Assembly (NCBI GenBank): GCA_013151735.1
Contig: JAADHR010000027.1
Location: 3,962 to 55,999 of the forward strand
Reading direction: 5' to 3'
Length of the DNA: 52,038 nucleotides
Origin: Calditrichota bacterium
GTDB lineage: Bacteria; Zhuqueibacterota; JdFR-76; BMS3Abin05
The position numbers and the translations under genes were made by a program. This document shows positions 1 to 52,038 of the stretch, in pieces (within the stretch, counting starts at the first letter, position 1; the number at the start of each line of letters is the position of its first letter). The notes under the pieces are model-generated. The model was not told the DNA's origin. It was given only the letters and a program-made list of their open reading frames with translations, and made no database searches.

Positions 1-438
1 CAGCACATGGATTTCAACACCATCCAAAACCACTTTGAACGTTTCACGGAAAGCAATTTGCTTTTTAAGGGTGCCGCGGGCGGACAGGCGCGTTCGGCCT
101 ATCGCGGGGTCATTCACATTGTCCCGCAAGCACAAGAGACGAATGCGTATCAGAAGAACGCCAACCTTTTGCTTAGCCGGGAGGCCCATGTGGATTCGAA
201 TCCCGTACTTGAAATCGAAGCAAATGAGGTGCGGTGTTCTCACGGCGCCTCCACCGGCCCTGTTGATCGGGAGGAGCTGTTCTATCTTCAATCGCGGGGG
301 CTTTCCCCAAAACTGGCCCAACGGCTGATTGTGGAGGGGTATTTCAATGAAATCATTTCTCTCTTGCCTTTGGAATCGCTTCAGGATGCCGTTCGTCAGG
401 CCATTGATCAAAAAATAGAGTTGTCGGATTTCAATTGA
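1..438 (+). CDS. sufD: SufD, Fe-S cluster assembly scaffold subunit (C-terminal part only)
   Basis: This is the C-terminal ~145 residues of a SufB/SufD-family protein; the reading frame is open to the window edge, so the true start lies upstream. SufD pairs with SufB and the ATPase SufC to form the cytoplasmic Fe-S scaffold. The family's late beta-helix and C-terminal helical region are recognisable: the VRCSHGAS segment carries the Cys and His matching the interface residues at the SufB-SufD contact, followed by the typical LFYLQSRGL stretch. SufS and SufU lie 2 kb downstream, with two unusual genes between. SufB and SufD share this fold, but the position at the end of the scaffold genes and the CSHG motif favour SufD. 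Confidence 0.88.
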   Translation, partial: QHMDFNTIQNHFERFTESNLLFKGAAGGQARSAYRGVIHIVPQAQETNAYQKNANLLLSREAHVDSNPVLEIEANEVRCSHGASTGPVDREELFYLQSRGLSPKLAQRLIVEGYFNEIISLLPLESLQDAVRQAIDQKIELSDFN

Positions 439-507
439 AGGGTTGAAGAAGAGAGCTGGTGAAAAAAAAGATTCATTGCAAATTAAAAACCAGGGATATC
501 GCCAAAT

Positions 508-531
508 TTGTTTTTTTGTTTCAAAAAACAA
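508..531. promoter_or_regulatory. A/T-rich perfect palindrome upstream of the hemerythrin gene
   Basis: Perfect 9-bp inverted repeat TTGTTTTTT / AAAAAACAA with a 6-base loop in the 170-base gap between sufD and the DUF438-hemerythrin gene. It has no G/C-rich stem, so it would be a weak terminator; an operator or chance A/T symmetry are the alternatives. It does not match the FNR consensus (TTGAT-N4-ATCAA). A TTGTGA half-site follows at 533-538 without its partner. Confidence 0.3.
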
Positions 532-607
532 GTTGTGAAAATTTGTAGAATTCGTGGGCAAAGGCTTTGTGGAGCGAGCCTGTTAATTTTTGAGAAAGGA
601 CATATTG

Positions 608-1849
608 ATGAGTGAAATTATAAATAATCGGCAGCAGCGTGTGGATATCATGAAAGCCCTTATTCGCCAGTTACACGACGGCGTGGCGGAGGAGCGCGTT
701 CAGAATCAATTGGAAAAAATGCTTGTGGAGGCAGATTACTCCGATGTTTTTTTGATGGAAATGCAGCTCATTCAGGAGGGAGTTCCTCAGGAAAGCATTC
801 AGAGGTTATGCGACACCCATACGCGCGTTCTGAAGAAGCAATTGGATTTACAGGAAACGCCCGAAACCACGCCGGGTCACCCTGTTCACACCTTCGTTCA
901 GGAAAATAAGGCCATTGCTTTTACAACGCAAAAAATTCGTCGACTCTTTGATCAGATAGACGGATTACCTCCACAGGAGGATGCCATGCCTCAGATGCTG
1001 GAAATCCATGCGCGGCTTAACGATTTAATGGATATTGACAAGCATTATCGCAGGAAGGAGAACCTGCTGTTTCCCTATTTTGAGAAGAAAAACATGCCGG
1101 GTCCGCCTGCTGTTATGTGGGGCAAACATGACGATGTTCGACGGCAGCTCAAATCTGTACTGAGTGCGCTTCAGGGTATTTCAGAAATTGAGGCTTCGGA
1201 AGCACGCGCCTTCAACCGGCTGGCTGTGGAAACGGTGCTTGATGCCATTGACGATATGATTTATAAGGAAGAGAAGGTCCTGTTTCCGACGGCAATGGAT
1301 TTACTCGATGAACAGGAATGGTATGAAATTTACAACCAGAGTGATGAAATCGGATACTGTTTATTTGATCCCCAATTTAAATGGGTGCCGGAGGGTTCTG
1401 TGGTTGAATCGGTCAACGAAGGAAACTTCGAAACCGGGCGGATTCACATGCCCACAGGGTACGTTTCTCTCACCGAATTGATGGCCATTTTCAAAACGAT
1501 GCCCTTCGATTTAACGTTTGTGGACAAAGACGATATTGTTCGGTATTTTTCACCCGGACAAAATCGTATTTTTGACCGTTCCCGTGCCATTCTGGGAAGA
1601 AAGGTTCAGTATTGCCATCCGCCTAAAAGCATGCACATTGTAAACCAAATCCTGAATGATTTTAAATCGAATAAGCAGAATGAGGCACGATTCTGGATCA
1701 GGCTGGGCCCCAGGCTGGTTTACATCGTTTATTACGCCCTGCGCGACGATCAAAACAACTATCTGGGAACCCTGGAAGTTACACAAGATGTGACGGAAAT
1801 CAATCAATTGGAAGGCGAACGTCGCCTTTTGGAATATGACGAAAAATAA
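608..1849 (+). CDS. DUF438 / hemerythrin / PAS domain protein
   Basis: A 413-residue cytoplasmic protein with three parts: an N-terminal DUF438 helical region (about 1-80), a hemerythrin-like four-helix bundle (about 95-245) and a C-terminal PAS domain (about 280-410). Likely di-iron ligands are visible in HPVH, in the KHYRRKENLLFP helix and in WGKHDD; in the second LFP helix (MIYKEEKVLFP) the place aligned to the other half's His is Met. Such proteins are thought to bind iron, O2 or NO and to sense or repair redox damage; no enzyme activity can be assigned. The ATG at 608 is chosen because AGAAAGGA lies 7 bases before it; an in-frame TTG at 590 has no such site. The next gene follows after 11 bases. 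Confidence 0.85.
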   Translation: MSEIINNRQQRVDIMKALIRQLHDGVAEERVQNQLEKMLVEADYSDVFLMEMQLIQEGVPQESIQRLCDTHTRVLKKQLDLQETPETTPGHPVHTFVQENKAIAFTTQKIRRLFDQIDGLPPQEDAMPQMLEIHARLNDLMDIDKHYRRKENLLFPYFEKKNMPGPPAVMWGKHDDVRRQLKSVLSALQGISEIEASEARAFNRLAVETVLDAIDDMIYKEEKVLFPTAMDLLDEQEWYEIYNQSDEIGYCLFDPQFKWVPEGSVVESVNEGNFETGRIHMPTGYVSLTELMAIFKTMPFDLTFVDKDDIVRYFSPGQNRIFDRSRAILGRKVQYCHPPKSMHIVNQILNDFKSNKQNEARFWIRLGPRLVYIVYYALRDDQNNYLGTLEVTQDVTEINQLEGERRLLEYDEK

Positions 1850-1860
1850 GGACACGATTC

Positions 1861-2373
1861 ATGGAAATCAGAAATACAACCACGCTGGATGAACTGATCA
1901 GCCACTCGCCGGAATTGGAAGGGTTTTTAGAAACCTTTGTTCCGGGTTATACCGACGTAAAACAGATTCCCTTAAAAGCCAGCGTTCGAAAAATTCTTAC
2001 GGTGGAACGAATGGCGCTTATGAAACAGACGGATGTCGCCGCTTTTGTAAGACTGCTGCAGGAAAAAACGGGAGACTTACCGGCGGATGAACCGGAAAAA
2101 TCTATTGAATTTGAGGCATCGGACCCGGAATGGATTAAGGGCGTACCGCTCAAAGTGATCGATGGCGTTGAAATGCTGAATCGTGGCGAACATCCGGTGG
2201 GTTCAATTGGTCAAATGATGCAAAACGCCCCAAAAGGAGAATTTGTTCTACTCACGACGAATTTTTCTCCCCAGCCTTTGATTGATGCCATGCAGCAACA
2301 GGGATATGAGGTTTACTCCAGAGAGGATTTACTCAGGAAAGGTCTCTTCCTGACCTTTATTTTAAAGGGCTAA
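1861..2373 (+). CDS. DUF1858-like / DUF2249 domain protein
   Basis: A 170-residue soluble protein. Residues 1-60 resemble DUF1858, a small helical domain often found beside hybrid-cluster and hemerythrin proteins; residues about 95-170 resemble DUF2249, a TusA-like alpha/beta fold (LKVIDGVEMLNRGEHPVGSI, then FVLLTTNFSPQPLIDAMQQQG). No Cys is visible in the DUF2249 half, so a TusA-type sulfur-carrier role through a conserved Cys is not supported. It follows the hemerythrin gene by 11 bases, so the two are surely co-expressed. Function unknown; a partner of the hemerythrin/PAS protein in metal or NO handling is inference. Confidence 0.75.
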   Translation: MEIRNTTTLDELISHSPELEGFLETFVPGYTDVKQIPLKASVRKILTVERMALMKQTDVAAFVRLLQEKTGDLPADEPEKSIEFEASDPEWIKGVPLKVIDGVEMLNRGEHPVGSIGQMMQNAPKGEFVLLTTNFSPQPLIDAMQQQGYEVYSREDLLRKGLFLTFILKG

Positions 2374-2413
2374 AAGGCCCGAAGCCGGTATCTGAAAATT
2401 TGGAAAATTTTTA

Positions 2414-2442
2414 TTGCTTTTCAACGATTTATTCTTTATACT
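2414..2442 (+). promoter_or_regulatory. sigma70-like promoter of sufS-sufU
   Basis: TTGCTT (2414-2419), 17-bp spacer, TATACT (2437-2442). Transcription would start near 2449, downstream of the in-frame TTG at 2414 and just before the Shine-Dalgarno GGAG at 2455-2458, which settles the sufS start at 2465. Confidence 0.65.
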
Positions 2443-2464
2443 ATCTAAAAAAATGGAGTTTGCA

Positions 2465-3730
2465 ATGGCCGTAGATGTACAATTCAAGAGCATGGGCAGT
2501 GAATGGTCAGCTCCGAACGATAGTTTAGAGTGTCGCAAGGATTTTCCGATCCTGTCTCAAAAAATCAATAATCATCCTCTCGTTTTTTTGGATAATGCGG
2601 CATCCACCCAAAAGCCCCTTTCAGTGATCAGAAAAATGCAGAAAACGTATGAGGATGGCTATGCCAATGTTCATCGGGGGGCCTATCAGTTGAGTGCGCA
2701 GATTACGGACGAATACGAACGATCCCGGCAGAAAATTGCGGATTTCATTCATGCTCCGGGCATGCAAAATGTGATTTTTACAAAGAACGGATCGGAATCG
2801 ATCAATCTGGTGGCCTATTCCTGGGGCAGGCACTTCTTAAAATCCGGGGATGAAATTATTATCACCGAAATGGAACACCACAGCAATCTCATTCCCTGGC
2901 AGATTTTGGCTCAGGAAAAAGATGTGGTGCTGCGGGTGATTCCTGTTTTGGATGATGGGACGCTCGATCTGGAGACCTACGAAAGTCTGCTTTCTGATAA
3001 GACGAAGCTGGTGGCGGTTACCCACGTGTCCAATGTTCTGGGAACTGTTAATCCTGTCGCAAAAATTGTACAGATGGCTCACGATGCGGGTGCCCGGGTT
3101 CTGGTGGACGGTGCACAAAGCACACCCCATTTTCCGGTAGATGTTCAGGCGCTGGATTGCGATTTTTTCACCTTTTCCGGACATAAAATGCTGGGCCCAA
3201 CCGGCATTGGTGTTCTTTACGGAAAAGAGGATATTCTGGACGAAATGCCTCCTTTCTTGGGCGGCGGTGATATGATTGCCGATGTCTGGATCGATCATGC
3301 GACGTATAGTGATTTGCCTTTCAAATTCGAAGCCGGTACCCCCCCGTTTGTGGAAGCCATCGGACTGGGTGCGGCGATCGATTACCTCAATGCCATCGGG
3401 ATGGATCGGGTCTGGCAGCATGAACAAGAAATAACCCAATACGCCCTTTCGAAGTTGAAAAATCTTCCCCGTATTCGGCTGTTCGGTCCCGACACGAACC
3501 GTGCCGGCGTTGTTTCGTTTTGCCTGGATGACATCCATCCGCACGATGTGGCCACTGTTCTGGATCAATATGGAGTGGCTATCCGCACGGGACACCACTG
3601 TGCACAACCGCTCATGCGGCGATTTGGGATTCCCGGAACCGCCCGTGCCAGTTTTTATATCTACAATACCTTGCTGGAGGTGGACCAGCTCATTCATGCA
3701 TTGCACAAAACACGGGAGTTTTTTGGATAA
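2465..3730 (+). CDS. sufS: SufS-type cysteine desulfurase
   Basis: A 421-residue PLP enzyme (group II cysteine desulfurase) that takes sulfur from L-cysteine for Fe-S assembly. Visible marks are the DNAASTQKP start of the fold, the PLP-binding Lys241 in SGHKMLG, and the catalytic Cys379 in RTGHHCAQP, the short-loop form typical of SufS rather than IscS. The ATG at 2465 follows GGAG by 6 bases; an upstream in-frame frame opening at 2414 falls inside the -35 element and is rejected. The stop codon overlaps the start of sufU by one base, so the two are translationally coupled. SufU would accept the persulfide sulfur. Confidence 0.96.
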   Translation: MAVDVQFKSMGSEWSAPNDSLECRKDFPILSQKINNHPLVFLDNAASTQKPLSVIRKMQKTYEDGYANVHRGAYQLSAQITDEYERSRQKIADFIHAPGMQNVIFTKNGSESINLVAYSWGRHFLKSGDEIIITEMEHHSNLIPWQILAQEKDVVLRVIPVLDDGTLDLETYESLLSDKTKLVAVTHVSNVLGTVNPVAKIVQMAHDAGARVLVDGAQSTPHFPVDVQALDCDFFTFSGHKMLGPTGIGVLYGKEDILDEMPPFLGGGDMIADVWIDHATYSDLPFKFEAGTPPFVEAIGLGAAIDYLNAIGMDRVWQHEQEITQYALSKLKNLPRIRLFGPDTNRAGVVSFCLDDIHPHDVATVLDQYGVAIRTGHHCAQPLMRRFGIPGTARASFYIYNTLLEVDQLIHALHKTREFFG

Positions 3731-4170
3731 TGGCACTGGAAGAATTGTACCAGGAAATCATTTTAGATCATTACAAGCATCCACGGAATAAGGGGAAAAT
3801 CGAAAACCCCGACATTCAGGAACATGCCAAGAATCCCCTTTGCGGCGATGAAATCAACATCTCGGCAAAGGTGGAAAATGGGGTGATTACAGAGGTGAAA
3901 TTTTGGGGACAGGGCTGCTCCATCAGCCAATCATCAGCCTCGTTGCTCACGGAGGCCCTTAAGGGAAAGAGCCTGGAAGAAGCAAAGCACCTGATCTGGA
4001 TCTTTCAGGAAATGCTCTCCGGGCACGACCTGCCCGAAGCGGAAAATATCGACTGGGGGGAACTGGAAGCCCTGCGCGGCGTTACCAAGTTTCCGGCCCG
4101 GCTGAAATGTGCGACCCTCGCCTGGAATACGGTCCAAAAGGGAATTGAGATTTTCGAGAAAAAGCCCTGA
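3730..4170 (+). CDS. sufU: SufU-type zinc sulfurtransferase / scaffold
   Basis: A 146-residue IscU-fold protein. Three conserved Cys are present (Cys38 in NPLCGDE, Cys63 in GQGCSIS, Cys127 in RLKCATLAW) with Asp40, the zinc-ligand set of SufU. The 63-residue spacing between the second and third Cys is about 20 longer than in IscU, which marks the SufU type. In Bacillus SufU takes sulfur from SufS by zinc-assisted ligand exchange; the same role is expected here. Its ATG overlaps the sufS stop (TAATG). Confidence 0.93.
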   Translation: MALEELYQEIILDHYKHPRNKGKIENPDIQEHAKNPLCGDEINISAKVENGVITEVKFWGQGCSISQSSASLLTEALKGKSLEEAKHLIWIFQEMLSGHDLPEAENIDWGELEALRGVTKFPARLKCATLAWNTVQKGIEIFEKKP

Positions 4171-4489
4171 GAAAAGGCCTGGATTCAAATGACCGGGCTC
4201 AAATCGGGCGGGCGCCCGGATTGATGAAAATATCTCACCCGGTTCCTGAAAAATACCACGCACAAGCCATCAAACCGAACCATTTTTTCACAATTACCCC
4301 CACGTTTTTTGCCCTTTAACATCCTGTACTATTTGACCCGCCATTTTCTTCCGAAAAAAGTTATATTTTTGCAATAATTCAAATTTTCTCTTGACTCTTA
4401 TTTTTAAAGCAATAAATTATAGGTGCTCAAAAATAAAGAGCAAAAATCGTTATGTGCAGTGAATTTTTAAAGGTTAAGGAGGTTGTTTT
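4171..4489. other. Intergenic region before the dehydrogenase gene
   Basis: About 320 bases with no credible ORF. The first part is G/C-rich (GGGCGGGCGCCCG around 4205) without a clear terminator stem and T-run; the second is A/T-rich and holds the dehydrogenase promoter. No RNA gene or riboswitch fold was recognised. Confidence 0.6.
4391..4418 (+). promoter_or_regulatory. Probable promoter of the dehydrogenase gene
   Basis: TTGACT (4391-4396), 16-bp spacer, TAAATT (4413-4418) in an A/T-rich stretch about 70 bases before the start codon. The implied leader is about 65 bases. Confidence 0.55.
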
Positions 4490-5746
4490 ATGGCCAAAGA
4501 AAAGCTGAATCCCTTCAAGATTGCGCAGCAGCAATTGGATGAGGCCGCCGAGAGGTTGGGTCTGGATGAAGCAACCCGTGAATTGTTGCGTTGGCCAAGT
4601 CGGGAAATCTGGGTGACGATTCCCGTCAAAATGGACGATGGCTCGGTAAAGGTGTTTCATGGATTTCGAGTCATGTACAGCAATGCCAGAGGTCCGGCCA
4701 AGGGTGGTATCCGTTGGCATCCTGAAGAAACGATTGATACGGTTCGCGCCCTGGCTGCCTGGATGACCTGGAAAACATCCGTGGTAGATATTCCACTGGG
4801 TGGTGGCAAAGGCGGTATTGTTTGTAATCCGAAAGAAATGTCTGACGGCGAAAAAGAACGTCTGGCTCGTGGTTACATTCGTAAAATCGGGCATTTTCTG
4901 GCGGTAAACAAAGATGTTCCTGCACCAGATGTGTACACCACCCCGCAAATCATGGCCTGGATGGTGGATGAATACGAAACCATGATGGGCTACAATCACC
5001 CGGGAATGATCACAGGTAAACCCCTGGAACTGGGCGGCTCTCAGGGCCGTGGCGATGCGACAGCCCGTGGTGGGGTGTACACCGTTCGCGAAGCCGCCAA
5101 TGCGCTGGGCATAGATGCATCCAAAACAACATACGCCATTCAAGGATTTGGAAATGCCGGTCAATTTGCCGCACTTCTCCACAAAGAGATCCTGAAAGGT
5201 GGAAAATTGGTTGCCGTCAGTGATTCGAGCGGCGGGGTTTACAATGCCGATGGATTTGATCCCAAAGCATTGGTTGACCATAAATTGAAAACCGGCAAGG
5301 TAACGGGATTCCCCGGTGCCAAATCCATTACAAATGAAGAACTGCTGGAATTGGATGTGGATGTACTCTATCCGGCAGCTCTGGAAGAAGTGATCACCGA
5401 GGACAATGCCAATAATATCAAAGCAAAAATTATTTGTGAATTGGCAAACGGACCGACTACACCGGCTGCCGATGAAATCCTGTTCAAAAACGGCGTGTTT
5501 GTCATTCCCGATTTTCTGGCGAATGCCGGCGGTGTGACGGTTTCCTATTTTGAACAGGTTCAAAATACCTACAACTATTACTGGGAATTAGAAGATGTGC
5601 ATCAGCAATTGGATCGCAAAATGACCAAGGCGTTCCATGCGGTGTACGATGTGCACAAACAGGAAAATGTTCACATGCGGTTAGCGGCCTATCTGGTGTC
5701 CGTGAAGCGTGTGGCAGAAGCCTGCAAGTTGCGCGGCTGGGTGTAA
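4490..5746 (+). CDS. gdhA: Glu/Leu/Phe/Val-type dehydrogenase (probably glutamate dehydrogenase)
   Basis: A 418-residue NAD(P)-dependent amino acid dehydrogenase that interconverts an amino acid (most likely glutamate) and its 2-oxo acid plus ammonia. The N-terminal domain carries the substrate-binding KGGIRWHP motif and the catalytic Lys107 in PLGGGKGGI; the C-terminal Rossmann domain has the dinucleotide loop GFGNAG near residue 220. Length fits the hexameric GDH II family (about 415-425). A strong TAAGGAGG lies 7 bases before the ATG. The gene is monocistronic, between its own promoter and a terminator. Specificity for glutamate over leucine or phenylalanine cannot be fixed from sequence alone. 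Confidence 0.92.
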
Positions 5747-5779
5747 TTCTAAAATCCCCGGTATTAAATTCTTTGGAAG

Positions 5780-5808
5780 GGCCGAACTCGTTTGAGTTCG
5801 GCCTTTTT
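5780..5808 (+). terminator. Rho-independent terminator after the dehydrogenase gene
   Basis: Perfect 10-bp stem GGCCGAACTC / GAGTTCGGCC with a 4-base GTTT loop, followed directly by TTTTT. Confidence 0.9.
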
Positions 5809-5822
5809 GTTTGAATACGAAT

Positions 5823-5851
5823 GTCCCCGGCATTTTCAGTGTGCCGGGGAC
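5823..5851. repeat. Perfect hairpin, CCCCGG type
   Basis: 10-bp inverted repeat GTCCCCGGCA / TGCCGGGGAC with a 9-base loop, 15 bases after the terminator and without a T-run. Its right arm (AGTG-TG-CCGGGGA) resembles that of the hairpin at 27883-27917 between atpG and atpD, so it may be a small dispersed element. Confidence 0.55.
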
Positions 5852-5885
5852 TTCTGCTTCCAACCCGGTAAATGGAAATCTTTCC

Positions 5886-5914
5886 TTGAATCTTTCCGCA
5901 AACTTTCTTACATT
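5886..5914 (+). promoter_or_regulatory. Probable promoter of pepT
   Basis: TTGAAT (5886-5891), 17-bp spacer, TACATT (5909-5914), 30 bases before the pepT ATG. Confidence 0.45.
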
Positions 5915-5943
5915 TTTTCAATCACAAAAATAGGAGAACCCAA

Positions 5944-7191
5944 ATGGAACCCAAATACACCGAACAAATTATTGAACGATTCAAAAAATACGTGTCGTTT
6001 GACACCCAATCTTCCGAGGAATCGGAATCGTTTCCGAGTACCATGAAACAAAAGAAGCTGGGGAAAGTTCTTGCCCAGGAATTAAAGACGATGGGACTGC
6101 AGGATGTGGAAATGGATGAATGGGGGTACGTGACGGCCACCCTGCCGGCCAACACCGACAAAAATGTGCCGGTGGTCGGTCTCATTTCTCACATGGACAC
6201 CTCCCCTGAGGTTTCCGGCGCCAATGTTAAGCCCATTATTCATAAGAATTATCAGGGCGGCGACATCCAATTGCCCGGCGATCCGACACAGATTATCCGA
6301 TTCGAAAATACACCGGCGCTCAAAGATCAAATCGGCAACGACATTATTACCGCAGACGGGACCACCCTTTTGGGGGCGGATGACAAAGCCGGGATCACGG
6401 AAATCTTCACGGCGGTGCAGTATCTTCTGGATCATCCGGAAATCAAACACGGCAAAATCCGAATTGCCATTACCCCGGATGAAGAAGTCGGGCGCGGAAC
6501 GGAACATTTTGATGTGAAGAAATTCGGAGCCGACTATGCCTACACCCTCGATGGCGAAACGGTCGGCGAGATCGAAAATGAAACCTTTTGTGCGGACTCC
6601 GTAGTGATTACCATTCACGGAATCAACATGCATCCCGGTTACGCCAAGGGAAAGTTAGTGAATGCGATTAAGGTGGGCGCAGAAATGATTGCCCGGCTTC
6701 CCAAAGATGAATTATCCCCGGAAACTACCGAGGGGCGGGAGGGCTACGTTCACCCGCACGCCATCCAGGGCGGTGTGGAGACCACCACGCTCAAGTTTTT
6801 GATTCGCGATTTTACGGTGGAAGGGCTTCACGAAAAAGAGGAATTTCTGAAAGGAATTGCAGATTCCGTCATAAAGAAATTCCCCGGTGCCACAATGGAT
6901 TTTGAGGTTCAGGAATCCTACCGAAACATGCGCTATAAATTGGATGAAGATCCAAAGGTCGTCGAATTTGCTCTGGAAGCCGTGAAGCGAACCGGATTGG
7001 AACCCCATTTAAGCATTATCCGCGGCGGAACCGACGGGTCGCGGTTGTCTTACGAGGGGCTGCTCACACCCAATATTTTTACAGGCGGACACAATTTCCA
7101 CTCAAAGTTGGAATGGGTATCGATTCAGGATATGGAAAAAACGGTGGAAACCATCATCAATTTGGTTCAGGTTTGGGAAGAAAAAAGCTGA
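5944..7191 (+). CDS. pepT: Peptidase T (tripeptide aminopeptidase, M20B)
   Basis: A 415-residue cytoplasmic zinc aminopeptidase that removes the N-terminal residue of tripeptides. The M20 di-zinc site is complete: His83 and Asp85 in SHMDTSP, bridging Asp146 in LLGADDKAG, catalytic Glu180 and ligand Glu181 in TPDEEVG, Asp in TLDGE near residue 203, and a late His in FTGGHNFHS. The lid domain sits at about 210-320. Length matches PepT (about 410). AGGAGA precedes the ATG. It is alone in its transcript, with a promoter before it and a terminator after it. Confidence 0.95.
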   Translation: MEPKYTEQIIERFKKYVSFDTQSSEESESFPSTMKQKKLGKVLAQELKTMGLQDVEMDEWGYVTATLPANTDKNVPVVGLISHMDTSPEVSGANVKPIIHKNYQGGDIQLPGDPTQIIRFENTPALKDQIGNDIITADGTTLLGADDKAGITEIFTAVQYLLDHPEIKHGKIRIAITPDEEVGRGTEHFDVKKFGADYAYTLDGETVGEIENETFCADSVVITIHGINMHPGYAKGKLVNAIKVGAEMIARLPKDELSPETTEGREGYVHPHAIQGGVETTTLKFLIRDFTVEGLHEKEEFLKGIADSVIKKFPGATMDFEVQESYRNMRYKLDEDPKVVEFALEAVKRTGLEPHLSIIRGGTDGSRLSYEGLLTPNIFTGGHNFHSKLEWVSIQDMEKTVETIINLVQVWEEKS

Positions 7192-7215
7192 GAAAGGTGA
7201 ACCGGAGTTTTGTAG

Positions 7216-7244
7216 CCGCAGGCATTATGCCTGCGGATTTTTTT
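7216..7244 (+). terminator. Rho-independent terminator after pepT
   Basis: Perfect 9-bp stem CCGCAGGCA / TGCCTGCGG, 3-base loop, followed by ATTTTTTT. There is no T-run on the other strand, so it serves pepT and not the converging lptG. Confidence 0.9.
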
Positions 7245-7349
7245 AGGAGGGCGCATCCGTAAAGGAGGCGGCCACAGGTTGATGTCTGGAGTAAGTTCGG
7301 GTAGAGGAGTTTGAAAGGGATTCGGGTCAAGTACCGATTTACCGCCCCT

Positions 7350-8426
7350 CTATTTTCTTGCCTTTACCAGAAGAAAAATTCCCACGGTACCGAAAAATAA
7401 ATCGCTGAACCAGGCCGCCCAAAACGGGGAAAGGGTTCCGTCGTGTCCAAGCGACTGCGTAATCTTGATCATCCCGAAAAAAATGAAAACGATGATCAGA
7501 CTCAGGCCAAACCCCAATGCCGGGCCGCTGCGCCGCGAGGTGGCTGCCAGGGGAATGCCAAATAGAACGATAATCAAATTCGTCAACGGGAATGCCAGTT
7601 TAAACTGAAGATCCACCAGCCATTTGGTGGGGTCTACTCCTGCCTCGCGCATTTTTTCAATAAATGTGCGTAATTCGAAAAAATTCATTTCTTCCGGTTT
7701 TTTCTGCGTTTTGTCCAGATCCTTCGGCAAGAAGCTGAATTTCAAATCATCCTTAACCCGAAAATGGGAGAGGGTTTCCTTGTCACCTGAAAAAATGCGA
7801 AAATAGCCGTTTTGCAGTTCCCAGTGGTTGTTTTTCCAGACCATTTTTTCCGCATCAATGCGGGAGATTAATGTTCCTGACCGGAACGTCTGAATGCTCA
7901 CATTGTAGGCGGTCTTCTTTTCACCATCATACAGACGAATGGTGACGCGCTGGTGCTGACCTTCCAGAATGGCAATATTACTTCTCCGGTAGTAGATTTG
8001 GGGCGGGATTTTATCCAGATAAAGCCGTTGAATCTTAAACTTGGCCCGATTGGCCTCGGGTACGATGGATTCATTGAAAATCAGTGCCCCCAGACTGACC
8101 AGGAATCCGATAACAATTAACGGAAGGGCCACGCGGTACAGGCTGATCCCTGTGGATTTCATGGCGGTTATTTCGTTGTATCGGGAAAATTGGCCGATCG
8201 ACAAAAGGCTTGCCAGCAGCATGGCCACCGGGAGAACCAGCGTAAAAATATTCGGTAAATAGTAGATGTAATATTCGATCACCAGCAGGTAAGGCACCCG
8301 TTTATCGATAAACCGATCCAGATTTTCGATCAGATCGACAATCAAAAAGATGGCAATAAATGCGATTAACGTAAACAGCAGTACGTTTAGAAATTGTTTT
8401 GAAATGTATCGATCCAGAATTTTCAT
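7350..8426 (-). CDS. lptG: LptF/LptG family permease, LptG-like
   Basis: A 358-residue inner-membrane protein of the YjgP/YjgQ family, the membrane half of the ABC transporter (LptB2FG) that pulls lipopolysaccharide out of the inner membrane. It shows the family plan: three N-terminal membrane segments (about 10-115), a periplasmic jelly-roll domain (about 125-265) and three C-terminal segments (about 270-358). The N-terminus ILDRYISKQFLNVLLFTL is typical. It follows the larger paralogue by 46 bases on the same strand. The assignment of G and F within the pair rests on gene order and length. lptB, lptC and lptA are not in the window. Confidence 0.85.
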   Translation of the reverse strand: MKILDRYISKQFLNVLLFTLIAFIAIFLIVDLIENLDRFIDKRVPYLLVIEYYIYYLPNIFTLVLPVAMLLASLLSIGQFSRYNEITAMKSTGISLYRVALPLIVIGFLVSLGALIFNESIVPEANRAKFKIQRLYLDKIPPQIYYRRSNIAILEGQHQRVTIRLYDGEKKTAYNVSIQTFRSGTLISRIDAEKMVWKNNHWELQNGYFRIFSGDKETLSHFRVKDDLKFSFLPKDLDKTQKKPEEMNFFELRTFIEKMREAGVDPTKWLVDLQFKLAFPLTNLIIVLFGIPLAATSRRSGPALGFGLSLIIVFIFFGMIKITQSLGHDGTLSPFWAAWFSDLFFGTVGIFLLVKARK

Positions 8427-8472
8427 GGGTTGTGTTGTTTTTTGTCGGATTCAATTGTTGTTAGTTTGGGAT

Positions 8473-9855
8473 TCATTTCCTCAAAAACTTTGGAATAAAC
8501 CGGGTGAGCTCCAGCGGGTGAAATTCCCGTACGCTGGAAACGGTCAGGTAAATTCCGGCTGCTCCCACAAAAATATTGGCAGCCCACATCGCCCAGAAGG
8601 GTGTAATATATTGCCGATCGGCAAGTTCTTCTCCCCCGATCAGGAAAATCCAGTAAATCAAAAAGAAAACCACACTGATGCCCCCGCTGATCCCCAGATT
8701 CCCCTTCCGCGTCATCACGCCCAGAGGGGCGCCAATGAGCACAAATACAATACACGCGGCCGGAATCGAATATTTTTTGTGAACCTCCACCATGAGTGAA
8801 TTGATAGATCGGTCGTAACTCTTGAGAATGCGCTGTTCCATCTGGAGCTGGGAAATCAAATTTGCGGTCTCTCTTGTCACGATTTCAGAATCCCGTTTGG
8901 CCGGACGAAAGGCAATCGCTCCGCCTGAAGGAAGAGCGTTTGAGATACTGGCACTTTGGGCCAGCAGATGTGTGCGAAAAACCTGCCGAAAGGGTTTTTC
9001 TCCCATCCGATACAGATTTTCGCGCTCCCGGACAACGGCCTTTCGGAGATTTCTGACATCCTGAAGCAGCATTTCAACGCTTTTTTCCCGGTCGCCCCGG
9101 TACTGGGAATTGCTTCGTTGGAGGGTGAGTCCGGGCACATCAATGGCTACCCGGTATTTGTGAAACCTCACGCGCTGGTACTCAGAGAGTTTTCCAATAG
9201 CAATCTCGTGAATTTCTCCGTCGTAAAGATTGAGAATCAGCCGCTCCGACTGGTAATCGAAATGGACGCTTCCCCATTTGGCCAGGATGGTTTTCAAGCT
9301 GTTACGATCGCTGCGGTCGTCCAGAACCACATCGTAAATTTTGGAGGAATCCCCGGCGTTTTTAACATCGTGTACCAGCAGGGTAATCTTGGGAATTTCT
9401 CTGAAAACAACATTGGGCTCCAGTTTAAGGGTGGGGCGTTTGCGCAAAATATCGGTTGTGAGCAGCCGGGCCCGGTGGTTAAAATTGGGAAGCACCCGGT
9501 CGTTGAAAAGAACCAGCAAAATACCCACGCCCGTAAAAAAGAGAAGAACGGGGGTCAGTACCCGATAAAAACTGATGCCGCTGGATTTGAGCGCTGTGAT
9601 CTCGTTGTCCGCAGAGAGACGCCCGAAAGCCATAAGCGTGGCAATCAAAACGGCCATCGGGACGGCCAGGGCAACGATCCAGGCAATATTCAGAAAAAGA
9701 AATTCGAGGACGATTTTCAATTTGAGTCCGCGGCTCAAAATGTGTCCCAATTCCCGAAAAATAATATTCATCAGGAAAAGCAGGATGATAAGCATCAAGG
9801 AAAAAATGAACGGACCGATATGTTCCTTGAGAACGTATTTAGAGACGATTTTCAT
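8473..9855 (-). CDS. lptF: LptF/LptG family permease, LptF-like
   Basis: A 460-residue paralogue of the next gene, and the first gene of the minus-strand pair. The N-terminus MKIVSKYVLKEHIGPFIFSL and the motif NEITALKSSGISFYRV are family hallmarks; the C-terminal half has three membrane segments with PAACIVFVLIGAPLG. It is about 100 residues longer than LptG because of an extra charged, helical segment (about 250-370) between the jelly roll and the last membrane segments, a form seen in FCB bacteria. It should pair with LptG and LptB to export lipopolysaccharide. No clear promoter was found in the divergent gap to sprA. Confidence 0.85.
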   Translation of the reverse strand: MKIVSKYVLKEHIGPFIFSLMLIILLFLMNIIFRELGHILSRGLKLKIVLEFLFLNIAWIVALAVPMAVLIATLMAFGRLSADNEITALKSSGISFYRVLTPVLLFFTGVGILLVLFNDRVLPNFNHRARLLTTDILRKRPTLKLEPNVVFREIPKITLLVHDVKNAGDSSKIYDVVLDDRSDRNSLKTILAKWGSVHFDYQSERLILNLYDGEIHEIAIGKLSEYQRVRFHKYRVAIDVPGLTLQRSNSQYRGDREKSVEMLLQDVRNLRKAVVRERENLYRMGEKPFRQVFRTHLLAQSASISNALPSGGAIAFRPAKRDSEIVTRETANLISQLQMEQRILKSYDRSINSLMVEVHKKYSIPAACIVFVLIGAPLGVMTRKGNLGISGGISVVFFLIYWIFLIGGEELADRQYITPFWAMWAANIFVGAAGIYLTVSSVREFHPLELTRFIPKFLRK

Positions 9856-10197
9856 AAATTCTAAAAGTCGGGGAACTTTACAAGTTGTTTGGAATTTTAA
9901 TAATTGTGAATTCCATCGTATCTGAAAACCTTTTTACAAAATAGTACGAATCACCATCAAAAACAAGGTTAATTTCAATTGTTTACCGAAGAGCTGAGTT
10001 CATTCGGAAAAGCTAACCGTTTTTAATTTCAGGAATTTCAAAAAAATTGGCTTGATATTCCTCAATATATTTATTATTTTTTAAACCATATTTGTCAACT
10101 CAACCAATGGAGGGAACCCTTCGGAAAATTGTTACGATAATTGGTATAGAAATCGACAAAAACCTATCGTGAAAAACGTAGAAAATCCAATCCATCC
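9856..10197. other. Divergent intergenic region between lptF and sprA
   Basis: 342 A/T-rich bases with no ORF. It holds a sprA promoter candidate (10052-10080) and a short inverted repeat GGAATT/AATTCC (9891-9914). A minus-strand promoter for lptF must also lie here but I could not pick one with confidence. Confidence 0.5.
10052..10080 (+). promoter_or_regulatory. Possible promoter of sprA
   Basis: TTGATA (10052-10057), 17-bp spacer, TATTTT (10075-10080). It would give a leader of about 110 bases. Confidence 0.4.
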
Positions 10198-13100
10198 ATG
10201 GGACGTACAGGTTTGAATAAAGGTGTAGCCCTCACGTGGGTGGTGGTGTTTATTCTGTTTGTGCTGATTTCCGAAGCGTTCTCTGCATCCCGTCAGAAAC
10301 AATCGGCAACTCTTGGATTGCGGGTCGGTCCGCCTCCGAATAAGGTGTGTGCCCCGCTTTTTAAGGAAGAATATGCCGGGCTGAAACAGATTTCCATCAA
10401 CCACCCCTATTTGCAAAATCATTTACGAGGTCTGAAACGAGAGTTTAAGATTGACTCGACACGATCGTATGTAACCGTGTCGGAATCCTTTTTGGGCCGC
10501 TGGTTTCGGTTCCCCACATTTGTCCCGTTTAAAGATTATTTGTCGCTTGGAATTGCACACCAGAATCGGACCCTCTGGCAGAAGGGGGTTCATGACCGGA
10601 TTTTTGGAAAACGTCTTCAAAAACAGGGGGGAAAGGGAATTGGTTTTGATATTCCGATTCCGATTAAAAGTCAGGCTTTTCAGAAAATTTTCGGCGGAGC
10701 GTCTGTCGGTTTAAAAGTCGTTGGAAACATTAATATTGACGGCGGCCTGCGCCACGAAAAGCGCAGCGAAGTTAAAACCGCCATTAACCGCCAATCCGAC
10801 TACAATTTCAAAATGAAGCAGACGCAGCGATTCACGGTAAAGGGGAATGTCGGGAAAAAGGTGAACGTCTATGTCGATCAGGACAGTGAACGGCCCTTTG
10901 AATTTGACAACGCCATTCGTCTGGAGTACAAGGGATTTGATGATGAAATCATCAAAAGCATTAAAGCCGGGAATATCGCCCTTTCCCTGCCGGCAACCCA
11001 ATTTGTTACGTTTAGCGGAAAAAATTCCGGCTTGTTTGGGATTAAAGCGAATGCGCAAATTGGGAATTTGAATATTACGGCCATCGCCAGTCAGGAAAAG
11101 GGGCAGAAGAAGAAATTAAGCATTCAGGGCGGTGCCACCGAGGACGAAAACAAGATTCAGGATTACCAGTACCGAAAAGGCACGTACTTTTTTCTGAACG
11201 ATTATTACCGGAATTATTACCGAAAGGTGAATTCCGATGGGCTGCATGAATACGACCCAAAACGGGTGATCTCAAAAATCGAGCTGTACAAATCGGATGT
11301 GCGTTACGAAAGCAAACCCGGGTCTTTGCCGGGGTGGGCCATTGCCGACATCAATGGAACTCACCCGGAAAATCCGGATACCAATACGGTTGATCAGAGA
11401 CACTACCGGGGTTATTTTTTAAGGATTGATCCGACTGACTATTACGTCGATCGGGAACTGGGTTACATTGCGCTGAATTCTCCGCTTCGGGAGGGCGAAG
11501 TGTTGGCGGCCGCTTACCGCGATACGTCCGGCTCTGAGGTAGGGGACATCCATTATGTGGACGACGGCACCAATAAACGCATTATTTTGCAGCTCATCCG
11601 CCCCAAAAATCCCCGTCCCTCCGACCCAACCTGGAAGCTGGAATGGCGCAATGTGTACTTTCTGGGTTCCCGAAACATCAACAAGGACGGCTTTAATCTG
11701 AAAATATTTTACAAACCGCCGTCAGGGGATCCTCAGGAAACACAGATGGTGAACGGAAAGCCCGTGTCCTATTTGCAGATTTTTGGCCTGGACAAACGGG
11801 ATCTGAACGGAAATCCGACACCGGATAATATTCTGGATGATGATCCCAACATAATTAACTGGGCGCGCGGAGAGCTCATTTTCCCCAGCTTAACTCCGTT
11901 TGCACCGGCCAAAACAGAAAACAGCCTTCTGGATTCCACCAAATATGTGCGGGCGATTTACGATACTACCGATTATCAGTACATTACGTCCAAGAGCAAT
12001 TTTTACATTTCGGTGAAGGCCAAAATCCGCCAGCCGAATTACAATTTGGGATTTAATGTCATTGAAAACAGCGAAGTTATTACGCTGAATGGACGGCGTC
12101 TGGTCAAAGGGGTGGATTACATTATCGATTATTTTTCCGGAAGTTTAACGATTCTGGATGAAGCGGCCACAGACCCCAACGCCTCTCTCAACATCACCTA
12201 CGAAAGCAATCAGCTTTTTCAGATCGATCGAAAAACGCTGCTGGGCATGCGCTGGGATTACCAGCTTTTTAACGATTCGTTTATTGGCGGCACGTTTCTG
12301 TATTTAAACCAGAGTACCATTGATCAGAAAATACGGCTGGGGCAAAACGGCCCCATGACCAATTTTGTGTGGGATCTGAACTCCAAACTCAATTTTAATC
12401 CCAATTTTCTCACAAAAGCCGTCAATGCGCTTCCAATTGTCCAAACGCGTGAACCCTCAACGCTGAAGTTTGAGGGCGAACTGGCTCAGGTTATTCCGAA
12501 TCCGAACAAGCAGAATAATCCCAAAACGGGGGATAACAACGGAGTGGCGTATGTGGATGATTTCGAAGGCTCCAAGCGCGAAACACCCCTGGGAATTATG
12601 CGGAGGGCCTGGCATCTCTCCAGCGTTCCCGCTACGATTCCCGATTTCTTTGGGTACGACCAGCTGCCCGATTCGCTGAAAAACACCAGCCGGGGACATC
12701 TGATCTGGTACAATCCCTACCAGCAAGTGGCCATTAAAGAGATCTGGCCGGAACGGGATGTCAATCCCAATGTGCCTCAGCGCGTGCACGTTTTGTCGAT
12801 GGAATTTTATCCGCGGGCCGTGGACGGGGATCCCAATAAAAAGATTTATTCCTGGAATGGCGTGGAGCAGGCACTCTCGGCAGGCTACGCCGACCAGAGT
12901 CAGAGCAAATATCTGGAAATCTGGGTTAAGGGAGATACCGGGCGGATTCACATCGACTTCGGGCAAATTTCAGAGGACGCCATTCCCAATTTGCGGCTGG
13001 ACACAGAAGACAAAAAGGTCAACGGGATTCGGAATGATATTTTGGATGATAATGAGGATGTGGGATTGGATGGAATGCTGGGCGCCGATCCGCCGAGCTG

Positions 13101-16100
13101 GCCGTATCCTCACGAAGAGGCTCACGTGATAACCGTTAACGGTGTTAAGAAGGGGGTGCCCTACGATTTTTGGGACCTGAACAATGACGGCATTAAAGAG
13201 CCCTACGAACCCTGGAGCTATGACAATTGGAATTATTCCCAGCAAAAGTTTTACGATTATCGCCACATTAATGGAACGGAAAACAATAAAAACGACGAGG
13301 GCGGCCGTTTCCCGGACACGGAGGATTTAAATCAGAACGGCGATGTGGATCTTCAGAATTCGTATTTTGAATTTACCTTTTCTTTGGACAAAACATCTCC
13401 TGATACGGCCCTCATTGCCGGCGGTAAGGGAAATGAACACGGCTGGCGAATGTACCGGATTCCACTTCAGGATCCCACACTAAAAGTAGGCAGTCCTCAG
13501 TGGACAAATATTGAATATGTCCGAATCTGGGTCGATCATTTTGACAAACCCGGTTTTTTAAGCATCGCAGAAATTAACCTGGTTGGAAGTGATTGGAAGG
13601 AAAAGGGCGTGGCTATTTCCGATTCTTCGGAGTACGACGCCAAAAATGACACAACCGTGGCGGTTACCGTGATTAACACGCACGACAACCCGGAGTACAC
13701 GCCTCCGCCCGGGGTTGAGGGGGTTCGGGACCGGATTACGCAGGTGCAAAGCAAAGAACAGGCCCTTGTGCTTAAAATTACGGATCTGGAACCGGGGAAT
13801 AATGGAATCGTTCAGAAAACCTTTTTTAAGGGACAGAGTTTTATCGATTACAATAAGCTCAAAATGTTCGTTTATGGTAAGGATCCTTTTGCCACACACA
13901 TGACCAAGGATTCCTCCAAAATTGAGTTTTTCTTCCAGTTTGGTTCCGATGAAAACAACTATTACGAATTTCGGGAAAAGGTGTACCCCCGCTGGGACAA
14001 GCGCAACGAAATGATTATTGATTTTGAAGATTTAACCGGCCTCAAACTCGATTCGACACATGTGGATATGTACGGGAATCTGATTCGTTTTGTCGGCGGG
14101 AAAGAATATCGTATCGTGGGCCGTCCGACACTGACGAACATTCGTCAGATGACGGCGGGTGTGAAGAATTTGGACAGAGATCAGCCCTTTACGGGTGAAA
14201 TCTGGCTGAATGAGCTCCGGCTGGTGGATGTAAAGAAAAATAAGGGAATTGCCATGCGGATGCGGGGGGATTTGCGCCTGGCCGATGTGGCCACTCTGAA
14301 TGCCAGTCTTACTAAAAAGACAGCTGATTTTCACACGGTGAATGAGCGGTTTGGCAAAGGGAATAATTCCATTCGGGCCAGTGTGAACGGAAGCTTGCAG
14401 CTCCACAAATTCCTGCCCAAATTTCTGGGGTTGTCCATTCCTCTGTCCTTTGGATACAATACCAGCCAGGCCACGCCCAAATACTACCCCGGAAGCGACA
14501 TTCTGGTTACGCCCAAAACGGTTTCGGACAGTCTTCTGGAAACGATTCAATCCAGAAACAAGCGAATCAACTGGAGTATTAATATTCGGCGCGGAAAAAA
14601 ATCTCAAAACCCATTTTTGCGATACACCGTAGATGCCATGTCACTGGGGTTAAGCAATGCCCAAACGGAAATGAGTAACTCCACAACCAAGAAAAGCACG
14701 GGCAAGACCAGCACGGGGAATTTTTCCTACAGTGTTAATTTTCCAACAAAAAAGGGAGTCAAGCTCTTCTCGTGGTTGGGAAACGGCCCGATTGTCAATA
14801 AATTAAGCAAGGTAGAGATGATCCTCTGGCCGTCACGATTCAATTACAAGATCACCGGAAACCGCGCCGATAATTTTTCTGAACTGCGAAACGGCCTGAC
14901 CACGCCGAAGTACACATTTGTGGTCAATCAAAATCTGGGCGTTGGCTTTCAGCCCATTCGGAGCTTTTCCCTGGATTTTACCCAGTCGCGGACACGGGAT
15001 CTCTACAATGTGAAAAATCCGGCTGAAATCTTGAACGGCCAGTTTGGAGAAATGACGGGTTTGTCGCAGCAAATCAATAGTAAATTCAGTCCGAGGCTGT
15101 TCAGCTGGCTCGCAATGAATTTTTCAGGCGGGACCAATTTCAGGTGGAATAATAATATTCAGAACCGGAAAACCGGACAAAATGCCAGCTCGTCTTCAAA
15201 TTTCAGCAGCTCGTTTACCTTAACACCCAAGAACCTCTTCAGACTCTTTTTGGGGAAGTCCTCGGGGAGAAGGCGGTTTTCCACTATTCGCAGACGTCGG
15301 GCTGTTTCGACTCCCCGAAGAAGGCGAAAAGAACCACAGGCGAAAAAGGGGACACCCCCCGGAGAAAAAAAGGAAAAGCCCAAAAAGAAAGTAGGTGTTC
15401 CCATTTTCAAATGGATTGGTCTGGCCGGAAGCAAAATCAATCCGATTTCTATTCGGGTGTCGCGGCGCGCCAATAGTCGTGTGGTGGGCTTAAATGGAAT
15501 GCCGACCCTAAACTATCAATTGGGACGTACATACAACCCGGGCGTGAAAACCGTGGATGCTGTGGGGAGCAACCGGAGTTCATTCAATTTTTCAAACGAT
15601 GTATCGCTTTCCAGCGGTTTAAATCTGAGTCGAAATATTTCGATCAATCTGAAATATGCCTACAACAATTCGAAAAATCGTACCACGCGCGCAACGGGCA
15701 GTATTTCTCAAACCGTTTGGAAAATGGGTGAAAAGGAAATGGCCATTCCGGATTGGACCTTCCGCTGGAGCGGATTGGAAAGATTGCCCCTTTTCAAGAA
15801 ATTTGCCCAGCGCGTGAGTCTGGACCATGCCCGAAGCGGGCGAAAAGTCATAAAATGGAATGATCGGGTGGACAATAAATCCAGTGTACAAACGACGGTA
15901 AACTATCGGCCGCTTATTGGACTGACGATGACCCTTAAAAAGGGGATTAATGTGAGCCTTCAGGTGAACAGTTCCATGAGCGAAAATTTTAACTACGCCG
16001 GAGGGCTGGACGCAACACGAAAAACCAATACGGATATTTCATTGACGACCACGTATCGCCATTCAGGTGGTTTGAAAATCCCCATCCCCTTCTTAAAGAC

Positions 16101-16368
16101 AAAGGAAATTCGGAATAATATTGATTTTTCAATGGGATTTAATTACAGCAAAAACAGAACCCTCTGGAAACGGGGAGAGAGGGGAAAATATGTGGAGCGC
16201 ACCCGAATGGGGAAATGGTCCATTACGCCAAAAATTTCTTACTCCTTTAGTTCCACCGTACGCGGCGGCGTGCATTTTGAATATGGCCAGACCGATAACA
16301 AGCTCATGGGAAAAACAACCATTCAGGATTTTGGAATTAACGTAAATATTTCTATTGCCGGACGGTAG
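10198..16368 (+). CDS. sprA: SprA/Sov family outer-membrane protein
   Basis: A 2056-residue protein of the SprA (Sov) family, in Bacteroidota the giant outer-membrane beta-barrel that forms the type IX secretion pore. A signal peptide is plausible (hydrophobic stretch 10-26, ending EAFSA). Family signs include VNVYVDQDSERPFEFDNAI, the Asp-rich AYVDDFEGSKRETPLG near residue 787, repeated QFGSDENNYYEF-type strands, and a long C-terminal half of alternating aromatic strands ending FGINVNISIAGR, as expected for a barrel. It is somewhat shorter than Bacteroidota SprA (about 2400). A 47-residue Arg/Lys-rich insert interrupts the barrel part at 1687-1733. The ATG at 10198 is the only start after an in-frame stop at 10147, although its ribosome site is weak. 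No other type IX genes are in the window. Confidence 0.88.
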   Translation: MGRTGLNKGVALTWVVVFILFVLISEAFSASRQKQSATLGLRVGPPPNKVCAPLFKEEYAGLKQISINHPYLQNHLRGLKREFKIDSTRSYVTVSESFLGRWFRFPTFVPFKDYLSLGIAHQNRTLWQKGVHDRIFGKRLQKQGGKGIGFDIPIPIKSQAFQKIFGGASVGLKVVGNINIDGGLRHEKRSEVKTAINRQSDYNFKMKQTQRFTVKGNVGKKVNVYVDQDSERPFEFDNAIRLEYKGFDDEIIKSIKAGNIALSLPATQFVTFSGKNSGLFGIKANAQIGNLNITAIASQEKGQKKKLSIQGGATEDENKIQDYQYRKGTYFFLNDYYRNYYRKVNSDGLHEYDPKRVISKIELYKSDVRYESKPGSLPGWAIADINGTHPENPDTNTVDQRHYRGYFLRIDPTDYYVDRELGYIALNSPLREGEVLAAAYRDTSGSEVGDIHYVDDGTNKRIILQLIRPKNPRPSDPTWKLEWRNVYFLGSRNINKDGFNLKIFYKPPSGDPQETQMVNGKPVSYLQIFGLDKRDLNGNPTPDNILDDDPNIINWARGELIFPSLTPFAPAKTENSLLDSTKYVRAIYDTTDYQYITSKSNFYISVKAKIRQPNYNLGFNVIENSEVITLNGRRLVKGVDYIIDYFSGSLTILDEAATDPNASLNITYESNQLFQIDRKTLLGMRWDYQLFNDSFIGGTFLYLNQSTIDQKIRLGQNGPMTNFVWDLNSKLNFNPNFLTKAVNALPIVQTREPSTLKFEGELAQVIPNPNKQNNPKTGDNNGVAYVDDFEGSKRETPLGIMRRAWHLSSVPATIPDFFGYDQLPDSLKNTSRGHLIWYNPYQQVAIKEIWPERDVNPNVPQRVHVLSMEFYPRAVDGDPNKKIYSWNGVEQALSAGYADQSQSKYLEIWVKGDTGRIHIDFGQISEDAIPNLRLDTEDKKVNGIRNDILDDNEDVGLDGMLGADPPSWPYPHEEAHVITVNGVKKGVPYDFWDLNNDGIKEPYEPWSYDNWNYSQQKFYDYRHINGTENNKNDEGGRFPDTEDLNQNGDVDLQNSYFEFTFSLDKTSPDTALIAGGKGNEHGWRMYRIPLQDPTLKVGSPQWTNIEYVRIWVDHFDKPGFLSIAEINLVGSDWKEKGVAISDSSEYDAKNDTTVAVTVINTHDNPEYTPPPGVEGVRDRITQVQSKEQALVLKITDLEPGNNGIVQKTFFKGQSFIDYNKLKMFVYGKDPFATHMTKDSSKIEFFFQFGSDENNYYEFREKVYPRWDKRNEMIIDFEDLTGLKLDSTHVDMYGNLIRFVGGKEYRIVGRPTLTNIRQMTAGVKNLDRDQPFTGEIWLNELRLVDVKKNKGIAMRMRGDLRLADVATLNASLTKKTADFHTVNERFGKGNNSIRASVNGSLQLHKFLPKFLGLSIPLSFGYNTSQATPKYYPGSDILVTPKTVSDSLLETIQSRNKRINWSINIRRGKKSQNPFLRYTVDAMSLGLSNAQTEMSNSTTKKSTGKTSTGNFSYSVNFPTKKGVKLFSWLGNGPIVNKLSKVEMILWPSRFNYKITGNRADNFSELRNGLTTPKYTFVVNQNLGVGFQPIRSFSLDFTQSRTRDLYNVKNPAEILNGQFGEMTGLSQQINSKFSPRLFSWLAMNFSGGTNFRWNNNIQNRKTGQNASSSSNFSSSFTLTPKNLFRLFLGKSSGRRRFSTIRRRRAVSTPRRRRKEPQAKKGTPPGEKKEKPKKKVGVPIFKWIGLAGSKINPISIRVSRRANSRVVGLNGMPTLNYQLGRTYNPGVKTVDAVGSNRSSFNFSNDVSLSSGLNLSRNISINLKYAYNNSKNRTTRATGSISQTVWKMGEKEMAIPDWTFRWSGLERLPLFKKFAQRVSLDHARSGRKVIKWNDRVDNKSSVQTTVNYRPLIGLTMTLKKGINVSLQVNSSMSENFNYAGGLDATRKTNTDISLTTTYRHSGGLKIPIPFLKTKEIRNNIDFSMGFNYSKNRTLWKRGERGKYVERTRMGKWSITPKISYSFSSTVRGGVHFEYGQTDNKLMGKTTIQDFGINVNISIAGR

Positions 16369-16432
16369 AGATTGAGATTTGAAAACAGGATTTTTATTTC
16401 CATTTTAATATGGAATGCACATGGAGTGACCA

Positions 16433-17344
16433 ATGGAAAAAAAGTGGTTTATTCGGAATGTGGGATTGTTTTTGGGAATTTGGATGATCGGAGCAAGCTG
16501 TTCGGCACAACCTATTCCCACCTTTGACGGCAAACGAGCGTACGCTTATCTGGTAAAGCAGTGTGACTTTGGGCCCCGGAATCCGGGATCGATAGGGCAT
16601 CGGAAGGCGCAAGCGTATCTGGTGAAAGAATTCTCGAAATATACGGATCGGGTGCGGTTGCAGCCCTTTCCCTTCGTCAATTACAAAGACAATTTGCACC
16701 TGACCCTGCACAATATTATTGCCTCTTTTGGACACAAGACCCCCCGGATTCTTTTGGCTGCACATTGGGATACGCGCCCCTGGGCCGATCAGGATCCAAA
16801 TCCGAAAAATCGAAATACGCCCATTTTGGGTGCGAATGATGGCGCCTCCGGGGTAGCGGTTCTGCTGGAAATTGCCCGCCATCTAAAGGAGAATCCGCCC
16901 CCGGTGGGGGTTGACCTGGCGTTGTGGGATGGAGAAGACTCCGGCCGGGAAGGGCATTCCGACGAATATCTTCAGGGCTCCCGCTATTTTGCTCAAAACA
17001 AGCCCCCGTCATATGATCCCGAATTCAGTATTCTGCTGGATATGATCGGTGACCGGGATCTCCAGATTTACGAGGAAGGCAATTCGGTCAGTTATGCCCC
17101 GGAGGTGGTGAACCGGGTCTGGGGAATGGCCTCAAAACTGGGCTATCCGCAATTCATTCCCACCGTTCGCTACACCATTGTTGATGACCATTTACCCCTT
17201 CTGGAAGTGGGTATTCCCAGCATTGATGTGATTGATTTCGATTACCCGTATTGGCACACCCTCGGCGACACCCCGGATAAATGCTCTGCGAAAAGCCTGA
17301 AGGTTGTGGGCCAGGTTCTTTTGAATGTGATTTACAGCAAGTAG
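16433..17344 (+). CDS. Exported M28 metallopeptidase family protein, glutaminyl-cyclase-like
   Basis: A 303-residue exported protein of the M28 zinc family. The ligand set is His111 (HWDTRPWADQD), Asp136 (GANDGASG), Glu168 (WDGEDSG), Asp203 (LLDMIGD) and His275 (YWHTLGDTPD). The LLDMIGD and WHTLGDTPDKCS segments, the DTRPWAD loop and the length resemble glutaminyl-peptide cyclotransferases, which turn N-terminal Gln into pyroglutamate, more than true aminopeptidases. The signal peptide ends ASCSA, and cleavage there would itself expose Gln26; a lipobox at Cys23 (IGASC) is a poor match. It follows sprA by 64 bases. Enzyme activity (cyclase or peptidase) is inference. Confidence 0.8.
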   Translation: MEKKWFIRNVGLFLGIWMIGASCSAQPIPTFDGKRAYAYLVKQCDFGPRNPGSIGHRKAQAYLVKEFSKYTDRVRLQPFPFVNYKDNLHLTLHNIIASFGHKTPRILLAAHWDTRPWADQDPNPKNRNTPILGANDGASGVAVLLEIARHLKENPPPVGVDLALWDGEDSGREGHSDEYLQGSRYFAQNKPPSYDPEFSILLDMIGDRDLQIYEEGNSVSYAPEVVNRVWGMASKLGYPQFIPTVRYTIVDDHLPLLEVGIPSIDVIDFDYPYWHTLGDTPDKCSAKSLKVVGQVLLNVIYSK

Positions 17345-17493
17345 CCTGCAGTATTTCGGAATTGTTGCCGCGAAGCCGCGAAAAAACAATAGGATAATGT
17401 TTTTTTGTTTTGAATGTCTAACGTTGGTTTAGTGGTATTTTTCAATAGCACACTTTTTTGTTTTCAATTCAAGTTAGATTTAGGGAAAAATTA

Positions 17494-18351
17494 GTGAAAC
17501 AAGCCACATTTTGGTACAAACTTACGGCTCACGTACCGGAAAACCAACAGGACCTTGCGGGAGCGTTACTTTTTCAGGAAGGCTCCGTCGGATTGGAAAA
17601 TCTCCCGGAAAAAGTGTGTGCCTATTTCCGGCCGGAGATTTCTATTGAAGCGGTTGTCGAAAATCTTCAAAAGCGGTTGAAAGCACTCAATTTCCCATTT
17701 GACGTTCAGGTGGAAAAAATTCCGGCGGAAAACTGGAACGAAAACTGGAAACAGAATTTCAAGCCATTCAAAATCGGCCGCCGCTTTTTCATTCGGCCGT
17801 CCTGGGAAACGCTTCCGGCCCAAAGGGACCGGATTGTTTTGACCATCGATCCGGGTCAGGCGTTTGGCACGGGAACCCACGAAACCACCCAACTCATTCT
17901 CACGCTTATGGAACCGGTTATAAAGCCGGGGATGTCGCTCTGGGACGTGGGAACCGGCACGGGGATTCTGGCTATTGCCGCGGCAAAATTGGGACTCACG
18001 GGCATTCTTGCACATGACACCGATCCGGTAGCGGTGGAAACAGCGCTTAAAAATGCCCGCCTCAATCAAACAGAGACCGCCATTCGATTTTTTGTGGGAT
18101 CGGCGAACGCCGTGAAGAGGCGGGATTTTGATGTGATCGTGATGAACATTGTGAGCGGGGTTCTTCTTGAACTTCTTCCGGATGTTGTTCCCGCACTCAA
18201 GTCAAACGGCTGGCTTTTTCTTTCGGGAATTCTGGCGGAAGAAAAACCTGCCTTTTTGGACCAATTAAAGCTCTATCCGGTCCGGGTTCAGACAATCAAA
18301 CAGCAGGGTGAATGGATTGGGTTGATGGCCCAAAAGGAGAAAGCGGAGTGA
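17494..18351 (+). CDS. prmA: Ribosomal protein L11 methyltransferase (PrmA)
   Basis: A 285-residue cytoplasmic SAM-dependent enzyme that methylates ribosomal protein L11. After an N-terminal substrate-binding domain (1-100) comes the family signature DPGQAFGTGTHETTQL, the SAM-binding loop WDVGTGTGILAIAAAKLG and the active-site VMNIVSGVL. The GTG at 17494 is chosen because AGGGA lies 8 bases before it and the protein then begins MKQATFWYKLTA, as is usual for PrmA; a longer TTG form from 17458 lacks a ribosome site. The stop overlaps the next start (GTGA). Confidence 0.92.
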   Translation: MKQATFWYKLTAHVPENQQDLAGALLFQEGSVGLENLPEKVCAYFRPEISIEAVVENLQKRLKALNFPFDVQVEKIPAENWNENWKQNFKPFKIGRRFFIRPSWETLPAQRDRIVLTIDPGQAFGTGTHETTQLILTLMEPVIKPGMSLWDVGTGTGILAIAAAKLGLTGILAHDTDPVAVETALKNARLNQTETAIRFFVGSANAVKRRDFDVIVMNIVSGVLLELLPDVVPALKSNGWLFLSGILAEEKPAFLDQLKLYPVRVQTIKQQGEWIGLMAQKEKAE

Positions 18352-19280
18352 GTGAGCGATTAGCGGCCATTGACATCGGAACCAACACGGTTTTACTTCT
18401 TATTGCCGAGGCCTCCGAAAACGGGGACCTTTATCCGGTTTACCAGGCGCAGGGTGTGGCCCGTTTGGGCAAGGGTGTGGATAAAACCGGACAATTGAAT
18501 CCGGAAAACATGGAAAAGGCCCTTCGGATTTTGGGAGAATACAAAACGATTATCGCCCAATACGGCGTTTCAAGGGTTCTGATTGCGGGAACCTCTGCCC
18601 TGCGTGATGCCGTCAATCGGGATGAATTCCTGAGTCGCGTAAAGGAACTGCTGGGCTGGGAGATCCGGGTAATTACCGGAGAGGAAGAGGCGCGTCTGTC
18701 GTTTCTCGGGGCCCTTTCCAACAAAGCCCATCTCAAAGGACGGATTTTGGTCGTCGATATTGGCGGTGGAAGCACCGAATTTGTGTGGGGGAACCGGTTG
18801 TCATTGGAGGGGCGGAAAAGTCTGAATATCGGGTCGGTTCGTCTCAGTGAACGGTTTTTTAAGCACGACCCGCCTTCGCCTGACGAAATGAAAAGGCTAA
18901 CCGAGTACGTTGGGACTTCTCTGAAATCTTTACAGGCTGACGTTCCGATGCCGGACCATTGCGTGGGGGTGGCCGGAACGGTCACCACGCTGGCGGCCAT
19001 GACCCTTCGCCAGACCGAATACGATTCCCAGGCGATAGACGGCTTTCACTTAACGTCCCGGCAGGTTCTGGCACTGATCCGAAAAATGCAGGCCATGCCT
19101 GCGAAGGAACGACTGAAACTACCCGGGCTTTACCCCGGGCGCGAGGATGTTATTCTTGCCGGAAGCATCCTTTTGGTGGGAATTATGAAAACATTCAGGC
19201 AGGACGAGGTCATTGTGAGTGATCGTGGTTTACGATTTGGGCTCATTTTAGACGATTTGAGGGCACATGGCAAAAAATAA
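18348..19280 (+). CDS. Ppx/GppA family phosphatase (exopolyphosphatase / pppGpp phosphohydrolase)
   Basis: A 310-residue member of the actin-like ASKHA fold that removes phosphate from polyphosphate or pppGpp. Visible motifs are the phosphate-1 loop AAIDIGTNTVLLLIAE, the catalytic Glu in TGEEEARLSFLGAL, and the phosphate-2 loop VVDIGGGSTEFVW, then a GVAGTVTTLAAM adenosine-type loop. The length of about 310 is the short two-domain form without the HD-like C-terminal domain, common in FCB and Aquifex-type proteins. The GTG at 18348 overlaps the prmA stop by four bases and follows AAGGAG by 9 bases. Confidence 0.9.
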   Translation: MSERLAAIDIGTNTVLLLIAEASENGDLYPVYQAQGVARLGKGVDKTGQLNPENMEKALRILGEYKTIIAQYGVSRVLIAGTSALRDAVNRDEFLSRVKELLGWEIRVITGEEEARLSFLGALSNKAHLKGRILVVDIGGGSTEFVWGNRLSLEGRKSLNIGSVRLSERFFKHDPPSPDEMKRLTEYVGTSLKSLQADVPMPDHCVGVAGTVTTLAAMTLRQTEYDSQAIDGFHLTSRQVLALIRKMQAMPAKERLKLPGLYPGREDVILAGSILLVGIMKTFRQDEVIVSDRGLRFGLILDDLRAHGKK

Positions 19281-19287
19281 ATTTTCC

Positions 19288-19316
19288 TTGATTTCAACTG
19301 TTTTAAAATTTATATT
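19288..19316 (+). promoter_or_regulatory. Promoter of parAB
   Basis: TTGATT (19288-19293), 17-bp spacer, TATATT (19311-19316), 35 bases before the parA ATG. Confidence 0.6.
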
Positions 19317-19351
19317 TTAAAACATCTAACAGAAATGAAATCGAAGGAAAA

Positions 19352-20116
19352 ATGAGCAGAAAAATAGCAATAGCCAATCAAAAAGGCGGGGTTGGAAAAA
19401 CAACCACGGCGGTTAATTTGGCAGCCTGTCTGGCTGTCGCGGAAATTCCGACTCTTTTGATTGACATCGATCCTCAGGCCAATGCAACCAGCGGAATCGG
19501 CCTGATTCCAACCGAAATTGAAAAAAGCGTGTATGACGTACTTATCGGCGAGGAAGACATTAATTCAACCATTCAGGCCACGCAAATCAAATATCTGGAT
19601 ATTCTCCCTTCGAATATTCGGTTAGTGGGTGCCGAAATTGAACTGGTGGGAACCATTGCCCGTGAAAAAATCCTTCGATCAGCCCTCTCAAAGCTCGAAA
19701 AAGAATACGACTTTATTATTATCGACAACCCCCCGTCTTTGGGACTTTTGACCGTAAATAGTTTAACCGCTTCCGATTCCATTCTGATCCCCATTCAGTG
19801 CGAGTATTATGCTCTGGAGGGACTCAGCCAGTTGTTGAATACGATTCGGCTGGTTCAAAAACATCTGAATCCCTCTCTTGAAATTGAAGGGGTTCTTTTG
19901 ACCATGTACGACAGCCGGTTGAACCTTTCGCGGCAGGTGGCGGAGGAAGTCCGCAATTACTTTGATGATAAGGTGTTTAAAACCGTGGTCACGCGGAATG
20001 TGCGTTTAAGTGAAGCCCCCAGTTTCGGCAAACCGATTATTTTATATGATGCCGTTTCTTCCGGTTCGGAAAATTACATGAGTTTGGTACAGGAGATCCT
20101 GAACAATGGTCGCTAA
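19352..20116 (+). CDS. parA: ParA/Soj chromosome-partitioning ATPase
   Basis: A 254-residue Walker-type ATPase that moves ParB-bound origins and regulates replication start. It has the deviant Walker A motif KGGVGKTT (residues 11-18) with the signature Lys11, Walker A' [12 protein letters not shown] and Walker [13 protein letters not shown]. The small size without an N-terminal DNA-binding extension marks the chromosomal (Soj) type. parB overlaps its end by 11 bases. Confidence 0.95.
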
Positions 20117-20990
20117 ATCCAAACGCCTGGGAAGGGGACTGGGTGCACTTATTTCAGACGAATCGGACGCTGCTTTTCTTGGAAATGAAATTCCCCAAAA
20201 ATTCCAGGAAATTGAGGTCGGGATGATTACTCCCAACCCGTTTCAACCCCGCGAAGATTACGATCCGCAGAGCATGGAGGATCTGAAGCATTCCATTGCC
20301 GAAAAAGGGGTCATTCAACCGGTAACCGTCAGGGAAAAGGGGAATCGTTACGAGCTGATTGCCGGGGAGCGCAGACTTCGGGCGGTAAAAGAACTGGGAT
20401 ATGAACGAATCCCTGCCTTTATTATTGAGGTCGATACCGATGACGAAATGCTGGAACTGGCGCTTATCGAAAACATTCAGCGGGAGGATTTAAACCCCAT
20501 CGATATCGCCCGAGGGTACCAGCGCCTGATTCAGGAGTTAAACCTGACGCAGGAACAGGTGGCGCAAAAAGTGGGTAAAGAACGGTCAACGGTCGCCAAT
20601 CTGCTTCGATTGCTTAAACTGCCCGAAGGGATTCAGGAAAGCCTCAGACGAGGGGAAATCTCCATGGGACATGCCCGGGCCTTGCTCGGGGTGGAGGATC
20701 CAAACCGGCTTCAGGAGATTTGGAAACAGACCGTTCGGAAGAAATTATCGGTTCGGGAGGTTGAGTCCCGGGTGCGAAAAGCCAATCAGGGGGAAGCGGC
20801 GAAAATACGTGCGCCGCAGCCGAAATCTCCCCATATTGAAGCAATGGAAGAAAGGTTTCGGGACGTCCTTGGGACCAAGGTGAAAATTATCCCCCAAAAA
20901 AATGGGGGCAAAATTGAAATAGAATACTATTCCAAAGAGGATCTTGAGCGAATTTTGGAAATAGTACAGGCTTCCGAAAATGACTATTGA
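20106..20990 (+). CDS. parB: ParB/Spo0J chromosome-partitioning protein
   Basis: A 294-residue CTP-dependent DNA clamp that loads at parS sites near the origin. In order: the N-terminal ParA-contact peptide [12 protein letters not shown], the ParB/Srx nucleotide domain with ITPNPFQPR and the GERRLRA loop and [11 protein letters not shown], the helix-turn-helix with [23 protein letters not shown], and a C-terminal dimer domain (about 240-294). AGGAGA lies before the ATG inside parA. No convincing parS (TGTTTCACGTGAAACA-like) site was found in the window. Confidence 0.95.
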
Positions 20991-21081
20991 TTTTCGTGGG
21001 GAGGTTCGTTTCTGACACGGACAGACGATAAAAAAAAGCCCATTTTCACCTTTTTTAAAAGTGTTGCTCCTTAAAAAGTTA

Positions 21082-21110
21082 TTGCTTTTTAGCTATTTTT
21101 ATTCTATATT
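21082..21110 (+). promoter_or_regulatory. Promoter of the M23-bactofilin-ATP synthase operon
   Basis: TTGCTT (21082-21087), 17-bp spacer, TATATT (21105-21110). Transcription would begin about 21117, which argues for the M23 start at ATG 21131 rather than the TTG at 21119. Confidence 0.6.
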
Positions 21111-21130
21111 GATTCGGTTTGGTAAGAGTC

Positions 21131-22036
21131 ATGGAAAAGAAGAAAAACAGAAAAAAACAGATTTCAATTGTTATCATTCCCAGTAATCGTGACGAACCCA
21201 TCTCGATTACATTAAAAAGCGGAATGCTTCGTTTTTTGAAAATCGTTGGGGTTTTGCTCCTGATTCATATCGTAGTCGGGGGCATTTTTTATTGGCAATT
21301 TGCACGGGTCTATCGCGAACGAAATGTGCTTATTGTAAAGAATCAAAATCTTCTTGAGGAAAACAAAAAGATTTATGATATTTCAAAAAAGTTTGCCGAT
21401 CTGTCGCAATTTGCCGAAAAGTTAAAAACCTCTCTCGGTGTAAATAATCCGGTGAGCATCGATCATAATGAGACCCGTGAAACATTAAAATCACGGCCAC
21501 AGGATTTAATTGTGTCGCCGCTGGAAAAGGGCAATGCCTATTCCAGTACAAATTGGAGTGATTTTTCAAGCATTCAGGGGAAACTGGAGTACATTAAAAG
21601 CCGAAAGACGGTCCTTCACGATCTGTATGAAAATATGCCAACGCTTTTGCCTGTGAACGGTTTTTTGACCCTGGATTACGACACGTACAACAAAGGCGAA
21701 TTCCTTCATCGGGAAAGGCATATTGGAATTGACATTGCGGCAAAAGTGGGAACGGTGGTACGGGCGGCGGGCGCAGGAGAGATTATTTTCGCCAATTGGA
21801 CGCCCGAATTGGGAAATCTGGTCATTATTTATCATGGGAATGACACGTTTAGTTTTTATGCCCATAACCTTCGCATTCTAAAAACACAGGGTTTTGTTAA
21901 AAAGGGGGAACCGATTTCCTTGTTGGGAAGTTCGGGTTTAACCAGCTCCGGTCCTCACCTTCATTTTGAAATCTGGAAAGCGGGTGTGCCGGTCGATCCC
22001 AAAAAATTTATTCTTGCGCTGCAATCAGAGACATGA
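21131..22036 (+). CDS. Membrane-anchored M23 peptidoglycan endopeptidase
   Basis: A 301-residue LytM-type zinc peptidase. A basic N-terminus and one membrane segment (about 38-60) place the rest in the periplasm, followed by a coiled coil (about 65-110) and the M23 domain (about 170-290). The site is complete: His197 and Asp201 in RHIGIDIAA and His276/His278 in GPHLHFEIWKAGVPVDP. It should cut peptide cross-links in peptidoglycan. The bactofilin gene follows by 32 bases; M23 and bactofilin pairs set cell shape in Helicobacter (Csd1/CcmA) and others, and the same link is likely here. Confidence 0.93.
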   Translation: MEKKKNRKKQISIVIIPSNRDEPISITLKSGMLRFLKIVGVLLLIHIVVGGIFYWQFARVYRERNVLIVKNQNLLEENKKIYDISKKFADLSQFAEKLKTSLGVNNPVSIDHNETRETLKSRPQDLIVSPLEKGNAYSSTNWSDFSSIQGKLEYIKSRKTVLHDLYENMPTLLPVNGFLTLDYDTYNKGEFLHRERHIGIDIAAKVGTVVRAAGAGEIIFANWTPELGNLVIIYHGNDTFSFYAHNLRILKTQGFVKKGEPISLLGSSGLTSSGPHLHFEIWKAGVPVDPKKFILALQSET

Positions 22037-22068
22037 GGATTATAAAAAAGAATTCTCGGGAGAAATAG

Positions 22069-22506
22069 ATGTTTAAAGACAAATCGGAAGAATCCTTTAA
22101 TAATATGGGCGATATTAATACGATTATTGGTAAGGGGACGTCCTTTGAGGGGAATATTAGCGTCCAGAACAGTGTCCGCGTGGACGGGATATTTAATGGA
22201 AATATCAAATCCACCGAATCCATTGTTATCGGCAAGGACGGTGAAATTAATGGTGAGATTGAAGTAAAAAACGCCATTGTCGGCGGAAAAATAACCGGCA
22301 AATTATTTGCCTCAGGAAAAGTGACGCTTGAGAATACGTCCAGATTTGAAGGCGAATTAAAGACCACCCGCCTGATTATTGATGAAGGAGCGCTATTTAA
22401 TGGAAATTGCCAGATGCCAGGGGGATCAAACGCGAATGTATCGGGCAAAAAGACGGCTTTTTCGAAAAAGGATGAAGAGAAGGGTCTTCAATCCGACAAA
22501 AAATGA
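22069..22506 (+). CDS. Bactofilin (polymer-forming cytoskeletal protein)
   Basis: A 145-residue DUF583 protein. A right-handed beta-helix core of short repeated turns with regular Gly and hydrophobic residues (IIGKGTSFEGNISVQNSVRV onward, residues 13-115) is flanked by short polar tails; the C-tail is Lys-rich. Bactofilins self-assemble without nucleotide into filaments on the membrane and recruit peptidoglycan enzymes. Its partner is probably the M23 peptidase just upstream. The end overlaps atpZ by four bases (ATGA), so it is translationally coupled to the ATP synthase genes. Confidence 0.93.
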   Translation: MFKDKSEESFNNMGDINTIIGKGTSFEGNISVQNSVRVDGIFNGNIKSTESIVIGKDGEINGEIEVKNAIVGGKITGKLFASGKVTLENTSRFEGELKTTRLIIDEGALFNGNCQMPGGSNANVSGKKTAFSKKDEEKGLQSDKK

Positions 22507-22733
22507 TGCGTAAATCGCCAACATCCTGGCACAGCACGTGGAAGCAAGTCGGGCCGTATATGGACTTAGGCCTTCGGCTGGTTATTTCGCTGCTTATGGG
22601 GATTTTTGGGGGCTACTGGCTGGATCGAAAATTACACACGCTCCCCTTATTTTTATTGATCGGGTTTTTATTTGGGGCTTTTTCCGGATTCTTAAGCATT
22701 TATCACACGGTTTTTTCTAAAAAACAGAAGTGA
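22503..22733 (+). CDS. atpZ: AtpZ-like small membrane protein
   Basis: A 76-residue protein with two membrane segments (about 22-42 and 48-68), matching AtpZ, the small protein that precedes AtpI in many atp operons (GYWLDRKLHTLPLFLLIGFLFGAF is typical). In alkaliphilic Bacillus AtpZ and AtpI take part in magnesium or calcium entry; a helper role in ATP synthase assembly is the other view. It overlaps the bactofilin stop and the next gene's start. Confidence 0.82.
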   Translation: MMRKSPTSWHSTWKQVGPYMDLGLRLVISLLMGIFGGYWLDRKLHTLPLFLLIGFLFGAFSGFLSIYHTVFSKKQK

Positions 22734-23131
22734 TGTTTATGTGTAAACGCTCATTGCTTGGGCAGTTTTTTTGCGTAACCGCACTTACATTTTTGGTCAT
22801 TTGGTTGCCGTTGTTCTTGTGGAAAGGGCGGCAATTTTTAATAACGCCTTTTGTGAGTTTTTTGATTAGTTTTTCGGTAATTTTATTTGCCTATTACATG
22901 AATCAGTGGGCCTTTCAAAAAAGCACAAAGGTGTTTTTTCGCGTGTTGCTTGGGGGAATGGTGGCCCGGATCGTGATGGTCGTTGTCCTGATCTTTTTGG
23001 TGTGGCAGTTTTTTCATTTTTCAGCGACACTTTTTCTGATATCACTTATCGCTTACTATCTGATTTTTCAAATAATAGAGGCGAGATTTCTTCAGAAGCA
23101 GATGCAAAAAAGACCGTCCGCGTCCGACTGA
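22730..23131 (+). CDS. atpI: AtpI-like ATP synthase accessory membrane protein
   Basis: A 133-residue protein with four predicted membrane segments (about 10-30, 37-57, 70-95, 97-117) and a basic C-terminal tail. Position between atpZ and atpB, size and topology fit ATP synthase subunit I, which in some species helps assemble the c-ring; sequence identity to that family is only loosely evident. The GTG at 22730 overlaps the atpZ stop; ATGs at 22733 and 22739 are possible alternatives. Confidence 0.65.
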   Translation: MMFMCKRSLLGQFFCVTALTFLVIWLPLFLWKGRQFLITPFVSFLISFSVILFAYYMNQWAFQKSTKVFFRVLLGGMVARIVMVVVLIFLVWQFFHFSATLFLISLIAYYLIFQIIEARFLQKQMQKRPSASD

Positions 23132-23207
23132 GCGGCGGAAAGGCGGAGGGGTCTGAAATGCGAAAAGGGTTCTTAACCATAAACGTGGATAAATTTGGTT
23201 TGCGACA

Positions 23208-24017
23208 ATGATTTTACATACGATGAATGCCTTGCTTTTGATGGCGGAAGAGTCTGTTGAACACGGTGGAAGTCGTGCCGGTTTTATTCTGGAAGAAGTA
23301 TCTGATCATGTACTTATAAAATTACCGACCGTTTTGGGCGTCGATCTTTCCATCACCAAAATGGTGTTGATGATGTGGATTGCGGCCGCGTTTTTAATTG
23401 TTCTTTTTGGTTTATCCTTTCGAAAAAAACAGGTGGTTCCCAAAGGATGGGCCAACTTCTTGGAAAGTATTGTGGTATATCTGAGGGACGATATTTTGCA
23501 CCCCTATCTGGGTGAGAACACGTCCCGTTTTTCTCCCTACATTTTAACGGCCTTCTTTTTTATTTTGATATGTAATCTGTTGGGTGTGATACCCATGGGG
23601 ACAGAGGCCACGTCCAATGTAAGCGTGACCGCAACCCTGGCTGTTTTTACGTTTCTAATCGGGCAGGGTGCCAGTTTGAAAAAATTTGGAGTGATCGGTT
23701 ACATTAAAAAATTTGTCCCCCCCAACATACCGCTTTTTGTGATTCCCATTATTTTTATTGCAGAAGTCATGGGCTTATTTACCAAACATTTTGCATTGGC
23801 CATTCGTCTTTTTGCCAATATGATTGCGGATCATTTGGTCGTTGTTACCGTCATTGGGTTGATTATTATTTTTAATAGTTATGCCGCGGTGCCGATTTCA
23901 CTTGGGATGGGTGTGGCCGTTGAGCTTTTGGTTATTCTCATTGCATTTATTCAGGCGTATATTTTTACCATGCTATCAGCGGTTTTTATTGGACTGGCTC
24001 TTGAGGAAGAGCATTAA
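23208..24017 (+). CDS. atpB: ATP synthase subunit a (F0)
   Basis: A 269-residue integral membrane subunit that forms the proton half-channels of F0. The essential Arg200 is in FALAIRLFANMIADH, and the last helices show the usual VELLVILIAFIQAYIFTML. N-terminal residues 1-45 are periplasmic and acidic. It lies 76 bases after atpI; the start could also be the ATG at 23223. Confidence 0.95.
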   Translation: MILHTMNALLLMAEESVEHGGSRAGFILEEVSDHVLIKLPTVLGVDLSITKMVLMMWIAAAFLIVLFGLSFRKKQVVPKGWANFLESIVVYLRDDILHPYLGENTSRFSPYILTAFFFILICNLLGVIPMGTEATSNVSVTATLAVFTFLIGQGASLKKFGVIGYIKKFVPPNIPLFVIPIIFIAEVMGLFTKHFALAIRLFANMIADHLVVVTVIGLIIIFNSYAAVPISLGMGVAVELLVILIAFIQAYIFTMLSAVFIGLALEEEH

Positions 24018-24094
24018 CCGGAAGCGGTTCAGGAATGTAGATCCTTTTTGGAAAGTGGAGTCATCAAAATAACAGAAGAAACAAGGAGGAAAAT

Positions 24095-24334
24095 ATGTCG
24101 TCATTATCATTGGCTATGGCCTATCTGGCTGCAGGATTGGGTGCGGCTGGCGCCACAATCGGCGGTGGAATTGGTATTGGAAAATTGGCAAGTGCCGCTA
24201 TGGAAGGTGTGTCCCGTCAACCGGAAGCCGCCGGCGATATTCGCGGAATGATGATTTTGACCGCGGCCATGGTGGAAGGAATTGCCCTGTTTGCAATTGT
24301 GGTTTGTATTTTATTAATGTTCATGGCGAAATAA
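24095..24334 (+). CDS. atpE: ATP synthase subunit c (F0)
   Basis: A 79-residue hairpin proteolipid. Helix 1 carries the Gly-rich GATIGGGIGIGK, the loop has the conserved RQPE, and helix 2 carries the ion-binding Glu61 in AAMVEGIALFAIV. The Gln of helix 1 and the Ser/Thr after Glu seen in sodium-type rings are absent, so proton coupling is expected. A strong AAGGAGG lies 6-7 bases before the ATG, fitting the high copy number of this subunit. Confidence 0.95.
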   Translation: MSSLSLAMAYLAAGLGAAGATIGGGIGIGKLASAAMEGVSRQPEAAGDIRGMMILTAAMVEGIALFAIVVCILLMFMAK

Positions 24335-24349
24335 TAACTGGGTGGGATT

Positions 24350-24838
24350 ATGCTATTAAATGTTAATCCTGGTCTGATTTTTTGGACAATCGTTACATTT
24401 TTGCTTTTGCTTTGGGTGCTCCAAAAGATTGCCTGGAAGCCCATTATGAGTGCGCTCGAAAGTCGGGAGCAGCGGATTCAGTCGGCTATAGACGAGGCTG
24501 AAAAAAATCGGCAGGAAGCTGAAAAGAAACTGGCTGAATATCAGCACATGATTGAGCAGGCCAAAAAGGAGTCCCAGGAAATTGTAAACAAAGGGCGCAA
24601 AACGGCGGAAATGCTCAAGAATGAGATTGTCCAGAAGGCCGATGAAGAAGCCACGCGGTTGATTGAAAAGGCCCGGCGCGAAATTTCATTAGAGCGGGAA
24701 AAGGCTATTGAGGACATCCGAAAACTGGCCGTAGACCTTTCTCTGGATGCGGCGTCGAAGCTGATTGGAAAATCGCTCACCGATGCCGATCATAAACAGA
24801 TTGTAAAGAAGTATATCCAGGAGATGAAACTGTCATGA
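24350..24838 (+). CDS. atpF: ATP synthase subunit b (F0)
   Basis: A 162-residue peripheral-stalk subunit: one N-terminal membrane helix (about 7-25), then a long charged coiled coil (about 40-140) with alternating Glu, Lys and Ala. The sequence [18 protein letters not shown] is typical. It overlaps atpH by four bases (ATGA). No b' paralogue is present, so a b2 stalk is expected. Confidence 0.95.
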
Positions 24839-25395
24839 TTGGATCCAATGCTCTGGTGCGCCGATATTCAAAAGCCTTGTTCCGAGTGGCGGTTGAAAAA
24901 AAGAGTCTGGAAAAAATAAGCCAAGACCTGGCCATTTTTAATGATGCCTTGCGGATGAATCCGGATTTTCATCGTTTTCTCTTGTCACCGGAAATTTCTC
25001 GAAAGGAAAAAGAAAAGGCGGTGGAAAAGCTTTTTGGCGATCAGCTTTCGGCGGAATTTTTTAATTTTATTCAGATCCTTCTAAAAAATGGCCGGCAAAA
25101 TTTTTTCCCGGATATGGTTCAGGAATTTTATCGCTATCAGGATGCCTATTTTAATCGGATTAACGTTCGGGCAACGACAGCCATTCCGCTTTCGGAGGAT
25201 GAGTTAGATCTTATCCGGAGCCGGTTGTCGAAGGAGTTGCAGAAAGACATTGTGATTCAGCCCGAAATTGACCCTGAGATTTTAGGCGGCATTCGCCTTC
25301 GCATCGATAGTACGGTTTTCGATGCCTCTTTGAAGGGTCAGTTGGTGCGGATGCGGTCATTTTTGGCCGAAGCTCCGCAAAATCAGAATAATTAA
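24835..25395 (+). CDS. atpH: ATP synthase subunit delta (F1)
   Basis: A 186-residue protein of the OSCP/delta family that joins the peripheral stalk to the top of F1. The N-terminal six-helix bundle starts [17 protein letters not shown] and the C-terminal part shows [20 protein letters not shown], the family signature. It overlaps atpF; a 97-base gap then precedes atpA. Confidence 0.94.
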
Positions 25396-25415
25396 ATCGC
25401 ACAAGCGATCGTGGT

Positions 25416-25445
25416 TTGACACTAAAATAGGGACTTCGTTCTAAT
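25416..25445 (+). promoter_or_regulatory. Possible internal promoter before atpA
   Basis: TTGACA (25416-25421, consensus), 18-bp spacer, TCTAAT (25440-25445, one mismatch). It lies in the only large gap of the F0-to-F1 part of the operon and could boost F1 subunits. Confidence 0.5.
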
Positions 25446-25492
25446 CCGGAAGATTCGATTGGTGCGAATCTGGAAAAAGTGGAGGTTTATTC

Positions 25493-27007
25493 ATGAAGAT
25501 TAAGCCGGATGAAATTACATCGATTATTCGGCAGAGAATAGAGAGTTTCGACTACACAGTAAACGTCGAAGAGGTTGGCGAAGTTATTTACGTGGGCGAT
25601 GGAATTGCACGTATCTACGGCCTGGAAAATGTGATGGCGGGCGAGCTGATTGAATTTCCCGGCAATGTGTACGGCATGGCATTGAATCTGGAAGAGGATA
25701 ACGTGGGGTGTATCCTTTTCGGAAGCGACACACACATTCGCGAAGGAGATTCCGTTCGGCGGACCGGCCGTATTGTGGAAGTTCCCGTGGGAGAAGACCT
25801 TCTGGGGCGTGTGGTTAATCCTCTGGGGCAGCCGATGGATGGAAAAGGCCCGATTAATGCCAAGAAATTTAATCCCATCGAACGAAAGGCCCCCGGTGTG
25901 ATTTACCGGCAGCCGGTGAAAGAACCCCTGCAAACCGGATTGAAGGCCATCGATTCGATGATTCCCATTGGCCGCGGGCAGCGTGAATTGATTATTGGCG
26001 ATCGCCAGACGGGTAAAACAGCCATTGCCGTCGATACGATCATTAATCAAAAAGATTCCGATGTGTTCTGTATTTATGTGGCCATTGGTCAGAAGGGGTC
26101 TACCATTGCGAAGATTGTTCAAACGCTTGAGGATAACGGCGCAATGGATCATACCATTGTCATTGCCTCCATGGCCGAACAACCGGCTCCTCTGTTGTAC
26201 ATCGCTCCCTATGCCGGAGCCGCCATGGGCGAGTATTTTCGTGATAACGGCAAACATGCCCTTATTATTTACGATGATCTGACCAAACACGCCTGGGCCT
26301 ATCGTCAGGTTTCACTGTTGCTGCGTCGCCCGCCCGGACGCGAGGCCTATCCCGGCGATGTATTCTATCTGCATTCCCGCTTGTTGGAACGCTCGTCCAA
26401 ACTGAGCGATGATCTGGGGGGTGGTTCCCTAACCGCTTTTCCTATTATCGAAACTCAGGCCGGTGATATCTCAGCCTATATCCCAACCAACGTTATTTCC
26501 ATTACAGACGGGCAGATTTATCTGGAAACCGATCTTTTTTATGCAGGTTTTCGCCCGGCTATTAATGCCGGTTTGTCTGTATCCCGTGTGGGTGGAAATG
26601 CCCAGATTAAGGCGATGCGGCAGGTAGCGGGTCGGTTACGGTTAGACCTGGCCCAGTTCCGGGAATTGGAGGCGTTCGTGAAATTTGGTTCGGACCTGGA
26701 TAAAGCCACCATGGATCAGATTATTCGCGGGCAGCATATTCGTGAAATTCTGAAACAGGATCAATACCAGCCCTTGCCCGTTGAAAAGCAGATCGCTATT
26801 ATTTATATGGGAATCCACGGCTATCTGGACAAAGTGCCTCTGGAGAAGATTAAGGACCTTGAGAAAGATTTTTATTTGTTTCTCGATTCCAATTATCTCG
26901 ATATTTTAACCGATATCCGTGAAAAAAAGGTTTTGGACAAGGACCTGGAAGCGCGTCTGGATAATGCCTGTCAAGAATTCATCAAAACCCAGTCGTTCGA
27001 GGGCTAA
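25493..27007 (+). CDS. atpA: ATP synthase subunit alpha (F1)
   Basis: A 504-residue non-catalytic nucleotide-binding subunit. The P-loop GDRQTGKT is at 169-176, Walker [16 protein letters not shown] follows, and the arginine finger lies in the [14 protein letters not shown] segment. Length matches bacterial alpha (500-515). GGAGG precedes the ATG. It lies three bases before atpG. Confidence 0.97.
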
Positions 27008-27009
27008 AA

Positions 27010-27876
27010 ATGGCAACCCTTCGCGATATTCGACGACGAATTTCAAGTGTTAAAAGCACCCAGCAAATCACCAAAGCCATGAAGATGGTGGCGGCTGCAA
27101 AATTGCGCCGGGCGCAGGAGAATATTCTGAAAACCCGTCCCTACGCCTACCGGCTCAATCAGGTTCTGGGGCATGTGGCTGGGCTGGTGGATCGCAGCCT
27201 GCACCCGCTTCTGGAAGAACGGGAGGCCCAGCGCGTGGGCTACGTGGTGGTAACCGCTGACCGCGGGCTGTGCGGGGCGTTCAATCAAAACATTCTTCGG
27301 AAATCAACAGAAGAGTTGGAAAAACAGCTGGCCGGCGGAAAAGAGGTCTTTGTTATCGCGGTGGGGCGGCATGCCCGGGATTATTTTCGGCGTCGATCTT
27401 ATTCCGTGATTCATGAATATTCGGACTTCTTTAATCATCTGGAGTTTGCGCATGCCACCCGTATCGGAGAGGAAATTATCCGGTTGTTTTCGCAGCGTGA
27501 GTTGGATCATGTGTTTCTGGTGTACAATGAATTTAAATCGGCCATTCAGCAGAATTTGACGGTCGAACAATTACTCCCGATTCAGCCCGTCAAACCAGAC
27601 CTGGGAATGCGAAAGCTGGAATACATTTACGAACCCTCACCGGATAAAATTTTGGAGAGCCTGTTACCCAAACAGATTAATATCCAGATGTGGCGGGTTC
27701 TGCTGGAATCCAACGCAGCTGAACAGGGTGCACGAATGACGGCCATGGAAATGGCGACGGACAATGCGACTGAAATGATTGATCGCTTGACGCTTCATTA
27801 TAACCGCGTCCGGCAGGCTACGATTACGAAGGAGATCACGGAAATTGTTGGAGGCGCCGAGGCGCTGAATCAGTAA
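27010..27876 (+). CDS. atpG: ATP synthase subunit gamma (F1)
   Basis: A 288-residue central-shaft subunit. The N-terminal coiled-coil helix (RDIRRRISSVKSTQQITKAM) and C-terminal helix (ending RQATITKEITEIVGGAEAL) that form the rotating shaft are both conserved, with a Rossmann-like middle domain (about 75-210). Confidence 0.96.
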   Translation: MATLRDIRRRISSVKSTQQITKAMKMVAAAKLRRAQENILKTRPYAYRLNQVLGHVAGLVDRSLHPLLEEREAQRVGYVVVTADRGLCGAFNQNILRKSTEELEKQLAGGKEVFVIAVGRHARDYFRRRSYSVIHEYSDFFNHLEFAHATRIGEEIIRLFSQRELDHVFLVYNEFKSAIQQNLTVEQLLPIQPVKPDLGMRKLEYIYEPSPDKILESLLPKQINIQMWRVLLESNAAEQGARMTAMEMATDNATEMIDRLTLHYNRVRQATITKEITEIVGGAEALNQ

Positions 27877-27882
27877 TTCCTT

Positions 27883-27917
27883 TAATTCCCCTGTCCTTCC
27901 ACAGTGCCGGGGAATTA
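27883..27917. repeat. Hairpin between atpG and atpD
   Basis: Perfect 9-bp inverted repeat TAATTCCCC / GGGGAATTA with a 17-base loop in which TGT/ACA can extend the pairing. It has no T-run. It lies in the 115-base gap before atpD, so it could be a processing or stabilising signal that sets the amount of beta and epsilon. Its right arm resembles the hairpin at 5823-5851. Confidence 0.6.
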
Positions 27918-27952
27918 CCAAAAAATGAGAAGGTTAATCGTTACTAAAATAG

Positions 27953-29389
<1,437 letters not shown>

Positions 29390-29397
29390 AGACAATC

Positions 29398-29811
29398 ATG
29401 AGTGAACAGGATAAAAAATTTACCCTTGAAATTTTAACACCGGTGCGTATCGTCTACAGCGGCGATGCCACATACTTGCGGGCACCGGGAATTGAGGGCT
29501 CTTTTGGGGTTTTGGCCAATCATATTCCATTTTTGACGGCTCTGGATATTGGGGAGATTGAAGTCGAAATTGGAAACAAGAAGCGATTTTTCGCAACCAG
29601 CGGCGGTTTTGTAGAGGTTTTGAATAATACGGTTTCTGTTCTGGCTGAGACAGCCGAACCAGCCGAAGAAATCGACGTACAACGGGCAAAACAGGCAAAA
29701 GAGCGTGCAGAAAGACGATTACGTGAACATTCGGCGAATATCAATATGACCCGCGCACATGCGGCGCTTACCCGTGCGTTAACCCGCCTGAAGGTTGCTT
29801 CAAAGGAGTGA
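29398..29811 (+). CDS. atpC: ATP synthase subunit epsilon (F1)
   Basis: A 137-residue rotor subunit: N-terminal beta sandwich (1-85, with the GSFGVLANHIPFLTAL signature) and a two-helix C-terminal arm (about 90-137) that in many bacteria can block ATP hydrolysis. It is the last gene of the operon, 8 bases after atpD and before a terminator. Confidence 0.95.
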   Translation: MSEQDKKFTLEILTPVRIVYSGDATYLRAPGIEGSFGVLANHIPFLTALDIGEIEVEIGNKKRFFATSGGFVEVLNNTVSVLAETAEPAEEIDVQRAKQAKERAERRLREHSANINMTRAHAALTRALTRLKVASKE

Positions 29812-29857
29812 ACAAACTTTTCTGAACAGCGCTCAATTCCAATAAAGAAATTTATCC

Positions 29858-29896
29858 AAAAAGCCGATAATCGTAAATGAGTTTGTCGGCTTTTTT
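29858..29896 (+). terminator. Terminator of the ATP synthase operon
   Basis: 10-bp stem AAAAAGCCGA / TCGGCTTTTT with an 18-base loop; the right arm runs into a T-run (29891-29896). Confidence 0.75.
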
Positions 29897-30011
29897 ATGA
29901 TCGGAGAATTTTACACCCTGAAATAGAGGCTTGGGGGGGATTTTACGGAAAATCCTGTTGATTATTTCGAAAAAAAAGCCGAAAGAATAATAACCCTTAA
30001 AACTCTAAAGA

Positions 30012-33000
30012 ATGGTGCATTCAATGATTTCGAAGAAGAATGGTTCGGCAGCGTCTGGAGTCCAGAAATCTCACGTTCAAAAACTTACCCTCATAATCAC
30101 ATTTCTTGTTCCGATTCTTTTTTGGGCCAACCTCAGCTTCTCACGTGCTCCCGATAAAGCTCGCCTGGAAAAACAATATGAAGCCCACGTCTGGAAAATG
30201 ATCGACGAAAAAACCAGCGATTTTTATTACGACATGGTTTATAAAGAGCAGTTCTTAACCATTATGATGGATAATCTGGTTGACGAGCTAAAGGTACGGA
30301 AAAAGGAAAAGCAGCCTATTTCTCAGATTTTTGACGCTCTTGTGACCCATGACACATCCGGGGATTCAGACTCTTTGATTCAAGCGTATTCTCAGGAGAT
30401 TCGCCGCGTTCTGGGGCTGATGGATGAACTAAAAGGACTGGAGAAAAAGGCGGATCAGGAAAATGACCGCTCCGTTCGCGCCCGTGCCGAGGCCATCAAG
30501 AATGATCTGAAGCAGGCCATTGAAGGAAATACCCGAAAATCATTCTCAAAAACGGATCCATTATCCAAATCCCTTATTTCCGAATACCAAAAAGAAATAG
30601 ACCAAATACTCGCCATTTTTAAGGAATTGGAACATTATGAGGCCCTTGCGCGAGCGGAAAACAATCAAGTTGCCCTTTCTGAAATTGCCCGGGAAAAATC
30701 TCGTTTAGAGCAGGTCCTCAGCAGCCAGGTGTCCCAATCGGATAACACGCTGGAAGCCCAGTATTTTAAGGAAATGGAAAATGTGATCAGTGTTTTGTAC
30801 CAATTGGATCATTTCCGGTCCCAGGTAAACCCGGACGAGGAAGACCTGTTGTTTAAAATCGATGCCCTGAAGGAAGAGGTACTGACAAATGTCGATCGCA
30901 AGCTGCTTCGGGTACTCGGATATACGGATTTTGCGCTTCTTCCCAGCGAATCCAAATTTGATGAATTTCTGGAAGAATGGAAGGCCACGCAAATCTTTAA
31001 TTATAAAATCAAACTGACGCGCGTGCGATTATTGCGCCAACGGCTAATTCAAGATTCCAATCTGGAACAGCTAAACCGCATGTTTCGCCGGGATTTAGCC
31101 GATGCCATTATGAGCTACAACCGGGAAGAATATCCCCTGGCCGAATTGGAATTCAGGGAACTTCTTGCGGAATATCCCTTCCAGGATATGGAAGATATCC
31201 ATTACCGTCTTGCGGAAATTTATATGGCCCAGGGAAAGTATGAAAAAGCCAAGCGAACCTTTGATTATGTTATTCAGCACTTTCCGAATTCAAAATATGT
31301 AAACGAGTCGTATTTCAAAATTCTGTTGATCACAGAGGCTCTTCACCAGAACGATCAATATTTTAAAGCCTTCAAAAAATTGCAAGCCCGCTATAAAAAC
31401 ACTCCAAAAGATGCGGTTTTTGAAAAAGCCTACTATTTGACAGGCTATGTTTACTTTAAGAAGGAAAATTACGATTTGGCCATTGCCACACTTCGGGCAA
31501 TTCCCGAAAACTCCGAGTATGCCCTTTCGTCGGAATTTTTGTTGGCCAGCGCATACGCCGGAGAACAGCGCTACCGCTCGGCAGCAAAAATCTTTCGCAA
31601 ATTGGTGGCCGAAACAAAAAAGAGGTCATCGGATCCACGGGCGAACCTTATCAAAAATAATTCTCTCTTAAAGCTCGGAATGATCTATTATGAAAATAAT
31701 GAACCCAAACTGGCCTTGGACTATTTTAGTCGGGTCTCTGAAGGTGACGGGGCCTATCAGGATGCACTGATTGGAAAAGCATGGGCAGAATTTCGTGAAG
31801 GGCAAATTAAATATACCGTAGAGGATCTGGACCGATTATTCTGGAATTTCATGAGCTCGAATACTGTTTACGAAGCCAAAACGCTTTCTGCCCATTGCTA
31901 TAAAATGATGGGAGACCCCGCCCGCGCCGCCCGGGATTTGCGTTATGTGGAAAATGCCAAAAAGGCGCTGGCCATTCTGACGGGAAAAAACAAGGAACGA
32001 GAAACGCTGGCCAGACGTCTTCAGGAATTGGACCAGATTCAGGAAGATGCCCTGAAACGGGGCGACCGGCTTCGGTTTCAGGAAGTTGTGTACCTGAAAC
32101 AAAAAATCAGAAGGATAATGGAAAACACCTATCCCTCCGGTAAACCGGGCCTCTACATGATGGATGAATTTGAAATGGAGCGGCAGCGTCTGGAGGACCT
32201 GGTGGGCGACCTGGAAACCTACCAGAAGATTGTTCAGAAATTGGGATACCGGGATTTAACCAAAAACATCGGCAAAACAAAGAATCGTTTACTTGCGATT
32301 TTGGGAAACTATTCCCCGCATAAATGGGCGGGGGAAACGGATTTTCTGTCCAATTATCCGTTTCTTCAGAGGCAGAGCATGCTTCGCTATAAGAACAAGG
32401 TGCTTTCTGAAATGTTGGCCGAAATTCAATCGGAATTAAACCAGGTTCAGGGCGATCAAAAAGAGGTCGAGAAATTGGTCGCTGAAGCCCGGAAAAAAGG
32501 AGATATAAAATCTCTTGTTCGGCTCGATTTTAACGGAGAAAATCTGGATAATATTTCTGACCGCCTGGAGGAATATGTTGTGTATTTAAATGGTGAACTG
32601 GATGATTCGCCGGAAGAAGATATTCAATATTATGCCGACTTTAGTGGTTTTGGTGTCAGCGACATCGACTTTGTTCGGCTCCAAAATATCGATGAAAAGA
32701 TAAAAAACTATTACGATTACATCAGCCTGATCAACAACGCTCTGAATATTCAGCAATTGGCTTTGAAAGACCGCATTTACACCATGAGCGATAGTCTTCG
32801 TCACGTGCAGCAGCGTCTGGAAGAAAAACGGAAGGAAGACTATCGAAAAGCCATAACTGCCTATTTTAATCAAGGATACTTTGTTTCCAAGAGTCAGGAA
32901 CACGCGGTCCAGCAAGAATCCCCGCGACAAACACAGGATCAGGGCATACAAGAGCTGCTGGATAAAAAATATCCCACGGCGAAAACTCCGGTGGAAAGCA

Positions 33001-33029
33001 AAGTCTTGATTAATAAAAAGAAAAAATAA
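30012..33029 (+). CDS. Large TPR and coiled-coil envelope protein (1005 aa)
   Basis: A 1005-residue protein of no named family. One hydrophobic segment (about 24-42) is a signal peptide or anchor. Residues about 45-340 are charged and helical, a TPR array occupies about 365-620 (ELLAEYPFQDMEDIHYRLAE, YEKAKRTFDYVIQHFPNSKY are typical repeats), and long coiled coils fill about 650-960. The end is a Lys-rich tail. It precedes another TPR giant by 38 bases and a TolQ/TolR/TonB-like set; large TPR proteins of this type are found with Agl-Glt gliding and related motor clusters. The start has a weak ribosome site; ATG 30024 is an alternative. Role as periplasmic scaffold is inference. Confidence 0.75.
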   Translation: MVHSMISKKNGSAASGVQKSHVQKLTLIITFLVPILFWANLSFSRAPDKARLEKQYEAHVWKMIDEKTSDFYYDMVYKEQFLTIMMDNLVDELKVRKKEKQPISQIFDALVTHDTSGDSDSLIQAYSQEIRRVLGLMDELKGLEKKADQENDRSVRARAEAIKNDLKQAIEGNTRKSFSKTDPLSKSLISEYQKEIDQILAIFKELEHYEALARAENNQVALSEIAREKSRLEQVLSSQVSQSDNTLEAQYFKEMENVISVLYQLDHFRSQVNPDEEDLLFKIDALKEEVLTNVDRKLLRVLGYTDFALLPSESKFDEFLEEWKATQIFNYKIKLTRVRLLRQRLIQDSNLEQLNRMFRRDLADAIMSYNREEYPLAELEFRELLAEYPFQDMEDIHYRLAEIYMAQGKYEKAKRTFDYVIQHFPNSKYVNESYFKILLITEALHQNDQYFKAFKKLQARYKNTPKDAVFEKAYYLTGYVYFKKENYDLAIATLRAIPENSEYALSSEFLLASAYAGEQRYRSAAKIFRKLVAETKKRSSDPRANLIKNNSLLKLGMIYYENNEPKLALDYFSRVSEGDGAYQDALIGKAWAEFREGQIKYTVEDLDRLFWNFMSSNTVYEAKTLSAHCYKMMGDPARAARDLRYVENAKKALAILTGKNKERETLARRLQELDQIQEDALKRGDRLRFQEVVYLKQKIRRIMENTYPSGKPGLYMMDEFEMERQRLEDLVGDLETYQKIVQKLGYRDLTKNIGKTKNRLLAILGNYSPHKWAGETDFLSNYPFLQRQSMLRYKNKVLSEMLAEIQSELNQVQGDQKEVEKLVAEARKKGDIKSLVRLDFNGENLDNISDRLEEYVVYLNGELDDSPEEDIQYYADFSGFGVSDIDFVRLQNIDEKIKNYYDYISLINNALNIQQLALKDRIYTMSDSLRHVQQRLEEKRKEDYRKAITAYFNQGYFVSKSQEHAVQQESPRQTQDQGIQELLDKKYPTAKTPVESKVLINKKKK

Positions 33030-33067
33030 AACGTTAGACGACAGCACTATAAAACGAGAGTAATTGC

Positions 33068-36000
33068 ATGGAAAAGCGCAGATTCCAGGGATGGAAAGTG
33101 GCCGTTGTATTCTTAATTATGAGCCTCATAATATGTTGGGGCAAAATAGGTTTTGCCCAGGAAACACTTATTGAAAAGGGTGAAAAATCATCCTACCAAA
33201 CGCTGCTGGATTCACTGGTTAAGACATTTTCCGCCGAAGATTTAATCAAGTTTCGTGAGTTTTATCAGAACGAAATTAATCGTCTGCAGCGTGAAAAAAA
33301 ACTCCTCCGTGAGAAAAATATTCAAAATGTTGAAAAATTACTCACCGAAAATCCCAATAGCCATTTTATCGACAAAATTTTACTGCGTTTGGGAGAGTTT
33401 TATTTTCAGGAAGCCGAAGAAACCTTCCTGAAACAGATGGATGCCTACGACAAAGCCTATTCGGAATACGAAAAGGGGCTGCGCCCCAATCCCCCGGATG
33501 AACCCAAAGTGGATTACTCCAAGGCACTGGAAAAATACCGTCTGATTGTCGATAATTTCCCCAACAGCAGTTTATACGATGATGCTCTTTATAATTTAGC
33601 CTACATCCTCGGCAAACAGGGGAAATCGGTAGAAGCTGTGGGTTATTATCGTGAGATTGCTTCAAAATTTCCAAAAAGCAAATACGCTCCGGAAGCCCTC
33701 ATGCAAATCGGGGAATATTATTTTAGTCCCTCTGTGAGAAATTACGATGAGGCGATTAAATACTACAAACTGGTTCTGAAATATAAAGACACCCCTCGTT
33801 ATGATGAAGCCCTGTATAAAATCGGATGGGCAAATTACCTGAAGGAAGATTTCCCTGCCGCGATTGCGTCGTTTACGACAGTTGTTCAAGATATCGAAAA
33901 AACAAAACCGGTGGATTACCAGGGCCTCTATTCCAACCCCTCTCTTGAAAACGAATCACTCGATTACATTGGCATTTGCTTCCACGATTACGGCGGCCTT
34001 GACGAGGCCTTAAGCTATCTGGCCGATTTAAAGTATCCAGACTACGGCGTGCGGATTCTCAAAAAACTGGGGGATGTTTACAAAAATAACGAAGAGAAAT
34101 TCCTGAGAGCCATTGCTACCTATGATGCCATTCTGCATTATTATCCGGATACACCTCAGGCCCCTCAAATCCAGAATGCGATTGTGATGTCGTTCAAACG
34201 ACTGGAAGACAACAACGGCGTTTATCGGGCCCAGCGAGAGATGTTCCTGAAATATCACCCGGGAAGCCAATGGGCGCAGGCGATGGAGAAGAAAATTCCC
34301 AATCCGCTTCTGCGGAGAAAAACCATTCGGGAAGCAACCGAACTGGTGAAGAAAACGATGCAGGAAAATATTAACCGGCTTCTTACCGATGCGGAGAGAG
34401 ATTCTTCTCTGGACTATTATCAACAAGCGGTGAAAAACAGCCGCATCTATTTAAAATATTTCCCGGATGATTCATTGGCCTACACGATTCACTGGAATAT
34501 GGCCGTTGTTCTGGATACGAAATTGAATGAGGATGAAGAGGCCTTTAAGGAATATGAGAAAATTGCCTTTGATTACACCAAGGACAAATATCGAAAGGAT
34601 GCCGCTCAAAATGCCATCGCTGTGGCCAATGAAATTTTGGAAAAGCATCATATTAAGCCCCTGAAAACAGCGGCCGACGATACCAGCAAGATCAGTGACT
34701 TTCAGAAGATGGCCGCTCGTCAGAAGGGAGCAGCCGGTCTTCAGGCGGTCAACCCGGATACCCTGAATGCAGATGAGCGGCGCCTGATTGAGGCCTACAA
34801 TAATTTCATCAAGCTCTTTCCGCAGGATAAAGATGCCTCGGTGGCTCTGGCCAATGCCGGAATTCTGTTCTACAATAAGAAGCAGTTTGAAAAAGCCCTG
34901 AGATATTTTAACACCCTCATTCAACGCTTCCCGAATAGTCCGGAGCTGACCCAGGCGCAATTTACGGCTATGGAAAGCTATTTTGGAAAACAGGATTTTG
35001 TAAGCGCCGAATTAATGGCCAAAAAAATTCAATTAAGCAAAAACGTACCCGAAGCAGTGAAGAAGAAGGCCATTCGCCGCATGTCCGAGTCAATTTTTCT
35101 GCACGCTCAGGCGCTTGCAGACAGCGGAAATCATCTGGCAGCCGCCAAAGAGTATCGGAGGGTTGTGAAAGAAGTGCCCAACGCCAAATTTGCCGATTTG
35201 GCCCTCTATCAATCGGCTGTGGAATATGATAAGGTTTCGGAATACAATCAGGCCGTTGAAGTTTATCAGTATTTAATTGATCATTTTCCTTCATCCAAAT
35301 ATTACCTGGATGCCATGAACAACCTGGCACTGGATTATGGCGAATTGAAGGACTATAAATATGCGGCCAATACCTATGAAAAGCTCTGGAAAGCCACGCC
35401 GGATTCTGCAAAAGCGCAGGATGCGTTGTACAACGCCAGTTTCTTTTCGGTCAAGGCTAAGGATTGGCGAAATGCGATCCGGATAAACAAGCAGTACGTG
35501 AAAACATATCCCAAATCTGCTGATGCGGAAAATATGTTTTACAATATGGCCGAATATTATTTAAAACTGGATGATCTGGATCAGGCCAATAGAATCTGGG
35601 ATGAATTTGGAACCAAATACCCGGATTCGCCCCGGGGTGTGGAGACCTTTTTCAAGCGCGGCGAATATTTTATGAACAAGGGGGAACATGATCAGGCCAT
35701 TGCGGAATTTGACCGGGCGCTGAAGCGAAACTCAGAATTGAAAACAAAAAATCTTAAAACGAATGATTACTACGCAGCAGAAGCCCTCTTCTTAAAATCG
35801 GAATTAATGTACAATGACTACAAAAAAATCCGGTTTACTCTGGCGAATATGGAGGCTCAAAAAAATCGGAAAAAAGAGCTGTTGAATCAATTGGTTTCTC
35901 AGTATGAAGAGGTGGCCGCCTACGGCACGATTCGGTTGTACGAAGCCACCTACGACATTGGAAAGGTTTACGAAGAATTCGCCAATGCCTGGGATTCCCA

Positions 36001-37744
36001 GGAAATTCCTCAAATGGACGAAACCCGTCAGATTGTGTACCGAACAAAAATTCACCAAACGTCCGCACAATTATACGAAAAAGCCCACAATTCCTACCGC
36101 TCAGCGTTTGTTCTGCTGAGAAAGCTTGAGATGGCCAGCAAACCGTCTGCACCGGATTCAACAGCCCTGGCGGACACAACGGGTAAAGATTCAACCCAAA
36201 ATCACTCGATTCGCGTGGCTGAGAAGGACAGTACCCTTCGGGTCATGAAACGCTGGGTAAAGCGTTCGGGTGAAAAGACCTCCGAGATGCTTTACCGGAT
36301 TGCCGATCTGAATTTTGCTTCTATTGAACAAATCTTGTCGGCGCCCATTCCCGGGGGCCTGGACCCCGTGGCCACACTGGAATACAAAAATCAGGTGTAT
36401 CTAAAAGCAGTTAAGCCGACGGTGGATAAAATTGTTCAGGCCCATCTCCGAAACATCAATGAAGCCGATTCACTTCAATTGGAGAATATGTGGGTGGCTC
36501 GTTCGCGGCAAAAGCTGCTGCAGGTCTTTAAGATTCTTCCGGCAAAATATTACCAGCTGGCAAAAGGCACAATCGATACTTACCGGAAAATGAAGCATCA
36601 GTACTATTATATTATGACGAAGGGAACAGATGCTGAAAAGGAGGATGCCCTTAATTTAGCCGGGGATTTGTTGAATGTGATCGAATTGGGGAAAAAGTAC
36701 ACGCAAATTATGACGCGTTTTTACCAGTGGGAATTGGATAATTTTCTTAAACACAATTTCCCGGAAAAATATGCGGAACAGGGAATCAATGACTATCTGG
36801 AAAACACCTACGATATAGCCGACACCTACAAACTGGAGGCGGATTCGGCACGGGCACTAAAGGACTATTTTTCGGCCTTGAATCAAAAGGACCCGATGCC
36901 CGAGTATGAGGACGCCATTTACACCTATTCGGATAATTTTAATTCGTTACACGATGCGGCACTTGAGATTGCCGCAGATGCATACGATTACAAGAAATCC
37001 CATAATTTACAAAGCCTGGCAATTAGCCGCATTTCCAGTCTTCTTATCGAACTGGATCCCGTCACGTACGCCAAAGAATTCGCGGTGTCTACAGATTCCG
37101 TTTATATTCCGGCGGATAGCACGTGGCTGGTCCGTACAGCCGTTGATTCCAACTGGATCCAGAACGATGCCCCGGATTCCTCCTGGCTGCATGCAGAAAA
37201 AATGGCCTGGGATTCCACCGGGAAAGCCCTGTTCCCGGGGCAGGTCGCTTACAGCATGAATATTCCCATGGAACTGGATACCGTGTTTGCGGATACCTCT
37301 GCAGGGGATTCCGTACAAAAAGCTGCGTCCAGGCCCTTTCATCTGGTACCCAAACAACCGTATCCGGGCGAGTTGTATTTCAGAAAACACGTCGAAATCA
37401 GCGACATTCCGGTGTCTGCCATGCTCAAAATTCAGGCGGACGACAACATGGAAATTTTCCTAAACGGCGTAAAGGTTTTCCAGGAAAAGGCCGATACATT
37501 AGGGTGGAAGCAAGCCTTCCCTGTGAATGTGAATGAGTTTATCCGGCAAGGAGATAATGTGGTAGCCATTCACGTAACAGACACAGACAGTACCCGGAAA
37601 GGCATGCGGGCGATCTTTCAAATCCAGCTCCTGCGAAAAGCAACGATTCAGAAGGTGAGTCAGTCGGTTAAGCAGGAAGAAATTAATTATGAAAAAGAGG
37701 TTGAAAAACAGGCCTTTCTTCTAAATCATGTGCTCAAGCCCTAA
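33068..37744 (+). CDS. Giant exported TPR protein with C-terminal beta-sandwich domain (1558 aa)
   Basis: A 1558-residue exported protein. The signal peptide ends GKIGFA, with Gln31 as the likely first mature residue. At least a dozen TPR-like repeats span about 90-950 (for instance KYRLIVDNFPNSSLYDDALY, YYREIASKFPKSKYAPEALM, FDRALKRN), in YfgC/YbgF style where each repeat ends in FPxS. A helical part follows (950-1330), and the last 170 residues form a beta-rich domain with YFRKHVEI and IQADDNMEIFLNGVKVF, like the galactose-binding-type jelly rolls attached to glycosidases. It sits inside the motor operon; a periplasmic or surface scaffold that touches glycan is inference. Confidence 0.78.
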   Translation: MEKRRFQGWKVAVVFLIMSLIICWGKIGFAQETLIEKGEKSSYQTLLDSLVKTFSAEDLIKFREFYQNEINRLQREKKLLREKNIQNVEKLLTENPNSHFIDKILLRLGEFYFQEAEETFLKQMDAYDKAYSEYEKGLRPNPPDEPKVDYSKALEKYRLIVDNFPNSSLYDDALYNLAYILGKQGKSVEAVGYYREIASKFPKSKYAPEALMQIGEYYFSPSVRNYDEAIKYYKLVLKYKDTPRYDEALYKIGWANYLKEDFPAAIASFTTVVQDIEKTKPVDYQGLYSNPSLENESLDYIGICFHDYGGLDEALSYLADLKYPDYGVRILKKLGDVYKNNEEKFLRAIATYDAILHYYPDTPQAPQIQNAIVMSFKRLEDNNGVYRAQREMFLKYHPGSQWAQAMEKKIPNPLLRRKTIREATELVKKTMQENINRLLTDAERDSSLDYYQQAVKNSRIYLKYFPDDSLAYTIHWNMAVVLDTKLNEDEEAFKEYEKIAFDYTKDKYRKDAAQNAIAVANEILEKHHIKPLKTAADDTSKISDFQKMAARQKGAAGLQAVNPDTLNADERRLIEAYNNFIKLFPQDKDASVALANAGILFYNKKQFEKALRYFNTLIQRFPNSPELTQAQFTAMESYFGKQDFVSAELMAKKIQLSKNVPEAVKKKAIRRMSESIFLHAQALADSGNHLAAAKEYRRVVKEVPNAKFADLALYQSAVEYDKVSEYNQAVEVYQYLIDHFPSSKYYLDAMNNLALDYGELKDYKYAANTYEKLWKATPDSAKAQDALYNASFFSVKAKDWRNAIRINKQYVKTYPKSADAENMFYNMAEYYLKLDDLDQANRIWDEFGTKYPDSPRGVETFFKRGEYFMNKGEHDQAIAEFDRALKRNSELKTKNLKTNDYYAAEALFLKSELMYNDYKKIRFTLANMEAQKNRKKELLNQLVSQYEEVAAYGTIRLYEATYDIGKVYEEFANAWDSQEIPQMDETRQIVYRTKIHQTSAQLYEKAHNSYRSAFVLLRKLEMASKPSAPDSTALADTTGKDSTQNHSIRVAEKDSTLRVMKRWVKRSGEKTSEMLYRIADLNFASIEQILSAPIPGGLDPVATLEYKNQVYLKAVKPTVDKIVQAHLRNINEADSLQLENMWVARSRQKLLQVFKILPAKYYQLAKGTIDTYRKMKHQYYYIMTKGTDAEKEDALNLAGDLLNVIELGKKYTQIMTRFYQWELDNFLKHNFPEKYAEQGINDYLENTYDIADTYKLEADSARALKDYFSALNQKDPMPEYEDAIYTYSDNFNSLHDAALEIAADAYDYKKSHNLQSLAISRISSLLIELDPVTYAKEFAVSTDSVYIPADSTWLVRTAVDSNWIQNDAPDSSWLHAEKMAWDSTGKALFPGQVAYSMNIPMELDTVFADTSAGDSVQKAASRPFHLVPKQPYPGELYFRKHVEISDIPVSAMLKIQADDNMEIFLNGVKVFQEKADTLGWKQAFPVNVNEFIRQGDNVVAIHVTDTDSTRKGMRAIFQIQLLRKATIQKVSQSVKQEEINYEKEVEKQAFLLNHVLKP

Positions 37745-37839
37745 GTCACTAAAGCAGAACGGGCGCTGCTTGTCGGCCGTTTTCTCATCCGGCCTTTTCG
37801 AAAACGCCGGGAAGCAAGAGTTTAACAGAGGATGCAAAA

Positions 37840-38187
37840 ATGAGATACCTGGTTGCCGTGAGTTTGGCCGTATTGGTCAGTATGTTTCTATCTACCGGGA
37901 CGGTGAATGCTCAGGAAGCCCCGTCAAAAAAGAAGGCGGCGCCGCCCAAAACATCAAAGGAATTGGTCCTTAAAGCGCTTCATGTGGAGGCACATATTGA
38001 GAAACCGAGTGTTTCCATTGTTCCCAAGCGAATTGAGCCCAAGCTAAAAGAAGTGGAATTCATCCGCCGTTCTTTCAGCAAAGAAATAAAAAACGTGCCC
38101 CGAGAACTCCTCTATATGGAGATTAAAAAATCGAAGAGCAAGCAGATGGCAGAGGCACGCGAAATGTTGCGAAAAGAACGAAAATAA
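37840..38187 (+). CDS. Small exported basic protein of unknown function
   Basis: A 115-residue protein with a clean signal peptide ending TGTVNA and Gln25 as the first mature residue. The mature part (about 91 residues) is Lys-rich, with a KKKAAPPK stretch, then a possible beta part (LKALHVEAHIEKPSVSIVPKRIEP) and a basic C-terminal helix. I recognise no family. It sits 95 bases after the TPR giant and 38 bases before the TolQ-like gene, so it is probably a part of the same envelope machine. Confidence 0.7.
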   Translation: MRYLVAVSLAVLVSMFLSTGTVNAQEAPSKKKAAPPKTSKELVLKALHVEAHIEKPSVSIVPKRIEPKLKEVEFIRRSFSKEIKNVPRELLYMEIKKSKSKQMAEAREMLRKERK

Positions 38188-38225
38188 CATCATTCCCCAA
38201 AAAAAATGAAACAGGAGGTATGAAC

Positions 38226-38888
38226 ATGGGAGAATTCGTCCAAATATTCCATGCATTTAAGATCGGAGCCCCAGGATGGCTTTTTATGTGGATGCTGCTG
38301 GTTACAGCCGTGTTTGTTGTGGCTCTGGCAATTGAGCGTGCCTATTTTATCAGTATTCGCTCAAATATCAATGCGGACAAATTTATGAAAGACATCCGTC
38401 GTCTGGTTACGAAAGGTCAGTACAAAGAGGCCGTTCAGGTTTGTGAAAAACTGAACGACAAAGCGCTTCCGTATGTGGTAGGAACCGGTCTTCGGGTTCT
38501 GGACAACGATGATGAAGAAGTCGATTTCCGAACGGTTCAGAATGCCGTTGACGAGGGAACCCTGGAAATCATCCCCAAATTGCAGCAGCGAACGGGCTGG
38601 CTGGCGACCCTTGGAAATGTGGCCACCTTGTTGGGCCTGATGGGCACGATTTACGGGCTTATCCTGGCGTTCAACTCCGTGTCTTCTCCGGGCGTGGATG
38701 CCGCTGAAAAATCCCGGTTGTTGGCTGCGGGCATTTCAACAGCCATGAACACAACGCTGATCGGTCTGTCCATTGCCATTCCGGCTGTGCTGGTGTACAC
38801 GTACATCCACAACAAAACGATGGAAATTATCGATGAAATTGACGAACACACGGTAAAACTGATCAATTTAATTACGGGGAACAAATAA
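38226..38888 (+). CDS. MotA/TolQ/ExbB-family proton channel protein
   Basis: A 220-residue inner-membrane protein with three membrane segments (about 15-37, 115-140, 160-185) and a cytoplasmic domain between the first two. The TWO-TM pore region GNVATLLGLMGTIYGLILAF and GISTAMNTTLIGLSIAIPAV is diagnostic of TolQ/ExbB stators. The ATG at 38226 is chosen because AGGAGG (38213-38218) is 7 bases before it; the ATG at 38220 is too close. Two TolR-like genes follow at once, so it should form the stator that turns proton flow into force. Confidence 0.92.
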   Translation: MGEFVQIFHAFKIGAPGWLFMWMLLVTAVFVVALAIERAYFISIRSNINADKFMKDIRRLVTKGQYKEAVQVCEKLNDKALPYVVGTGLRVLDNDDEEVDFRTVQNAVDEGTLEIIPKLQQRTGWLATLGNVATLLGLMGTIYGLILAFNSVSSPGVDAAEKSRLLAAGISTAMNTTLIGLSIAIPAVLVYTYIHNKTMEIIDEIDEHTVKLINLITGNK

Positions 38889-39427
38889 TGGCTTTCAAAC
38901 CGTCAAAACGCAAAAGACGTCCGGATGCGGTTGAACCGGAATTGAATTTGACACCCATTATGAACTTGATGGTCGTTCTGATTCCCTTGCTCCTGACCTC
39001 GGCAGAATTTGTAAAACTGGGCATTATTGAAATCAATCTGCCCCCGGCCGCCGGAGCCACGATGACATCCGTCTCGAAAATGCCTCAGGAAGCAGAGAAA
39101 AAGCTCGATCTGACGGTTACCGTCACTGATCAGGGATTTTACATCGCCAGCAGCGCAGCCGTAGCGCTGGGTCAAAACGGTGAGGGTCCCACGATCCCAA
39201 AAGAGGCCGATGGGTACGATTACAAAAAACTGTCTGACTATCTGTACCGGATCAAGAAAAAGGCCGCCGGCATTTTCAGGGATTCAAATCGGATTATCAT
39301 TTTGGCTGAGCCATCCATTAAATATCAGACCGTAGTCAGCACGATGGATGCCTCAAGAAGCATTGAAGTGGATGGAAAACTAAAACCGCTGTTTCCGGAT
39401 GTTTCATTGGGAGCAACAGTACTTTAA
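38888..39427 (+). CDS. ExbD/TolR-family protein lacking the conserved Asp
   Basis: A 179-residue protein with one N-terminal membrane helix (about 24-42) and a periplasmic ExbD-like domain. In TolR and ExbD the helix starts with a conserved Asp (INIVPLLD in E. coli TolR) that carries protons; here the aligned residues read LNLTPIMN, so Asn26 replaces it. The codon is AAC, two changes from... a single-base G-to-A change away from Asp GAC. The end of the TolQ gene and this start share one base. It may act as a structural partner to the Asp-bearing paralogue downstream. Confidence 0.88.
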   Translation: MAFKPSKRKRRPDAVEPELNLTPIMNLMVVLIPLLLTSAEFVKLGIIEINLPPAAGATMTSVSKMPQEAEKKLDLTVTVTDQGFYIASSAAVALGQNGEGPTIPKEADGYDYKKLSDYLYRIKKKAAGIFRDSNRIIILAEPSIKYQTVVSTMDASRSIEVDGKLKPLFPDVSLGATVL

Positions 39428-39448
39428 AATTAAAGAACGGAGTAACAA

Positions 39449-39943
39449 ATGGCCTTTATCCCTTCTCGAATAAAAAGGCATGGTACCGGTAGTGGTGAAG
39501 TAAAACTGAATCTGACCTCAATGATGGATATGTTCACCATTATCCTGGTCTTTTTATTAAAAGTGTATTCCAGTGAAGGGCAAATGATTCAACCCTCTCA
39601 GGATCTGACCCTGCCGAATTCTTCGGTCAACAAACATGCGGAGGTGGCTCTCGATCTGAAAGTTTCCAAGGAATGGGTTGTGTTGAACGACAAACCGGTG
39701 GCCAAAATTTCGGATGTGCTTTCGGAACGGAGCCTGGTTATTCCGGCTCTGGCACACGAATTGAAAAAATATGCTACAGAAGCGCAAAAAGCGGAAGAAG
39801 AATATGGGACACCCTTTACCGGGAAAGTGATTATTCAGGGTGATAAAGATTTGCCCTATAAGGTCCTCGTTAAAATTATGGCCACCTGCGGCCGTTCGGA
39901 GTATCCAAACATGAGACTTTTGGTGTACCATAGCCAAGGGTAA
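39449..39943 (+). CDS. ExbD/TolR-family protein with the conserved Asp
   Basis: A 164-residue paralogue of the previous gene, 21 bases downstream. The membrane helix begins LNLTSMMDMFTIILVFLL, so Asp27 occupies the proton-carrying place that is Asn in its neighbour. The periplasmic part (about 50-164) has the ExbD fold with VIIQGDKDLPYKVLVKIMATCG near the end. With the TolQ-like protein it should form the working stator. Confidence 0.9.
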   Translation: MAFIPSRIKRHGTGSGEVKLNLTSMMDMFTIILVFLLKVYSSEGQMIQPSQDLTLPNSSVNKHAEVALDLKVSKEWVVLNDKPVAKISDVLSERSLVIPALAHELKKYATEAQKAEEEYGTPFTGKVIIQGDKDLPYKVLVKIMATCGRSEYPNMRLLVYHSQG

Positions 39944-39947
39944 TTCA

Positions 39948-41111
39948 TTGGACGAATCAAACCAAAAAACGAGTCTGGATATGAAACATAAAAATAAAAA
40001 TCTTTCTCCATTTGACAATGGAAGTGACGTAGCCACTGTGGAAGAGAAAAAGAGCGTTCCAAAGAACACTGAAACCCTCATCATCGATCCGGATCGGTAC
40101 AAAAAACACGCGCTGCAGAAAATGGATCGGCGGTTTTGGGGGATTGTTCTGGCGACATTTCTCTTTAATACGATTCTTATGATTTATCTTTCCAATCTCC
40201 CGTATCAGATTTCGGAAAATGCGGCTCGGCGGATTCAGGAACATTATGCCAACTTCATTTATCAGAAACAGAAGAAATCCTCCGTTGTAAAGGAATCGGC
40301 AGTGGCGAAAAAGAACGTCGAAGGCAAGAAAGAAGAATCGAAAAAGGTGGCGGAGCAGCCGCCTGCCGAGGCAAAATCCGGTGGAACATCTGCAGGCAGT
40401 CGTGCAAAGGGTCCAGCTACGGCAAAGGAGCGCGTGGCGGCCCGATCCAGAAGCACCCGTCAGATTTCACAGGAAGTGAGTAAAAAGGGACTGTTGGGCC
40501 TGTTAACGGGTACAGGAGAGGCCGCGCAGGGCGAAGCCGTAAGAGATGTCCTGGGGAATGATGCGGGGCAGACAAGCGGGAAAAATTTGGACAAAATTCT
40601 TTCAAATATTGGTGGGATTAAAACCTCCGGCGCATCGGAAGGTGTCGGAAAAGGAGGCAGCGGCCGCGTTAGAGGAGGCCGGGCCACCGGAGCGGGTGCC
40701 GCCATCGGCGATATTGTAACAGGTTTGGGACAGGCGCAAACAACATCCGTGCGGAAGAAAACAAAAATGAAGCTGTTTAAATCCGCAAACGTAAAAGCCG
40801 AAGCCGGGAAATCCGGCGGACGCAGTGCGCAAAGTGTTCTGGCCGTGATTAATTCTCACAAAGCGGCTATCGAGTACTGTTACCAGCGCGCCCTTCGAAC
40901 CAATCCGAATCTCAAAGGAAAAATTTCGGTTCGTTTTGTGATCCACCCGGATGGAAGCGTTGGAAAAGTCACCGTTATTGAATCGACGCTGAACAATTCG
41001 AGTGTGGAACGCTGTATTGTCAGCAAGATTCGGCGCTGGCGCGATTTCGGCCCGGTCGATCCCTCAAAAGGCGATGCCGTGTTCCGGCAGGATTACATTT
41101 TCGGATATTAA
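39948..41111 (+). CDS. AgmX/PglI C-terminal domain protein (TonB-like energy transducer)
   Basis: A 387-residue protein with an N-terminal cytoplasmic tail, a membrane helix (about 62-82), a long low-complexity periplasmic linker rich in Lys, Ala, Gly and Ser (about 105-270), and a C-terminal AgmX/PglI domain (about 285-387). That domain holds the family's Cys pair (IEYCYQRAL and VERCIVSKIRRWRDFG) and the TonB-like VRFVIHPDGSVGKVTV. In Myxococcus such proteins belong to the gliding machinery. The TTG at 39948 is used because AAGGG lies 7 bases before it; ATG 39981 has no ribosome site. Last gene of the cluster. Confidence 0.87.
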   Translation: MDESNQKTSLDMKHKNKNLSPFDNGSDVATVEEKKSVPKNTETLIIDPDRYKKHALQKMDRRFWGIVLATFLFNTILMIYLSNLPYQISENAARRIQEHYANFIYQKQKKSSVVKESAVAKKNVEGKKEESKKVAEQPPAEAKSGGTSAGSRAKGPATAKERVAARSRSTRQISQEVSKKGLLGLLTGTGEAAQGEAVRDVLGNDAGQTSGKNLDKILSNIGGIKTSGASEGVGKGGSGRVRGGRATGAGAAIGDIVTGLGQAQTTSVRKKTKMKLFKSANVKAEAGKSGGRSAQSVLAVINSHKAAIEYCYQRALRTNPNLKGKISVRFVIHPDGSVGKVTVIESTLNNSSVERCIVSKIRRWRDFGPVDPSKGDAVFRQDYIFGY

Positions 41112-41257
41112 GCCACGGCCGTTGCGGGTTTAATTTCAATAAAATTAATTTGTGAAATTCGCGGGAAAAGGCTTTTCAGACCAAACTCATTAATACGATC
41201 ACTTTGAACATCCTGCACCCAAAGGATATTCATCAGGAACAAAAAATTCACTGGCTT

Positions 41258-41284
41258 GGCCCCGGATTGGATCCGGGGCTTTTT
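41258..41284 (+). terminator. Terminator of the motor operon
   Basis: Perfect 9-bp stem GCCCCGGAT / ATCCGGGGC, 3-base loop, followed by TTTTTT. Confidence 0.9.
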
Positions 41285-41354
41285 TGTTTGCGACGGGACG
41301 TATCTCAAAATCAATCAAAAAGACGGCATTTTTGCGGAGGGCGAAAAATAATAC

Positions 41355-41384
41355 TTGAATTGTGTTTCGTGGAATGCGTATATT
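41355..41384 (+). promoter_or_regulatory. Promoter of aspS
   Basis: TTGAAT (41355-41360), 18-bp spacer, TATATT (41379-41384), leaving a leader of about 25 bases. Confidence 0.55.
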
Positions 41385-41415
41385 ATATGCCAATATTTTT
41401 AAGGATTAATGGATT

Positions 41416-43242
41416 GTGGAGGATCGGTTGACGTCTGAAAAATTGGAAGGATGGAAACGCACGCACACCTGCGGCGAGCTTCGTAAAAAACATGTGGGCG
41501 AAACGGTTACCCTGATGGGATGGGTCGATCGCAGGCGCGACCACGGCGGGTTGATTTTTATCGATATCCGGGATCGGTATGGGAAATCCCAAATTGTTTT
41601 CAATCCGGAAATGAACCAGTCGGTTTACGCAAAGGCAAAAGAGCTTCGGCCTGAATTTGTGATTGCCGTTCAGGGACTGGTGGCAAGCCGTCCCGAAGAC
41701 TCCCTGAATCCGAAGTTGGCCACGGGTGAGGTGGAAATACGCGCCGATGCGCTGAAAATACTCAATGCAGCCAAAACGCCCCCCTTCCAGATCATTGCGG
41801 ACGTGGATGTTTCGGAGGAATTGCGGCTCAAATATCGTTACCTGGATCTGCGCCGGCCGGAGGTGCAAAGGAATATTCTGCTTCGGCACAAGGTGTCACA
41901 AATTGTCCGCCGCTATTTCGATGAAAATCATTTTGTGGAAATCGAAACGCCCTATCTGATGAAAAGTACCCCGGAAGGCGCACGGGATTTCCTGGTGCCC
42001 AGCAGACTCCACAAGGGGAAGTTTTATGCCCTGCCTCAATCTCCCCAAACCTACAAGCAGATTTTGATGGTGGCCGGTTACGACCGCTATTTTCAAATTG
42101 TCCGCTGTTTCAGGGATGAGGATCTGCGCGCCGACCGCCAACCCGAATTTACCCAGATCGACGTGGAAATGTCGTTCGTTCAGGAAGACGATATTTTTGA
42201 GGTTGTTGAAGGCTTAATGGAAAGAATCTTTCAGGACGTGCTGGGCGAGACTCTCGAGCGCCCGTTTTTGCGGATATCTTACAGTGAAGCCATTCGGCGC
42301 TTTGGGGTGGATAAACCCGACCTCCGCTTTGGAATGGAAATTCAAACCGTAACGGATTTACTGCGCCAAACAGATTTTAAAGTCTTTTCTTCTACCGTTG
42401 CCTCCGGCGGAAATATCGCCGGAATTGCTGTTCCCGGAGGCGGCTCTTTCTCCCGCTCGCAACTGGATGAATGGGGCCGGTTTGTGATGTCTTTCGGAGC
42501 CAAAGGAACCTTTCCGTTAAAAGTGGAATCGGGAACCTTGAAGGGGTCTGTCTCCAAATTTTTATCGGCGGAAATACAGGCAAAACTCATTGAAAAATTC
42601 CGGGCCGCACCGGGAGATGTGCTTCTTCTTATTGCCGATCAGGATGAGGTTTTGTACCGCTCATTGGGCGCTCTGCGCCTGCATCTGGGCCGAAAATTAA
42701 ATCTGATTGACACAGCCAGTCACAAACTTCTGTGGGTGGTCGATTTTCCGCTTCTGGAATTTGATGAAGAACAGGGACGTTACGTGGCCATGCACCACCC
42801 CTTTACCTCGCCCAAGGAGGAAGATTTTGAATCCATGGAAAAGGAGCCGGGGGAAATCCGGGCCCGGGCGTACGACCTGGTGCTGGATGGTAACGAAATT
42901 GCCGGAGGAAGTATTCGTATCCACCGAAAAGATATTCAGATGAAAATGTTTAAACTCCTGGGCATTTCAACAGAGGAGGCGGAGAAAAAATTTGGTTTTT
43001 TGCTTCACGCGTTTGAATACGGTGCGCCCCCTCACGGTGGAATTGCCTTTGGATTCGACCGTCTGGTGATGATTCTGGCCGGTGAAAAATCCATTCGGGA
43101 TGTCATTCCTTTTCCCAAAACAACCAGCGCCATTTCTCTGATGGATGGTGCGCCTTCAGAAGTGGATCCTTCCCAATTGGAGGAGCTTGGAATTCAAATT
43201 GTGGAGAGAGAAGAGGACACGCCACCGCCGGATGAGGGGTGA
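41416..43242 (+). CDS. aspS: Aspartyl-tRNA synthetase (bacterial type)
   Basis: A 608-residue class II synthetase. In order: the OB-fold anticodon domain (about 15-110), the catalytic core with motif 2 FQIVRCFRDEDLRADRQPEF, the bacterial GAD insertion (about 300-420) and motif 3 GIAFGFDRLVMILAG. The anticodon domain reads RRRDHGG, with His43; His at this place is linked with non-discriminating enzymes that also charge tRNA-Asn, while Leu is usual in discriminating ones. The start is unsure: GTG 41416 gives the frame used here, TTG 41428 follows GGAGGA by 4 bases and would remove four residues. Confidence 0.95.
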   Translation: MEDRLTSEKLEGWKRTHTCGELRKKHVGETVTLMGWVDRRRDHGGLIFIDIRDRYGKSQIVFNPEMNQSVYAKAKELRPEFVIAVQGLVASRPEDSLNPKLATGEVEIRADALKILNAAKTPPFQIIADVDVSEELRLKYRYLDLRRPEVQRNILLRHKVSQIVRRYFDENHFVEIETPYLMKSTPEGARDFLVPSRLHKGKFYALPQSPQTYKQILMVAGYDRYFQIVRCFRDEDLRADRQPEFTQIDVEMSFVQEDDIFEVVEGLMERIFQDVLGETLERPFLRISYSEAIRRFGVDKPDLRFGMEIQTVTDLLRQTDFKVFSSTVASGGNIAGIAVPGGGSFSRSQLDEWGRFVMSFGAKGTFPLKVESGTLKGSVSKFLSAEIQAKLIEKFRAAPGDVLLLIADQDEVLYRSLGALRLHLGRKLNLIDTASHKLLWVVDFPLLEFDEEQGRYVAMHHPFTSPKEEDFESMEKEPGEIRARAYDLVLDGNEIAGGSIRIHRKDIQMKMFKLLGISTEEAEKKFGFLLHAFEYGAPPHGGIAFGFDRLVMILAGEKSIRDVIPFPKTTSAISLMDGAPSEVDPSQLEELGIQIVEREEDTPPPDEG

Positions 43243-43302
43243 TTTTTCCAAAAATCATTCTTCATAAAATCCTGTTATTTTTTGTTGAAATGCATTTTTT
43301 CC

Positions 43303-43331
43303 TTGACAATTATTGTTTTTTTTGTTAATAT
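43303..43331 (+). promoter_or_regulatory. Strong promoter of the lipoprotein-LysM pair
   Basis: TTGACA (43303-43308, consensus), 17-bp spacer, TAATAT (43326-43331, two mismatches to TATAAT). The best sigma70-type promoter in the window. Confidence 0.75.
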
Positions 43332-43386
43332 TGTTTTAACATTCCGTGATTTATGTCTAATAAATGAAAAAGGAGGTGTTGTCCCA

Positions 43387-43662
43387 ATGTCCAAATGGTT
43401 TAGAAAATTTGCTGTGTTGGTCATGGCCGGGTTATTTGTGGCGTCAATTACGCTGACGGGTTGTACACGGTATGCAAATGATGAACAATTAAAGACGCTT
43501 GAGGAAACGAAACAGGCTGCAAAAAGTGCCCAGCAGAAGGTATCGGATTTGCAGGCTGAAAAAGCCCAACTTCAGAAAAAGTTGGATGCAAAAAAGGCCG
43601 AATTGGAGAAGGTAAAACAGGAAAAAGAGGTTGTAAAAGAGCGTTTGAGTAAATCCGAATAA
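43387..43662 (+). CDS. Small coiled-coil lipoprotein (Lpp-like)
   Basis: A 91-residue lipoprotein: a signal peptide with the lipobox LTGC (Cys26), then one long coiled coil (about 33-90) with regular heptads of Ala, Leu and Lys/Glu. Size and plan recall the Braun lipoprotein, though no C-terminal Lys-Tyr-Arg attachment motif is present; it ends KSE. An AGGAGG at 43371-43376 with 10-base spacing fixes the ATG at 43387; the frame is open further upstream but that part covers the promoter. It is co-transcribed with the LysM gene, 38 bases on. Confidence 0.82.
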   Translation: MSKWFRKFAVLVMAGLFVASITLTGCTRYANDEQLKTLEETKQAAKSAQQKVSDLQAEKAQLQKKLDAKKAELEKVKQEKEVVKERLSKSE

Positions 43663-43700
43663 TGCACTGAATAAATGTGATCAGGAGGTGATGAGATTTT

Positions 43701-44546
43701 ATGAAACTTAACCGGATTTTAGCAGCAGCCATGGTCGCAATCGTTGTGCTTGGTGCTATGGCCAACTTTAGCTACGCCCAGGAAAAAGTTAAAATGAAAT
43801 TGGACGATTATAAAGTTGAATTGGCAAAATGGCAAAAAACCGAAGCCGATGCGAAGGCACAAATTGCTACCCTGCAGAAGGACATTGATGCATTGAAGGG
43901 TGAAATCCAGACAACCCAAAATGAAATTGACAAGACCTGGGAGGAAATCTACGCACTTTTAGGTACCGATAAAAACGGTGTCGATGCGTATCGTCAGTCG
44001 TTAAAGGATCTGGAAAGCCAGTTGGATGGGCTGAGCTCTCTTTCATCTGAAGAGTTGTTCCAAAAACGGGCAGAGATTGATGAAATCGCAAAGAAGCTGG
44101 ATGAAGCGAAAAAAAGCAAGATTGCCAATTTAACCGAAATGCAGGATTTGCTCGCGGCCATCGAGGGCAAATTAATGCAGGTTAAAAGCAAACTGCCTAA
44201 GTCGATTTTCGATACCTACACCGTCGTTCGCGGTGATTATTTATGGAAAATTTCCAAAAAACCGGACATCTACGGCGATCCCTACCAGTGGATGAAGATT
44301 TACACCTACAATCGCGAAATGATTAAGAATCCCAATTTGATTTATCCGGATTGGAATTTGAAGATTGTCCGCAAAACCGGCCCCAACGAATATGTTGTGA
44401 CCAAGGGTGATTATCTGAAGAAAATTGCCGGCGCGACGCTGGGTGATCCGACTCAATGGACGAAGATTTACGAAGCGAACAAATCCATTATTAAGGACAA
44501 AAACCTGATTTATCCGTACGAGGTTCTGGTTATTCCGAAAGAATAG
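43701..44546 (+). CDS. Exported coiled-coil protein with two LysM domains
   Basis: A 281-residue exported protein. The signal peptide ends ANFSYA, with Gln27 first in the mature form. A coiled coil (about 30-165) is followed by two LysM-type domains: YTVVRGDYLWKISKKPDIYG (about 173-222) and YVVTKGDYLKKIAGATLGD (about 227-280), each with the long-form insertion QWxKIYxxN. LysM binds peptidoglycan N-acetylglucosamine. AGGAGGTGAT (43683-43692), fully complementary to the 16S rRNA tail, lies 12 bases before the ATG. With the lipoprotein it probably links outer membrane and cell wall. Confidence 0.88.
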   Translation: MKLNRILAAAMVAIVVLGAMANFSYAQEKVKMKLDDYKVELAKWQKTEADAKAQIATLQKDIDALKGEIQTTQNEIDKTWEEIYALLGTDKNGVDAYRQSLKDLESQLDGLSSLSSEELFQKRAEIDEIAKKLDEAKKSKIANLTEMQDLLAAIEGKLMQVKSKLPKSIFDTYTVVRGDYLWKISKKPDIYGDPYQWMKIYTYNREMIKNPNLIYPDWNLKIVRKTGPNEYVVTKGDYLKKIAGATLGDPTQWTKIYEANKSIIKDKNLIYPYEVLVIPKE

Positions 44547-44574
44547 TCCGCTTCCAAAATTAGTCCCGATTTAC

Positions 44575-44606
44575 AAAACCCGTTTCAACTTTTGGAACGG
44601 GTTTTT
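44575..44606 (+). terminator. Terminator after the LysM gene
   Basis: 10-bp stem AAAACCCGTT / AACGGGTTTT with an 11-base loop, running into TTTTT. Confidence 0.85.
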
Positions 44607-44653
44607 GTTATTTGAGGAACAAGACCGGGCTGCTGCCATTTCCAAAATAAATC

Positions 44654-44682
44654 TTGCAAATCTTGAAAATTTATTGTATTAT
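44654..44682 (+). promoter_or_regulatory. Promoter of the phoH operon
   Basis: TTGCAA (44654-44659), 17-bp spacer, TATTAT (44677-44682), 45 bases before the phoH ATG. Confidence 0.6.
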
Positions 44683-44727
44683 TTTTTAAGAGAATAAAAT
44701 AGACAAAGGAGACACACTTCCCAAAAT

Positions 44728-45762
44728 ATGCAAAAAAAATTTTCCATAAAAGGAGTTGATCAATTACACCTTTTGGGGTTTCAAGATGCAAACCTCAGGC
44801 TGATTCAAGAACGATTTTCTTCCAAAATTACCGTTCGAGGTACGGATGTGGTCCTCGATGGTGATCCCTCCGAAATTGCTCAATTGGAAAAGCTTTTCGC
44901 CGAATTAATTTTGCTTGTTAATCGCAACGGGAAAATCTCGGAAAAAGATCTGGAAACCCTTATTTCTCTGGTCAAGTCCATGGGCGTTCCGATAAAAGAA
45001 GAGGACCTGGGGTCGGTTATTCTAAGCACCAAAACCGATTTCATTCGTCCCAAAACGAAAGGGCAGCTGGCGTATTATCAATCTACTCTCAAAAACGATA
45101 TCGTCTTCGCCATCGGACCCGCCGGCACGGGGAAAACCTATCTGGCTGTGGCCATTGCGATTGCCCATTTAAAGGCTCATGAAGTGAACCGGATTGTTCT
45201 GACCCGGCCGGCCGTTGAGGCCGGAGAAAGCCTGGGTTTTCTTCCGGGTGATTTCCGGGAGAAAGTGGACCCTTATTTACGGCCTCTTTATGATGCGCTT
45301 TACGACATGCTTCCCGCAGAACGCCTGCGCCAAATGATGGAGCGCGGGGAAATCGAAATTGTTCCGCTGGCCTACATGCGGGGCCGAACCCTCAATAACG
45401 CCTTTGTTATTCTGGATGAAGCGCAAAACACAACTCCCAATCAGATGAAAATGTTTTTAACGCGGTTGGGGGTTCATTCAAAAGCGATCATAACGGGCGA
45501 TATTACACAGGTTGATTTGCCCGTTAAACAAAAATCAGGGCTGATTCTTATTCAGGACATTCTGATCGGAATTGAGGGAATTGATTTTATTTATCTAAGT
45601 GATCGGGATGTGGTTCGCCACCGGCTGGTGCGGGAGATTATTAAGGCGTACGATGCATACGATCAGAGTATTGAGAAAAATACGGCCCCTGAATCCATTA
45701 AAATGCCGGTTTCGGTTCGTGAATCCAAACATTCCGAAGTGTCTGAAAGCTCGATAGACTAA
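44728..45762 (+). CDS. phoH: PhoH family ATPase (YbeZ-like)
   Basis: A 344-residue P-loop ATPase. An N-terminal KH-like RNA-binding part (about 1-110) precedes the PhoH domain with Walker A GPAGTGKTYLAVA and Walker B/helicase-like VILDEAQNTTPNQMKMFLTR, then ITGDITQVDLP. PhoH acts with YbeY in RNA handling; YbeY is encoded two genes downstream, and this order is common across bacteria. The stop is one base from the next start. Confidence 0.94.
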   Translation: MQKKFSIKGVDQLHLLGFQDANLRLIQERFSSKITVRGTDVVLDGDPSEIAQLEKLFAELILLVNRNGKISEKDLETLISLVKSMGVPIKEEDLGSVILSTKTDFIRPKTKGQLAYYQSTLKNDIVFAIGPAGTGKTYLAVAIAIAHLKAHEVNRIVLTRPAVEAGESLGFLPGDFREKVDPYLRPLYDALYDMLPAERLRQMMERGEIEIVPLAYMRGRTLNNAFVILDEAQNTTPNQMKMFLTRLGVHSKAIITGDITQVDLPVKQKSGLILIQDILIGIEGIDFIYLSDRDVVRHRLVREIIKAYDAYDQSIEKNTAPESIKMPVSVRESKHSEVSESSID

Positions 45763-45763
45763 A

Positions 45764-48121
45764 ATGCGCCTGTTTCAAACAAAAAAATCGGCGGAACCTC
45801 CTAAAAAATCCGCTGCAGCCTCAGAAAAATCTTCCGACGAGGATGGCTCGTGGTTGTCCCGTTATAAAATTCAACTGATTATTCTTTTAGTCTTTGCAGT
45901 GCTCGCAACCGTTTTTTTCCCGTCTCTAAATTTCAATCAGTATCGCAATCTTCGCCCCGGCACCATTGCGGACCGCGATATTGTAGCCCCGTTCACCTTT
46001 TACATCTACAAGAGTGATCAGGAATTGAAACGGGACCGGGAAGAAGCCAGACGCCGTGTCCTCCCCATTTTTTCTGTGAATCCCAAAATTGCCCGGGAAC
46101 AATTGGATCGCCTGAACCGCTTCTTTGATGAGATTCATCTCCTCTCCACCTCCGGCGTTTCGGATACAATCCGGATGATCGAAATTCTGAGTTTTTGCCG
46201 CCGCGAAAATATTGTTTTACCGGATAGTGAAGCCAAATTTTTCTCGCAATTGGCTTTAACTCCCAAAGCCCGTGCCGAAGGCAAATTTGAAAATGAGGTT
46301 CGCCAAATTCTTCAGGATATTTACGCGATCGGTATTATTGACCGTCCCAAAGAAGAAATCCGAAAAATCAACACGCGAATCTACGTCGAAGATTCGGATC
46401 AGCATTTTGAAAAGAGCCTGAATTACATTTACGATCTCAAGGATGCCCGGGAACGGCTGCTCGAACGGCTGCGCGCCCGGTATGGCGCTGCAAGCGATTC
46501 GATTCATGCGGCCTATGCCCTGCTGTCGTCTCTGATTAAGCCCAACGTTATTTACAACGAAAAGAAGACCAAACGTCTGATTCAGGAAGCCATCGGTGGT
46601 GTCCCCCTGGTGAAAGGACAGGTTTTGAAGGGGGAAACCATCATTCAAAAGCACCAGCGCATTACGCAAAAACAGATTGATGCCCTGCGTTCTCTTGAAA
46701 AAGCCAAGGCAAACAAGAATGCAAACAACCCGCTCTGGCAGTTGTTTACCTTCTATCTGGGAATCTTTTTCTTTATTTTACTGGCTCTTTTTCCGCTGGT
46801 CAGCTTTATTTTTGTGTATCGCCCCAAAATATTCAAAAACGACAAATCCTTAATTATGATTTTTGGGTCCATGCTCCTGGTCATTATTATTGGATTTTTC
46901 GTTGAGAATTCCGGAATTACACGCTATTTGGTGCCTGTGGCGGTGGTTCCGATGATGATTACCTACTATTTTGACAATCGAACCAGTCTGCTGGCCGGGT
47001 TCTCGCTCAGTATTATTGTAGCCGGACTTTTTGGCAATGATTACAGTCTGTTGGTCATTTCCATTTTTGTTTCGGCCGTAGCCGTGGTGAGCGTGGGGGT
47101 TTTTCGAAACCGTAAGCGGCTGACAAATTCCGTATTCTTTTTGGGGGGCGCCTATTTCCTTTCGCTTGTATTCCTGGGGCTTTCCCAGCAGGTTGCATTT
47201 TCTGAGCTGGCCAAAGACTGGGTGGGCGGATTGATTAATGGAGTGCTTTCGGCCGTTCTCACCTATGGTTTGCTGTTGGCTTTTGATTCAATTTTCGACG
47301 TATGTTCCGAGTACAAATTGATTGAGTTAAGTGATTTAAATCATCCGTTGCTTAAAATGCTGGCCGTACGTGCGCCGGGAACGTACAACCACAGCATTGT
47401 GGTCAGCAACCTGGCGGAGGCCGCCGCAGAAGAAATCCGTGCGAATAGCCTGCTGGCAAAAGTGGGCGCCTTTTACCACGATATTGGGAAAATGTACATG
47501 CCCGAGTATTTCATAGAGAATCAACGATTCGGGAAAAATCCTCACGAGAACCTGGCGCCGAGAATCAGCAGCCTGATCCTTCAGAATCACGTGAAAAAGG
47601 GAATTGAATTCGCTAATCAGTACCATTTGCCGTCTGCGATTAAGGATTTTATTCTCCAACATCACGGCACCTCTCTCATGAAATATTTTTATGAGAAGGC
47701 CCTTGCGCAAAGCAAAGGCGTCCCGGTGAACGAAGCTGATTTTCGGTATCAGGGTGTAAAGCCGCAAACGCGTGAAACCGGCATTCTTATGCTGGCCGAT
47801 ACGGTTGAAGCCCTCTCGCGCTCCATTCGGGAAGTGAATGTGGGCAAGATTAAGAATGCCATTCATTCGGTGATTGAAGAAAAGTTTGAAGAAAGGCAGT
47901 TGGACGAATGTCCGCTAACCGTTCGGGAACTCCGAAAAATCGGGGAGGCTTTTGAAAAGATTTTGATCGGTGTTCACCATGCTCGAATTGAGTATCCGGG
48001 ACAGGAAAAAATGCTTTCCGGGAAAAAATCGGCCAAAGCCGGAAACAAATCCGAAAAATCGAAAGATCTTTCATCCAAAAAAAGAGGGGTTGAAACTGAG
48101 GATCAAAGTCTTCAAAAATAA
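45764..48121 (+). CDS. 7TM-HD family phosphodiesterase (PgpH/YqfF-like)
   Basis: A 785-residue membrane protein: one N-terminal helix (about 30-48), a periplasmic 7TMR-HDED domain (about 60-310), seven membrane helices (about 325-520) and a cytoplasmic HD domain (about 540-720) with the paired His and HD motif (YNHSIVVSNL, FYHDIGKMYMPEYF). In Listeria PgpH this plan hydrolyses cyclic-di-AMP. A Lys/Ser-rich tail ends the protein and overlaps ybeY. c-di-AMP hydrolysis is likely but not shown; no diadenylate cyclase lies in the window. Confidence 0.92.
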   Translation: MRLFQTKKSAEPPKKSAAASEKSSDEDGSWLSRYKIQLIILLVFAVLATVFFPSLNFNQYRNLRPGTIADRDIVAPFTFYIYKSDQELKRDREEARRRVLPIFSVNPKIAREQLDRLNRFFDEIHLLSTSGVSDTIRMIEILSFCRRENIVLPDSEAKFFSQLALTPKARAEGKFENEVRQILQDIYAIGIIDRPKEEIRKINTRIYVEDSDQHFEKSLNYIYDLKDARERLLERLRARYGAASDSIHAAYALLSSLIKPNVIYNEKKTKRLIQEAIGGVPLVKGQVLKGETIIQKHQRITQKQIDALRSLEKAKANKNANNPLWQLFTFYLGIFFFILLALFPLVSFIFVYRPKIFKNDKSLIMIFGSMLLVIIIGFFVENSGITRYLVPVAVVPMMITYYFDNRTSLLAGFSLSIIVAGLFGNDYSLLVISIFVSAVAVVSVGVFRNRKRLTNSVFFLGGAYFLSLVFLGLSQQVAFSELAKDWVGGLINGVLSAVLTYGLLLAFDSIFDVCSEYKLIELSDLNHPLLKMLAVRAPGTYNHSIVVSNLAEAAAEEIRANSLLAKVGAFYHDIGKMYMPEYFIENQRFGKNPHENLAPRISSLILQNHVKKGIEFANQYHLPSAIKDFILQHHGTSLMKYFYEKALAQSKGVPVNEADFRYQGVKPQTRETGILMLADTVEALSRSIREVNVGKIKNAIHSVIEEKFEERQLDECPLTVRELRKIGEAFEKILIGVHHARIEYPGQEKMLSGKKSAKAGNKSEKSKDLSSKKRGVETEDQSLQK

Positions 48122-48524
48122 GTATCGGCTCCCTATTAAAAGGCAAGAGGTTGTAAAAATCATAGAAACCGTTGTCGGAGGAGAGTCTCCCGGCTTGGAA
48201 GGAGAAATCTCCGTTATTTTTTTGCCGAATGATTCGATTCGGGAGTTGAATCGTTCCTTTCTTAACCACGATTACCCGACGGACGTGATAGCCTTCAATC
48301 TGGAAGAGAACCCCGGGAAAACGGTGGAGGGGGAGGTTTATATCGGATTCGAACGCGCCCGGGAGCAGGCCCGTGAGTTTGGCGTGTCTTATCGCAACGA
48401 GCTTCACCGCTTGGTGATTCACGGTGTTTTGCACCTGCTGGGCTGGGAGGATGACAGCCCCGAAAAAAAGCAAAAAATGACTGCAAGAGAAAATGATTAT
48501 CTTGCAAAACTCTTGAACGAATAA
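48090..48524 (+). CDS. ybeY: YbeY endoribonuclease / rRNA maturation factor
   Basis: A 144-residue metalloprotein of the UPF0054 family, needed for 16S rRNA 3'-end maturation and ribosome quality control. The zinc motif normally reads HGxLHLxGYDH; here it is HGVLHLLGWED, so His111 and His115 are kept but the third ligand is Asp121. Asp at this place also occurs in Bacteroidota. The frame is open further upstream inside the HD gene; the TTG at 48090 gives the usual family length, follows GAGG closely, and overlaps the HD gene by 32 bases. CTG 48096 cannot be excluded. Confidence 0.85.
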   Translation: MKLRIKVFKNKYRLPIKRQEVVKIIETVVGGESPGLEGEISVIFLPNDSIRELNRSFLNHDYPTDVIAFNLEENPGKTVEGEVYIGFERAREQAREFGVSYRNELHRLVIHGVLHLLGWEDDSPEKKQKMTARENDYLAKLLNE

Positions 48525-48541
48525 GGAGGAAAACAGGCGAC

Positions 48542-49819
48542 TTGGATGCGTCATATCTGATTTTTGGTGGAGTTTTTGTTCTTTTACTGGTGTTATCGGC
48601 CTTTTTTTCAGGCACCGAAACGGCCTTTTTCGCGATCAGTAAAATCGATCTGGCAAAGCTGAAAGACGAGCGCTCGTCTTCGGCCAAAAAGATTGTCCGC
48701 CTCCTGAATGATCAGCGGAAATTGCTCATTACTATTCTCACCGGGAATACGCTTGTAAATATCGGCTCGGCCGTTATTGCCACTATTTTGACCGTAAAAT
48801 TGATTCAACAGTACCATCTCAGTGAAACCTGGAGCATGTTTTTTGAGGTGGTTGTGGTAACATTTCTCATTCTGATTTTTGGAGAGATAACGCCAAAAGT
48901 GCTTGCCGTGAAGCGCCCGGTGGCATTTGCGCGAAAGGTTGTTTTTTGGATTGATCTGATTTATTTGGCATTTTATCCGGTTTCAACCTCTCTGGAGCAA
49001 TTTACCCTCTTTTTTTCCAGACTTTTTCATCTCCAGAAAAGCGAACATTTTTTGTCGGAGGAAGAATTACGGGTTCTGATCGAATTGGGCGAAGAAAAAG
49101 GCACCATTCAGGAAGAAGAAAGAGAAATGATTGACTCCATTTTTGAGTTTGGTGAAACGACCGTCCGAGAAATCATGGTGCCGCGTATCGATATGGTTTC
49201 TGTAGAGGCAACCACGCCAATTGAGGATCTGGTGGAACTGATTCAAAAGGCGGGGCATTCCCGGATTCCGATTTATGAGGAAAGAATTGATAATATCGTG
49301 GGAATCATTCACGCCAAGGATCTGATTCCCTATTTAATAGATTCCAAAAACGTGGCCAATCTCAAAAAACTGGCGCGCCCCGCGTATTTTGTTCCCGAAA
49401 GCAAAAAAATTGACGATCTTCTTCGTGAATTTCAGCAGGAAAAAACACACATGGCCATTGTTGTGGACGAATACGGGGGCACCGCCGGGCTGGTTACTCT
49501 GGAGGATGTCATTGAGGAAATTGTCGGTGAGATTCAAGATGAGTACGATCAGGAACAGCCGCTTTTTAATAAAATTGCAGAAAATATCTGGCTGGTTGAT
49601 GCCAAAATCGATATTCCCGAATTTAATGAAATCTTTCCCGAACCCCTTCCTGAAGACGAGGATTACGAATCGCTTGGGGGGTTTATCTTTGATATTACCG
49701 GCAATGTTCCGGAAGAAAATGAAGTCATACAATGGGGAAATTACAAATTTCAGATTGAAAAATTGGAAGGGCAGCGCATTGCCAAGGTAAAGGTAATTTA
49801 TTTGCCGCCCAAGGATTAG
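48542..49819 (+). CDS. CNNM/CorC-type transporter with CBS pair (HlyC/CorC family)
   Basis: A 425-residue membrane protein: a DUF21/CNNM membrane domain with about four helices (about 1-170, starting FFSGTETAFFAISKIDL), two CBS domains (about 205-330, MVPRIDMVSVEATTP and PAYFVPESKKIDDLLREF) and a C-terminal CorC_HlyC domain (about 340-425). Relatives export or sense magnesium or sodium. The TTG at 48542 is used: AAGGAGGA lies 11 bases before it and no ATG is in frame before the first helix. Placement after ybeY is common. Confidence 0.9.
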   Translation: MDASYLIFGGVFVLLLVLSAFFSGTETAFFAISKIDLAKLKDERSSSAKKIVRLLNDQRKLLITILTGNTLVNIGSAVIATILTVKLIQQYHLSETWSMFFEVVVVTFLILIFGEITPKVLAVKRPVAFARKVVFWIDLIYLAFYPVSTSLEQFTLFFSRLFHLQKSEHFLSEEELRVLIELGEEKGTIQEEEREMIDSIFEFGETTVREIMVPRIDMVSVEATTPIEDLVELIQKAGHSRIPIYEERIDNIVGIIHAKDLIPYLIDSKNVANLKKLARPAYFVPESKKIDDLLREFQQEKTHMAIVVDEYGGTAGLVTLEDVIEEIVGEIQDEYDQEQPLFNKIAENIWLVDAKIDIPEFNEIFPEPLPEDEDYESLGGFIFDITGNVPEENEVIQWGNYKFQIEKLEGQRIAKVKVIYLPPKD

Positions 49820-50184
49820 AGACGGCCGTTGCTGTTTAAAAACGCCGATCGGTTGCTGAAAATTCCAAAATGCGATCGTGAAAATCTCACTGATTTTTTG
49901 GGTGTTGAGGCTGAAAAAATCAGGGCGATGTTGTTTTAGCAGCTCTCTGGCCGGGACATCTGTTCCACGGCGTGTGCTACTATGTGTGCTTTATTTTCAG
50001 ACTCTGAGTAAGACAAAAATGAACCCCCATTTATTACCTTAAACCACGTACCTCACACGTTCCCTTTTCGGTTTTACCGGATTTTCAGGAAAATTCATTT
50101 TCGGTTTCCCCGGTTTTTTGGTGGAAAAATTGACCGTTTTGAAAATGAGACACAGCCTCTTTTTAACCCGTCCCCTGTTTCCTT

Positions 50185-50228
50185 CTCCCCTGCGAGCAGG
50201 GAGGAGGCTCGGCGGAGCCCCCCTTTTT
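50185..50228 (+). terminator. Possible terminator with double hairpin
   Basis: First stem CTCCC(C)TGC / GCAGGGAG with one bulged base; second stem GGCTC / GAGCC with a GGCG loop; then CCCCTTTTT. It is 365 bases past the nearest gene end, so its role is unsure. Confidence 0.35.
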
Positions 50229-50301
50229 CATGGAACGGTTTTATCCCTTCAAAATTGAGAAGCTAAAAAACTAAACCTGTCTTCATAATTCCAAATTTAT
50301 A

Positions 50302-50330
50302 TTGGAATTTTCCGAAAAATCTGTTAAATT
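50302..50330 (+). promoter_or_regulatory. Promoter of ptsN
   Basis: TTGGAA (50302-50307), 17-bp spacer, TAAATT (50325-50330), the same -10 as at the dehydrogenase gene; 30 bases before the ATG. Confidence 0.55.
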
Positions 50331-50360
50331 ATAAACCAAAGGAAATTGGAGGAAACATTA

Positions 50361-50831
50361 ATGAAATTAAGCGATTTACTGTCTCCGGAATTAATTAAAA
50401 TTCCACTGGAAACGACAAAAAAAGAAACCGTAATTGAAGAACTGGTGGACTTGTTGGAGAAAAACAAGAAAATTTCTGACAAGAAAGCGGTTCTGAATGC
50501 GGTATTGGAACGGGAAAAAGTAATGAGCACCGGGGTTGGGCAGGGGATTGCTATTCCACACGGGAAAACAGACAGTGCAGAAACGGTTGTGGCTACCATG
50601 GGAATTTCCCATAAAAATATCGATTTTCAGGCAATTGACGAAGAGCCGGTTCATATTGTTTTTTTGTTGGTTGCACCGCCCAATGAGACGGGTCTTCACC
50701 TAAAAGCCTTGAGTCGAGCCTCGCGTCTCTTAAGCAAGGAAACGTTTCGCGAAAAACTTATGCAAGCAGGGGATGCGGAAGAAGCCATGCAGCTTATCCG
50801 GGATGAAGAAAAAAAATATTTTGAAATTTAA
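50361..50831 (+). CDS. ptsN: PTS IIA-like regulatory protein (PtsN type)
   Basis: A 156-residue fructose/mannitol-type IIA domain. The phosphorylated His67 lies in VGQGIAIPHGKT, and PPNETGLHLKALSRASRLL is typical of the second active-site His region. A single-domain form with no transport subunit nearby points to the regulatory PtsN branch (nitrogen, potassium or cell-wall signalling) rather than sugar uptake. ATG 50361 follows TGGAGG by 8 bases; the in-frame TTG at 50346 lies before that site and is rejected. Confidence 0.88.
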   Translation: MKLSDLLSPELIKIPLETTKKETVIEELVDLLEKNKKISDKKAVLNAVLEREKVMSTGVGQGIAIPHGKTDSAETVVATMGISHKNIDFQAIDEEPVHIVFLLVAPPNETGLHLKALSRASRLLSKETFREKLMQAGDAEEAMQLIRDEEKKYFEI

Positions 50832-50846
50832 TACGGATTTCATTGG

Positions 50847-51188
50847 ATGAAGCTATTTGTCATGGTTCTGAACAAAGAAGAATACCTGGACGAAATTCTG
50901 GAGGCCTTTCTGGAATTGGATGTCCACGGTGCAACCGTAATCGACAGCGTGGGAATGGGACACCTGCTCTCGTTCGAAATCCCGATTTTCGCAGGACTGA
51001 GGAGCGTGCTTCCGGGAAATCGCCCCTACAACAAAACCATTTTCTCGGTTGTGAATGATGAACAGGTCCCTCAAATCGTCGATGCCATCGAACAGATTAT
51101 GGGAGATTTAGACCAACCCGGCGTGGGGATTGTCTTTACACTTCCGGTTGATTTTGCCAAAGGATTGGCTTCCGAATTAAATGTTTGA
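50847..51188 (+). CDS. PII-superfamily small protein
   Basis: A 113-residue protein with the ferredoxin-like PII/CutA plan: beta-strand MKLFVMVLN, helix EEYLDEILEAFLELD, strand GATVIDSVGMG, a loop, then a second beta-alpha-beta unit (NKTIFSVVNDEQVPQIVDAI). The T-loop is short and lacks the Tyr51 uridylylation motif, so it is not a standard GlnB; it belongs to the diverse PII-like group that bind nucleotides. It lies 15 bases after ptsN. Ligand and target unknown. Confidence 0.68.
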   Translation: MKLFVMVLNKEEYLDEILEAFLELDVHGATVIDSVGMGHLLSFEIPIFAGLRSVLPGNRPYNKTIFSVVNDEQVPQIVDAIEQIMGDLDQPGVGIVFTLPVDFAKGLASELNV

Positions 51189-51276
51189 GGCGGAAAGGCA
51201 CCGCATAATCAAAAAAAACGACTGTTTTTTGGACGAAACAGGAAGTAAAACCCCCTTAAGGAAGGAGTGTGACGGA

Positions 51277-51534
51277 GTGACTTCTCCGAAAGAAAAACCA
51301 TCCGAAGAAAAATGGGTTCGCTTAAAGTCATTTCCCAGCCGGCTTTATGCTGAAATGGTCAAAGAAGTCTTGGATCATTTGGAGATTCCTTCCATTATTA
51401 AAGGGGAAGATGTGGGGATTCTGGGAACCGGAAGCTACGGAACCTCATCTCCCGGAAAGGTAACTCTCTGGGTGCTGGAAAAGGATCTTGACCGATGTCG
51501 GGAAATATCGACGGATATGCTGGATCATATTTAG
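51277..51534 (+). CDS. DUF2007 domain protein
   Basis: An 85-residue protein with a DUF2007-like ferredoxin-type fold (RLKSFPSRLYAEMVKEVLDH, PSIIKGEDVGIL, VTLWVLEKDLDRCREI). The family is linked with signal-transduction PII-like roles but has no settled function. The frame is open from ATG 51181, which overlaps the previous stop; GTG 51277 is preferred because AAGGAAGGAG lies 10 bases before it and the extra 32 residues look non-conserved. If the longer form is real the protein has 117 residues. Confidence 0.65.
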   Translation: MTSPKEKPSEEKWVRLKSFPSRLYAEMVKEVLDHLEIPSIIKGEDVGILGTGSYGTSSPGKVTLWVLEKDLDRCREISTDMLDHI

Positions 51535-51697
51535 CGGTTTCGTTGAACCACGGGACCTCCGAAACATCAATCCGGATTCAGGTAAGTATGAGAACGCCGT
51601 CTTGTAATGGCGGCAATTTTGTTTGGTGTATTTCTGATATTTGTGTTTGTTAAGATAGGCGCCAACTGTATTTGAACCGTAAAGAATAAAAGGATCG

Positions 51698-52038
51698 ATG
51701 GGAAAAAAAATTCAAACACCCCGCGGAACCAAAGATGCCCTTCCGGAAGAATCTTACCAGTGGCTTTATTTAGAAAATGAAGTTCGAAAGATATTTGAAC
51801 GATTCAATTTTTCAGAGATTCGGACCCCTGTTTTTGAAGAAACCGAATTATTTGCGCGCGGGGTAGGGGAAACGACAGACATCGTGCAAAAGGAAATGTA
51901 CACATTCGAAGACCGCGGCGGAAAAAGCATGACCCTGCGGCCTGAAATGACAGCCTCTGTTGTTCGTGCGTACATCCAACATTCGCTCTGGAACAGGGGA
52001 GCCGTACAAAAATTTTCGTACATTTCACCGATGTTTCG
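51698..52038 (+). CDS. hisS: Histidyl-tRNA synthetase (5' part only)
   Basis: The first 113 residues of a class II synthetase; the frame runs off the window. The start PRGTKDALPEE is the family's motif 1 entry (PRGTRD), followed by FSEIRTPVFEETELFARGVG and the motif-2 approach TLRPEMTASVVRAY. Met follows Glu where many enzymes have Gly (LRPEGT); LRPEMT is also common. An AAAGGA lies before the ATG at 51698. A 163-base gap separates it from the DUF2007 gene. Confidence 0.93.
   Translation, partial: MGKKIQTPRGTKDALPEESYQWLYLENEVRKIFERFNFSEIRTPVFEETELFARGVGETTDIVQKEMYTFEDRGGKSMTLRPEMTASVVRAYIQHSLWNRGAVQKFSYISPMF

Follow-up and report, generated by a model that had tools for sequence, protein, structure and literature searches.

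Gene content and boundaries of the operon

The window, by which we mean the whole 52,038-nucleotide stretch of DNA that was analysed, comes from a genome of candidate division KSB1 and carries, at positions 30012-41111 of the forward strand, seven same-strand ORFs with products of 1005, 1558, 115, 222, 179, 164 and 387 aa. The locus is flanked by atpC and aspS, and the gaps within it are at most 95 bases, the widest being that between the end of the second gene at 37744 and the start of the third at 37840. At the upstream edge, 3' of atpC, a terminator-like inverted repeat followed by a T run was read by eye (29866-29903, + strand, AAAAAGCCGATAA ... TTTGTCGGCTTTTTT); its loop is too long for it to appear in the list of the terminator scanner, and its coordinates are approximate. 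The downstream edge is marked by an intrinsic terminator with a 10-pair stem and a T run (41258-41280, + strand). These features and the ORFs confirm what an earlier, sequence-only reading of this DNA had proposed, namely a compact one-strand unit of seven genes with terminators on both sides.

Domains of the seven proteins were called with Pfam and NCBIfam, which recognise TPR repeats in both large products. The first gene (30012-33029, + strand) encodes an exported TPR/helical protein of 1005 aa, TPR1, which is also the product of the first gene in those loci that are not cut. The GltC model aligns with TPR1 over the TPR repeats only, with 24.9 bits against a cut-off of 450, and we call the protein GltC-like by its position, which is that of the GltC-like genes in two comparison loci (L220 and L222). 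Its AlphaFold model (pLDDT 75.8) contains a TPR superhelix at residues ~340-640 with long helices on either side.

The second gene (33068-37744, + strand) encodes TPR2, an exported protein of 1558 aa. The TPR2 profile matches proteins of Myxococcus and Anaeromyxobacter genomes with 498-506 bits over ~940 residues and E-values of 9.3e-149 (genome of Myxococcus qinghaiensis) and 1.9e-151 (Anaeromyxobacter); a second search gave 508-515 bits. The neighbours of these GltD-like genes match the GltC, GltE, CglF and GltG models. Judged by profile similarity, TPR2 is a homologue of GltD. It differs in a C-terminal extension, described here for the first time, which ends in a beta jelly-roll at residues ~1342-1522 (window positions 37091-37633). 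The model of this C-terminal part (pLDDT 84.5) resembles the jelly-roll domains of GH2 beta-glucuronidase, and residues 1436-1522 match an NCBIfam rhamnosidase jelly-roll with E=1.8e-8.

The small exported protein of 115 aa encoded by the third gene (37840-38187, + strand) has no family match in Pfam or NCBIfam when searched alone, and its kinship emerged only through a profile of its family. The profile of 32 KSB1 small proteins finds, with 24-28 bits, a short gene located directly 5' of the GltG-like genes of Myxococcus and Anaeromyxobacter, and two of the products of these short genes match NCBIfam CglF with 68 and 59 bits. Comparison of the small-protein family with the CglF/GltF set gives an hhalign probability of 97.5, a score that is raised by the signal peptides. 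On these profile comparisons, we place the small protein, which has a conserved KP segment, among the CglF/GltF homologues as a distant member. The sequence-only reading had regarded both TPR giants and the 115-residue protein as unknown parts; this view is mistaken or too strong, TPR2 being a GltD homologue, the small protein a CglF/GltF homologue, and TPR1 occupying the position of GltC.

The last gene (39981-41111, + strand) encodes a GltG-like transducer with one TM helix, a long periplasmic linker and a TonB-like C-terminal domain of the AgmX/PglI type (NF033768, 91.8 bits, cut-off 40); TonB_C remains below its cut-off. The GltG model matches over its second half with 102.5 bits and misses the cut-off of 650, so the protein cannot be called an equivalog, and the domain scan finds no FHA domain in it. 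The start codon first assigned to this gene, TTG 39948, is probably wrong: ATG 39981 (376 aa) is likelier because a stop codon closely precedes the shared coding region in the nearest relative.

The motor subunits

Between the small gene and the transducer gene lie the genes of a TolQ-like proton channel subunit (38220-38888, + strand; MotA_ExbB, 84.5 bits) and of two unlike TolR/ExbD proteins, TolR1 (38888-39427, + strand; ExbD, 41.6 bits) and TolR2 (39449-39943, + strand; ExbD, 57.3 bits), and the complete loci of other KSB1 genomes likewise have two unlike genes of this family next to that of TolQ. In a tree obtained by a quick search, with external rows sampled via the TolR2 motif and long branches flagged, the TolQ protein belongs to an AglR-type clade of 105 rows (SH-aLRT 100), while TolQ and ExbB of E. 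coli and the other TolQ proteins of KSB1 fall outside. Together with the GltD match of about 500 bits, this bears out the kinship with Agl-Glt that was suggested from the sequence, and also the view that the operon is neither a Tol-Pal nor a TonB uptake set.

The two TolR proteins differ at the proton-binding position. TolR2 retains the Asp (SMMDMFTIILVFLLK), which is found in all 40 KSB1 sequences and in 85 of 85 external ones, the latter count being built in, since the search pattern behind the external sequences demanded this residue. TolR1 has Asn at this site in 41/41 KSB1 sequences. The residue of TolR1-type proteins is Asn or Ser in 25/25 motors that adjoin a GltG-like gene and Asp in 24/24 free-standing Myxococcota motors. 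The Asn/Asp asymmetry of the KSB1 motor and this split between the two kinds of motor are new observations, and because the Asn partner is unable to carry a proton, a TolR1-TolR2 heterodimer is the natural reading. The literature leaves open whether AglQ and AglS each pair with themselves or with one another (PMC9389320); the asymmetry bears on this question and offers a simple mutational test.

Conservation of the operon in KSB1

The complete order TPR1-TPR2-small-TolQ-TolR1-TolR2-AgmX is present in 49 of 63 loci of other KSB1 genomes that have an orthologous TolQ, and the seven-gene arrangement is thus not due to chance. Ten of the 14 incomplete loci end at a contig edge. Three more, all from one genus, have AgmX and small proteins that are too diverged for the profile, the genes being visible in place as ORFs in two of them and the third being L271; in the remaining locus, L283, the AgmX profile gave no match.

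Two related sets, type A and type B, can be distinguished; one or the other is present, at least partly, in 81 of 82 KSB1 genomes, and at least one of them is retained in almost all complete genomes. In many genomes the operon is sited between the atp genes and aspS. The type-A neighbours (atp genes, aspS, LysM, phoH) are housekeeping genes, and neither they nor the type-B flanks (aldehyde dehydrogenase, FAA hydrolase, SDR, SpoU, Memo) give a clue to function.

The motor stays with the TPR genes in almost all relatives, as expected if motor and periplasmic scaffold make up one functional unit of the KSB1 lineage, which the sequence-only reading had rightly proposed. Three genomes of one family (G037, G059 and G060) carry a type-B TPR-TPR-small-AgmX set that has no adjoining motor genes, which implies that motor and scaffold are separable. 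The loss of the motor in three other genomes (G004, G031 and G079) is only apparent, the TPR genes running off the contig ends. Near-universal syntenic retention across a whole candidate phylum suggests that the complex does something basic there.

Relationship to the Agl-Glt core complex

The same gene order is found in Fibrobacterota, Latescibacterota and Myxococcota; a Calditrichota locus, L218, at one time counted as lying outside the phylum, was rejected since its contig agrees in length and number with one of the same-phylum genome G049 and is not independent. A single-operon core complex of like composition was reported in 2011, with no function assigned, from Fibrobacter and Gamma-, Beta- and Deltaproteobacteria, and its Group B (GltC, GltD, GltE, GltG, AglR, AglQ and AglS) occurs in Fibrobacter, Gamma- and Betaproteobacteria and Geobacter (PMC3169522). 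The KSB1 operon is a variant of this Agl-Glt core complex and a distant cousin of the Myxococcus gliding core. It shares with Group B the single operon, the AglR-type TolQ, two unlike TolRs, a GltG-like transducer, a GltD-like TPR protein and another at the GltC position, and one small extra gene. It differs in that it has no separate gltE (the ORF list contains nothing between TPR2 and the small gene), in the jelly-roll extension of GltD, in a GltG that lacks FHA, in the atp-aspS setting that many of the genomes share and in the small gene, which is now recognised as GltF-like and is probably the 'additional gene' of the 2011 study. That study placed gltF among late-acquired genes limited to Myxococcales and Bdellovibrionales (PMC3169522), an assignment that is revised by our finding that GltF is part of the ancient core.

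The Agl-Glt gliding and Agl-Nfs spore-coat systems of M. xanthus have a homologous motor, GltD, GltF, GltG and a TPR protein at the GltC position, but they are encoded at scattered loci, whereas motor and scaffold of KSB1 share one operon. AglR of M. xanthus interacts with GltG, and one motor in this species serves both gliding and spore-coat polysaccharide transport (PMC3169522, PMC3858216). The TolQ - two TolR - vWA sets of the PVC group have in common with the KSB1 operon a TPR gene, a single tolQ-like gene and a pair of tolR-like genes that differ from each other; the transducer is a vWA protein there and an AgmX/GltG-type TonB-like protein in KSB1 (PMC12204202). Families of proton-driven force transducers are few, and the Agl-Glt core complex is one of them.

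Possible functions of the KSB1 machine

We consider it likely that the KSB1 variant of the core complex, composed of a proton motor, a GltG-like transducer and TPR scaffolds, energises an outer-membrane or surface component. The Myxococcus machine is our model for the 5:2 motor and for its coupling and topology. By this analogy, five AglR-type TolQ subunits would surround the TolR1-TolR2 pair and protons would pass via the Asp of TolR2 only. Motion of the motor would be passed on to the GltG-like protein, whose TonB-like C-terminal domain may span the periplasm and act on the GltF-like peptide as well as the GltD-like and GltC-like TPR scaffolds, which in turn may connect to the outer membrane or to surface cargo. 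The likeliest job of such a machine would be to move or energise a polysaccharide or anchored proteins at the cell surface; uptake of ions or siderophores is less likely.

Alternatively, the operon might encode the motor of the KSB1 T9SS, replacing GldLM, with the TPR scaffolds joining it to the SprA translocon and to surface cargo. This is improbable in our view, and so is its extended form, in which TolR1 and TolR2 of core-complex motors pair obligately as a heterodimer with one proton-carrying Asp, giving a mechanically distinct half-site 5:2 motor that, in FCB-type phyla, replaces GldLM in driving an outer-membrane process linked to T9SS surface proteins. The likeness to GldLM/PorLM lies in a PMF-driven 5:2 motor that acts across the periplasm of an SprA-bearing organism, but the KSB1 parts are TolR and AgmX proteins. 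SprA and T9SS C-terminal signals are present in 82/82 KSB1 genomes, 81 of which have the type-A or type-B set at least in part, and the GldM profile matches in 0/82, although this search rang in no control genome either. The test of co-occurrence with SprA suggested in the sequence-only reading is uninformative inside KSB1, SprA being universal there, and joint presence throughout one phylum is given equally by shared ancestry. TPR2 also has a faint match to PorW/SprE (24.5 bits), which is no better than generic TPR similarity. Farther afield, SprA is found in 9 of 9 tested core-complex genomes of Fibrobacterota, KSB1/Calditrichota, Latescibacterota, Fermentibacterota and Coatesbacteria (8 of them above the cut-off) but in 0/7 genomes of Myxococcota and relatives that have the core complex, and the machine is thus not specific to T9SS.

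A similarly low probability is assigned to cell-wall or outer-membrane maintenance of the Tol-Pal kind, which would fit the retention of at least one of the two sets in almost all complete genomes and the peptidoglycan binding expected of TolR-type domains. Against it, the ORF list and the Pfam and NCBIfam searches reveal neither TolB nor Pal in the operon, and its TolQ stands apart from the E. coli TolQ/ExbB branch and from the other KSB1 TolQ families.

Gliding motility as in Myxococcus is less probable still. The homologues of GltD, GltF, GltG and AglRQS, and of GltC by position, all belong to the gliding machine, but no GltA, GltB, GltH, GltK or CglB of the outer membrane is found among the ORFs of the operon, the Group A genes have been reported from no groups but Myxococcales and Bdellovibrionales, in a study that did not regard the core by itself as enough for gliding (PMC3169522); the free-standing motors of the gliding type in Myxococcota, moreover, have Asp in both TolRs, unlike KSB1. 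Whole-cell gliding would be possible for the machine we favour, although the operon offers no genes dedicated to outer-membrane adhesion that would support it.

Just as doubtful is energised uptake of polysaccharide breakdown products, given that no TonB-dependent receptor lies in the neighbourhood and that the transducer has an AgmX/PglI-type rather than a TonB_C domain, even though the jelly-roll of TPR2 resembles sugar-binding domains of glycosidases and such uptake was proposed for Fibrobacter succinogenes FSU_2397-2403, seven consecutive locus numbers (TPR, TPR, unnamed, ExbB, ExbD, ExbD, TonB) that are up on cellulose (PMC6851124). By annotation, this cluster has the gene order of the KSB1 operon; the loci of a related Fibrobacter MAG (L128/L231), compared by sequence, match the KSB1 operon.

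Operon structure and conservation in KSB1

The feature at 30012-41111 on the plus strand consists of seven ORFs whose products are 1005, 1558, 115, 222, 179, 164 and 387 residues long (TPR1, TPR2, the small protein, TolQ, TolR1, TolR2 and AgmX), with intergenic gaps of at most 95 bases. It lies between atpC and aspS, with a terminator on each side, on contig 27 of a 3.95 Mb draft genome. Pfam and NCBIfam recognize TPR, MotA_ExbB, two ExbD domains and the AgmX/PglI C-terminal domain in the products. The AgmX start should, as judged from sequence, be moved from the called codon to ATG 39981, where the alignment begins; in the closest relative a stop codon lies immediately upstream of the common frame.

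In the phylum, named KSB1 here (some of its members are titled 'Calditrichota'), an orthologous TolQ (E below 1e-70) is present in 64 of 82 genomes, that of the window included, and is clearly set apart from a second TolQ paralogue at about 40% identity. The neighbourhoods of the 63 other loci were scored by profiles made from 33 of those loci: the order TPR1-TPR2-small-TolQ-TolR1-TolR2-AgmX is complete in 49, contig ends interrupt ten, both the small protein and AgmX have diverged in three loci of a single genus (ORFs are visible in place in two of the three), and one, L283, has no AgmX match by profile. The seven-gene operon proposed in the sequence-only reading is thus real and well conserved. 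In genus g15 (L044:3942-4811, L058:12948-13724), AgmX is shortened and strongly diverged and the motor genes remain typical. A KSB1 operon of the window's kind (type A) is also borne by locus L109 (JAACEJ010000351.1), titled 'Actinomycetota bacterium', a title that is probably misassigned.

The second TolQ paralogue resides in a parallel, type-B cluster whose TPR proteins are shorter (about 470 and 955-1030 residues). Seven genomes have neither TolQ: in three of them the TPR genes reach contig ends, another three (family f19) carry type-B TPR1-TPR2-small-AgmX with motor genes not adjacent, and one, 76% complete, shows no convincing part of either set. Therefore, 81 of the 82 genomes retain at least part of the type-A or type-B set. 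At L226 (genome G059), L227 (G037) and L228 (G060), all from one family, tolQ-tolR-tolR is absent between the small-protein and AgmX genes of type-B TPR1-TPR2-small-AgmX, an arrangement like that of Myxococcus, where the motor genes sit elsewhere.

Relation to the Agl-Glt core complex

Among loci fetched from many phyla by a TolR2 motif pattern, identical gene order was found in Fibrobacterota, Latescibacterota, Fermentibacterota (with a weak AgmX) and several Myxococcota/Deltaproteobacteria. The TPR2 profile scores up to 498 bits (E 9e-149) against Myxococcus qinghaiensis proteins and 506 bits in Anaeromyxobacter; around these matches the NCBIfam order is GltC, the TPR2-matching protein, GltE, CglF and GltG. 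The matching protein, for which NCBIfam has no model match in these clusters, is GltD by position. CglF is GltF (PMC4488436); the KSB1 small-protein profile matches its gene there (24-28 bits), always immediately 5' of the GltG-like gene, and profile-profile comparison with the CglF set gave a probability of 97.5. AgmX scores 102.5 bits against the second half of GltG and has no FHA part, and TPR1, which matches GltC weakly, holds the GltC position. Taken together, these identities mark the operon, at the level of sequence, as a KSB1 representative of the Agl-Glt core complex that Luciano et al. described in 2011 (PMC3169522). It is less new than was first claimed: the kind is known, if functionally unexplained, and this variant shows a specific, testable peculiarity in the motor. 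The 2011 study placed gltF in a late group of Myxococcales and Bdellovibrionales only and saw an unnamed additional gene in the core operon of other bacteria (PMC3169522); our comparisons suggest that the two may be one family. TPR2 relatives of 1941 and 1955 residues occur in Fibrobacterota (L229:1930-7752, L232:7874-13738), with no motor genes in the fetched stretch.

The model of TPR2 residues 920-1558 (pLDDT 84.5) combines long helices with a beta sandwich (about 1342-1522) and ends in a helix. The predicted sandwich resembles GH2 beta-glucuronidase jelly-roll domains (Foldseek E about 3e-4 to 1e-3), in agreement with an NCBIfam rhamnosidase jelly-roll match. Myxococcus GltD-like matches end near profile residue 1000, and those of Fibrobacter and Latescibacterota run into the C-terminal part. 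The TPR1 model is weaker (75.8) than that of TPR2, with a clear TPR superhelix mid-protein.

The motor and its proton site

The operon was rightly read as a motor. Across the 123 rows of a TolQ tree (from a quick IQ-TREE run, SH-aLRT support only, long branches, sampling through the TolR2 motif), a group of 105 rows with support 100 unites KSB1 types A and B, Fibrobacterota, Latescibacterota, Fermentibacterota and Myxococcota. E. coli TolQ and ExbB and 15 other KSB1 TolQs fall outside it. The grouping with Tol-Pal or TonB systems that the sequence-only reading named as a refutation is thus not seen in this tree. A third TolQ/TolR pair, whose TolQ forms a separate branch, lies beside a large TPR protein in the window's own genome (L240:218-5999, contig G000:C15; 912 residues) and at L237 (G037:C170; 733 residues). 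Family f16 has a further TolQ of separate branch: in G035 (L245:2207-6297) it is accompanied by TolR and AgmX-like genes and comes immediately after the type-B cluster, and in G024 (L249) an AgmX-like gene adjoins it.

Opposite E. coli TolR Asp23 in the alignment, 41/41 KSB1 TolR1 sequences carry Asn, and TolR2 has Asp in 40/40 KSB1 and 85/85 external sequences, the external count not being independent since the fetching pattern required that Asp; the TolR1 result is unaffected. Among external motors with a readable residue, TolR1 has Asn or Ser in all 25 with an adjoining AgmX/GltG-like gene; where there is downstream room without such a gene, it has Asp (24 of 24). This association rests on few events, because only three changes are needed on the tree and the Asp form occurs only in Myxococcota and in delta-type records that group closely. 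The TolR1-TolR2 shaft would then be heterodimeric, with a single proton site. In M. xanthus, both AglQ and AglS are described as having the aspartate, and how the two pair is described as an open question (PMC9389320).

Possible mechanism and cargo

By homology, a 5:2 proton-driven motor would turn or shift the TolR pair, and the GltG-like protein would transmit the force through the periplasm, with its TonB-like domain acting on the GltF-like peptide and on TPR scaffolds that may extend to the outer membrane. Two Myxococcus studies describe such a motor as moving adhesion complexes or spore-coat polysaccharide (PMC3169522; PMC3858216), and F. succinogenes upregulates a cluster with this gene order on cellulose (PMC6851124).

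In KSB1, a connection with surface proteins is attractive, because type IX secretion parts are universal there, namely SprA (82/82 genomes; 10198-16368 in the window) and C-terminal sorting domains (82/82, from 16 to more than 60 each), while the GldM profile, searched with no positive control, matched in 0/82. Against this link, Myxococcota have the core machine without SprA. The window also encodes a GldE-like CNNM/CBS protein at 48542-49819 (392 bits, above cut-off), which despite its gliding name is probably an ordinary CorC-type protein.

Follow-up and report, generated by a model that had tools for sequence, protein, structure and literature searches.

Models of the flagellar, Ton, Tol and gliding motors place two Asp residues in the axle, one on each subunit, which swap protonation stepwise (PMC12905483). 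A stretch of Calditrichota DNA of 52,038 nucleotides, referred to as a whole as the window, contains a TolQ-like gene followed by two adjacent genes for ExbD/TolR-like axle subunits, and just one of the two encodes the proton-carrying Asp. The locus raises the question of whether this difference is real and has been kept, what else in the motor goes with it, and what kind of axle the two proteins would build.

Organization of the motor gene cluster

The genes were found in an operon-like, co-directional order on the forward strand. The order begins with a TPR protein of 1005 aa with an N-terminal membrane or signal segment (30012..33029; ORF with Pfam TPR_6), which matched the NCBIfam GltC model weakly, with an E-value of 8e-6 that lies far under the cut-off. 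It continues with a large TPR protein of 1558 aa with YbgF/BamD-like repeats (33068..37744; ORF with Pfam matches, and NCBIfam tol_pal_ybgF and BamD models above cut-off), and an ORF for a small secreted or periplasmic protein of 115 aa (37840..38187), which carries the motif IEKPxVxIIP...IxRSF and had no match in Pfam or NCBIfam. The TolQ/ExbB/AglR-like proton-channel subunit comes next (222 aa, 38220..38888), identified by Pfam MotA_ExbB (PF01618, 84.5 bits) and by alignment to solved TolQ. Its stop is overlapped by the start of ExbD1 (179 aa, 38888..39427), the ExbD/TolR-like axle subunit without the Asp, and ExbD2 (164 aa, 39449..39943), the Asp-bearing one, follows. With 41.6 and 57.3 bits respectively, ExbD1 and ExbD2 both exceeded the Pfam ExbD (PF02472) cut-off of 25.4 bits. 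The last gene (39948..41111) encodes an AgmX/GltG-like protein with one membrane helix, a low-complexity linker and a TonB-like C-terminal domain. Its C-terminus matched NCBIfam myxo_SS_tail at 91.8 bits against a cut-off of 40; the match to the GltG model had an E-value of 2e-29 with a score below the GltG cut-off, and the GltJ equivalog was also below cut-off.

The equivalog models of the Tol-Pal and Ton systems were not reached. The window TolQ scored 66.2 of 221 bits for Tol-Pal TolQ, Tol-Pal TolR was matched at 27.4 and 26.0 of 127.3 bits, and the Ton models ExbB and ExbD_2 gave 50.9 of 206.2 and 32.1 of 123.45 bits. By its subunits, namely a MotA/TolQ/ExbB domain, ExbD domains and a pore Thr pair, the window belongs with the ExbBD/TolQR/AglRQS 5:2 superfamily. 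The cluster appears to encode a proton-driven envelope motor whose axle proteins are unequal, one with the proton-carrying Asp and the other without it.

The membrane helix of ExbD1 reads LNLTPIMN, with Asn26 (codon AAC, 38963..38965) at the position of the proton-carrying Asp of ExbD/TolR. When both proteins were aligned to the solved Serratia ExbD (7ajq, HEINVTPFIDVM), its catalytic Asp fell on Asn26 of ExbD1 and on Asp27 of ExbD2 (codon GAT, 39527..39529), which is the sole acidic residue remaining at the proton site. The window thus departs from the pattern of one proton-carrying Asp in each ExbD-type subunit. The sequence-only reading of this DNA had assigned the same two residues to the same codons and positions, and both the ORFs and the Serratia alignment agreed with it. 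No substitute acid was present in the ExbD1 helix between positions -4 and +12 of the site.

Conservation of the unequal pair

The genome from which the window derives contains 7 TolQ/MotA loci and 10 ExbD loci, the latter in 6 clusters (four tandem pairs and two singles), with one TolQ beside each pair or single. A second cluster, on contig C49, shows the same split (VNITPIMN / LRLTSMID). An ExbD1 homologue was found in 76 of 82 genomes of Calditrichota/KSB1. After removal of duplicates, 88 of the 89 distinct ExbD1 proteins of this phylum carried Asn at the site, and ExbD2 always carried Asp. The single exception (L056) is an Asp/Asp pair with a proline in the ExbD1 helix. At this locus (L056 / L248, on contig C228 of genome G078) ExbD1 reads LNLNPLLD VMTVLIPLLL and is nested in the Asn clade, with TolQ lying off the contig; judged from its place in the tree, the Asp is an apparent natural reversion.

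Beyond the phylum, a search of named genomes with a pattern for the ExbD2 helix, which was blind to ExbD1 and accepted Asn as well as Asp in ExbD2, returned 116 loci, and the same asymmetry was found at the neighbouring ExbD1. Further pairs came from profile searches of Bdellovibrionales, Fibrobacterota and Myxococcota, which brought the total to 299 distinct tandem pairs drawn from several phyla. ExbD2 had Asp in all 299. ExbD1 was non-Asp in 208 (Asn in 172, Ala in 28, Gly in 5, Ser in 2 and Cys in 1) and Asp in the remaining 91. Every non-Asp ExbD1 in a complete locus (208/208) was adjacent to an Asp-bearing ExbD2, and the only two exceptions were both at contig ends. According to the record titles, on which the phylum assignments rest and some of which are doubtful, Asn occurs in Calditrichota/KSB1, Electryoneota, Fermentibacterota, Fibrobacterota, Thermodesulfobacteriota and part of the Myxococcota. 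Ala or Ser is found among Bdellovibrionota, Fibrobacter has Gly and a single MAG Cys; Asp is carried by most Myxococcota and by some Bdellovibrionota. Three titles look wrong: the clusters recorded under 'Bacteroidetes' (L135) and 'Actinomycetota' (L181) match Calditrichota genomes, and a 'Klebsiella pneumoniae' MAG (L153) has a myxobacteria-like Asp/Asp cluster.

The split between Asn and Asp is far beyond chance, and hundreds of related clusters across several bacterial phyla retain the unequal pair. Conservation across relatives rules out a local mutation or a sequencing error. On the trees, at least five to eight switches between Asp and non-Asp were counted, depending on the gene used, and large clades are fixed for non-Asp. 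The Asn codon of the ExbD1 genes varies freely (AAC in 68, AAT in 58); since the codon drifts while a single A-to-G transition would restore Asp, it is the Asn residue that is held. The sequence-only reading had suggested a lasting division of labour between the two subunits, to be judged by comparing helix 1 of ExbD pairs and by checking whether close relatives have Asp in their first paralogue. The 88 of 89 pairs with Asn first and Asp second in the phylum, together with non-Asp ExbD1 and invariably Asp-bearing ExbD2 in other phyla, strongly supported this suggestion and spoke against a mutation confined to this genome. The load-sensing role that the reading also raised for the Asn form is speculative.

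Paralogy, selection and predicted fold

In a joint tree, the proteins of the first and of the second gene separated into two clades, with a support of 98 and a single change. Canonical AglQ and AglS of the Myxococcus gliding motor fell inside the same two clades, which makes ExbD1 the counterpart of AglQ and ExbD2 that of AglS. ExbD1 and ExbD2 are 24% identical. A duplication had previously been read from the MAF(K/I)PS start that the two window proteins share. The duplication is real, but the clade split and the low identity make it ancient, and the shared start is no more than a loose sign of it: a MA(F/Y)xP(S/T) start (38888-38905 and 39449-39466 in the window) was present in both members of only 56 of the 299 pairs, in neither member of 235 and in one alone of 8. 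A recent duplication marked by this start was ruled out by the joint tree and the identity. The common N-terminus is a feature of the lineage and not a mark of recent copying. The cytoplasmic N-termini of the two proteins look like a case of concerted evolution, perhaps through a shared binding site.

Compared with a genome of the same genus, dN/dS was ~0.06 for TolQ, ~0.08 for ExbD1 and ~0.07 for ExbD2. ExbD1 and ExbD2 are hence both under strong purifying selection, which rules out that ExbD1 is a pseudogene. The AlphaFold model of ExbD1 (mean pLDDT 83.7, helix at 22-45) had as its best PDB match the ExbD periplasmic domain 8pek, with a probability of 1.00, although the E-value of 0.011 is weak. 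The ExbD2 model (mean pLDDT 80.2) matched ExbD 8pek/8vgc and TolR 5by4, and did so more firmly than ExbD1. Each model has a single membrane helix and, in the periplasm, a domain like that of ExbD.

Motor-core features linked to the loss of Asp

The sole invariant column of the ExbD1 alignment was a proline in the membrane helix, 7 residues past the proton site (Pro33 in the window, codon 38984..38986). Across the pairs it was found in 201 of 208 non-Asp ExbD1 proteins versus 18 of 91 with Asp. The 7 non-Asp pairs without it and the 18 Asp pairs with it led us to reject a strict covariation of the proline with Asp loss. In the window TolQ, alignment to solved TolQ and the column counts placed Thr174 (codon 38739..38741) where the conserved Glu of TolQ/ExbB stands, a position that we take to be E176 in ExbB numbering. 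A charged residue at 174 was missing from 200 of 202 non-Asp clusters and stood in 62 of the 66 Asp clusters that lack the helix proline. Loss of the TolQ Glu seemed at first to covary almost perfectly with Asp loss; strict covariation was broken by 17 Bdellovibrionota Asp/Asp pairs that have both the helix proline and an uncharged TolQ 174. Because these pairs share it, the uncharged residue marks the proline-bearing clade and not Asp loss itself, and the association of TolQ 174 and the proline with Asp loss comprises too few tree-independent pairs to have statistical power.

The pore residues Thr143 and Thr179 of TolQ were invariant in non-Asp and Asp clusters. Among the first 188 clusters with TolQ, residue 178 was Thr in all non-Asp clusters, and most Asp/Asp clusters had Asn or Cys there. 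The neighbouring genes differed as well. An AgmX-like gene was the next gene downstream in 103 of 118 non-Asp clusters versus 1 of 53 Asp/Asp clusters, and a homologue of the small secreted protein lay directly upstream of TolQ in 94 of 123 versus 0 of 50, in searches with models grown from the window proteins, which may miss remote homologues in the Asp/Asp group. Judging from this gene order, the small secreted protein (37840-38187) is likely an unnamed component of the motor.

Comparison with known motors

AglRQS, which serves gliding and sporulation in Myxococcus xanthus, resembles the window in having a TolQ-like gene with two adjacent ExbD/TolR-like genes of the same clades, a likely partner of the AgmX/GltG type and TPR partners. 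In Myxococcus, Pyxidicoccus and Corallococcus, the probable aglRQS loci were identified from domain extents and from lengths compared to a published table (PMC3169522). Their likely canonical AglQ/AglS are Asp/Asp (INLTAFID or INMVPFID / LLITPLVD); the idea that AglS or AglQ of Myxococcus already carries Asn was checked and proved wrong. Unlike the window, these systems lack the ExbD1 helix proline and have Glu at 174 in the canonical TolQ checked. In M. xanthus, the AglQ D28N mutation abolished proton conductance and paralysed motility, and aglQ and aglS were each required (PMC3858216). Since ExbD1 is the counterpart of AglQ and AglQ D28 is essential, the Asp missing from the window is the very one that is essential in the model system. 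Moreover, D28N paralyses M. xanthus although AglS of its relatives keeps Asp, so that an axle with one Asp is not automatically functional. The puzzle is that most of the related clusters examined have as their normal state the change by which the model motor is paralysed. Whether AglQ and AglS form hetero- or homodimers has been stated as unknown (PMC9389320), and the asymmetry of ExbD1 and ExbD2 bears on this question. A sequence search found no solved AglRQS structure.

TolQR and ExbBD of E. coli share with the window the domain families, the Thr ring, the ExbD periplasmic fold and an Asp-bearing helix. They differ in having one ExbD/TolR gene, whose product forms a homodimer with two Asp, whereas the window has two ExbD genes, one Asp and a TolQ without the conserved Glu. 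Motor clusters of PVC bacteria combine, like the window, a TPR gene, a tolQ-like gene, a heterologous tolR pair and a membrane-tethered transducer, which is of the vWA type there and TonB-like here, and the section consulted mentions no loss of Asp in one tolR of a pair (PMC12204202). GldLM of Bacteroidota is likewise a 5:2 proton motor for surface movement (PMC9389320); GldM forms a symmetric dimer, and a sequence relation to the window motor is not established. The AglQ/AglS pair is well known, and heterologous tolR-like pairs beside tolQ have been described before (PMC12204202). In the literature searched, which included few subscription papers, we found no account of paired ExbD paralogues of which one has systematically lost its proton site, and priority is uncertain.

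A proposed single-carboxylate axle and its alternatives

We consider it fairly probable that the genes specify a 5:2 motor of the AglRQS/TolQR type in which ExbD1 and ExbD2 pair obligately as a heterodimeric axle, with one titratable carboxylate per axle as the consequence. Such an asymmetric dimer would be consistent with the obligate pairing, the one TolQ per pair and the linked changes in the motor core. A TolQ pentamer would encircle the ExbD dimer and be coupled to the AgmX/GltG-like transducer and the periplasmic TPR proteins. Protons would travel solely via Asp27 of ExbD2 and the Thr ring of TolQ, with ExbD2 alone loading and releasing them, and ExbD1, neutral at all times, would complete the axle as its second leg and bear force in the periplasm. 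In known 5:2 motors, the two axle Asp alternate between the Thr ring and a cytoplasmic cavity, swapping protonation at each 36-degree step (PMC12905483). Adapted to one Asp, this cycle would use about one proton per 72-degree step versus two per two 36-degree steps. The motor would rotate in this manner and may serve gliding or surface transport. The broader proposal, that there is a widespread class of rotary motors with an obligate heterodimer axle, a single carboxylate, no two-site alternation and half the protons per turn, is made tentatively, and we hold it to be slightly more doubtful than probable. If true, it would provide a natural family with two axle genes and one Asp that tests whether alternation is necessary, and the single Asp would serve as an internal label that tells which of the subunits faces which pore.

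The main competing explanation is that the two proteins form homodimers that share one TolQ, with TolQ5-(ExbD2)2 as the working motor and TolQ5-(ExbD1)2 or free ExbD1 as a brake, a spare anchor or an assembly factor. ExbD2 homodimers could do the motor work alone, the periplasmic domains of this family can homodimerise, as the solved ExbD and TolR dimers matched by our models illustrate, and the uncertainty over the AglQ/AglS dimer applies here too. We nevertheless regard this arrangement as unlikely, given the strict one-to-one pairing in the 208 complete loci, the ancient co-inheritance of ExbD1 and ExbD2, which includes Asp/Asp systems, the separate need for aglQ and aglS in the canonical motor (PMC3858216), and the rarity of pairs (8 of 299) in which one member alone has the N-terminal signature. 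A different objection is that ExbD1 still carries protons through a relocated carboxylate, which would make the axle not truly one-sided. Asp at position -6 of ExbD1 was found in 34 of 36 Ala, Gly, Ser or Cys types and 53 of 172 Asn types, and in 0 of 91 Asp types; its presence only where the canonical Asp is absent hints at a relocated or complementary acid. We hold this to be improbable: the window's residue at -6 is Asn20 (codon 38945-38947), as it is Asn in 116 of the 172 Asn types, and position -6 probably lies at the cytoplasmic mouth, away from the Thr ring.

The variety of residues that replace Asp (Asn, Ala, Gly, Ser and Cys) could also be the outcome of drift in a dead duplicate that lost its Asp once ExbD1 was no longer functional. 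The strong purifying selection, the confidently predicted fold and the invariant Pro33, along with the retention of ExbD1 beside ExbD2 in every lineage and the large clades fixed for non-Asp, leave very little room for this, and as a general explanation it is already refuted. Least credible of all is a post-translational deamidation of Asn26 to Asp, by which a symmetric two-Asp axle would be regained. Asn is indeed the commonest replacement (172 of 208), but the Ala, Gly, Ser or Cys of the other 36 pairs cannot become Asp, and the residue after the ExbD1 Asn is Leu, Ile, Met or Val, before which Asn deamidates slowly.

Within the single order Bdellovibrionales, sister clusters (L287-L306) have Asp in ExbD2 with either Ala or Asp in ExbD1; every one of them has the helix proline and no charge at TolQ 174, and together they offer a natural set in which to compare when the second Asp can be dispensed with.
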